Part shown: positions 1 to 39,385 of the stretch, piece by piece
How the letters are laid out: each line of letters starts with the position of its first letter
Numbering within the stretch: the stretch's first letter is position 1
Origin: Acidobacteriota bacterium
Lineage (GTDB): Bacteria > Acidobacteriota > Holophagae > Thermotomaculales > Thermotomaculaceae
Length of the DNA stretch: 39,385 nt
Reading direction: 5' to 3'
Assembly: GCA_013152385.1 (NCBI GenBank)
Contig: JAADGL010000020.1
Coordinates: 1 to 39,385 of the forward strand
Notes under the pieces: model-generated
Seen by the model: the letters and a program-made list of their open reading frames with translations, nothing else
Databases searched by the model: none
Told to the model about the DNA's origin: nothing
Position numbers and translations under genes: made by a program

Positions 1-288
1 AGTTCACGGTCTGCGGCGTGGTGCCGCTGATGGTGCCGTTTGCGCCTGCTGTGTAGGTTAATGTGTAGGTGTTGACGGCAAAGTTCGCCGTGACGCTGAT
101 GTCGGCTGTGACGCTGGTGTCGGTACGGGGATTGGCTGTTGAGCCGTCACTCCAGTTTACGAAGTGGTAGCCGGTGGCCGGTACAGCTGTTACCGCACTG
201 CCGTCGGCACCGTAGTTCACGGTCTGCGGCGTGGTGCCGCTGATGGTGCCGTTTGCGCCTGCTAATGTGTAGGTGTTGACGGCAAAGC
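1..288 (-). repeat. near-identical tandem bacterial (InlB-like) repeats inside protease A
   Basis: Bases 1-50 are identical to 214-263, a period of about 213 bases (71 codons). The encoded repeat runs from NTYTL to VTANFAV and has the GTISGTTP and GYHFVNWSDGS elements typical of beta-grasp bacterial repeats found in surface proteins. A more diverged copy precedes them in the protein (about 275-505). The copy at 214-288 lacks nine bases relative to the copy at 1-84: GTGTAGGTT, present at 51-59, is absent, removing three codons between short direct repeats. More copies may lie beyond the left edge. Confidence 0.85.
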
Positions 289-3200
289 TGGCAGAGATGG
301 TATGATCCGCTGTAACGTTTGTAAAGGTGTAGCTGCTCACCGCACCCACTGATGTGCTGTCCACTGTTACATCACTGATGTGGTAGCCGGTAGTTGCGGT
401 GATGGTAAAGGCCTGGTCCGCACCGTCGTTCACCGTTACATTGCCTGCGGGGCTGATGCTGCCGCCACTCCCCGCACTGGCTGTGATGGTGTGGGTAGTG
501 CTGACCGGCGCCGGTGTTGTTTCCGTACAGGAAGAAGCCGTTACCGTTACATCATCCACATACCAGCCCTGGCTGCTTTGACTGCTGTCACATGCGAGGC
601 GGAAACGAATGATGACATTGTTACCCACGTAGGGAGTCAGGTCCACCGTTACTTCGCTCATGCTGCCCAATGTACCGCCGGTCCATGCGGAACGGCCGGC
701 GATTGGACTGCTGAAAGAGGTGGAAATGGTTCCGGTATAGCCACCGGATGTAATGTCATTGCCCAAATCACTGAAATTATTTCCGCCATCTGTTGAGATT
801 TCGATTACGCAGCCGTCATAGCCGTTTTCCATTTCGTAAGTATGCCAGAAGCTCAGGGTGGCGGAAACGACAGATGTCAGGTCAATCGCACTGGTCTCCA
901 GGTAGTCATCTTTTACACTTGCTTCATCCTGGCTATACCAGGCGTTGGAAGAGGAATGGACATATGAACCATTCAACGCCCAGTCGGTGCTTCCGCTTGC
1001 CAATGTTGTTGTCCAGTTTCCGGTACCGCTTTCCATATCGTCTGAGAAGGGTATGGAATTTGCCGGGGTTGTATTTGTAGTAAAAGTGTAGATGTCAGAT
1101 TCCGACGCATTGGATGCAGAATCGGTTGATCCAACTTTGAAGTAGTATAAAGTAGAAGCTGTCAGTCCCGTAAGAGTTATACTGTGGCCGGTTACCAACG
1201 CCGCATCGCTTGTGGTTGAAGCGGGGGGATTATTTGTACCGTAGGTCACAACAGAGTCCGCCGGTTCATCGGTATCCCATGTCACCACACACTGGTCCGA
1301 TGCAACGCACAAAGAAATGTTGGAGATAACAGGTGGCGTTGTATCAGTGTACGGTGCAATGGCCGCTGTGGCATGGGCAACCAGCGCAAAGGGCTGAGGC
1401 CCCTGCGGAACATTATATCCGGTGACCCGGACAATGTAGGTTCCCGAAACAGGCGCCGGGACATCAATGGTCTCACTATTGTTCACCCGGTCAGCGGAGG
1501 TTCCGTGATTGGGGTAGAGTGTTGTGCCGGATGGAGTCTGCACTGTTAAGTCCAGGTCGTTAACCAGTTCTACGGAAGCTGATGCGGCACCCGGATAATC
1601 TGTCCAGGTTAAAGTAATTTTCATTGGTTTGGATGTATCGGATATAACAATCTGATACGCGGCTACATCACCGGTATTCAATCCGGTGGTTTCATCAACG
1701 TAAGAAAGTTGAACCGGCGAGGCAGGCATCAGGGTTTCACTGAGTTTGACCCGGCCCCATCCTTCAACACTGTTGGGACGCAGTGTCGGCTGCTCCTGAG
1801 TTGCACCCGTACCATATTGCCCGGGATACATGTCATACGCACCGTTCATCATTGTGGCTTTAATCAATGCGGCGGAGGGAGTAACGCTTTCGTGATTCAC
1901 AAAAAAATCACGGGTGACGACCGCTGCCCCGGAAGTCAAGGGAGTTGCCATGGATGTACCGCCGTCATAGAGGTACCAATCATCATAAACCCCCCAGCCG
2001 GTACCGGCACCGCTGGCTTGGGACCGTGTGGAAATAATCATGGTGCCGGGTGCACTGATTTCGGGCTTGATCCGGTTGTCCGGCGCCGGCCCGCGGCTGG
2101 AAAATGCCGCCATTCCGTCCGGATCCTCATCAACTCCGTCACTTTTGATCGGATCAGCCGGAAAATCCGATGACCAGTATGCGCCCCATGTGCCGGTATC
2201 GTCATCAATATCACTCTCTGTTGCGCCAACCGTAATGCAGTTTTTCGCGGTTCCCGGTGCCGTAACAGATCGGAGATCCACAACACCATCACTATTTCCA
2301 TCTGATCCGTCGTTTCCGGCGGCAAAGAGGATAAGAAAGTCTTTGTGGTTCCACATAAACTGATCTACTTCCACTGCTTCGCTGTCATAGACATATCCGC
2401 CGGAACTGAGAGGCAGTCCCCAGGAGTTAGAATGGACCCTGGCACCGTCATCATACGCCTGCTGAAACAGGTCATTTAAATCGTTTGGAATTCCGCCGAG
2501 GCCGCCGTTACTGTCGAGTACGGATTGCTCCACTAAACGAGCTTCATATGCCGTGCCTTTAAAATTACCGGCCGAATGACTGCCGTCCCCGACAATGGAA
2601 CCGGCTGTATGGGTGCCATGGCTGTCGGTATCAGACCAGTCATTGGTTCGGCCCAATGCATATGCTGCCACAAGGCGTGTTGTATTTGTACTGCTGTTGT
2701 CATCATTATCAAAATCAGCGTGAATATCGGACAAACTGCCCTTATCCAACCCGGTATCACAGATACCGACAATCTGGCCGTTTCCGGTATATCCGGCTGT
2801 CCACAGAGCCGACATGTCCATGATGCTGCCGGCATGCTGGTTTTTCAGCTCATTTTGCGGCCGTTTCCTGAGTTTAAGCGCCACTTCAGGTTTTTTGCTG
2901 TAAAATACGGGTTTCCGATACTTTTCAATCCATTTGAGGCCGGGCAACACCGCCAGATTTTCCAGCTGAGACTTTTTCAGTTTAATGATTGCGGATTGCT
3001 GCCATTCACTTTCCGACCATTTTATGATGTCCGCCCCGGCATCCTGAAGCCGGTATCGGACAACAGCCGCATCAGAGATCGGATAAAACTGAATCTGAAG
3101 GGTTAACTCCCTGTCTTGAACCGTGCCTTTGATACCTGCTTTGTTTTCCCGCAAAACGTCCGGAGAAATCCGGTATTCAGGCTGAAAAATACCTTTCCAT

Positions 3201-3526
3201 CGAAGATGTTTCAAATGAAGTTTCTGCATGACCTCCGGTGTCGCAAACACCGCATAGGCGAAATCCGGAACATAATCCACCACACGGCATCCCGCTTTTT
3301 CCAGTATTGCCCTGGCATCCCCGGTAACCGGGCCGTCAAACTGGACGATATGCAGCCGAATCCGGCCTTTGGGATATTTCGCGATAAAAAAACGCGACTC
3401 CCGTGTTTTCAAATTGAAGGCTTTTTCAGGATTCACAGTCCCTGCTTTAAACCTTAGCAGCAACGGGCCGGAATAACCGGCAACTGCAAACAGGCAAACG
3501 AAAAAAGCTATGGAAATTCGTCTCAT
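1..3526 (-). CDS. secreted subtilisin-like (S8) serine protease A, C-terminus cut by window edge
   Basis: The minus frame is open from an ATG at 3526 to the left edge with no stop, giving at least 1175 residues. GGAGGGG just upstream is a strong ribosome binding site. The N-terminus is a hydrophobic signal peptide (about residues 1-19) followed by a propeptide-like region. The S8 catalytic triad is clear: Asp257 in CDTGLD, His303 in SHGTHTAG, Ser525 in GGTSMATP. After the catalytic domain come a beta-sandwich region (about 565-720), a fibronectin type III-like domain starting at DTTPPV (about 727-815), a MAM/immune-inhibitor-A-like domain (about 820-995, SDDMESG to GWYVDDV), then InlB/Listeria-Bacteroides-type repeats from about 1007 onward. 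It should act outside the cell as an endopeptidase; substrates cannot be told from sequence. It is paralogous to the protease at 20868-25262. S8 assignment is secure; the domain names after residue 565 are by pattern only. Confidence 0.93.
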   Translation of the reverse strand, partial: MRRISIAFFVCLFAVAGYSGPLLLRFKAGTVNPEKAFNLKTRESRFFIAKYPKGRIRLHIVQFDGPVTGDARAILEKAGCRVVDYVPDFAYAVFATPEVMQKLHLKHLRWKGIFQPEYRISPDVLRENKAGIKGTVQDRELTLQIQFYPISDAAVVRYRLQDAGADIIKWSESEWQQSAIIKLKKSQLENLAVLPGLKWIEKYRKPVFYSKKPEVALKLRKRPQNELKNQHAGSIMDMSALWTAGYTGNGQIVGICDTGLDKGSLSDIHADFDNDDNSSTNTTRLVAAYALGRTNDWSDTDSHGTHTAGSIVGDGSHSAGNFKGTAYEARLVEQSVLDSNGGLGGIPNDLNDLFQQAYDDGARVHSNSWGLPLSSGGYVYDSEAVEVDQFMWNHKDFLILFAAGNDGSDGNSDGVVDLRSVTAPGTAKNCITVGATESDIDDDTGTWGAYWSSDFPADPIKSDGVDEDPDGMAAFSSRGPAPDNRIKPEISAPGTMIISTRSQASGAGTGWGVYDDWYLYDGGTSMATPLTSGAAVVTRDFFVNHESVTPSAALIKATMMNGAYDMYPGQYGTGATQEQPTLRPNSVEGWGRVKLSETLMPASPVQLSYVDETTGLNTGDVAAYQIVISDTSKPMKITLTWTDYPGAASASVELVNDLDLTVQTPSGTTLYPNHGTSADRVNNSETIDVPAPVSGTYIVRVTGYNVPQGPQPFALVAHATAAIAPYTDTTPPVISNISLCVASDQCVVTWDTDEPADSVVTYGTNNPPASTTSDAALVTGHSITLTGLTASTLYYFKVGSTDSASNASESDIYTFTTNTTPANSIPFSDDMESGTGNWTTTLASGSTDWALNGSYVHSSSNAWYSQDEASVKDDYLETSAIDLTSVVSATLSFWHTYEMENGYDGCVIEISTDGGNNFSDLGNDITSGGYTGTISTSFSSPIAGRSAWTGGTLGSMSEVTVDLTPYVGNNVIIRFRLACDSSQSSQGWYVDDVTVTASSCTETTPAPVSTTHTITASAGSGGSISPAGNVTVNDGADQAFTITATTGYHISDVTVDSTSVGAVSSYTFTNVTADHTISASFAVNTYTLAGANGTISGTTPQTVNYGADGSAVTAVPATGYHFVNWSDGSTANPRTDTSVTADISVTANFAVNTYTLTYTAGANGTISGTTPQTVN

Positions 3527-3888
3527 ATCCCCTCCAAATGAGATAATTATCTTAAAAAATACTATAATTTAATTTCGTGTAGGAGGAAGCTGAAATCCTT
3601 TTCATCTCCATTCTCCTCAACAAAAGTTGAAATATTGTATCAGAATTACACATATAAATAAAGCAGAAATTGGCCGGAAATAAGGATTATTAAAGATTCC
3701 CGTCGAAAACCGCCCCTGTAAAAAACCGTAAAGTCAATTGGATTAATTTTTCCATTTTCGTTCATGATATTGCGAAAATTATGCGCTTTCAACAGCATGT
3801 TTCGGTACGATTTTGGCCTGACGGCTGAAATCCCGGAAACTGCCGTGGTACAATGATGACCGCAAAAACGGAGGGAGTATAACTATCA
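3527..3888. other. divergent intergenic region between protease A and rarA
   Basis: This 362-base A+T-rich stretch carries no convincing gene. It holds the 5' leader of protease A with a perfect 12-base palindrome (AGATAATTATCT at 3541-3552) and, on the minus strand, a -10-like TATAGT without a convincing -35. An inverted repeat ATTTTCG/CGAAAAT lies at 3754-3779. The last 60 bases hold the likely rarA promoter and ribosome binding site. Confidence 0.6.
3825..3854 (+). promoter_or_regulatory. possible sigma70-type promoter of rarA
   Basis: CTGAAA at 3825-3830 and TACAAT at 3849-3854 are separated by 18 bases. The -10 matches five of six consensus positions and the -35 four of six. It ends 34 bases before the rarA ATG, with GGAGGGAG between. 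Confidence 0.35.
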
Positions 3889-5256
3889 ATGCAAAAACCA
3901 TTCGCGGAGCAGTTTCGGCCGGATTCACTGGATGATTTTGTCGGACAGGAACACCTGGTGGGGCAGGGAAAGCCTATCCGCCGGTTCATTGAGGAGAAGC
4001 ATGTTCAATCCATGATTTTCTGGGGGCCGCCGGGGTCGGGGAAAACGACACTGGCCCGGATTCTCAGCCGCTCCCTTTCCATGACTCTCCTTGATATTTC
4101 CGCCGTTGAAAGCGGGGCTAAAGAATTGAAGGCCATTGTTGCCAAAGCAAAGGCTGTGGGGTCCCTCCTTCTGTTCATTGACGAAATTCACCGTTTCAAT
4201 AAGCTGCAACAGGATATTCTTCTGCCCCACGTGGAAAAGGGAACCCTGGTTCTGGTGGGGTCCACAACTGAGAATCCTGCTTTTTCCGTCAACAAGGCAA
4301 TCCGGTCACGCTGCCTCATCATGCATTTTCAGCAGCTGACACGGGAATCCATTGAAAAAGCGCTGAAAAATGTCTGCGCTTCCCGCAATATCAGCGTAAA
4401 AGAAGAATTCATTTCCCGTATTGCCGCTCTTTCTCAGGGAGATATGCGCCAGGCGTTCAATATGCTGGAAGCGGTTTCCGTTGCCGGTGAATCCGCGTTT
4501 TCCGAATTGGAGGCCAATCCTGTTTACGACCGCCTGTCTGACGCCCATTACGACCACGCATCCGCTTTGCAGAAAAGCATACGGGGGGGAGACGCAAACG
4601 CAGCAGTTTACTGGCTGGGAAAGATGATTGCAGCGGGAGAAGATCCGGAATTTATCGCAAGACGGCTTTTTGTCTGCGCGGCGGAAGATGTTGGAAACGC
4701 GGAACCTCTTGCCACAATTTTAGCTTCCGCCGCCCTCAATGCCGTACAGCAGCTGGGATTTCCGGAAGCGCGTATTCATCTTGCGCAAACTGCCGTCTTT
4801 CTGGCACGGGCTCCAAAATCAAATGAAACGATCCGGGCCATTGATATTGCCATGCACCGCATTCAAAACGGAGAAAGTTTTCCGGTTCCTCCTCACCTGA
4901 AAGACCGTCATTACCCGGATGCCGAAAAAATGACCGGTGGCAAAAATTATATTTACACCCATGATAATCCTTTCGAAAACCAGCTTTTTCTGCCGAAAGA
5001 GTTACAGGATGCCGCCTTTACCGGAGAAACAGAGTTGACATTTCTGCCGCCGGATGTGGAAAAGGAATTGACCGGATTATTGGAACGGCATCCGGAAGGA
5101 AAACTGAACCTTCAATGGATGGCACGGCAATCCGGTATTCCGGCATGGAAGTTAAAGAAAGCACTCCGGTATTTTGTAAAGATTCGGAAGCTGGAACTGA
5201 ATGGAGATTTAACTTTCCGGCTGAACAAAGAAAATAAGAATCCTCAAGGGGATTGA
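3889..5256 (+). CDS. rarA: replication-associated recombination protein A (RarA/MgsA, AAA+ ATPase)
   Basis: The 455-residue protein matches the usual length of RarA (E. coli about 447). RarA is a clamp-loader-like AAA+ ATPase that acts at stalled replication forks. Visible elements: N-terminal [10 protein letters not shown] (about 14-23), Walker A GPPGSGKT (46-53), Walker B LLFIDE (94-99), sensor region VGSTTENP (123-130), an arginine-finger region AIRSRC (137-142), then the helical C-terminal oligomerisation domain containing [19 protein letters not shown]-type residues near 345-365. An extra tail after about 385 resembles a small helical or winged-helix segment. GGAGGGAG sits upstream of the ATG with a rather long spacing of 11 bases. 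The 3' end overlaps the convergent peroxiredoxin gene by 13 bases. Confidence 0.95.
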
Positions 5257-5762
5257 TGCGAACGGATGTATGCCAGAATGTCGCCGGGGCTTCCTTCCGG
5301 AGAAACACCCCGATAAATTTTTTCCACCCGGCCGGCAGGATTTATCAACACAGTATCTCTTGAACAGAATCCGAAAAAACTCTTGACACCGAAGAGTCTC
5401 ATAAGTTTCTTTTTATTGTCTACAAGCAGGTCAATTTTCAGCTTGTATTTTTTCACAAATTTCTTATGGCTGGCAGAACCGGCAGAATTAACACCAAATA
5501 CCACCGCATTTAAAGCGGAATAATCGTTTTTCAGCCGCGTAAACGCCAATGCTTCTTTCCGGCAGCCCGGGGTACCGTCTTTGGGGTAAAAATACAGGAT
5601 CAACCATTTTCCTTTATAGGAAGACAGGTTGACAAGTTCTCCGTCCTGGTTTTGGAGACGTATTGCGGGGAATTCGTCTCCCGGTTTCAACGGAGCCGGC
5701 CGACTGGCGGCAAAGAGCGAGAATCCGATAATGGATAAGAGCATGTACATTGAAATTTTCAT
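5244..5762 (-). CDS. exported thioredoxin-like peroxiredoxin (AhpC/TSA, Bcp/PrxQ type)
   Basis: 172 residues with an N-terminal hydrophobic signal sequence (about 1-20), so it is probably periplasmic. It should reduce hydroperoxides. The peroxidatic motif YPKDGTPGC is present (Cys67), in the LYFYPKDGTPG context typical of Bcp/PrxQ. The resolving cysteine usually five residues after the peroxidatic one is missing (CRKEAL instead of CxxExC). The only other cysteine is Cys133 in FGFCSRD, just before the VLINPAGRV strand. It may use a 1-Cys or unusual 2-Cys mechanism. GGGGG precedes the ATG. It is convergent with rarA and its 3' end overlaps it. Family assignment is firm; the periplasmic location is inferred from the signal. 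Confidence 0.88.
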   Translation of the reverse strand: MKISMYMLLSIIGFSLFAASRPAPLKPGDEFPAIRLQNQDGELVNLSSYKGKWLILYFYPKDGTPGCRKEALAFTRLKNDYSALNAVVFGVNSAGSASHKKFVKKYKLKIDLLVDNKKKLMRLFGVKSFFGFCSRDTVLINPAGRVEKIYRGVSPEGSPGDILAYIRSHQSP

Positions 5763-5788
5763 TTTTCCCCCTGATTTTTAAGCCGCCG

Positions 5789-6526
5789 TTAAACACCGAA
5801 TGAAAGGCGCGCGGCAAGATGATAAGGCAGGCCTTCCGCCAGAATGCGGTTCTGTGCAGCTTCAACATTGTAATGAACCCGGTAGTAGTATAGTTTTCCG
5901 GTATCGGAATCCATAATCAGAAAGGATGCCCGATAATCGCGGTCACGGGGCTGGCCCACCGAACCCGGGTTGATCAGATAGCGGTGAGCCGGATCAAGGA
6001 GAACCACGTCTCTGTCCAGAAGCCGTCGAAAATGAATACTGGTTCCGTCAAAATCAAAAATACAGGGGACATGGGTATGGCCGAAGAACATCATGTGGGT
6101 GGAAAAACGGTTGAATACCTGAAAAGCGTCAAATTCACTGAAAAGGTAGTAGTCTTCATTGGCCGGAGAACCGTGAGACAGCATGATTTTGTCATTTACC
6201 CGAACCGGCCCCCGGGGCATTTCACGGATAAATTTGAGGTTGTCCATGGATAATTTTTCAAATGTCCAGTCTGCGGCAATTTTCGCCTTATCGTTAAAAT
6301 TATATCCTTCTTCAATTCCCGAACACACTTTGTCATGATTTCCCCGGACCGTCACAAGGCCGCGGAATTTTCTGACCGTATCCACCACCTGATTGGGAGC
6401 GGCACCGTAGCCGACCAGATCACCGAGAAACAGGACACCGGAATATTTTTTCCTCCTGACAAATGCCAGAACAGCCCGCAGGGCTTCTATATTCCCGTGA
6501 ATGTCACTGATAACAAGGTGTCTCAT
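5789..6526 (-). CDS. YfcE/MJ0936-type metallophosphoesterase
   Basis: 245 residues with the full calcineurin-like phosphoesterase signature: DIHGN (8-12), GDLVGYG (35-41), GNHD (62-65), LSHGS (116-120), GHTHVP (149-154) and [11 protein letters not shown] near 185-195. These residues bind a dinuclear metal centre and hydrolyse phosphomono- or diesters. The [17 protein letters not shown] form is typical of small cytosolic enzymes related to YfcE and diadenosine tetraphosphatases; the physiological substrate cannot be decided. Its start overlaps the accC stop in ATGA, indicating translational coupling as the last gene of the efp-accB-accC operon. Confidence 0.87.
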
Positions 6527-7863
6527 CTTCTGGCAAATCTCTCCATAAAATGTGTCGTCAGGTTACCCGCCCGGAAATCCTCATCTTCCAGTATTTTTAA
6601 GTGCATGGGAATGTTGGTTTTGATTCCTTCAATAAAGAACATTCCCAACGCACGTTTCATGCGGGCAATGGCTTCCTGCCGGTCATGCCCGAATGTAATC
6701 AGTTTCGCAATCATGGAATCGTAGTAAGGAGAAACCGTGTAACCGGAGTAAGCGGCAGTTTCCAGACGCACCCCCAATCCGCCGGGGGCATGAAAAGCCT
6801 CGATTTTTCCCGGAGACGGCATGAAAGAGACCGGATCTTCCGCATTGATTCTGCATTCGATACAATGCCCGAAAAATTTGATATCCCGCTGGGTGAAAGG
6901 AAGTCTCTCACCTGCCGCAAGGGCAATCTGAAGCTTAACCAGATCAATGTTTGTGACACCTTCTGTAACGGTATGTTCAACCTGGATACGGGTGTTCATT
7001 TCCATAAAATAGTAATTCCCGTCTGCATCCAGAAGAAATTCAATGGTACCCAGGCTGGAATACCCAATGGCATGGGCAGCACGTTTTGCCGTGTTCCCCA
7101 TTTCTCTCCGCTGTTCCGGTGTCAATACGGAAGAAAGCGCCTCTTCAATCAGTTTCTGATGATTACGCTGAATTGAACATTCGCGCTCTCCGAGATGTAC
7201 AGTGTTCCCATTGTTGTCCGCAACAATCTGAACTTCAATATGCCGGGGATTCTCAATATATTTTTCCATGTACATGGTATCATCGCCAAATGCTGCGCCC
7301 GCTTCGGTCCTGGCCATGTTGTATGCGGATAACAACTCACTTTTCTCCCGAACAATCCGCATTCCCTTTCCACCGCCTCCGGCAGAGGCTTTTAGAATTA
7401 CCGGATATCCGATCCTTTCGGCAAGTTCCGGCAATTCATTTTCGGATTTTATCGGCCCGTCACTGCCGGGAACCACAGGAATCTTCTTCCGGATCATGGT
7501 GTCCCGTGCCCGGGATTTATCGCCCATTAACCGGATATGTTCGGCTTTGGGGCCAATAAAGGTTATTCCGCAATCACTGCACACTTCGGCAAAATGCGCG
7601 TTTTCCGCCAAAAATCCGTAACCCGGATGCACCGCATCCGCTCCGGTAATTTCGGCAGCGGCAATGAGGGCAGGGATAGAAAGATAGCTTTTGCTGCTGG
7701 CAGCACTGCCAATGCAAATACATTCGTCCGCTAATTTTACATGGAGTGATTCTTTATCCGCGACAGAATAAACACTTACGGTCGGAATTCCCAATTCTTT
7801 GCAGGCATTGATTATTCTCAGTGCAATTTCGCCCCGGTTGGCAATCAGGATTTTCTTGAACAT
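6523..7863 (-). CDS. accC: biotin carboxylase subunit of acetyl-CoA carboxylase
   Basis: 446 residues, the standard AccC length. It carboxylates biotin on BCCP using ATP and bicarbonate, the first half of the acetyl-CoA carboxylase reaction that opens fatty-acid synthesis. Visible motifs: [11 protein letters not shown] (7-17), [10 protein letters not shown] (79-88), the ATP-grasp glycine loop [11 protein letters not shown] (158-168), [12 protein letters not shown] near 230, and the catalytic [15 protein letters not shown] near 287-301. It lies 13 bases downstream of accB, with GAGG before the ATG. The carboxyltransferase genes accA/accD are not in the window. Confidence 0.97.
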
Positions 7864-7876
7864 ACGGTTACCGGCC

Positions 7877-8350
7877 TCATACCGGTTTTACAGCAAATAA
7901 TTTCTGACCGAATTCCACCGCTTCCGCGTTTTTCGGAAAGATTTTGACAACAGTTCCCTCAATCTCCGATTCAATCTCATTCATAATTTTCATTGCTTCG
8001 ATAATACAGAGAACCTGGCCTTTCCGGATCACATCACCAACCGAGATATAGGGTTCAGAATCCGGATTCGGAGAACGATAAAATGTGCCGATAATGGGTG
8101 ATTCTATGATTTCAAGGTTGTCCAGAGAAATTTCATCCGCACCCTCTCCCTCAACAGGAACTTCGGAAGGAACGACAGGAGCCGGCGGAGCCTGAAACCG
8201 GCCGGGTATCGGGGAGCCTGCAACAACAGGATTGCTTCCGCCAACTTCCTTTTTCAGTTTCAAGTTGAAATCCTGTGCGGCAAACTCAAATTCCGAAAGC
8301 CCGTTTTTATGAAAGGCTTCCATCAGTTTTTGAATTTCTTTTACATTCAC
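7877..8350 (-). CDS. accB: biotin carboxyl carrier protein of acetyl-CoA carboxylase
   Basis: 157 residues. The C-terminal biotinyl domain has the [11 protein letters not shown] motif, with Lys121 as the predicted biotinylation site, and a [11 protein letters not shown] thumb region (84-94). A Pro/Ala-rich linker (about 41-66) joins it to an N-terminal helix beginning NVKEIQKLM, as usual for AccB. The start is a GTG whose GTGA overlaps the efp TGA stop, pointing to coupled translation. It supplies the substrate of AccC encoded next door. Confidence 0.96.
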
Positions 8351-8910
8351 TTCTTCACCCTCGTAATATATTCACCTGTCCGAGTATCAATTCTCACCTT
8401 CTCCCCCTCGGTAATAAATAATGGGACCTGAATCACCGCGCCGGTCTCCACCGTCGCCGGTTTGCTCCCCCCGCTGGCAGTATCTCCGCGGAGTCCCGGG
8501 TCTGTATGGCTGATTTCAAGTTCCACAAAAATCGGAAGCTCGATTGAAATCGCCTCCCCTTTGTAAAAAAGAACATCAATTTCCATGTCCTCCTTCAAAA
8601 ACAGCCGCTTGTCCCCAAGTTTTTCCACAGGTACCGGGATCTGGTCATAGGTATCCAGATCCATCAAGATTAAATCGTCCCCCTGGCTGTACAGAAACTG
8701 CATATGCCGATCCTGCAGCTCGGGTTTCCCGACTTTTTCCCCCGCACGAAAAGTTTTACTCAGCACTGCGCCCGTCTGCATATTTTTCATTTTTGTACGG
8801 ACAAAAGCACCGCCTTTTCCGGGTTTTACGTGGAGAAATTCAACAATTTCAAAAGGGACGCCATCCAATTCAATTTTTAAACCATTTCTAAAATCACTGG
8901 TATCGTACAT
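8347..8910 (-). CDS. efp: translation elongation factor P
   Basis: 187 residues, standard EF-P length. It relieves ribosome stalling at polyproline stretches. The KOW-like N-terminal domain carries the PGKGGAFVR loop with Lys32 at the tip, the position modified by lysylation or related chemistry in lysine-type EF-Ps. The C-terminal OB domains end with GDTASGGSKPATVETGA and IRIDTRTGEYITRV-like signatures. GGAGGAGACA precedes the ATG. It is the first gene of an efp-accB-accC unit, an arrangement common in bacteria. I see no epmA/epmB or earP in the window, so the modification type is open. Confidence 0.97.
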   Translation of the reverse strand: MYDTSDFRNGLKIELDGVPFEIVEFLHVKPGKGGAFVRTKMKNMQTGAVLSKTFRAGEKVGKPELQDRHMQFLYSQGDDLILMDLDTYDQIPVPVEKLGDKRLFLKEDMEIDVLFYKGEAISIELPIFVELEISHTDPGLRGDTASGGSKPATVETGAVIQVPLFITEGEKVRIDTRTGEYITRVKK

Positions 8911-8936
8911 TGTCTCCTCCTGCCGTTTGCAAATTG

Positions 8937-8965
8937 AGTATAAGGGCTTTCCCGGCTCCAGTCAA
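8937..8965 (-). promoter_or_regulatory. sigma70-type promoter of the efp-accBC operon
   Basis: Read on the minus strand, TTGACT (8960-8965) and TATACT (8937-8942) are separated by exactly 17 bases. Each matches five of six consensus positions. Position and orientation fit transcription of efp, whose ATG lies about 27 bases further on. Confidence 0.72.
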
Positions 8966-8970
8966 TACAG

Positions 8971-9000
8971 AAGCCCGCCGGGGATTGTTCCAACGGGCTT
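8971..9000 (-). terminator. hairpin between the pilus operon and efp, possible terminator
   Basis: AAGCCCG (8971-8977) pairs with CGGGCTT (8994-9000) around a 16-base loop, downstream of the last pil-operon gene and directly upstream of the efp promoter. On the minus strand it is not followed by a good T-run, so termination efficiency is doubtful; the plus side is followed by TGTTT. Confidence 0.35.
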
Positions 9001-9067
9001 TGTTTCTCCGATTTTTCCCTCTCCGGTCAATTACCGCAAAGCTGTTTTTCGAAAGTATGCGGAGCTC

Positions 9068-9388
9068 TTATGTCAATTCCGGCAGCAAACGGCTATATAA
9101 TTTCAACATATCTAATGCAAAATATTTGCTGTCCTCTCCTTTTTTTCCCAGCAATGCGATAAAGAAATCACCTGCCTGACGTAAAAGAACCAAACGGCCA
9201 TTTAAATCCAGCAATGTTTCTTCGGGACGAAATATTTCCAGGCGAATCGCGTTTGAAACAATATCCGCAAGATCAATGACCGTTTTTTCCAACTCCAAAC
9301 CGGGGGTCTGATACACAACCAGGGCCTCCTTATCGAAAATGACAAATTCCCTGTCCGCCAGGTCCTTGGTTATTTCGCTGAATTGCAT
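9068..9388 (-). CDS. small roadblock/LC7-like protein, last gene of the pilus operon
   Basis: 106 residues without signal peptide or membrane segment. The alternation of strands and helices (FVIFDKEALVVYQ, then a helix with LADIVSNAIRLE, then RLVLLRQAGDFFIALLG, then a helix to the C-terminus) resembles the roadblock/LC7 (MglB-like) fold. The sequence match is weak and this is an inference. The gene overlaps the end of the upstream TPR gene by 19 bases, so the two are probably co-translated. GGAGAAAATCAC precedes the ATG. Roadblock proteins act as scaffolds or GTPase regulators in polarity systems. No MglA-type GTPase is seen in the window, so a structural role with the TPR partner is equally likely. 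Confidence 0.6.
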   Translation of the reverse strand: MQFSEITKDLADREFVIFDKEALVVYQTPGLELEKTVIDLADIVSNAIRLEIFRPEETLLDLNGRLVLLRQAGDFFIALLGKKGEDSKYFALDMLKLYSRLLPELT

Positions 9389-10359
9389 GTGATTTTCTCC
9401 ACCCAGTTTTCGAGTTTGATAATGATATGTTTCCGGCTGCTTCCTGTCCCTCCGGCCAGTTCCCTGACACGTTGGAGTTCCGCCGCCAATTCATCGGTAC
9501 CCTCTCTGCGATATAATGTCTCCAGAATATCCAGCGCTTCCCGGTACATTTTCTGGCGTTCATAAACCCTGGCCATTGTCAGCGTTTTGATCTCAACATC
9601 ATTACCGGATGAAACCTCAACAGATTCCGCATTTTCTTCCGGAACACGAACCGTAACAATTTCATCCGGGACAACTGTTTCTTCTTCCGGGATCTCTTCA
9701 AGGCCGTCATCAATCGATTCGGCGATTTCTTCTTCAGCCGATTGGCCTCTTTCTCCCAGTTTTAACACATCGCCATCTGCCGGGCGGGATTGGGATGAGC
9801 TGTCCGGTACGGAACCGGTGAGTTCACTCTCAAGAAAGATCTCAGTAACCTCATCCTCAAGGATAATGTCCTCATCTGCATCGGCAGTCTCAACATTATC
9901 CGCTTGCGTTTCCTGATGCTCTTCCCCATCTCCTTCTACAATGCCGAATTCAAGTGTCTCCGGCTGTTTGTCAGCTGTTTGTTCAGGTGGTCGCTGTAAA
10001 GCCTCGGCACGCTGGCGAAGATCCAGTAAAGCCGGATCATTCTCCGGAACCATGAATGCCAGAAATTCCAGATGCACCATCGCCTGTTTTTGATCATGTT
10101 TTTGAATCAGCAACTCGGTCAAGATCATGCGTGCACGGATATTTTCAGGGTTCGCCGCAATAATTTCCCGAAGTTCTTCCACCGCTGCATCAATACTTCC
10201 GGTTCTGGACAGAATTTCGCTTTTTAACACCCTTGCCGGGCTGAACCCGGGGTAAAGATCGAGGCACCGGGAAACAATTCCCAGTGCCTCATCATATTCA
10301 CCCTTGCGGGCCGCGTCTTCGGCCTTCTGCAGCAACGCGATCCGGTTGGTCTGTACCAT
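9370..10359 (-). CDS. TPR-repeat protein with long acidic linker, pilus operon
   Basis: 329 residues, no signal peptide, so cytoplasmic. Residues about 1-120 form tetratricopeptide repeats (ARKGEYDEALGIV, RTGSIDAAVEEL, KHDQKQAMVHL). Residues about 125-260 are a strongly acidic, low-complexity linker rich in Glu/Asp. Residues about 262-310 form another TPR-like unit (VYERQKMYREALDIL). The ATG follows the TAG stop of the upstream lipoprotein gene directly, and the 3' end overlaps the next gene. The architecture suggests an adaptor linking two binding surfaces. It resembles TPR proteins often found with type IV pili, but I cannot equate it with PilF/Tgl, which is an exported lipoprotein. Confidence 0.75.
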   Translation of the reverse strand: MVQTNRIALLQKAEDAARKGEYDEALGIVSRCLDLYPGFSPARVLKSEILSRTGSIDAAVEELREIIAANPENIRARMILTELLIQKHDQKQAMVHLEFLAFMVPENDPALLDLRQRAEALQRPPEQTADKQPETLEFGIVEGDGEEHQETQADNVETADADEDIILEDEVTEIFLESELTGSVPDSSSQSRPADGDVLKLGERGQSAEEEIAESIDDGLEEIPEEETVVPDEIVTVRVPEENAESVEVSSGNDVEIKTLTMARVYERQKMYREALDILETLYRREGTDELAAELQRVRELAGGTGSSRKHIIIKLENWVEKITCNSAK

Positions 10360-12315
10360 CTACCTGAGCCCGAGCGTTATAACCCTGCCGGCGGTCTGGC
10401 CATTTTCCCCCCGTGCCAGAATCAGCAATGCGACTTCAGGGGACAGATTTGAACGATAGTCGTCCCGAAGCTGAATGGACAGCCTTGCGGAATCGACAGG
10501 AATGAACCTGCCCTGTGAAAGGGAAACCCATTTACCATCGGAAGTTTTCATTTCGATGTCCCGCTCACCGGAAACCGTTTTTATTAGTACGGAACCACCT
10601 GCCATGTCTGCCGGGAGATTGATGGTAAAAGCAGACACCGGTGCCTGTTGCGGAGTTGCACGGCGGATAATGGGGGCATTTGTATCAAAGTGCAGAGAAT
10701 TTGCCTGTTTGCAAAGGCCACTCCCCTGAACCAGAGAGTAATGATTTACAGCACTGCCGTCCTTGTCAACAGCCACCAGCTGAACCACGCTGTAACCAAA
10801 TCCCTTGCTCAAAATCTTATAATTGACAGAAATCAATCCGTTTCCATCTTTCAAAGAACCGGAGTTCCGATTGAATACCAGACGGTCACCGTCAATGGTA
10901 TAAAGTCTGTAACTGACAGCGGACTGCGCAAGGTCCTCCACATTCCAGGAAAGAGACCCTGGTGCAGAAGTCCTGTCTGCAATTTTCACGGCATTGTTTT
11001 TAGTCGTATTCACCTTGATTTTGAAGGTCTTGTTCACAACCGTACTGTCGCCATAAGCAGTCAGAACGAAAGTTGTATCCACGTTAATCGGTTCAGTTAC
11101 AGCAGAATTCTGATGTGTTACATCCAGAATATCGTCGGCCTGATTGTAGAAAGGAAACAATTCCGCCTTTGTGTAACTCCCTTGAATTGTCCAATACAGA
11201 TGCGCCACACTACCTGCATCCACACTGTCCGTACTACCGGTAAAAAGAGTAATTTCCGGTTCCGAATTGTTCACGGTCAAAGCGGTAACGGCTGTTTTCA
11301 CTCCGTCGCCATTACTGGCCACCAGAGTATAAGTGGTTGAGAATTGCGGAGAAACGGTTGTCTCACCGGAAGTTGATGCGACAGTGCCGATTCCGGGATA
11401 AATTGTTACAGATGTCGCATCTGACACATCCCAGCTTAATGTCGCACTCTGGCCGCTGCCAATTGATGCCGGTTGAGCGGAAAAAGTGTTAATTGTCGGC
11501 AGCATCGGGGTTGTTGTAACCTCATCAATATCAACACTTTCTGAAGTTACACCGAAAATACCCATCGCCACCAGAGTAAAAGTCTGGGGAAAATCCACAT
11601 TGTGAATTGTATAGGTGCCATAGGGATAGTATCCGGCAGGTGTCAAATGAATATCACCCGGGTTCAGGATTAACTCATTCACGTCACCGGTCACATACCA
11701 TGCCAACGCCACATCCTGCCCGTCTACTCCTTCTTTCTTATCCGCAAAGAAAGAACCGATTGCAGGGACAAGCGGGTCCACATCGTTCCCGTAGTTTGCA
11801 ATTGTCACTTCAATGGACCCAACAGCATCCACATATTGCCCGGAACCATTCTTGCCATTGAATGTAATTTTTGCCGTCATTTCATAGGGAGACAGTGTCC
11901 CGGCGAGGGCACCGCTGGTTTTTTCCTGCAGTCGAACAACCATTACATTGAATGTAGTTGTGCTGTTCACGGTAACTGTCTGTGAGAGCCCTCCGGTGAA
12001 ATTCGCGAAAACCGTACCCCCGTCAGTTCTTGAAAACTCGACTTTGTAACCGGTAATGGTCACATCATTAAAATGAGACGGGGTCGCACTGGGATTCTTC
12101 AGATAATTGCTGACGGTAACTGTTGCGTAATCTGCGGTAACACCATCCGTGGCATTTACCATATCCGATTCAATGTTATTCTGGCCATTTGTGCTGACGA
12201 CGGAATCCACTTTGAACACGGAAGGTACCTGGGCGTCCCCGGTAGCACCACCGCTGCAGCCCAGCGTGAAAACCATCCCCAGGGCCAAAAGAAACGAGAA
12301 AATTTTGATTTTCAT
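10360..12315 (-). CDS. Ig-module lipoprotein of the pilus operon
   Basis: The longest reading starts at 12351, but I choose the ATG at 12315 (651 residues). It is preceded by AGGGAGAAG, begins the signal peptide, and avoids overlap with pilQ. The signal sequence ends at FTLGC with Cys20 as the likely lipidated residue (a permissive lipobox). Three Ig-like modules follow at about 188-270, 272-349 and 350-435. The second (PTINTFSAQP ... TTYTLVASN) is clearly the same type as the triplicated module in the protease at 20868-25262. The last 200 residues are beta-rich and unrecognised. It is predicted to be an outer-membrane lipoprotein exposing beta-sandwich domains. Its place after pilQ suggests a role at the secretin or pilus exit site, which is inference. 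Confidence 0.82.
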   Translation of the reverse strand: MKIKIFSFLLALGMVFTLGCSGGATGDAQVPSVFKVDSVVSTNGQNNIESDMVNATDGVTADYATVTVSNYLKNPSATPSHFNDVTITGYKVEFSRTDGGTVFANFTGGLSQTVTVNSTTTFNVMVVRLQEKTSGALAGTLSPYEMTAKITFNGKNGSGQYVDAVGSIEVTIANYGNDVDPLVPAIGSFFADKKEGVDGQDVALAWYVTGDVNELILNPGDIHLTPAGYYPYGTYTIHNVDFPQTFTLVAMGIFGVTSESVDIDEVTTTPMLPTINTFSAQPASIGSGQSATLSWDVSDATSVTIYPGIGTVASTSGETTVSPQFSTTYTLVASNGDGVKTAVTALTVNNSEPEITLFTGSTDSVDAGSVAHLYWTIQGSYTKAELFPFYNQADDILDVTHQNSAVTEPINVDTTFVLTAYGDSTVVNKTFKIKVNTTKNNAVKIADRTSAPGSLSWNVEDLAQSAVSYRLYTIDGDRLVFNRNSGSLKDGNGLISVNYKILSKGFGYSVVQLVAVDKDGSAVNHYSLVQGSGLCKQANSLHFDTNAPIIRRATPQQAPVSAFTINLPADMAGGSVLIKTVSGERDIEMKTSDGKWVSLSQGRFIPVDSARLSIQLRDDYRSNLSPEVALLILARGENGQTAGRVITLGLR

Positions 12316-12337
12316 ACTCTTCTCCCTCATCCTTATT

Positions 12338-14377
12338 TTAATATTCGACAATTTTCGGCGTTACAAAAATCAGCAATTCGTTGTTTGTCGTGGAATTCAA
12401 GTCATGTTTGAACAGCCAGCCGAGAAGCGGAATTTTAGACAATCCCGGAACCCTGCCATGATCATATTGATCGTTTACCTGAAAAATTCCACCAATAACC
12501 GTTGTGCCTCCATTCCTGACCAGAACCTGAGTCGAAGCGTTCCGGGTCACAATTGTCGGGTTCCCCTGAATCACGTGTGTCCAATCCGGTTCTTCTTTCT
12601 TCACATGGACATCCATAATAATGGTTCCCTCGGCCGTAATCTGAGGCGTAACCTCCAGTTTCAAAGAAGCATTGATGTACTGAACCGTAACGGTGTTGTT
12701 CTGTACGGTTTGAATCGGAATTCTCGCGCCGCTTTCAATTTCAGCGGTTTTGTTGTTCTGAGTTACCACCTTGGGCCGGGAAAGGATTCGTCCGAGGCCG
12801 TCGTCTTCCATTGCGGATAAGACCATATCCAGAGAGAAAGAACCCAACACGTTCCCCATGTGAAGGCCAAAAGCGCTGGTCGCGCCGGTGGCCGGCAAAT
12901 TCACCGCATATCCGCCGATAGAACCGATTTTCCCGGAATCCGGGTCTATTGTCCCGCCAAAACTCATACTGTTGGGAAAATTCATGCCGGTCTGAGTTCC
13001 CAGGGAAGAATCGTAGATTCCGGTAAATCCCCATTGAATCCCCAGTTCGCGCTTAAATGTCTTGGCCACTTCCACAATACGGGCTTCAATAAGCACCTGA
13101 GTGGTGGCTTTATCCAGGGTATTGATAAGCTCAACAATCCCGGGAATTTTATCCGGAATATCCGAGACAATAATAATGTTTGTCCGCTCATCCACCATAA
13201 TTTTCCCGCGCTTGGAAAGATTGGCTTTAATGATGGGCTCAATATCCTTAACCTTCGCGTAAGACAGCGGTTTTGTAATAGTCTGTACCGGAACACTTAA
13301 ATCCTGCTCTTCTTTCAGTTTCCGGCGCTCCTGCTCTTCCTGACGGAATTTTTCCGTAGTCGCCACCCGCAGAACACCATTCTGCAGTTCACTGCCCAGG
13401 CCTTTATCTTTCAGGATAATATCCAATGCCTGGTCCCAGGGGATGTTTTTGAACCGATACGTTGCGGTTCCGGTTACCGACTGATCCACAATCAGATTCA
13501 AACCGGCAAATTCCGAAATGTAACGCAAGAGATCTTTGATATCAATATCTTTAATATCAATCAACCCGATTTTCTCACCAACATATTTCTTTCCGCCGCC
13601 TTCGATGGTCCGCGTAACGAAAGCGTATTTCTGCTTTTTCTGATCTTCCTTTTTGATGTTGTCCGGCAGGGCAGTATCCTGAGCAGGGGTCAGTGCCTCG
13701 CCCACATAAAAAGCCAAACCATCGGGATTCTCCCGCACTTTCGCCATTACTTTGGGAAAATCGGCATCAACGGAAATCCTCACATTATCCCCGACCTGAC
13801 GTACATTCAGATTTTTAAAATGCTTCGTCCCCGCCGGGAGTTTTTTCCCATCCACTCCCAAGAGGGATGCGTTCCGAATTAACAATTCCGCATGGTTTCC
13901 TTCACTGGAAGCTGTATAAAACGCTTTTCCAACGGTAGCAAACTTCACCGCGAGAAGATTGTCATCCAGTGCCGTAACGCCCTTCAGGGTCATTTTGGTC
14001 TTTTTATTCCCGGTAAAGAGAAAGGAAAGATGTTGTGCGGTATTTTCCACAGAGACATGAATCCCGGGGCTTTTCAGAAAAGTCAGCCGATACTGGCCAT
14101 TCCCAATGTTTTCCATATTGAATGCCCGGATTTCCTTTGTTGTCAGTTTGGGAATCTTTGCATCCATCTCCTCCACACCTTTAATCTCCACCACATACAG
14201 ATGTCCCGAATTACTGACAACCGTATAACGGAGAGGCTGATGCTGGTTATGAAAAACCGTAACCTTCGTGCCATACTGGTTGTCCACATAATTCAGCCCC
14301 TTGATGGAATAGGCAAACAGACTGGTTCCCACCATAGTGGACAAGAGCACAATAAAAATTCTTGCCTTGATGTTCAT
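12338..14377 (-). CDS. pilQ: type IV pilus secretin PilQ
   Basis: I choose the ATG at 14377 (679 residues); an in-frame TTG three bases upstream is less likely given AGGAGG spacing. A signal peptide is followed by two AMIN-type peptidoglycan-binding regions (about 25-110 and 130-225), an STN domain (about 268-345, IDIKDIDIKDLLRYISEFAG), a secretin N1/N3 domain (about 365-440) and the C-terminal secretin beta-barrel domain ending PGLSKIPLLGWLF and LLIFVTPKIVEY. It forms the outer-membrane gate through which the pilus passes. Its gene sits last in the conserved pilMNOPQ order, 11 bases after pilP. Confidence 0.96.
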   Translation of the reverse strand: MNIKARIFIVLLSTMVGTSLFAYSIKGLNYVDNQYGTKVTVFHNQHQPLRYTVVSNSGHLYVVEIKGVEEMDAKIPKLTTKEIRAFNMENIGNGQYRLTFLKSPGIHVSVENTAQHLSFLFTGNKKTKMTLKGVTALDDNLLAVKFATVGKAFYTASSEGNHAELLIRNASLLGVDGKKLPAGTKHFKNLNVRQVGDNVRISVDADFPKVMAKVRENPDGLAFYVGEALTPAQDTALPDNIKKEDQKKQKYAFVTRTIEGGGKKYVGEKIGLIDIKDIDIKDLLRYISEFAGLNLIVDQSVTGTATYRFKNIPWDQALDIILKDKGLGSELQNGVLRVATTEKFRQEEQERRKLKEEQDLSVPVQTITKPLSYAKVKDIEPIIKANLSKRGKIMVDERTNIIIVSDIPDKIPGIVELINTLDKATTQVLIEARIVEVAKTFKRELGIQWGFTGIYDSSLGTQTGMNFPNSMSFGGTIDPDSGKIGSIGGYAVNLPATGATSAFGLHMGNVLGSFSLDMVLSAMEDDGLGRILSRPKVVTQNNKTAEIESGARIPIQTVQNNTVTVQYINASLKLEVTPQITAEGTIIMDVHVKKEEPDWTHVIQGNPTIVTRNASTQVLVRNGGTTVIGGIFQVNDQYDHGRVPGLSKIPLLGWLFKHDLNSTTNNELLIFVTPKIVEY

Positions 14378-14388
14378 CAACTCCCCTC

Positions 14389-14865
14389 CTATTTATTTAA
14401 ATATTTAGTGATATCACGGTAAGGCAGCAGCTGAGAAGGGTCATCGATATCCTGCCGGAATACCACCTTCTCCACCTGTTTGCCGGTTTTCTTGTCTACG
14501 GAAACACCGATTGACAAAACACGTCCGTCGTAAAGTTCATCGCCCGGCTTGATCCAATAAATTTTGTTGTCACTGCCAAGGACCAGTGCCTCATATCCGC
14601 GTTTTTTGGATTTGATAATCCCCTGAATGACAATCTCATTGATTGCCATTCCGCGAATTCCCGGCCGCCGGTTTTTCTTCCCCTTCAAACGCTCCAGATC
14701 AAAGGGAGAAACGAAGGGATCTCTGTTGGATTTCGGAATGTACCGGCTTTCACCCTCAACGGATATTTCCTCTGATTTCTTCTTTTCCGTTTTTCCGTTC
14801 TGCTGTGAAAAACCCGGTGCCGTCATCAGCATCAGCAGTATCACGAATGAAAAAAGTCGCTTCAT
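14389..14865 (-). CDS. pilP: type IV pilus alignment protein PilP
   Basis: 158 residues with an N-terminal signal peptide (about 1-20). The characteristic RDPFVSPF element (about 47-54) is followed by a small beta-domain with IVIQGIIKSKKRGYEALV and YDGRVLSIG, the homology region that contacts the PilQ N0 domain. No lipobox cysteine is present, although many PilPs are lipoproteins. PilP links the inner-membrane PilN/PilO complex to the secretin. Its ATG overlaps the pilO stop in ATGA, and its ribosome binding site is a run of nine G. Confidence 0.9.
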   Translation of the reverse strand: MKRLFSFVILLMLMTAPGFSQQNGKTEKKKSEEISVEGESRYIPKSNRDPFVSPFDLERLKGKKNRRPGIRGMAINEIVIQGIIKSKKRGYEALVLGSDNKIYWIKPGDELYDGRVLSIGVSVDKKTGKQVEKVVFRQDIDDPSQLLPYRDITKYLNK

Positions 14866-15446
14866 TTCGCACCCCCCCCCAAATCAGAGATGTCTGTCTT
14901 TTCATTGTAGATAAAAGTGGAAACAGTACAGTTTACCGCAATGGAGTATTTGGAATTGTCTGTCTTCAACTTTTTCATTTCCAGACTTTTTACATTCAGA
15001 ATCTTGGGGAAATTTGCAAGATTGGCAAAGAAATGTCCGACATCATTATAACGTGCCCGTAATTTCAGATTGTACGGCAACTCGGTATAGACGTCAGTGC
15101 TGATACGTTTGTCCGCTTTGATGCTGACAATGTACACCTGATTATCATTGGCCATGCGGTTTAAATTCCCGTACAGTTTCCCCGCTTCCAGTGTACTGGG
15201 CATAATCCCTTTCAATTTAGCCAACTTACGTTTCAAGTCATTGATTTGACGGTTAAACTCATTGATCTTTGCTTGCAGTGCCCGGCCTTTCCGGATATCC
15301 GATTCCACTTTTGTGATCTGAGCTTTGGTGGAATCAATTTGCTGATACCAATCTTTGAAGACAGCAAAGTATCCGATGGCAACAATTAAAACCAACAATA
15401 TGATCAACACCGCCGCCTGGGCCTTGGGGGATAGATTATCCATCAT
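14862..15446 (-). CDS. pilO: type IV pilus inner-membrane platform protein PilO
   Basis: 194 residues: short cytoplasmic N-terminus, one transmembrane segment (about 11-30, VLIILLVLIVAIGYFAVF), a periplasmic coiled coil (about 35-80) and a ferredoxin-like C-terminal domain. This is the standard bitopic PilO layout. It dimerises with PilN and binds PilP. Two adjacent ATG codons occur (15446 and 15443); the second has the better spacing from AGGAG. The end of the gene contains the G9 tract, so any length change would alter the last residues and move the stop. Confidence 0.9.
   Translation of the reverse strand: MMDNLSPKAQAAVLIILLVLIVAIGYFAVFKDWYQQIDSTKAQITKVESDIRKGRALQAKINEFNRQINDLKRKLAKLKGIMPSTLEAGKLYGNLNRMANDNQVYIVSIKADKRISTDVYTELPYNLKLRARYNDVGHFFANLANFPKILNVKSLEMKKLKTDNSKYSIAVNCTVSTFIYNEKTDISDLGGGAK
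14872..14880 (-). repeat. nine-base poly-G tract at the pilO/pilP junction
   Basis: Nine consecutive G on the minus strand (C on the plus strand) encode the glycines near the PilO C-terminus and also serve as the Shine-Dalgarno region of pilP, whose ATG is seven bases downstream. Tracts of this length are prone to slipped-strand length changes. Confidence 0.85.
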
Positions 15447-15454
15447 CTACTCCT

Positions 15455-16081
15455 TTATGCTCCCATCCCCGGCTTGGAGGACTGGTTGGTTGACTGGTTG
15501 ATAGACAGAACCATTTCAAAATACACAACGTTCGGAATTCGGTATTTCTCGTCTTTCCGAAGCAACGGATAGTCAATGTTCTGAACAATAGGTGAGTGAG
15601 ACAGGTCCTGATAAAACTGGTTTGCCGCCTCAGAATTTTTTGCCCGCCCCTTGATGGTAACCGTACTCCCTTTTTGAACAATGCTTTCAAACCAGACTGT
15701 ATCGGGACAGCGGTTATAAATCTCCTGCAATAGCTTCATCGGCTGAGACTGACGGTCTTTTAACTGAACAATTGTCTGTTCTTTCTTCTCAAGCAGTTCC
15801 TTTTGTGCCCTGAATCGCTTTTCCAGCTCAATGAGGCCCTGGTACCTTTTCAGCTCCTGTTTTTTCGCACGAAGTTCCCGGGCCTTTGCCTCTTTAGTGT
15901 TATACAGGGTATACCCCCAGACGCCAAAGCCAACCAGACCCAGGATGAATACAATCGCAGCAATGACAACAATCGCATTGGATTCACCTTCGATTGCCGA
16001 AAAGGCCGTAACTGCCGTAGACTCTTTCGGAGCCTTTTTGGGAGCCCCCTCTCTGCCAGAAAGAAGATTAATCTGTATCAT
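15455..16081 (-). CDS. pilN: type IV pilus inner-membrane platform protein PilN
   Basis: 208 residues beginning with the conserved PilN cytoplasmic tail IQINLL (2-7), which docks into PilM. A long linker of about 30 residues rich in Ala/Lys/Glu separates it from a single transmembrane segment (about 36-58). A coiled coil (about 62-110) and a ferredoxin-like periplasmic domain follow. The pilM stop and pilN start are adjacent (TAA ATG), with AAGGAG inside the pilM end serving as ribosome binding site. It forms the PilN/PilO heterodimer. Confidence 0.92.
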   Translation of the reverse strand: MIQINLLSGREGAPKKAPKESTAVTAFSAIEGESNAIVVIAAIVFILGLVGFGVWGYTLYNTKEAKARELRAKKQELKRYQGLIELEKRFRAQKELLEKKEQTIVQLKDRQSQPMKLLQEIYNRCPDTVWFESIVQKGSTVTIKGRAKNSEAANQFYQDLSHSPIVQNIDYPLLRKDEKYRIPNVVYFEMVLSINQSTNQSSKPGMGA

Positions 16082-17143
16082 TTACATCTCCTTTCTCATC
16101 GCCAACCCAACTGCGGTTGCAGCCATCGACGAAATTTCGTTGATAAACTGGGCATCAAACATATTTTCATTCACCTCAATGGTTTTAAAGGCGTTGAAAA
16201 TCTCTACTTTGAACCCCACTTTATCAGTAATTACCTGTTCAAGGCCATATACCAGTGCCGACCCTCCCGAAACCAGGATCCGATCAATGTTGGTATACTG
16301 GGAAGTGGCCTTGAAAAACTCAAATGTCTTTAAAAACTCGCCGACCATGTCTTCTGAAACCGAGTTCAATATCGGAATTACACTTTCAAAAGAAACCCCC
16401 TCAACCGAACCGCCCTTTTTCAGAATTTCCGCATCTTCGAAGGAAAGGTTTAATTCTTTTTGAATCGCATTGGTATAGTAATTTCCTCCAATGGAAAGAT
16501 CCCGCCAGAAAAGAGACCTGGAGCCGCTCATTATATTGATATTTGTCGTTGCGGCTCCGATGTTAATCAAAGCGGTAGTCACTTCATCTGAAACGTTATA
16601 ATTCAGCTCGGTTGCATTCTGGAGGGCAAACGCTGCGACATCCACCACTCCCGGCTCCTTCCCCGCCTGCACAACCACCCCGGTATACTCGCTGATTACA
16701 TCTTTCTTGGCAGCGGCAAGGATTACTTCCATCTGGCCGTCCTGGCGGTCTTCACCGGACACAATCTCATAATCCAGATTTACTTCATCAATTTCAAAAG
16801 GAATGTACTGTTCCGCTTCCCAGCGAATTGACTCGTTCAATTCCTCCATGGACATTTGTGGAAGCAACATTTTTTTGATAATAACTCCGTTTCCGGATAC
16901 CGCCACCGCAGCTTTAGCAGCCTTGGTTCCCGTTTTTTCAAACAGCTTCCTGACCGTATCCGCAACTGCGAAAGAGTCCATAATGGCACCATCCACAATA
17001 CTCTCCGGAGGAACCGGTTCCACACCGACATTCACCAGGCGATATCGCATCCCCTCCTTATCAAGCTGCTTGAGCTCAACAAGCTTGACAACAGTGGAGC
17101 CAATATCCAAACCTACCAACTGTTTCTTTTTTCCAAATATCAC
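16082..17143 (-). CDS. pilM: type IV pilus actin-like assembly ATPase PilM
   Basis: I place the start at the GTG at 17143 (353 residues). It yields the family-typical opening IFGKKKQLVGLDIG and has GGGAAGG six bases upstream, while the longer TTG start at 17158 has no ribosome binding site. Actin-like nucleotide-binding motifs are GLDIGSTVVKLVEL near the N-terminus, INIGAATTNINI near the middle and ILVSGGSALVYGLE near the C-terminus. PilM is cytoplasmic, binds the PilN tail and connects the platform to motor ATPases. Motor genes pilB/pilT/pilC are not in the window. It is the first gene of the operon. Confidence 0.94.
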   Translation of the reverse strand: MIFGKKKQLVGLDIGSTVVKLVELKQLDKEGMRYRLVNVGVEPVPPESIVDGAIMDSFAVADTVRKLFEKTGTKAAKAAVAVSGNGVIIKKMLLPQMSMEELNESIRWEAEQYIPFEIDEVNLDYEIVSGEDRQDGQMEVILAAAKKDVISEYTGVVVQAGKEPGVVDVAAFALQNATELNYNVSDEVTTALINIGAATTNINIMSGSRSLFWRDLSIGGNYYTNAIQKELNLSFEDAEILKKGGSVEGVSFESVIPILNSVSEDMVGEFLKTFEFFKATSQYTNIDRILVSGGSALVYGLEQVITDKVGFKVEIFNAFKTIEVNENMFDAQFINEISSMAATAVGLAMRKEM

Positions 17144-17186
17144 ATTCCACCTTCCCAATTTTATTTATATAAACTTGTTAAAAAAT

Positions 17187-17216
17187 ACAATAGCTCACAA
17201 ACCTCCCTTTTGTCAA
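17187..17216 (-). promoter_or_regulatory. sigma70-type promoter of the pilus operon
   Basis: On the minus strand a perfect TTGACA (17211-17216) is followed after 18 bases by TATTGT (17187-17192). It lies just after the phosphatase gene and about 43 bases before the pilM GTG. The -10 is only four of six, so activity may need help or be modest. Confidence 0.55.
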
Positions 17217-17230
17217 CAAATAAATCTCCT

Positions 17231-17995
17231 TCATGGCTCCTCCCGGACCACAATCACAGTTATATTGTCATCCCCTCCCTGCTCATTGGCTTTATGAATC
17301 AATTGATCAATTAATTCTTCCGGGTTCTCATGAAAACGAATAAAGATTTTTTCCATGTCATCAGCTGCTACCATTGAATTGAGGCCGTCACTGCAAAGTG
17401 CCACGAGATCCCCCGGTTCCAACGGCAGTTCATCTATCTCTACGGACAGGCGCTCGGCACCTCCAAGCGCCTGCGTAACCACATTTTTCATCGGGTGTAC
17501 CCGTGCCTGTTCCTCGGTGATCAAACCACGCCGAACCTGCTCGGATACCCATGAATGATCGTTGGTCAGAAGTGAAAGTTTTTGATTCCGGAAAAGATAT
17601 GCCCGGCTGTCCCCGACATGGGCAATGGTGGCGTTGTCCCGGTCAAAGATGGCGGCAACGATTGTGGTTCCCATACCATTTAACTGCGGGTCCCCGGCAA
17701 CCTTTGACAGGATTGCGTCATTGGCCAGTTTAATGCCCACCATCAACTTATTTGCATTCAGAGAAAAAGCAATATCATATTTATAGGGCCAGGTAATGTC
17801 CTCGTTTCCGTTTACCTGCCTCAGGAATGAAGACATCCGCTCAACCGCAAGTTCTGAGGCAACTTCACCGGCGGCGTGTCCTCCCATTCCGTCCGCCACC
17901 ACCGCAAACCCCAGTTCGGGATCTGTTAAAAAAGCATCCTCATTGTGATTTCTCTTCATTCCCACATCTGTTTTACCAAAAAAAGTGCAAGTCAT
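17231..17995 (-). CDS. PP2C-family serine/threonine protein phosphatase
   Basis: 254 residues, the length of bacterial Stp/PrpC enzymes. All PP2C metal-binding motifs are visible: VGMKRNHNEDAF (11-22), VADGMGGHAAGE (33-44), AHVGDSRAYLF near 140, LTNDHSW near 155, CSDGLNSMV near 210 and GGDDNITVIVV near the C-terminus. It should remove phosphate from Ser/Thr in cytosolic proteins, normally opposing an Hanks-type kinase; no kinase gene is in the window. It starts three bases after the DnaJ-TPR stop and belongs to that unit. Confidence 0.95.
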   Translation of the reverse strand: MTCTFFGKTDVGMKRNHNEDAFLTDPELGFAVVADGMGGHAAGEVASELAVERMSSFLRQVNGNEDITWPYKYDIAFSLNANKLMVGIKLANDAILSKVAGDPQLNGMGTTIVAAIFDRDNATIAHVGDSRAYLFRNQKLSLLTNDHSWVSEQVRRGLITEEQARVHPMKNVVTQALGGAERLSVEIDELPLEPGDLVALCSDGLNSMVAADDMEKIFIRFHENPEELIDQLIHKANEQGGDDNITVIVVREEP

Positions 17996-17998
17996 AAT

Positions 17999-18661
17999 CT
18001 ACTTCCTACCGAATAACTTTAAAAATAAACCCTTACCGCTTCCATTCTTTGAAACGCCTCCGCCGAGACGTTCCAGCCCGTCTATCGCCTCCTGGCACGA
18101 ATCATCCAGCTTCAATGCTTTCTGAAAATATTTACGCGCACGGGTTCGCATTCCCCCTTCAAGGTAAAGCGTACCGATTTTAGCACGGTATTCAGCTGAA
18201 AAGGGATCCAGTGTAACCGCTTTCTCCAGATACTCCACAGCTTTCCGTCGCTTCCGGGGATCTTTCCCCATAACAGTCGCAAGGTAAAAAAGGTATTTCG
18301 GATTATCTTTATCCAGATACACAGCCTTTTTGAAAAATTCCTCTGCCATTTTATATTCAGAAAGATTATTTAACTGATTGAGGCCGTTTTTGAAGAATTG
18401 TCTGGCCTGTTCTTTTGTGTCAGTTTGTTTAACAGTGTCCGAATCCGTTCCCAAGCCCTGATCGTATGCCGCCCGTTTTTCAGGGTCTTTCAGGGTATTA
18501 AATGCCGCTGTAATTTCCTGAAAACGGATTTCCGCTTCCGCCTTCTCATCCGGGTCAGCGTAACGGTCCGGATGATGCAGCTTAATTAATTTACGAAAAG
18601 CGGCTGATATTTCATCCTGAGATGCATTCTTGTTGACCTGCAACAAATCATAATAATTCAC
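17999..18661 (-). CDS. J-domain protein with C-terminal TPR repeats
   Basis: 220 residues from a GTG start with GAGGTG upstream. Residues about 2-66 are a J domain with YYDLLQV and the essential HPD (30-32), so it should stimulate an Hsp70 (DnaK) ATPase. Residues about 85-205 are TPR-like helices ([45 protein letters not shown]). There are no DnaJ zinc fingers or C-terminal client domains. The TPR part probably selects a client or partner. It is paired with the PP2C gene, suggesting a signalling or chaperone-regulation role (inference). Confidence 0.88.
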
Positions 18662-18685
18662 TCATCACCTCATTTAACTAATTAC

Positions 18686-18713
18686 ATTATAGGAAAATAC
18701 AGCTTGATGTAAA
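18686..18713 (-). promoter_or_regulatory. sigma70-type promoter of the DnaJ-TPR/PP2C unit
   Basis: On the minus strand TTTACA (18708-18713) and a perfect TATAAT (18686-18691) are spaced by 16 bases. It sits in the 60-base gap after the 366-aa gene and 25 bases before the GTG start. Confidence 0.65.
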
Positions 18714-18721
18714 TAGTTTTA

Positions 18722-19822
18722 TCAATATTTTTTCCGCCCCCTTAATATTCTCTGTGCCGCACGCCTCACAAATTCCGATAACGATCGGTCCCGATTGATC
18801 AACTGCAGATCCCTGTCTGTCAAACGATGGAGCAGGGTCAAAGAAATGTCCTGAGGAACTTTCGGGTTCTTGACCAGATTTAACACAACCTTGTATTTTT
18901 TCAGAAAAACCCGGCTGGATGCAAGTTTCCGCAACACATCCCGGTGCACATTCCGCATCGCCGAGATTGTTTCCGCTTCCTGTTCCGTAAGCTTCGGACT
19001 CTGCATCACCGCCAGCGCTACAATTCGATTTGAATCCCGAATCAAAATCGAACGCTCTTCCTTGTTCCCTTTCAGGGCCCTCTGTATTTTTTGAGAAACC
19101 GACATTTTCAACAGTTTCTGGAAGGTGTTGAGGTCCATATCATCTTCAATTTCAATTGCTGAAGGTGAATGGAGAACATCTTCACTTTCCTCCGCTGTCA
19201 GTTCCGAATATACCTCCAGAACTTCCCCGGAAATCTCTTCTTCAACTGCCGGCAGTTCATCCTCGCCGGGAAACTCTTTTTCCGAAACCGGAGATTTTCT
19301 TTCGGCCGGGGCAGCTCCCTGTTTTCCCACCAGTCCGAATTTCAAATATTCCTGCAGACGTTTGGACTGAGCAGGAGAAAGTGCTTTGTTTTGCACCAGT
19401 GCATCAAATACGCTGGGGTACGCCTGCAGTACCGCATGGTTATTTAAAAGATAATTCAATACGACAGAAGAGGAAAGGGCAGCCATCTTTTCCAGGATTT
19501 CCCCGTCACTTGCAGGGTTCCGAACAATATCCAGAAAATATTTTTCAGCATTCTCATGGGCACCGCCCTGCAGAAGCTCAAAATAAAATAAGAGCGCTTC
19601 CCTGTCATCCGCATGAAGCAGAAAATCACTGACCACATCAGACGGGATTTCCGGAAAAGACCGTGTCACAGCCTGACGGATTCCCTCATCTCCCTTCAGG
19701 TATACAACCGGCAATAAAGAAAGCATCTGTTCCGGTGGCAATGGGAAGGTAAGCGTCGCAATTGCAGAAAGCACATCCGGTGGAATATTTCCATCCAGTA
19801 TTTTCTTCTTCAGGTCCAACAT
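18722..19822 (-). CDS. uncharacterised HEAT-like helical protein
   Basis: 366 residues, no signal or membrane segment. Residues about 1-165 are helical repeats, about 166-235 an acidic Pro/Glu linker, and about 240-366 a conserved-looking helical domain (SQKIQRALKGNKEERSILI, DSNRIVALAVMQSPKLTE, KNPKVPQDISLTLLHRLTDRDLQL). I recognise this C-terminal part as a family seen in Acidobacteriota- and deltaproteobacteria-like genomes without assigned function. It starts six bases after the RodZ-like gene and is probably co-transcribed. A scaffold function is plausible but unproven. Confidence 0.8.
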   Translation of the reverse strand: MLDLKKKILDGNIPPDVLSAIATLTFPLPPEQMLSLLPVVYLKGDEGIRQAVTRSFPEIPSDVVSDFLLHADDREALLFYFELLQGGAHENAEKYFLDIVRNPASDGEILEKMAALSSSVVLNYLLNNHAVLQAYPSVFDALVQNKALSPAQSKRLQEYLKFGLVGKQGAAPAERKSPVSEKEFPGEDELPAVEEEISGEVLEVYSELTAEESEDVLHSPSAIEIEDDMDLNTFQKLLKMSVSQKIQRALKGNKEERSILIRDSNRIVALAVMQSPKLTEQEAETISAMRNVHRDVLRKLASSRVFLKKYKVVLNLVKNPKVPQDISLTLLHRLTDRDLQLINRDRSLSEFVRRAAQRILRGRKKY

Positions 19823-19828
19823 GGGTAT

Positions 19829-20737
19829 CTAATTACCGGTACTGGCAGTTCTTGTCAGATCAAAATCTTTTACAACCCGTTTCCCGGATGGAAACTCAAT
19901 TCTGACATTGTTGACAAACACGCGAATATGCTCCGCATTTCCCACACTGACAACCGCCGGTGCCCGGCAGGTAATTGAATAAAGTTCCCCTTTCATCAAA
20001 ATAAAATCCATTTCTTTTTCGGGACAACGCAGATGAACCCAGCACTTTTCATCCGCCTCAAATCGGATGGAAACCCCCGTACTTTTTTCTTTCCCGGTTC
20101 CAGGCGCCACATCCTGATTGCCGGTCTTTTCCGCAACAGCAGGAGCTGAACCGGGTATCACAGGCTGAGCAGCGGTTGTCTTCACCGGTTTATTCTTTTT
20201 ATTCATATTCATGTCAGCCGATTTTTCCACTTGTGCCGCAGCTTTTTTCCCCTGCGTTTCCTGCGGGGGAGCTTTGAACACCGCCTTCCTGGGCAGAGAT
20301 TTCCCCTTATTCCGGGCAGGGAGGCTTGTACGTGGGGAAGTTGTGAACTGAGAATTCCGATTCCCCGTTTTCATGCCGGGCAGCCACTCTCCATGGCGGA
20401 GAACAAAAAAACCAACGATGATAAGAACAAATACAAAAATAAAAATTAAAATGCCCCGACGGGAAGTTTCTTCCGAAACCGGTACGGGAAACTCCGGTTC
20501 CGATTCCGTTTCCGGGCCGAACACCTCTTTTAAAATCACCTCCGGGTTTGTTCCGATAGCTTCACAGTACTGACGGACAAAATTTCTTGCAAATACACCG
20601 GAAGGAAGTGCCTGAAAATCCCCGGACTCAATCTTTTTCAACAACCTGACGCTGATTTTGGTGGTTTTTTCAATCTCCCCCAGTGTCAGGCCCCGTTCCT
20701 CGCGTTGTTTTTTCAGCTTTAAACCCGTTTCCTGCAT
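19829..20737 (-). CDS. RodZ-like protein: HTH domain, transmembrane segment, periplasmic DUF4115 domain
   Basis: 302 residues. Residues about 5-70 are a Cro/C1-type helix-turn-helix (LKKQREERGLTLGEIEKTTKI, FARNFVRQYCEAIG) as in RodZ. Residues about 95-113 form one transmembrane helix (GILIFIFVFVLIIVGFFVL). A Lys/Pro/Ala-rich linker leads to a C-terminal beta domain (about 222-302) of the DUF4115 type. In RodZ the HTH binds MreB and the periplasmic part affects cell shape; other members act as membrane-bound regulators. mreB is not in the window, so I do not assign the symbol firmly. Promoter and co-transcription with the 366-aa gene are visible. Confidence 0.85.
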   Translation of the reverse strand: MQETGLKLKKQREERGLTLGEIEKTTKISVRLLKKIESGDFQALPSGVFARNFVRQYCEAIGTNPEVILKEVFGPETESEPEFPVPVSEETSRRGILIFIFVFVLIIVGFFVLRHGEWLPGMKTGNRNSQFTTSPRTSLPARNKGKSLPRKAVFKAPPQETQGKKAAAQVEKSADMNMNKKNKPVKTTAAQPVIPGSAPAVAEKTGNQDVAPGTGKEKSTGVSIRFEADEKCWVHLRCPEKEMDFILMKGELYSITCRAPAVVSVGNAEHIRVFVNNVRIEFPSGKRVVKDFDLTRTASTGN

Positions 20738-20767
20738 ATCACCCGTCTGTTTAAGATTTACAAGTTC

Positions 20768-20796
20768 AGGATAAACGATTGCTTTTATGTGTTCAA
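20768..20796 (-). promoter_or_regulatory. candidate promoter of the RodZ-like unit
   Basis: TTGAAC (20791-20796) and TATCCT (20768-20773) on the minus strand are spaced by 17 bases, each four of six matches. It lies between the protease terminator and the RodZ-like ATG. Confidence 0.45.
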
Positions 20797-20815
20797 GTTA
20801 AACTTTCCGGTGAAC

Positions 20816-20843
20816 AAAAAAAGGCGCGGGAAAAACCCGCGCC
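20816..20843 (-). terminator. Rho-independent terminator of protease B
   Basis: On the minus strand GGCGCGGG (20836-20843) pairs perfectly with CCCGCGCC (20823-20830) around a five-base loop and is followed by seven T. It lies 25 bases after the protease stop codon in the correct orientation. Confidence 0.93.
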
Positions 20844-20867
20844 AAAATTCTTTTCAGAATCTATCGG

Positions 20868-21590
20868 TTAATAAGTAAAGGAAAGTTTCCAGCTGTCCAG
20901 GGTTCCCACATCCGCCCCGGCATTATCTGAAACTTTCAGTTTCCAGTTTCCGTTGATAGACAAACCGCTATCGGCAGTTACTGTCCATGTCTTATTGATG
21001 TTGTCAGCCGAACCGCCTTCACGGTTGGACAGTACCGTAGATGAGCCATCCGGGGCGTACAGCGTCACAATCAGGTCCCCAATGTAGGTATGGGTAATAT
21101 TCACCGTCACATCAAAACTGGTGACAGTAGCCGAACCACTGACAGCAAGTGTGCTGGTAATGCCGGTGGCATTGTTATCCGGAATGGAAATCGGTGTATC
21201 CGTACTGTTGTAATCATGGGTACTGCTGGTGTAGGTTGCCTTTATTGTCAGAGACCAGCTGTCAATTGTACCGGTGTCATAAGCGGCAAGGTCTTTCACT
21301 TTCAACGTCCATGTCCCGACAGCATCCTGGCCGTTATAATTGGTCAGAGAGTAAGTTTTGTTGATGTTGTCAGCCGAACCGCCTTCACGGTTGGACAGTA
21401 CAACTTCGGTCCCGGACGGTGAAATCAGGGAAACTACCAGGTCTCCGATGTAGGTATGAGTAATATTCACGGTAACCTGAAGATCCTGGATACTGTGGCC
21501 GTCGTTCAGCACCAATGTTGAAGTCACACCGGTGGAATTATTGTCCGGAATGGATTTCGGAACATCACCGGAACTGAAGGTCCGGGTATC
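20868..21590 (-). repeat. tandem P-domains with a 41-base exact repeat
   Basis: The two P-domain coding segments (about 21236-21590 and 20871-21225) share an exact 41-base match at 21361-21401 and 20995-21035, 366 bases apart. It encodes the SNREGGSADNINKT region. Other parts have diverged at synonymous and some non-synonymous sites, suggesting duplication followed by partial gene conversion or constraint. Confidence 0.88.
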
Positions 21591-24500
21591 CACGGTCCCG
21601 GATGCCGGGTTTACAGTCACGGTCACGTCCTGGCTGACACTGCCGCCGTCTCCGGTCGCTGTCAGCGTATAGGTCGTGGTACTTGTCGGACTCACCGTCA
21701 TACTGCCATCCACAGCCACCGAAGAACCGTTGATGGTGCAGCTGGTAGCATTGGTGGTATTCCAGGTCAGAGTTGCGCTGTTCCCTTCCGTAATGGTGGT
21801 GGGACTGGCACTGTAACTGTCAATTGTCGGAGCCGGTGTCACGGTATTCACGGTCACCGTCACGTCCTGGCTGACACTGCCGCCGTCTCCGGTCGCTGTC
21901 AGCGTATAGGTCGTGGTGCTCACCGTCATACTGCCGTCCACAGCCACTGAAGAGCCGTTGATGGTGCAGCTGGTGGCATTGGTGGTATTCCAGGTCAATG
22001 TCGCACTGGAACCGGAATCAATTGTGCTGGGGCTGGCGCTGTAGCTGTCAATTGTCGGAGCCGCCGCATTCACGGTAACTGTCACGTCCTGGCTGACACT
22101 GCCGCCGTCTCCGGTCGCTGTCAGCGTATAGGTCGTGGTGGTAGTCGGGCTCACCGTCATACTGCCGTCCACAGCCACCGAAGAACCGTTGATGGTGCAG
22201 CTGGTGGCATTGGTGGTGTTCCAGGTCAGAGTCGCACTGCCGCCTGCGGTAATGGTGGTGGGGCTGGCACTGTAACTGTCAATTGTCGGAGCCGGTGTGC
22301 TGCCGGATGAGGTAATGGATACATCATCTACGTACCAACCGGTTTTGTTAACCGAGCTGTCGCACGCCATTCTGAAGCGGACAATTACTTTGTTTCCGGT
22401 ATAAGAACTGAGATCCACCGTTACTTCGGTCATGGTTCCGAGAGAACCGCCGGTCCACGCACTGCGGCCACCGATGGGAGACTGATAACTGGTGGAAATG
22501 GTTCCGGTATAGCCGCCGCTGGTAATATGGCTGCCCAGATCGGTAAATGTATTGCCGCCGTCGGTAGAAATTTCAATTACCGCACCGTCATACGTATTTT
22601 CAAGGTAGTAGGTGTGCCAGAAAGTCAATGTCGCGGAAGAAGCGGACCTGAGGTCAATTTCCTGCGTCATCAACATATCATCTTTTACCTGAGGCTCGTC
22701 CGCACTGAACCATGAATGCGTACCGGAATGGACATAAGAGGAAGAAGTAATGGCCCACGGAGTGGAACCCTGTGCCGCTGTTGTCCATTTTGAACTTCCG
22801 CTTTCCATATCATCACTAAAGGAAGTCGGTGTCACCGGTTCGGCTGTGGTGGTAAATGTAGAAGTACTGCTGACAGATTCATTACCGGAACTGTCTTTGG
22901 AGCGAACCCGATAATAATAAGTTGTCTCCGCAGTTAAACCGTTGAGTCCTACGGAATGACTTGTTGTGTATCCGGTCGGTGCCACAGTCTGGCCCAGAGA
23001 AGAAGTGGTGCCGTATTCAACTGTGGAAGTTGCGGATTCATCGGTAGTCCAGCTGATTATCGCGCTGTCATAAGACGGGCTCGCGGAAACAGCTGAAATC
23101 ACCGGAGGCGTCGTATCAGGCGCAGAAGTACCGAAACCCGCGTGGCCAACGAGAGCGAAAGGCTGAGGCCCCTGAGGCACATTGTAGCCCTTCACCGTAA
23201 TGGTGTATGTCCCGGTTACCGGAGATGCGATATCCACCGTCTCTACATTATTTGTATGATCCGCTCCACCGAGATGGTTCGGATAATAAGTTGTCCCTGT
23301 GGGAGATTGAACCGTCAGGTCCAGATCATTTACAAGCTGTTTGCTGGAAGACGTGGAAGCCGGATAGTCTGTCCATGCCAGTGTAATATGCATGGGGACA
23401 GAACCGTCGGTCACATCCCAGGAATAGGTTTTTGTTCCGTTGGTGTTCAGGCCTGTTGTCTCATCTACATATTTCATTTCCGTCGGTGCTGCCGGCAGGT
23501 AGGTATTCCCGAGGTCTACCCTGCCCCATCCTTCCACATTATTCGGACGGGTTGTCGGTTCTTCCTGAGTGGAACCGGTTCCATACTGGCCGGGATACAT
23601 GTCATGGGCGCCATTCATCATGGATGCCTTGACCAAAGCGGAGCTGGGGGTAATTCCTTCATGCTGGATAAAGAATTCACGGACAATCACCGCTGCACCC
23701 GCTGTCAGCGGGTTCGACATCGAAGTGCCGCCTTCATAGATATACCAGTCATCATAGACACCCCAGCCGGTATCCGCATTGGGATCCTGAGAACGAACCG
23801 AAATGATGTTGGAACCCGGCGCCACGATATCCGGTTTAATTCTGCCGTCATCGCAGGGGCCGCGGCTGGAAAAAGCCGACATCCCGTCTGCATTGTCACA
23901 GACATTATCGCTTTTAATCGGATCGGTGGGGTAACTGTCCGGCCACCAGGTTCCCCAATAGCCTACATTCTGATTAATATTACTTTCGGATGCGCCAACC
24001 GTAATACAGTTTTTGGCTGTGCCGGGAGAGCCCATGGAATCCAGATCCACAACGCCGTCCCGGTTGCTGTCCACACCGCTGTTGCCGGCGGAAAAAGTAA
24101 TAACCATATCTTTATGGTTCCAGGCGAACTGGTCCACCTGCTCGGCTGAAGTATCATACTGTCCGTTTACAGCCGCACCCCAAGAGTTTGAGTGTACTCT
24201 GGCGCCATCATCATAGGCCTGCTGAAACAGATCATTTAAATCGGAAGGAAGCCCGCCGAGGCCACCTCTGGAGTCCAGTACGGACTGCTCCACCAGTCTT
24301 GCCTCATAGGCTGTTCCTTTAAAACGGCCATTGGATTTTGCACCGTTACCCAGAACGGAACCAGCGGTGTGGGTGCCGTGACCCGAATCGTCACTCCAGT
24401 CATTTGTGCGGCCGAGCGCGTAAGCTGCAACAATTTTATCGTTATGGCCGTCATTATTTGAATCATTGTAGAAATCCCGGTGAATGGTATCTTTGTCTCC

Positions 24501-25262
24501 CACATCCAGACCGGTGTCGCAAACCGCCGCAATCTGAGAAGCGCCGGTGTATCCGGCATTCCACAGGGGAGAGGCATTCATGATAACGTGGGATGCTTCA
24601 TTCTTCAGCCCGTGACGGCTGGCTTTCATTGGAACATCCATGTGAATATCATGAACCTGCGGTGCGATGTAAGTTTCCACCCATTTCAAGCCCGGCACCC
24701 TTGCCAGCTGCGGAAGCATGGCAACGGGAACCGTCGCAATAAAAGTAGACTGCCAACGGGTAACATCTGATTTCTCAATCGTCGCACCCATATCCGCCAG
24801 CACAAAACGGCAGGTTCTGGCATCCACAAAAGGATACAGAGAAATACTGACTTTAACTGATTTTGCCTTGGAATTTTTCAGTTTATTATCAATGCGGTAA
24901 GCAGGCTGGTAGATTCCTTTCCACTGAACGGAAGGATCCTGCAATGCATGAATCTGAAGGCCATTGGTCCATACCACAAATGCATTGTCAGGAATATAAT
25001 CCGCAATTTTCATGCTGTGGCGGGAGAGAAGATCTTTAATCTCGCTGTCAATCGGCCGATTGAACTGAACAATATACAACCGCATTTCGCTGTCCGGAAA
25101 CTGCGAAACATAATACGGGTTGCTGCCGACCCTGGCCTTAATGTGTGCCGTCGCTTTGGCGGAAGTGTCAATTCTTCCCGATTTCAGGAAAAGCATTGAG
25201 CTTCCTGCAAAGACTGTTGCACTCATTAAAATAATAATGAATAAACCAAACAACCGTTTCAT
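20868..25262 (-). CDS. secreted subtilisin-like (S8) serine protease B with Ig repeats and two P-domains
   Basis: The longest frame starts at 25301, but the ATG at 25262 (1464 residues) begins a proper signal peptide (KRLFGLFIIILMSATVFA) and has GAGGGGG six bases upstream. Catalytic triad: Asp249 in CDTGLD, His295 in GHGTHTAG, Ser514 in GGTSMSNP. Then a fibronectin III-like domain (about 714-805), a MAM/immune-inhibitor-A-like domain (about 812-985), three Ig-like repeats (992-1218) and two tandem proprotein-convertase P-domains (about 1225-1342 and 1344-1464; NITHTYIGDL in both). P-domains commonly stabilise or target secreted proteases. No C-terminal sorting signal of the PorSS type is evident. 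Monocistronic by its own terminator. Paralogue of protease A with exchanged C-terminal modules. Confidence 0.95.
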   Translation of the reverse strand: MKRLFGLFIIILMSATVFAGSSMLFLKSGRIDTSAKATAHIKARVGSNPYYVSQFPDSEMRLYIVQFNRPIDSEIKDLLSRHSMKIADYIPDNAFVVWTNGLQIHALQDPSVQWKGIYQPAYRIDNKLKNSKAKSVKVSISLYPFVDARTCRFVLADMGATIEKSDVTRWQSTFIATVPVAMLPQLARVPGLKWVETYIAPQVHDIHMDVPMKASRHGLKNEASHVIMNASPLWNAGYTGASQIAAVCDTGLDVGDKDTIHRDFYNDSNNDGHNDKIVAAYALGRTNDWSDDSGHGTHTAGSVLGNGAKSNGRFKGTAYEARLVEQSVLDSRGGLGGLPSDLNDLFQQAYDDGARVHSNSWGAAVNGQYDTSAEQVDQFAWNHKDMVITFSAGNSGVDSNRDGVVDLDSMGSPGTAKNCITVGASESNINQNVGYWGTWWPDSYPTDPIKSDNVCDNADGMSAFSSRGPCDDGRIKPDIVAPGSNIISVRSQDPNADTGWGVYDDWYIYEGGTSMSNPLTAGAAVIVREFFIQHEGITPSSALVKASMMNGAHDMYPGQYGTGSTQEEPTTRPNNVEGWGRVDLGNTYLPAAPTEMKYVDETTGLNTNGTKTYSWDVTDGSVPMHITLAWTDYPASTSSSKQLVNDLDLTVQSPTGTTYYPNHLGGADHTNNVETVDIASPVTGTYTITVKGYNVPQGPQPFALVGHAGFGTSAPDTTPPVISAVSASPSYDSAIISWTTDESATSTVEYGTTSSLGQTVAPTGYTTSHSVGLNGLTAETTYYYRVRSKDSSGNESVSSTSTFTTTAEPVTPTSFSDDMESGSSKWTTAAQGSTPWAITSSSYVHSGTHSWFSADEPQVKDDMLMTQEIDLRSASSATLTFWHTYYLENTYDGAVIEISTDGGNTFTDLGSHITSGGYTGTISTSYQSPIGGRSAWTGGSLGTMTEVTVDLSSYTGNKVIVRFRMACDSSVNKTGWYVDDVSITSSGSTPAPTIDSYSASPTTITAGGSATLTWNTTNATSCTINGSSVAVDGSMTVSPTTTTTYTLTATGDGGSVSQDVTVTVNAAAPTIDSYSASPSTIDSGSSATLTWNTTNATSCTINGSSVAVDGSMTVSTTTYTLTATGDGGSVSQDVTVTVNTVTPAPTIDSYSASPTTITEGNSATLTWNTTNATSCTINGSSVAVDGSMTVSPTSTTTYTLTATGDGGSVSQDVTVTVNPASGTVDTRTFSSGDVPKSIPDNNSTGVTSTLVLNDGHSIQDLQVTVNITHTYIGDLVVSLISPSGTEVVLSNREGGSADNINKTYSLTNYNGQDAVGTWTLKVKDLAAYDTGTIDSWSLTIKATYTSSTHDYNSTDTPISIPDNNATGITSTLAVSGSATVTSFDVTVNITHTYIGDLIVTLYAPDGSSTVLSNREGGSADNINKTWTVTADSGLSINGNWKLKVSDNAGADVGTLDSWKLSFTY
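21609..22289 (-). repeat. three near-identical Ig-like modules in protease B
   Basis: Copies lie at 22059-22289, 21831-22058 and 21609-21830, each about 74-77 codons, from PTIDSYSASP to SVSQDVTVTVN. Long stretches are identical at the DNA level, including the region encoding TYTLTATGDGGS. The middle copy lacks three codons (VSTTTYT instead of VSPTTTTTYT). The modules also resemble the second Ig module of the pilus-operon lipoprotein. Confidence 0.92.
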
Positions 25263-25841
25263 ACAAAACCCCCTCAAACAATATTTCATCCACGGGTTCA
25301 ATGAACCCGTACCGCAAACTTAATTGCTGAATTTCAGCCGTACCCCCGATAAAAACTGAAGGCAATATATGGCTGAAATCCGATTTCGGTAAAAAACATT
25401 GTTTAGAAGGGAACTCTTTCGCTCTGAATATGCGGGACGAGGGCATATGGAGGTAAAATCAGATAAAATTGTTTTACCTCTGCTATCAATAATATCAATT
25501 AAATTAGACCCTGAAACTGCTCTCATTCCCGCCTCTTCCGTTGGAGTACTGAAACGAGAATATCACCGGACAATTCCGAATGCAACATTTTTTTTGCATT
25601 TTTTTTAAGATTTTTTTATTCAATTATAAAATTTAACAAGTTTTGCTTAAGATGAATAATTACCGATACATGCCGTGTCAAAAATAAATACAATTTCTAT
25701 AAAAAATAGCGCCATTCGGAACGTCAGTGGCCCAAAGACGGTGAAAACCAGTCAAATGTAACGTTGCTATTATATGATTTCAATGGACAAAAAACGATTT
25801 GTATTGATAAACACATATGACATTAAAAAACAAATTTTGCA
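25263..25841. other. long A+T-rich intergenic region upstream of protease B
   Basis: No gene is supported in these 579 bases. It holds the protease B leader with a 19-base palindrome at 25292-25310, a 13-base inverted repeat GCTGAA-T-TTCAGC at 25326-25338, and AGGTAAAA/TTTTACCT arms at 25451-25458 and 25472-25479. A weak minus-strand promoter-like pair (TTTACC, 18 bases, TATATT) lies near 25360-25395. A plus-strand hairpin AATGCAA/TTGCATT at 25579-25600 followed by T's looks like a terminator but has no gene to serve. A weak minus hairpin with T-run near 25700-25732 may end the nucleosidase operon. Confidence 0.55.
25292..25310. promoter_or_regulatory. 19-base palindrome in the leader of protease B
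   Basis: ACGGGTTCA (25292-25300), a central A, then TGAACCCGT (25302-25310) form a perfect inverted repeat 30 bases upstream of the chosen ATG. As RNA it would give an eight-base-pair stem with a three-base loop; as DNA it could be an operator. There is no T-run after it on the minus strand, so it is not an intrinsic terminator. Confidence 0.5.
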
Positions 25842-26387
25842 CTACAAACTGCCATCTTTCAGGATCTTTTTTGCAAAATTTTCTACAGATTTTGTCAAAA
25901 TCGGCAAGACAACGGCAATATGGGCCAAATGGGCAACGGAATCGGCATCTGTCCGGGGACTATCGGAAACCACCTTCATACAGTGAAACGGTATCGCATT
26001 ATTGATCGCCCACTGCGCTTGATAGAAGCACTCCATATCCACAAAATCACCGGAAATCATTTGCTTTTCATCCGGAGACAACACCGGAACCGATACCGTA
26101 ATCAGTTTGCCAAACCCTCCCGACATCAGAACAATCTCATCATTTCCTCCCCACAGCCGGACAATGGCAGGCAGTACTACCTCCCCGATTTGATATTCAG
26201 GACACAACGCTCCACAGACACCCGTATTCAACATTGTCCCGCAAGCGGGCAGTACAAGGGGGCCCGGAAACTCCGATATTCCCATCCCTGTAACAAGAAT
26301 TTCTACCTGCTGTTCCCGAATCCTGGCACGCAGCCAGGCGCTGGCCGTCAGCGCCCGTTTCTCCGCCGGAAGGGCAACGGTAATCAG
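25842..26387 (-). CDS. short nucleoside-phosphorylase-superfamily protein with probable CTG start
   Basis: From the only canonical start (ATG at 26285) the protein is 147 residues and lacks the first strand of the fold. The same frame continues upstream and encodes ITVALPAEKRAL and EILVTGMG, which are typical N-terminal elements of this superfamily. No ATG, GTG or TTG occurs in frame before the upstream stop. A CTG at 26387 overlaps the gpsA stop as CTGA and gives 181 residues. Further family elements are NTGVCGAL, IGEVVLP, VDMECFYQA (Glu119) and KVVSDSP (Asp142), which bind ribose and protonate the base. Likely a nucleosidase related to MTA/SAH nucleosidase or futalosine hydrolase, shorter than usual. 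Substrate unknown; start codon inferred. Confidence 0.7.
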   Translation of the reverse strand: MITVALPAEKRALTASAWLRARIREQQVEILVTGMGISEFPGPLVLPACGTMLNTGVCGALCPEYQIGEVVLPAIVRLWGGNDEIVLMSGGFGKLITVSVPVLSPDEKQMISGDFVDMECFYQAQWAINNAIPFHCMKVVSDSPRTDADSVAHLAHIAVVLPILTKSVENFAKKILKDGSL

Positions 26388-27391
26388 AAGATTTCTTTTT
26401 CCGATTTCAAACTCCTGGTCATCAATTCCACCACGCCCTGTGCCGGGGCTTTGCCGTCATAGAGGATCTCATACACTTTTTCGGAAATCGGCATTTCAAT
26501 TCCCATCTTTTCCACCAGCTGCTTCACGGAAATGGCGGTTTTCACCCCTTCCGCCACCATTTTCATTGAAGAAATAATCTCCTCAATGTTCCGGCCTTTT
26601 CCCAGCTCTCTCCCCACTGTCAGGTTCCGGGAAAGCCCGCCGGTACAGGTCAAAACAAGGTCTCCCATTCCGGCCAGCCCGGAAAAGGTGGTGGGGTCAC
26701 CACCGAGGACAAGGCCCATCCGCATAATTTCCACCAGGCCGCGGTTGATCAGTGCCGCACGGGTATTGAGGCCGTAGCCAAGCCCCTCCACCATACCGGA
26801 TGCCAGGGCAATCACATTTTTCAATGCGCCGCAGAATTCAATCCCCACCAGATCCGTGTGGCGGTAAAGACGGAAGTATTCGCAGGCAAAGGCGTGCTGA
26901 ACCTCTTTGGCCATTGTCTCATCTTCAAAGGCAACGGTAACGGCTGTGGGATATTTCTTTGCCACTTCCTTGGCAAAACTCGGCCCGGAAATGACACCGA
27001 TATGACGGACTCCGGCAGGTTCCAGAAATTCATGAAGAATCTCGGTAACCCGTTTCAGAGTATTGTTCTCAATCCCCTTCGAAGCGGAAAGAAAAATCAT
27101 GCCGGGTTTTACATAGGGGACAAGATTCGGAAGTACATGACGATAAACCTGGGTCGGAACCACTGTCAGAATCACTTCCGCGTCATCCATACAAAAAGCC
27201 ATGTCATGGCTGGGAAGCAGATTATCCGGAAACGGAAAACCCGGCAGATAAATTACATTTTCCTTTTTTTCAAGAATTTTATCCGAACCGTCTTCCTCAA
27301 ACACCCACAATCGGACATCATGGCCAACATCCGCAAGGAGCAGTGCCAGAGCCGTTCCCCAGCTGCCCGCGCCAATCACAGCAATTTTCAT
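26384..27391 (-). CDS. gpsA: NAD(P)H-dependent sn-glycerol-3-phosphate dehydrogenase
   Basis: 335 residues, usual length. It reduces dihydroxyacetone phosphate to glycerol 3-phosphate for phospholipid synthesis. The Rossmann motif VIGAGSWGTALA (5-16) is followed by VPTQVYRHVL (about 77-86), SASKGIE (about 102-108), GPSFAKEVA (about 136-144) and the catalytic GALKNVIALASGM (about 187-199). AGGAGGG precedes the ATG. It lies 9 bases after thpR. Confidence 0.97.
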   Translation of the reverse strand: MKIAVIGAGSWGTALALLLADVGHDVRLWVFEEDGSDKILEKKENVIYLPGFPFPDNLLPSHDMAFCMDDAEVILTVVPTQVYRHVLPNLVPYVKPGMIFLSASKGIENNTLKRVTEILHEFLEPAGVRHIGVISGPSFAKEVAKKYPTAVTVAFEDETMAKEVQHAFACEYFRLYRHTDLVGIEFCGALKNVIALASGMVEGLGYGLNTRAALINRGLVEIMRMGLVLGGDPTTFSGLAGMGDLVLTCTGGLSRNLTVGRELGKGRNIEEIISSMKMVAEGVKTAISVKQLVEKMGIEMPISEKVYEILYDGKAPAQGVVELMTRSLKSEKEIF

Positions 27392-27400
27392 GATTCCCTC

Positions 27401-27988
27401 CTAATTTAATCTTTTTGAATCCGCACCGGACGGGGACAAAGGGCCTCCCGTCAAAGGAAAACACGCCAACGGACGGTACACCGCACCATCCGGCTTCAAC
27501 TCACTTTGAAACAAAACAACTTCGGAAACCGGGAAAGAAATACCGGCGGGAAAAGGCACGGAATTAACAGTTCCCGGTTTTTTCGGCCTGTAAACGGTTA
27601 TATGGGGCGTAAAAAGCCGGGTTTCCCGTTGAAATCCAAGCTTTCCACAGACACTGTCCACTGTTTCGGCCAAACGGCGTATCGGCTCAACCGGCGTTAA
27701 AGATACCGCAACAATACGGGGAGCCGCAGGATTGCCGAATGCAAGCAGCCGGTTCAGTTTCAGCCGAAACGGCCGGGTCTCCAGAAGTGATTCACAGGCG
27801 GCATCTGTAATTTTCCCCGCCAGACGCGCCTCAACAGAGCCGAGAAATTTCAATGTCAGGTGCATGGATTCGGGACGGGTTCTGCCCCGCTTCCCGAAAA
27901 TCGGTATCAGCTTTTCCTGTACATCCGCCAATATTTCCTTTGTCTCGTCCGGCAATGGAACTGCCAGAAAAAGCCGTTTTTTATCCAT
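27401..27988 (-). CDS. thpR: RNA 2',3'-cyclic phosphodiesterase (ThpR/LigT, 2H family)
   Basis: 195 residues with the two HxTx motifs of the 2H phosphoesterases: MHLTLKFLG (HLTL, about 42-45) and FTPHITVYRP (HITV, about 129-132). N-terminal KRLFLAVPLP is typical. The enzyme opens 2',3'-cyclic phosphate at RNA ends and was first described as a tRNA ligase-like activity. It starts six bases after the cinA stop and continues the operon, as cinA-thpR pairs often do. Confidence 0.93.
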   Translation of the reverse strand: MDKKRLFLAVPLPDETKEILADVQEKLIPIFGKRGRTRPESMHLTLKFLGSVEARLAGKITDAACESLLETRPFRLKLNRLLAFGNPAAPRIVAVSLTPVEPIRRLAETVDSVCGKLGFQRETRLFTPHITVYRPKKPGTVNSVPFPAGISFPVSEVVLFQSELKPDGAVYRPLACFPLTGGPLSPSGADSKRLN

Positions 27989-27994
27989 TTGAAA

Positions 27995-29224
27995 TCACCG
28001 GCCTCCCCCGTTCCCGAAAATGGATAAGCGCAGCAGGTTCAACGCCGCCGTAACAGACTGCAGCCGGACCATTTCCCGGTTTCCGGCAAAATGAAACTCC
28101 TTTACATCATCACCTTTTCCGGTACTGACCGCAATGTAAACAAGGCCGGCAGGCTTTTCCTCACTGGCATCCGGCCCGGCAACCCCGGTAATCCCGATGC
28201 CGAAACCGGAGCCGAAAGCCTTTCTGACTCCGGCAGCCATTCCTTTTGCCACCGCATGTGAAACTGCACCATCGGCAGCAATGATTTCCTCCGGCACACC
28301 GAGAAAACGGGTTTTTGCTTCATTCTGATACGCAATCAGTCCCCCGAGAAATACCGCTGAACTTCCCGGGATATCAGTCAGTGTCTTTCCGAGAAAGCCA
28401 CCGGTACAGGACTCTGCCACAGCCACGGTTTTTCCCGCGGCTTTCAGCTGCTCAAGGACAACTTCTTCAAGAAACCGGTCGCCTTCCGAATAAAATCCCT
28501 CCGGAAATTCATTTTTTACCCGGACAGCCATCTCCTCCACGCAAGTGCTGTCTTTTCCCGTCAGAATCACCTGCACCCGGCGAAGGCTGGCGAGAATAGC
28601 AAATTCCACCCCCCGGGCGGAAAAATCAAATTTCCTGAGCCGCTGGTCAATCACAGATTCCGGAATCCCGGCAAAATTCATGGTAACGCTCACTGGAACC
28701 GGAAGCTGCCACCTGTCCCGCAGCCGGGACAGCACAAAACTTTCCATCATGTACCGCATCTCCCGGGGCACACCCGGCAGCAGCACAAGCACCGTGCCGT
28801 TATTTTCCAGATATGTGCCCGGCGCCGCACCGGGACCGTTTGGAATCGGCTCCGCACCCTCTATCACATAGGCCTGCTTCGTGCTGTTCTGCTGAAATGC
28901 CGTTCCCCGTGCCCGGTACCGCTGTTTTAATTTTTCCAGCACATCATTGTCCAGTGCCATTGACAACCCCAGCGCCTTTGCCAGAACATCCCGGGTAATG
29001 TCGTCCCGGGTCGGGCCCAGCCCTCCGGTGCTGATTACAAGATCCGACCGGGAAATGGCTGACAAAAATGCATCTTCCAGGCGGCCGGGGTCATCCCCGA
29101 CCACCGTTTTCCGCACCACCTGAATTCCAAGCCGGTTCAATTTTTCCGTCAAATACAGGGAATTGGTATCTATTTTCTGCGGCCCGAGCAGTTCGGAACC
29201 GATGGCAATGATTTCAGCTTTCAT
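27995..29224 (-). CDS. cinA: CinA-family protein (ADP-ribose pyrophosphatase/NMN deamidase)
   Basis: I choose the ATG at 29224 (409 residues), six bases after the purD stop with GAAGG upstream; the longer reading uses a TTG inside purD. The N-terminal COG1058/MoaB-like domain (about 1-170) shows IGSELL and STGGLGPTRDDITRD. The C-terminal PncC domain (about 245-409) shows AESCTGGFLG and GITGVAGPDA with the catalytic serine/threonine region. The family recycles pyridine nucleotides (NMN deamidation) and is historically tied to competence. Full two-domain length. Confidence 0.94.
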   Translation of the reverse strand: MKAEIIAIGSELLGPQKIDTNSLYLTEKLNRLGIQVVRKTVVGDDPGRLEDAFLSAISRSDLVISTGGLGPTRDDITRDVLAKALGLSMALDNDVLEKLKQRYRARGTAFQQNSTKQAYVIEGAEPIPNGPGAAPGTYLENNGTVLVLLPGVPREMRYMMESFVLSRLRDRWQLPVPVSVTMNFAGIPESVIDQRLRKFDFSARGVEFAILASLRRVQVILTGKDSTCVEEMAVRVKNEFPEGFYSEGDRFLEEVVLEQLKAAGKTVAVAESCTGGFLGKTLTDIPGSSAVFLGGLIAYQNEAKTRFLGVPEEIIAADGAVSHAVAKGMAAGVRKAFGSGFGIGITGVAGPDASEEKPAGLVYIAVSTGKGDDVKEFHFAGNREMVRLQSVTAALNLLRLSIFGNGGGR

Positions 29225-29228
29225 ATTT

Positions 29229-30485
29229 TCACACCTTCGCAATGTCTTTCCGGTATGTCATACCGTCAAAACGCACACGGGAAATACCATCATAAGCGGC
29301 CTTCCTGGCATATTGCCGGTTTTCTCCCATACCGGTAACGGAAAGCACCCGGCCGCCTGCCGTTACAAGTTTCCCGTTTTCTATCCGGGTTCCCGCATGG
29401 AATAAAATGGCGGAATCCGGAAAATCCGACAGAATATCAACAGGAAACCCTTTGGAATATGAACCGGGGTAACCTGCGGAAGCGCCTACCACCGTCACCG
29501 CTGTATCTGTTTTTAAAGTGAGCTTTCCGGAAAGCTTTCCAGCCGCGGCAGATACCAGTACCGGCACAATGTCCGATTCAATTCTCGGAAAAATCACCTG
29601 ACTTTCCGGATCGCCGAACCGGACATTGAATTCCAGAACAAAAGGCCCCTTCTCCGTCAGCATCAAACCGAAAAAGACAGTCCCCCGAAACTCAATTCCA
29701 TCCTCGTTCAGGCCCCGGATAAAGGGCCGGATAATCTCAGACTCAATACGGGACAATAGTGAAGCATCCATTCCCGGAGCGGGAGAAACCGCACCCATGC
29801 CTCCGGTATTCGGCCCGGTTTCCCCGTCAAAAATCTTTTTGTGATCTTTGGCGGTGGGCAACAGAACATAAGATTTTCCATCCGTAATAATATGGATGGA
29901 GGCTTCCACCCCGGACAGAAATTCTTCCAGTACCACCCGGTCACCGGCCTCACCGAAAGCACGTTTTCCCATAACCGTCTCAATGGCGGATTCGGCAGAC
30001 ACCCGGTCACCGCAGATCAGAACCCCCTTGCCCGCAGCCAGGCCGTCCGCCTTCACCACCACCGGAAATTCCGCGTTTTCAGAAGCAAGGAAGCGCAGCG
30101 CATTTTCCCGGCTGCCGAAAGTATTGCTGGCTGCGGTGGGGATTTTGTGGCGGAACATGAATTCTTTGGCAAAAACCTTTGACCCTTCAAGAATGGCTCC
30201 GGTTTTTGAGGGGCCGAATACCGGCAGGCCTTTTTCCCGGAAGCGGTCAGCAAGGCCGTCCACAAGGGGCTGCTCCGGGCCCACCACCGTTAAATCAATA
30301 TTGTTTTCAAGTGCAAAGTCCAGCAGCCCGTCCAAATCTGCCGCATCGACAGGCACATTCTCTCCGAGTGCCGCTGTTCCGGGATTTCCCGGGGCGCAAA
30401 AGATACGGGACACCTGTTTCGATGAAGCAATCTTCCAGCACAGGGCATGTTCACGCCCGCCGCTTCCAACCACGAGAACCTTCAT
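29229..30485 (-). CDS. purD: phosphoribosylamine-glycine ligase
   Basis: The ATG at 30485 (418 residues) is preceded by GGGGGAG and begins the family-typical KVLVVGSGGREHAL, so I discard 15 upstream in-frame codons. It ligates glycine to phosphoribosylamine with ATP in de novo purine synthesis. ATP-grasp elements include PTAASNTFGS, FPVVVKADGLAAGKGV, VLEEFLSGVEASI, TGGMGAVSPAP and LEFNVRFGDPESQ. No other pur gene is in the window. Confidence 0.97.
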   Translation of the reverse strand: MKVLVVGSGGREHALCWKIASSKQVSRIFCAPGNPGTAALGENVPVDAADLDGLLDFALENNIDLTVVGPEQPLVDGLADRFREKGLPVFGPSKTGAILEGSKVFAKEFMFRHKIPTAASNTFGSRENALRFLASENAEFPVVVKADGLAAGKGVLICGDRVSAESAIETVMGKRAFGEAGDRVVLEEFLSGVEASIHIITDGKSYVLLPTAKDHKKIFDGETGPNTGGMGAVSPAPGMDASLLSRIESEIIRPFIRGLNEDGIEFRGTVFFGLMLTEKGPFVLEFNVRFGDPESQVIFPRIESDIVPVLVSAAAGKLSGKLTLKTDTAVTVVGASAGYPGSYSKGFPVDILSDFPDSAILFHAGTRIENGKLVTAGGRVLSVTGMGENRQYARKAAYDGISRVRFDGMTYRKDIAKV

Positions 30486-30604
30486 TTCACTCCCCCGCAA
30501 GCATCGTTCAATATCATCATTTAACAACATTCAACTGTAAACCGCAAGGGGAAGAATCAGCAAAAAGTTACAAAACTTCTTTTATTATGAATAGATTGAA
30601 TGAA

Positions 30605-31012
30605 TCATTCTTCGGAATCGACCGGAATCCCTGTTTCCACGATATGGCGCCCGCGCATCACATCCACCACATCAATAATTGCAAAATAGTTGAGGACAGC
30701 GGCGGTAATCAGGAAGGAAGTCCCGAATTCAAAAGTAAAACTTTTGACCACACCGGCCGCCAACGGGGACAATGCCAGCACCACATACAGCGGCCCCAAT
30801 CCCAGTTCCACCAACGCGCCCCAGCGAAACAGAACATTGGGGTCCCCCGGGGTATATACCTGCCCGTGGAGAAAAATCCCGTAAGCAAACATAAACAGAA
30901 TAATTCCCCCCAGCACAAAAGCGCGGCGTTTCTGTCCGAGGATAAAATGGCCCAGCCCCGGAAAGAGCCATGCCATACACATAACAAAAATTTCTTTCTT
31001 ATCTATATTCAT
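30605..31012 (-). CDS. small membrane protein with PGLGH motif (DUF6677-like)
   Basis: 135 residues with about three or four hydrophobic segments (about 8-22, 31-50, 62-86, 93-113). The N-terminal WLFPGLGHFILGQKRRAF element is shared by TM2-type and DUF6677-type small membrane proteins, and I associate this version with Acidobacteriota-like genomes (recollection, not searched). The C-terminus is short and acidic. It begins immediately after the stop of the 214-aa gene (TGA ATG), so the two are almost certainly co-translated. Function unknown. Confidence 0.75.
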   Translation of the reverse strand: MNIDKKEIFVMCMAWLFPGLGHFILGQKRRAFVLGGIILFMFAYGIFLHGQVYTPGDPNVLFRWGALVELGLGPLYVVLALSPLAAGVVKSFTFEFGTSFLITAAVLNYFAIIDVVDVMRGRHIVETGIPVDSEE

Positions 31013-31657
31013 TCAGGAAGTCCTGATCAGATATTTAATGTCTGCGGGTTCATAATCCGCATGTTCACCGTCAATGGTGAGGGTAAAGGTCCCGGCAGGC
31101 AGCTGCGGGATGGAAAAAGCTGTCTCAAAAACACCGCTGCCATCCGTGTAACCTTCTGTAATCAAAGCGGGTTCCTGTTCAACACTCAGAATTTTCACCG
31201 CAATTTTCACACGGGATAACGGATCATTTCCATTTTTTGACATAGCGCTGAGCTTCAAATGAACCTTTGAATCGGACCGGAATTCCTGTCCCTCATCCTC
31301 CAGCACAAGTATCATTCCTTCTTTGGCAGAAGAATGATTCAAATATGCCAGCACAACTTCATCCAGTGTCTTTTTGGAAAGGGATTCATCCAGCGAAGCA
31401 TCGTCCCCCTCATCATATTTCCCGACCTTGATATCCCGGATTACCCTGCGGTGCTGATCTTCCATCAGCTGGGTAATCAACGCCTCATCAAAGCCGTCCA
31501 CAATTTTTTCCGAATAATCAAAACGGATGGAATCCAGAATCTGCCCGCCCACATAAATCAAACTCTCAATCTTGGGATTGGATTCTCCCTTGTCCTCCGT
31601 CTGGACATGGAATACCCGGCCGCCGTGCTTTACATCTGTGTTAAATCCGGTAATCAT
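31013..31657 (-). CDS. conserved uncharacterised protein with C-terminal beta-sandwich domain
   Basis: I choose the ATG at 31657 (214 residues): GGGAGG lies upstream, and the longer TTG start at 31684 would coincide with the predicted transcription start. The N-terminal 75 residues (ITGFNTDVKHGGRVFHVQTEDKG, IESLIYVGGQIL) form a domain I recall from many Acidobacteriota-like proteins of unknown function. The C-terminal part (about 120-214) looks like a carboxypeptidase-regulatory/Ig-like fold (GYTDGSGVFETAFSIPQLPAGTFTLTI). No signal peptide is visible, so it is probably cytoplasmic. First gene of the long purD operon. Confidence 0.8.
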   Translation of the reverse strand: MITGFNTDVKHGGRVFHVQTEDKGESNPKIESLIYVGGQILDSIRFDYSEKIVDGFDEALITQLMEDQHRRVIRDIKVGKYDEGDDASLDESLSKKTLDEVVLAYLNHSSAKEGMILVLEDEGQEFRSDSKVHLKLSAMSKNGNDPLSRVKIAVKILSVEQEPALITEGYTDGSGVFETAFSIPQLPAGTFTLTIDGEHADYEPADIKYLIRTS

Positions 31658-31689
31658 CAGCCATCTTCCTCCCCCAAAAATCAATTTTA

Positions 31690-31718
31690 ATTATACACAC
31701 CCGGAGAATCATCGTCAA
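31690..31718 (-). promoter_or_regulatory. strong sigma70-type promoter of the 214-aa/purD operon
   Basis: On the minus strand TTGACG (31713-31718) and a perfect TATAAT (31690-31695) are separated by exactly 17 bases. Transcription would begin about 25-30 bases before the chosen ATG at 31657. Confidence 0.8.
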
Positions 31719-31813
31719 CCGGGCATACCAGTATCGCTCAAAAGGAGAACAATAAATCCATGAATTTCCAATATGCCGAAGGAAAGAAAAGTAAATAAAT
31801 TTGTTATTTTAAT

Positions 31814-31842
31814 TTGATTAGTACAGATGACAACTGTATAAT
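31814..31842 (+). promoter_or_regulatory. sigma70-type promoter of the 426-aa lipoprotein
   Basis: TTGATT (31814-31819) and a perfect TATAAT (31837-31842) are spaced by 17 bases. The ATG follows 29 bases later with GGAGG between. Confidence 0.75.
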
Positions 31843-31871
31843 AAATTTAGTTTACTGAGTGGAGGAACGAT

Positions 31872-33152
31872 ATGAAAAAACTGGTTTTTTTAAGCTTGTG
31901 TGCATTGTGTGCGCTTGGCCTGATTCTAACATCATGCTCTTCCGGTTCCAATTCGTCGGATAACAGTTCCGGAAACGAGAACATCGTCGACAAGCAACCA
32001 AATTGGACACTTCCGCTGTCCTGTTCTGCCTGTCCGGGGGACAATGGCTATAGAATCGTTTCAACCAGTAGCTCAATCATTGAAACTGCGCACTCATATT
32101 CAACAATCATCTCCACGTGCGACCCGTTCCATAGTATGATTCTAACTGCTAACAAAGAAGTTGGCACAATCACCACCACAGAAATCCCCAATTATTACAT
32201 TGTAAATTTTGTCTTGAATCCAGATGGAAACCTCGTCACCCTGAATCAGACGGGAGACCCTGCCAACAGCACCGTAAAACTGACAACCTTTTCCCCAACC
32301 GGAGAAAAAATGAAGGAAACAGTGTTCCCCGGAGCATCCCTGAATTATTCAAATGCACTGGCAGCAGATGATAACGGAATAGTTTTTGGAATCAAGGAAT
32401 CTGACGGACCGGTTCTGGTCAAAACAGACTTTAACAACAATATCCTCTGGGAAAAACGATTTTCCAATGAATTGGACCCTGCTCTTGAAGGTGCAGAATA
32501 TATTGAACCAGGGACAATTCAGTGTATAAAAAGAGACGTTGACGGCAATTTTATCATTGCCCAGCACCTGACTGAAAAAAACACAGAAGATCTGGAAGAC
32601 AGCGGATATGTAATCTATCAAGTCAACCCCAACGGAGAATTAATCTGGGCTAAACCCTATTATTGGGGAGTAACCGCTTGGCAGCAAGACACCTTTGTAC
32701 ACCAAATGATCCTGCTGGAAGACGGCTCCATCGTCATTGAAACAATGTCTGTCGGCGGCGATCCGGGTTCCGACATTTGGATAACATATCTTGATAACCA
32801 AGGGGATTTTATTCGAGATTTGCATCAAGCCCATACCGGCATCGGCCCACTGGCATTGAGTGCTGATCACTGCCTCATTTATTCCAACCGGGAACTGGAT
32901 CCGCAGACAGGAACAGATGAAACCGTTTGTTACAAGTTCGGGCTTGACGGCACCACAATCTGGAAAAAAACCTACAAACTGGAAACCGAAAACGGAATGG
33001 AGGTTTCTCTTTATCCACATACCGTAATCCGGAACTCGGATGATACATTTTTAATCGTAAACACATACGGTATTGAAAACTCAAACACCTATGGAATCGC
33101 TTTGCTGAAAATTGACAAAAATGGAGAACGCATAAACCAGCTGACATTTTAA
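31872..33152 (+). CDS. lipoprotein with beta-propeller-like repeats, unknown function
   Basis: 426 residues. A lipoprotein signal peptide ends in a canonical lipobox LTSC with Cys22 lipidated, followed by a Ser/Asn/Gly-rich spacer. The mature part has recurring strand motifs such as LNPDGNLVTLNQTG, FSPTGEKMKE, DVDGNFIIAQ, VNPNGELIWAKPYYW and KIDKNGERINQL, typical of PQQ- or DUF-type beta-propellers about 40-50 residues apart. It is probably anchored in the outer membrane facing the periplasm or surface. It has its own promoter and its downstream neighbour is 95 bases away. I do not recognise a specific family. Confidence 0.82.
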   Translation: MKKLVFLSLCALCALGLILTSCSSGSNSSDNSSGNENIVDKQPNWTLPLSCSACPGDNGYRIVSTSSSIIETAHSYSTIISTCDPFHSMILTANKEVGTITTTEIPNYYIVNFVLNPDGNLVTLNQTGDPANSTVKLTTFSPTGEKMKETVFPGASLNYSNALAADDNGIVFGIKESDGPVLVKTDFNNNILWEKRFSNELDPALEGAEYIEPGTIQCIKRDVDGNFIIAQHLTEKNTEDLEDSGYVIYQVNPNGELIWAKPYYWGVTAWQQDTFVHQMILLEDGSIVIETMSVGGDPGSDIWITYLDNQGDFIRDLHQAHTGIGPLALSADHCLIYSNRELDPQTGTDETVCYKFGLDGTTIWKKTYKLETENGMEVSLYPHTVIRNSDDTFLIVNTYGIENSNTYGIALLKIDKNGERINQLTF

Positions 33153-33247
33153 GCAAAACAGGGAATTGCTGAAATTTTTAAAACGGTTCAAACACTTATC
33201 ATCAAGTAGGTATGGGAAATTAAAATAGTTAGTGGCTCGGGAGAAAT

Positions 33248-34243
33248 ATGATGCCGGCTGTTTCGGTGATTTTACCGGTGAAAAATCAGGAAAAGTTTAT
33301 TGAAGGTGCATTGTATTCGATTGTCAAACAAACTTTTACAGATATGGAAATTATTGTCATTAATGACGGTTCCTCAGACAACACCGGGGAAATAATCCGA
33401 AAGTTTCAAAATGACAAACGAATTCAGGTCATTGAACTGCCACAATCAAGTGGAATCGTCACCGCGCTGAACACCGGGCTCAATTCAGCCACCGGAAAGT
33501 ACATTGCCCGGATGGACGGAGATGATATTATGCACCCCGAACGTATCCGGAAACAGTTCGATTTTATGGAATCTCATTGCAACATAAGCCTCTGCGGTTG
33601 TTGCGTGACTTGTTTCAATTCTGCCGCCCCCCTTTCAACCGGGGTCCGCAATTTCCAGAACTGGCACAATTCACTGCTGACGCATGAGGCCATGCGGCAG
33701 AATATTTACGTGGACAGCCCCATGGTTCATCCCACGTTTATGGGTACCCGTTCTTTCTTTCAAAAGATGGGTGGATACCGGGATACCGGCTTTGCGGAAG
33801 ATTACGATTTTATCTTCCGGGCGGTTTTTTACGGGGCAAAACTGGCCAAACTACCGGAAATACTCTTAAACTGGCGGGATCACCCCCGCCGTGAAATCCG
33901 CACCAACCCGAACTTGAAAAAAGACCGTCTTTTTCGACAGAAAGCCCGATTTTTCCGAAAATTTGATCCATTATCAAAACAACCTCTTTTCCTCTTCGGG
34001 GTAGGACGGTTCGGAAAAGCCCTGCTGGACGCTTTACAGGAAGAGGGGCTGGAAATCAGAGGGGTAATTGACCCGTCCGGAAAACGCCTGAACAGCGGCA
34101 TACGGGGACTGCCGGTTTCAAGCCTTAATGCAACATTTCCCCAAAACGCGGTAATCATCAACGCCCTCTCAATTTTGGGAACAACGTCATCAGCAGCCAG
34201 AAACTTTCTCAAAAACAAAAAGGTGTTGCACTGGACTCTCTGA
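33248..34243 (+). CDS. family 2 glycosyltransferase fused to a Rossmann-like domain
   Basis: 331 residues. The GT2 (GT-A fold) part occupies about 1-240, with VSVILPVKNQEKFI (5-18), INDGSSDNT (38-46), the metal-binding DGDD (90-93) and the likely catalytic AEDYDF (183-188). Residues about 245-331 form a separate domain starting LFLFGVGRFGKALLDAL, with the glycine pattern of a nucleotide-binding Rossmann fold, followed by GVIDP and AVIINAL. Similar short domains end some sugar C-methyltransferases and glycosyltransferases. It should transfer a sugar from a nucleotide donor to an envelope glycan; acceptor unknown. Two ATG codons in tandem (33248, 33251) follow GGGAG. Confidence 0.88.
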   Translation: MMPAVSVILPVKNQEKFIEGALYSIVKQTFTDMEIIVINDGSSDNTGEIIRKFQNDKRIQVIELPQSSGIVTALNTGLNSATGKYIARMDGDDIMHPERIRKQFDFMESHCNISLCGCCVTCFNSAAPLSTGVRNFQNWHNSLLTHEAMRQNIYVDSPMVHPTFMGTRSFFQKMGGYRDTGFAEDYDFIFRAVFYGAKLAKLPEILLNWRDHPRREIRTNPNLKKDRLFRQKARFFRKFDPLSKQPLFLFGVGRFGKALLDALQEEGLEIRGVIDPSGKRLNSGIRGLPVSSLNATFPQNAVIINALSILGTTSSAARNFLKNKKVLHWTL

Positions 34244-34398
34244 ATCTTCCGGCATTACGCAAAATCCCAGACTTCGAAGAAAAACACAATACCGGTTTTG
34301 CACCTTAATTTCTTCCCATTGCAGCCAAAGACTTTTCTCTTTATTTGCATCTTGAAAGTTAAGAAAAGAAACCCCGGCCCGTGTTCCACGCTTTTTTC

Positions 34399-34426
34399 TT
34401 TGAAAAGTAACGGGATGGGGTATAAT
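34399..34426 (+). promoter_or_regulatory. probable promoter of the pal operon
   Basis: A perfect TATAAT (34421-34426) is preceded by TTTGAA/TTGAAA (34399-34405) at 15-16 bases. The spacing is a little short. The pal ATG lies 35 bases downstream with GGGGGAA as ribosome binding site. Confidence 0.55.
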
Positions 34427-34461
34427 AAACCCGACATCAGAAACCTTACAGGGGGAAGCAG

Positions 34462-35019
34462 ATGAAATTAAGAGCAATCTTTTCCGTTTGTGCCGTTGTC
34501 CTGCTGACAGTTTCCTGCCACAAGGCACCGGCCCCGAATCCGAAACCGGCTCCGCAACCGAAAAAAACCGAACCGGCGGCAAAAACCGTGACGGAATCAC
34601 CGCTGGAAAACAGTCAAATTAATGAAAATGCCCTTGGAAACAACTCTTTTTCAGGGAAAAGCGTTGATGACCTGAACCGGGAAGAAACATTGCAGGATGT
34701 ATATTTTGATTTTGACAAGTCCGCACTGACCGGCGCGACCCGGGATGAACTGGCAAAACATGCCGAATGGCTGAAAGCCCATCCAAGCGTTAAAATTGTC
34801 ATTGAAGGGCACTGTGATGAAAGGGGAACCGAACAATACAACATGGCACTGGGAGATCGGCGCGCGACAAGTGTCAAAAATTACCTGATTTCACTGGGAA
34901 TTTCTCCGGATCGAATGAGAACCATCAGTTACGGCGAACTGCGGCCCAAAGTCAAAGGACACGGAGAATGGGCATGGTCTCAGAACCGCCGCTGTCATTT
35001 TGTGATTGTGGAAAAATAG
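34462..35019 (+). CDS. pal: peptidoglycan-associated lipoprotein Pal
   Basis: 185 residues. The signal peptide ends at VSC with Cys19 as the probable lipidation site, followed by a Pro/Lys/Ala-rich spacer. The OmpA-like domain (about 78-185) shows VYFDFDKSAL (80-89), IEGHCDERGTEQYN (114-127) and LGDRRATSVKNYL (130-142), including the Asp and Arg that bind diaminopimelate of peptidoglycan. Pal tethers the outer membrane to the cell wall. tolB/tolA/tolQR are not adjacent; cpoB follows nine bases downstream. Confidence 0.95.
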   Translation: MKLRAIFSVCAVVLLTVSCHKAPAPNPKPAPQPKKTEPAAKTVTESPLENSQINENALGNNSFSGKSVDDLNREETLQDVYFDFDKSALTGATRDELAKHAEWLKAHPSVKIVIEGHCDERGTEQYNMALGDRRATSVKNYLISLGISPDRMRTISYGELRPKVKGHGEWAWSQNRRCHFVIVEK

Positions 35020-35028
35020 GGAGGGATT

Positions 35029-35802
35029 ATGTTGAAATGGATTGCAGCATCACTTTTACTGTTAACAGCGATTTCCTGTGTGGAACAATCCAACCTGACT
35101 CAGGACATTACGGATATCAAAAGTCAGATATGGCGGATTCAAAAGGACCAGGCGGAACAGACAAAAGCGATTGAACAGCTTGGGAATTCTGCGGCAAAGG
35201 GAGAAAATGCCAATAAAACCCAGGCGGACATACAGGCCACCCTGGAAGAAATCAGCGGAAACATCAACATCCTGTTCGAACGGGTTCGGGACTTAAACGA
35301 TAAGATGACAGTTCTTCTGGGAAAAGTCGCCAATCTGAGCGGACCGGGAAAACTTCCGGAAAACGGGGCGGAGAACAACGCATCGCCAAATGCCACAGGA
35401 ACAACACAGGCTGCCGGTTCACCGGACATCGTTTTTTCTTCCGCCTACACCAACTATCTTCAGGGGCATTATGATGTTGCCGCCATCGGATTCAAGGAAT
35501 TTGCCGCCAATTATCCGAACTCGGACAAAGTGGACAACGCCCTGTACTGGCTTGGCTTATGCTATTACGAACAGGAAAAATACCGGGATGCCATCGCCCA
35601 GTTCGAGAAAGTAATTAATAATTATCCCGACAGCGATGTACTTCCGGCAGCAATGCTGCGCAAAGGATTAAGCCTTCTCGCTTCCAACAGTATCGGCGTC
35701 GGTGTGGTAGAGCTTCAGGATTTAATCAAAAAATTTCCGTTGTCCCAGGAGGCACGGATCGCCCGCAAAAAGCTGGATGAGCTTCGCGTTAAAACCCAAT
35801 GA
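35029..35802 (+). CDS. cpoB: CpoB/YbgF-like cell-division coordinator lipoprotein
   Basis: 257 residues. The signal sequence ends AISC, so Cys17 is a probable lipidated residue, unlike soluble E. coli CpoB. Residues about 20-105 form a coiled coil (heptads around IKSQIWRIQKDQAEQTKAIEQL), then a Pro/Asn/Ala linker, then TPR repeats (about 135-255) beginning FSSAYTNYLQGHYDVAAIGF, the diagnostic YbgF TPR start, with DNALYWLGLCYY next. Linked to Pal as in many Gram-negatives; CpoB coordinates outer-membrane constriction with peptidoglycan synthesis. GGGAGG precedes the ATG. Confidence 0.9.
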   Translation: MLKWIAASLLLLTAISCVEQSNLTQDITDIKSQIWRIQKDQAEQTKAIEQLGNSAAKGENANKTQADIQATLEEISGNINILFERVRDLNDKMTVLLGKVANLSGPGKLPENGAENNASPNATGTTQAAGSPDIVFSSAYTNYLQGHYDVAAIGFKEFAANYPNSDKVDNALYWLGLCYYEQEKYRDAIAQFEKVINNYPDSDVLPAAMLRKGLSLLASNSIGVGVVELQDLIKKFPLSQEARIARKKLDELRVKTQ

Positions 35803-36782
35803 AATCGCTTACTGTCCATGCCCCCGTCCGGGTAGACCTGGCCGGGGGCACACTGGATATCCGGCCGATTTCTGCCATCATCCCCAAAGCCGTCACACTG
35901 AACTGCACATTGAACGGCGGAGTAACTGTAAAAATTGAAGCGGTTTCCGGTCCAACAAGCCTGATAAACGCCGACACCGGCACCACAGGCACAGCGGATT
36001 CCGCTCATCCGGATTTGAAACTGGCAGCCGGGGCAGTAAATTTTTTCGGGAAAAAGGCAAAGCAGGGCTTTAAAATTACCGTAAAATCCGCCCTGCCCAG
36101 GGGCTCCGGCCTCGGGACTTCATCCGTTATCCTTTCGGCTCTTCTCTCCGGAATTTCCCGGCAACTTGAATGTCCGATGGACCGTCTGGAAATGGTACGC
36201 ATTGCAGCCGATATTGAAGCACGGATTCTCAACTTCCCCACCGGTGTCCAGGATTACATTGCGCCGCTTTTCGGCGGAATGAATGCTATTCGATTTCCCG
36301 CCGGAAACATGACAGTTTCTCCGATTTCGCTTCCGGATGCGCTTGCCGGGCGCATGGTGCTGGTTTTCACCGGCATCTCCCATTTTTCCGGTGCTCCGAA
36401 TTGGGAAATGTTCAAAGGTTTTTTTGACAGCAACAAGATTCGAAGCGCATTCTATCGCCTCGCTGAAATCGCCAACCTCGCGGTAGATGCGGCAGAAGCG
36501 GGAGATGTCAACCACATTGCCCGCCGCATGCGGGAAGATTATGATATCCGAAAATCCCTTCCGGTTCAGCTTCTTCCGCAGACGGGAAACCTGTTCCGCT
36601 TTCTTGAAAACAGCCCTCTGGTAACCGGATTCAGAATGTGCGGCGCGGCAGGAGGCGGAACTGTTGTTGCCATTGCTGAAAACGGAAAAAAAGAACAGCT
36701 GGAACAAAAGGTGGCTGAAATGGGGTATCGAATATTGAATTTTGAACCCCAACATAAAGGAATCGCCATAGATGCCGAATAA
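35799..36782 (+). CDS. GHMP-family sugar kinase
   Basis: 327 residues with the three GHMP motifs: APVRVDLAGGTLDI (8-21), the phosphate-binding PRGSGLGTSS (about 100-109) and the C-terminal GAAGGGTVVAI (about 290-300). The first motif and the GSGLGTSS loop resemble sugar kinases such as D-glycero-D-manno-heptose 7-phosphate kinase (HddA) and L-fucose kinase more than mevalonate kinase or IspE, but I cannot fix the substrate. Its ATG overlaps the cpoB stop (ATGA), and its end overlaps xseA by 11 bases. The nearness of pal and a glycosyltransferase would fit envelope-sugar activation (inference). Confidence 0.82.
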   Translation: MKSLTVHAPVRVDLAGGTLDIRPISAIIPKAVTLNCTLNGGVTVKIEAVSGPTSLINADTGTTGTADSAHPDLKLAAGAVNFFGKKAKQGFKITVKSALPRGSGLGTSSVILSALLSGISRQLECPMDRLEMVRIAADIEARILNFPTGVQDYIAPLFGGMNAIRFPAGNMTVSPISLPDALAGRMVLVFTGISHFSGAPNWEMFKGFFDSNKIRSAFYRLAEIANLAVDAAEAGDVNHIARRMREDYDIRKSLPVQLLPQTGNLFRFLENSPLVTGFRMCGAAGGGTVVAIAENGKKEQLEQKVAEMGYRILNFEPQHKGIAIDAE

Positions 36783-38124
36783 TGCCTATACCGTCACCCA
36801 GATTACGAGAATTATTAAAACCCAGCTGGAAGTCCCGGCTCTGTCCCGAATCTGGGTTACAGGAGAAATCAGCTCACTTTCCCGGTCCCAGGCCGGACAC
36901 ATCTATTTTTCCCTGAAAGACGAAAACGGCACCATACTCCCCTGTACTTTTTTTGCAAACTATACCCGGTCGCTGGATTTTCAACTGGAAAACGGAATCA
37001 AAATTTACGCCTTCGGGATGATTACAGTGTATGACAAACGGGGAACGTATCAACTCAACGTCATGAAAGTTCAGTCCTCAGGAAAAGGGGAACTGGCACT
37101 GGAACTGAAACAACTGAAAGAAAAACTCCAGAAAGAAGGCCTGTTTGATGAAATCCACAAAAAACCGGTGCCCGCCGTGCCCGGCAAAATCGGGCTCATC
37201 ACTTCACCCAACGGTGCCGCCATCCGGGATTTCATGCGGATGATTCAAAACGAACCCACCCTTTCGGTCGTGGTTTTCCCCGCCTCTGTTCAGGGGGAAA
37301 AAGCCGCGGCATCCATAATTCGGGGAATCGAAATCCTGGACAGCATGCCGGAAGTGGATACCATTGTCATAACAAGGGGCGGCGGCAGTGAAGAAGACCT
37401 GTTCTGCTTCAATGACGAAACACTGGCCCGGGCAATTTTTGCCTGTAACACTCCGGTGGTCTCCGCTATCGGCCATGAAAAAGACACTCCGGTTTCAGAC
37501 CTTGTGGCCGACCTCCGGCTCCCCACACCCACCGCGGCGGGACGTTATTTTGCCGAAAATGTACAGGCACTGAGAACCAAACTGCAAAAATACCGGGAAA
37601 CATTCATCACCGCCATGCTCCGGCAGCGGGACCGGAACCCGGACATTACCCGTTTTTTTATGGTGAGCGAAACACTTCGAAACCAGTTTCTGCGCTTTCT
37701 CCCGGAACGGGAACAGCAGCTTGACCTGCTTTCCGGCAGCCTCACAAACGGTATGAACCGGCAGTTTGACGCCAGAAAAATTCAGTTTCAAAACCTGGAA
37801 AAACGTCTTCATCCCGCATATATGGAAGAACGGGTGGAGGTTTTTGAAAACCGGCTCCGCGCGGCTTCCGGGCAATTAACCACTGCTGTAACCGGGAAAC
37901 TGGGCCGTCTGGAACAGCGCCTTCATGCCCTTACCCGCACATTAAACGCAGTAAATCCACTGAATGTACTGGAAAGAGGCTTTACCGCCACCTTTGATAA
38001 AAGCGGGAAAAAACTCCTCAGGAAAGTAGAAAGCATTCACCCCGGAGACACCGTAAACACCCGTTTTGTTGACGGATTTGCCCTTTGTCATGTACTCTAT
38101 ACCGAGAAGAAGGAGCCAAAATGA
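36772..38124 (+). CDS. xseA: exodeoxyribonuclease VII large subunit
   Basis: 450 residues, usual length. The N-terminal OB-fold (about 1-100) shows WVTGEISSLSRSQAGHIYFSLKD. The catalytic domain has GLITSPNGAAIRDF (about 141-154), ITRGGGSEEDLFCFNDE (about 199-215), and SAIGHEKDTPVSDLVADLRLPTPTAA (about 230-255, the metal-dependent site). A long coiled-coil region follows, then NPLNVLERGFT near the end. It degrades single-stranded DNA from both ends in repair. The stop overlaps the xseB start in ATGA. Confidence 0.97.
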   Translation: MPNNAYTVTQITRIIKTQLEVPALSRIWVTGEISSLSRSQAGHIYFSLKDENGTILPCTFFANYTRSLDFQLENGIKIYAFGMITVYDKRGTYQLNVMKVQSSGKGELALELKQLKEKLQKEGLFDEIHKKPVPAVPGKIGLITSPNGAAIRDFMRMIQNEPTLSVVVFPASVQGEKAAASIIRGIEILDSMPEVDTIVITRGGGSEEDLFCFNDETLARAIFACNTPVVSAIGHEKDTPVSDLVADLRLPTPTAAGRYFAENVQALRTKLQKYRETFITAMLRQRDRNPDITRFFMVSETLRNQFLRFLPEREQQLDLLSGSLTNGMNRQFDARKIQFQNLEKRLHPAYMEERVEVFENRLRAASGQLTTAVTGKLGRLEQRLHALTRTLNAVNPLNVLERGFTATFDKSGKKLLRKVESIHPGDTVNTRFVDGFALCHVLYTEKKEPK

Positions 38125-38345
38125 GTCAAAAAAACTTTGAACGGAAAATGAACCGCCTGGAAGAGATCGTAGAAACCATCAACACCGGAGAGCTGGCACT
38201 GGAAGACGCCCTGGCCAGATTTGAAGAAGGGGTCGGGCTGATTCGGGAACTTTCCGCCGAACTGAACGAAGCCAGAGGAAAAATTACAAAATTTGTGGAA
38301 ATGCTGAATCAGGAGGTCCCCCTCGATGTCCCGGACAATTCCTGA
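38121..38345 (+). CDS. xseB: exodeoxyribonuclease VII small subunit
   Basis: I choose the ATG at 38121 (74 residues): GAAGGAG lies upstream, and the overlap with the xseA stop is the usual ATGA. A longer reading from 38085 lies inside xseA. The protein has the XseB pattern NFERKMNRLEEIVETINTGELALEDALARFEEGVGLI. Small subunits bind along the XseA coiled coil. It overlaps the next gene by 20 bases. Confidence 0.95.
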   Translation: MSQKNFERKMNRLEEIVETINTGELALEDALARFEEGVGLIRELSAELNEARGKITKFVEMLNQEVPLDVPDNS

Positions 38346-39216
38346 ACAGCTCACCGAACTGAAAAACTTCTTTGAACAGAAAGCTGAAAAGCTGTTTCCT
38401 TCCGTTGTCCCGGAGGCACCGGTACTGGGGGACGCCATGGCGTATTCGTACCATGCAGGAGGGAAACGGATTCGGCCGATTCTAAGTATTGCCGCGGCAA
38501 AGGCACTGGGGAAAGATCCGGAAACAATTATCCCTGCGGCACTGGCTATTGAAATGGTCCACACCTACTCCCTGATTCATGATGACCTGCCTGCCATGGA
38601 CAACGATGATCTTCGCCGGGGAAAACCCACCAGCCATATTAAATATGGAGAAGCACTGGCAATCCTTGCGGGAGACGGCTTATTAACCGAAGCGTTCCGT
38701 GTGGCTGCGGAAGAAACGGGCCGCGGCGGAATTTCCCCCGGGGGGCAGCTGCATTTTATCAAAAAGCTGTCGGAATCCGCCGGAATCCGGGGCATGGTGG
38801 CCGGCCAGGTTATGGACATGGAGCATCCGGAATCCAAAGATGCGGATTTTCTGAAACAACTCCATCTCAGAAAAACAGGCGCTATGATTCAACTTTCCTG
38901 CCTTGTTCCGGCCATCCTGTGGGAAACCCCGGAAAAACTCTACCGTGCCCTTGAAGATTACGGAGAAAAAATCGGCCTTCTCTTTCAGGTCACAGACGAT
39001 ATTCTGGATGAAACCGCAACACTGGCGGAACTCGGGAAAACCCCGGGAAAAGACCGGGAACAGCATAAACTCACCTACCTGTCCGTCTACGGGCTGAACG
39101 GCGCCCGTAAACTGGCGGATTCGCTGCTGAAAGACGCGCTAATGGTACTGACAAATCTCCCGAATCCTGAACTTCTTGCCGGAATCGCCCGTTTTATCCG
39201 GGAAAGAAACCACTGA
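38326..39216 (+). CDS. ispA: geranyl/farnesyl diphosphate synthase
   Basis: 296 residues, typical IspA length. It condenses isopentenyl diphosphate with allylic diphosphates to make C10-C20 isoprenoids. First aspartate-rich motif DDLPAMDND (86-94) with RRGKPT after it, second motif DDILDE (224-229), plus GGKRIRP (45-51) and KTGAMIQ (183-189). The insertion of two residues in the first motif is the bacterial FPP synthase type. The xseB-ispA arrangement is common. AGGAGG precedes the ATG inside xseB. Confidence 0.95.
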   Translation: MSRTIPEQLTELKNFFEQKAEKLFPSVVPEAPVLGDAMAYSYHAGGKRIRPILSIAAAKALGKDPETIIPAALAIEMVHTYSLIHDDLPAMDNDDLRRGKPTSHIKYGEALAILAGDGLLTEAFRVAAEETGRGGISPGGQLHFIKKLSESAGIRGMVAGQVMDMEHPESKDADFLKQLHLRKTGAMIQLSCLVPAILWETPEKLYRALEDYGEKIGLLFQVTDDILDETATLAELGKTPGKDREQHKLTYLSVYGLNGARKLADSLLKDALMVLTNLPNPELLAGIARFIRERNH

Positions 39217-39217
39217 T

Positions 39218-39385
39218 ATGCCCCATTTCTTAACCCTGCTGGCAATTTCACTTTCACTGGCCATGGACGCACTGGCTGTCTCTGTCTCCACCGCCGTTTT
39301 TCTCGGAGATGTTTCCAGGCGCCAGGCATTCCGGATTTATTTCCACTTCGGCCTGTTTCAGGCCATTTATCCGGTTATCGGCTGG
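39218..39385 (+). CDS. mntP: manganese efflux pump MntP, N-terminal part, cut by window edge
   Basis: 56 codons are open from an ATG one base after the ispA stop to the right edge. The sequence (LLAISLSLAMDALAVSVS, then FHFGLFQAIYPVIGW) has the membrane pattern of the MntP/YebN family, including the conserved MDA aspartate and the FGxFQ...P.IGW element. MntP exports Mn2+ across the inner membrane. No Mn-sensing yybP-ykoY riboswitch precedes it, and it appears simply to end or continue the xse-ispA operon. The remaining two thirds lie beyond the window. Confidence 0.88.
   Translation, partial: MPHFLTLLAISLSLAMDALAVSVSTAVFLGDVSRRQAFRIYFHFGLFQAIYPVIGW

Follow-up and report, generated by a model that had tools for sequence, protein, structure and literature searches.

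A roadblock-fold protein encoded behind pilQ in Acidobacteriota and its possible link to the MglA/MglB polarity switch

Gene content of the pilQ locus

The window, meaning the whole stretch of 39,385 nucleotides analysed here, is one contig of a 2.57-Mb, 99% complete genome of an Acidobacteriota bacterium (Thermotomaculaceae). Its minus strand carries, in order, pilM-pilN-pilO-pilP-pilQ, a lipoprotein gene, a TPR gene, a gene for a 106-aa protein, and the genes for EF-P, a 157-aa biotin carrier and a biotin carboxylase. The platform and alignment genes pilM, pilN, pilO and pilP (14389..17158; Pfam/NCBIfam, with PilP under its curated cut-off) lie upstream of the secretin gene pilQ (12338..14380; TIGR02515, E 1.4e-119). 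PilB and PilT are also encoded in this genome and, together with PilM-PilQ, identify a type IVa pilus system. The three open reading frames that follow pilQ lie on this strand at the coordinates given in the initial annotation, and the tight gene contacts it reported are all confirmed. The pilQ stop ends at 12338 and the ATG of the lipoprotein gene follows 22 bases on, at 12315, with an in-frame upstream start (MREKS...) as a possible alternative; the TAG of the lipoprotein gene (10360) touches the ATG of the TPR gene (10359); and the TPR gene overlaps the 106-aa gene by 19 bases, a GGAG motif within the former preceding the start of the latter. No GTPase gene occurs among the open reading frames of this pilQ-trio locus. 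Downstream of the trio, efp, accB and accC (6523..8910, minus strand) are neighbors conserved by synteny. They are probably not part of the module; the roadblock gene follows pilQ even where they are absent.

The order pilQ-lipoprotein-TPR-roadblock is kept, wherever contigs reach, in eight relatives from two genera: three other genomes of the window's genus, in pieces on short contigs, and five of the sister genus. Such conservation, with the parts also recurring in the phylum, is more than chance would give. Identity of the trio proteins is 60-76% within the genus and 24-54% between genera, and a pepP-like peptidase gene stands between roadblock and efp in the sister genus. Just upstream of pilM, a PP2C-type phosphatase and a DnaJ-TPR protein (window 17231-18661) are likewise kept in the sister genus where contigs reach. 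A 366-aa protein encoded further along (window 18722-19822) has no Pfam match and is conserved at 40-43% in the same place in that genus.

The first gene of the trio (10360..12315, minus strand) encodes a putative outer-membrane-type lipoprotein of 651 aa from ATG 12315, with a signal sequence and an LGC-S lipobox placing the lipidated cysteine at residue 20 (Cys20). AlphaFold predicts an N-terminal all-beta domain with high confidence (residues 32-173), followed by three beta-sandwich, Ig-like modules (185-265, 274-349 and 354-436), a poorly predicted segment (438-559) and a beta-rich C-terminus. The three Ig-like modules expected from the sequence are thus recovered in the model, and Foldseek places mostly multi-Ig proteins among its top matches; the overall TM-scores are low, probably reflecting a flexible orientation between the predicted domains. 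The lipoprotein of the sister genus stops after the third Ig module, so that the C-terminal 210 residues are specific to the window's genus. Two large subtilisin-like proteases are also encoded in the window (20868-25301 and 2-3526), and that at 20868-25301 has Ig-like repeats similar to the Ig modules of the lipoprotein.

The second gene (9370..10359, minus strand) encodes a 329-aa, putatively cytoplasmic protein, defined by Pfam TPR matches, composition and a C-terminal HMM, with no hydrophobic membrane stretch in its sequence. Its TPR-acidic-TPR layout, as first described, holds: Pfam places TPR repeats at about 8-110 and 262-284, and residues 115-255 between them are 31% D/E. The protein ends in a conserved helix containing a tryptophan (KLENWVEKI). 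A Trp-bearing C-terminal helix is found in most families, and the C-terminal HMM finds matches across the phylum.

Fold and relatives of the roadblock protein

The third gene (9068..9388, minus strand) encodes the 106-aa protein, assigned here by AlphaFold, Foldseek, hhalign and synteny. The initial annotation had called it roadblock-like. Plain profile searches do not bear this out, while fold comparison and profile-profile alignment do. The protein belongs to no family in Pfam or NCBIfam, and a PDB sequence search likewise returned nothing useful; neither it nor its seven relatives match PF03259 above the cut-off, a profile that is matched by several pilQ-linked homologs elsewhere in Acidobacteriota. 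The AlphaFold model, built with eight family members, has a helix-strand-strand-helix-strand-strand-strand-helix order (mean pLDDT 76, pTM 0.72). In Foldseek against the PDB, its best matches are nearly all roadblock/LC7 proteins, at probability 1.00 and with TMq mostly between 0.58 and 0.75. The best 50 include Streptomyces roadblocks, MglB of Myxococcus and Thermus, Asgard roadblocks and LAMTOR/Ragulator, as well as one chain each of coatomer zeta, a dynein complex and a GATOR1 complex. As modeled, the 106-aa protein is therefore a member of the roadblock/LC7 fold.

Its link to the pilQ-linked roadblocks found across the phylum was reached through gene position; besides fold and position, it is carried by a profile-profile match: hhalign aligns the roadblocks of the window's family with pilQ-linked roadblocks of other families at a probability of 91% (E 9.5e-7). 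With a plain HMM, the phylum roadblock profile scores the window protein at E = 4.3 and its Thermotomaculum-type relatives at 7.7e-4 to 1.3. A profile built from the window's family alone finds no match in the PDB and no other family at strong E-values.

The initial annotation cited MglB as the known roadblock protein. A polarity protein, of a kind that in other bacteria helps to set the cell end at which pili form, is indeed the closest match to the pilQ-linked family, namely MglC and not the GAP MglB. In the PDB, the best match of a 16-row profile of pilQ-linked roadblocks, to which the window's family contributes four rows, is Myxococcus MglC (7ct3) at E = 8.5e-21; the next match is a Thorarchaeota roadblock at 1.1e-9, and MglB is absent among the PDB matches. 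The MglB of this genome, whose gene neighbors one for MglA on another contig (L076), matches MglB at 1e-53. In a tree of 80 roadblocks, which has only 117 columns and long branches, the window's included, MglC nests among the pilQ-linked sequences and the MglBs group apart as a clade (97/93). The 63 sequences that are pilQ-linked, relocated or MglC are all set off from the MglBs and an ftsY-linked roadblock by a branch supported at 97/78. MglC contacts MglB through F25-D26-I28 and RomR through K104-R106-R110 (PMC10329633), regions where the aligned MglC reads GFDGI and GKGRY. By simple pattern matching, in which a few hits may sit at a neighboring position, [x]DG[ILMV] in the FDI region occurs in 53/55 pilQ-linked roadblocks and G[RK]x[RK] (K/R104-x-R106) in 40/55. 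By sequence, then, no known protein is nearer to the phylum-wide pilQ-linked family than MglC. MglB, the GAP of MglA, has the roadblock fold in common with this family, is a polarity GTPase regulator and also lies beside MglA elsewhere in the window's genome, but it differs in forming a separate clade, in its extra C-terminal region and in having no match to the pilQ-linked profile.

The window protein itself has diverged from this pattern. At the F25-D26-I28 site it reads FDKE, keeping F and D and losing I28; at the K104/R106 site it reads SKYFALD, where the K/R-x-R motif is absent. MglC, unlike the window protein, has both the KRR motif and I28. Nor does the window roadblock group with MglB or have an adjacent mglA. 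It is thus the divergent equivalent, by synteny, of the MglC-like roadblocks linked to pilQ; as it is without most of the MglC interface residues, it is not assigned to MglC. The lost motifs and the weak match to the phylum profile suggest that its partners may differ.

MglC of Myxococcus xanthus (MXAN_5770; PDB 7CT3/7CY1; PMC7949163, PMC10329633, PMC12719032) is likewise a small single roadblock domain in a genome with MglA and MglB. The same three papers describe no coupled partner of the TPR type with a W-helix and no secretin lipoprotein. The locus tags of MglC (MXAN_5770; PMC11112851) and PilQ (MXAN_5772; PMC3222651) place the two genes close together. With the MglC gene two locus tags from pilQ in M. 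xanthus, and the window's roadblock gene also near pilQ, the association of MglC-type roadblocks with pilQ probably extends beyond Acidobacteriota. McLoon et al. 2016 may already describe mglC beside pilQ.

Distribution across Acidobacteriota and co-occurrence with MglA

PilQ is present in 118 of 149 sampled Acidobacteriota, and the stretch downstream of pilQ was read in about 100 of these genomes (101 loci). The initial annotation named conservation of the trio beside pilQ in related genomes as a check, and such conservation is seen: the full order is kept in the family and the parts are conserved across the phylum. Over the 101 loci, a first round of searches with family-seeded HMMs gave 51 frames for the N-domain of the lipoprotein and 35 for the C-terminus of the TPR protein, rising to 60 and 50 after iteration; the N-domain is thus conserved after pilQ phylum-wide (60/101 loci). 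In 58/118 pilQ genomes, from 31 families, pilQ is followed on the same strand by a roadblock gene at a distance of 30 b to 5.9 kb; the 58 are to be read as an occurrence count and not as an unbiased ratio, the profile having been seeded from pilQ-linked copies. In several families (f12, f18, f22, f32, f35, f37, f43 and f59), no more than about 360 bases separate the end of the PilQ domain from the roadblock, and the loci read yielded neither a lipoprotein nor a TPR gene, making the roadblock the most direct pilQ companion there.

Where both are present at Acidobacteriota pilQ loci, the TPR and roadblock genes mostly overlap or abut within a few bases. In two genomes, they are fused into one open frame: G115 (family 26, on a 6-Mb contig; L047:747-1568) and G111 (family 34; L140:1006-2637), and G150, of the same family as G111, has a comparably long frame (548 aa). 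In G070, the pair has left pilQ and relocated together. Translational coupling and natural fusions lead us to infer that the two proteins form a cytoplasmic pair. In Myxococcus, a Trp helix of RomR (W394) docks on MglC (PMC12719032), and the C-terminal Trp helix of the TPR protein was considered by analogy as the roadblock-binding site. This candidate is weakened, as the helix is kept in MglA-less genomes that have no roadblock; it would not be solely a roadblock-binding site and must have another use.

An MglA-type GTPase occurs in all 58 genomes with a pilQ-linked roadblock, versus 42/60 pilQ genomes without one. Among TPR-bearing loci whose sequence was read up to accB, pepP or efp, 33/35 MglA-positive ones contain the roadblock, versus 0/8 MglA-negative ones. 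Fisher tests give 1.8e-6 by genome, 4.2e-5 by family and 3.1e-7 for the TPR-bearing loci, p-values that are inflated by shared ancestry and overstate the case. An AccC tree holds about three independent MglA differences, with which the roadblock agrees in about two pairs and is invariant in one. As independent MglA losses are few, co-loss of roadblock and MglA is suggestive. A linked roadblock is missing from several families that possess both pilQ and MglA. The window's own genome contains an MglB-MglA pair unlinked to pilQ. This genome (G000) yields five MglA-like GTPase hits, one of them in a 387-aa frame that may be a fusion.

Possible role at the pilus base

That the roadblock was found only in genomes with an MglA-type GTPase suggests as its likely partner the MglA/MglB system, which is encoded away from pilQ, and not just the pilus platform. 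The arrangement fits the accessory module proposed in the initial annotation, with the lipoprotein at the secretin and a cytoplasmic TPR/roadblock pair; control of the platform, also part of that proposal, and any physical complex would go beyond the arrangement itself. The explanation put forward here, to which we give about an even chance, treats the trio as an accessory module for the type IVa pilus machine of Acidobacteriota, in which the roadblock would be an MglC-like adaptor joining the MglA/MglB switch to the PilM/N/O/P base. It draws on the fold, the conservation, the gene order, the co-occurrence with MglA and the position of MglC as nearest relative of the phylum-wide family, all obtained directly. 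The lipoprotein, judging from its lipobox and gene position, would lie next to the secretin PilQ at the outer membrane. The TPR protein would belong to the pilus base and pair in the cytoplasm with the coupled roadblock, which would act as an adaptor rather than a stand-alone GAP and connect the base to a switch encoded elsewhere in the genome, so that pili would be assembled or fired at a chosen place. Complex formation, location and the direction of regulation are here inferred.

On another account, the roadblock and the TPR protein would serve the pilus base alone, as structural or assembly components that bind, for example, PilM or PilB, and would have no GTPase partner. The tight placement of both genes behind pilQ, the retention of the TPR gene in MglA-less genomes and the absence of the MglC interface motifs from the window roadblock all agree with it. 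The roadblock, unlike the TPR gene, is however missing from every sampled MglA-negative locus, and the known protein nearest to its family is a polarity adaptor, which leaves this account unlikely. Its confinement to MglA-positive genomes would also suit a dedicated GAP or co-GAP, similar to MglB or RomY, acting on MglA or another MglA-like GTPase at the pilus; roadblock proteins do regulate small GTPases, and five MglA-like hits in the genome offer candidates. This role is rather improbable, given that the pilQ-linked profile prefers MglC and does not reach MglB, and that RomR/MglC leaves the GAP activity of MglB or MglB/RomY unchanged (PMC10329633). Finally, the pair could belong functionally to the efp/accB/accC block, which follows in most loci, and lie near pilQ only through inherited gene order. 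Short pilQ-roadblock distances occur without acc genes in the fetched stretch in G069, G084, G108, G119, G129, G130, G140, G149 and G173, and acc genes are kept without a roadblock in MglA-negative genomes; this reading is disfavored as very improbable.

The adaptor reading can be set beside systems known from other bacteria. MglA-GTP activates pili through the TPR protein SgmX (MXAN_5766; PMC7519303). Compared by description, SgmX and Bdellovibrio Bd2492 are, as the trio's TPR protein is predicted to be, cytoplasmic TPR proteins, and link MglA to type IV pili, though SgmX is larger (1,060 aa) and is encoded in another operon. RomY, also compared by description, is the partner of MglB in a bipartite GAP complex and likewise a component of a roadblock-containing polarity complex; the part of its published account available here describes no pilQ linkage (PMC9481161). 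A bolder form of the adaptor reading, tentative and on balance doubtful, holds that the polarity GTPase system is built genetically into the pilus operon throughout Acidobacteriota, by means of a docking pair of TPR and roadblock proteins that is coupled to PilQ and a secretin lipoprotein. The two known interfaces of MglC would then have been rebuilt in the window's family, whose roadblock would join the pilus to something other than MglB or RomR.

The route from polarity GTPase to pilus machine is still open in Myxococcus, where direct SgmX-PilB or SgmX-PilM contacts were not detected (PMC11580455). A roadblock that is coupled or fused to a TPR gene after pilQ, and absent from the loci of MglA-less genomes, is a candidate for the missing link and makes Acidobacteriota a phylum in which to test a GTPase-pilus connection; the data suggest that many of its members may link the pilus machine to the cell-polarity switch. 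A 2014 survey lists ‘orphan’ MglB-family proteins as uncharacterised (PMC4316618), and the pilQ-linked roadblocks may give some of these a role. Roadblocks away from pilQ also occur. Family f2 of the class Holophagae lacks a roadblock at pilQ but has a related one at another site (L138:4001-4393), with no TPR partner detected. The window's genome encodes a second TPR and roadblock pair (L077:3904-5059, G000:C31) directly before ftsY, in which a TPR lipoprotein abuts a 115-aa roadblock-like protein (PF03259, E 0.011).
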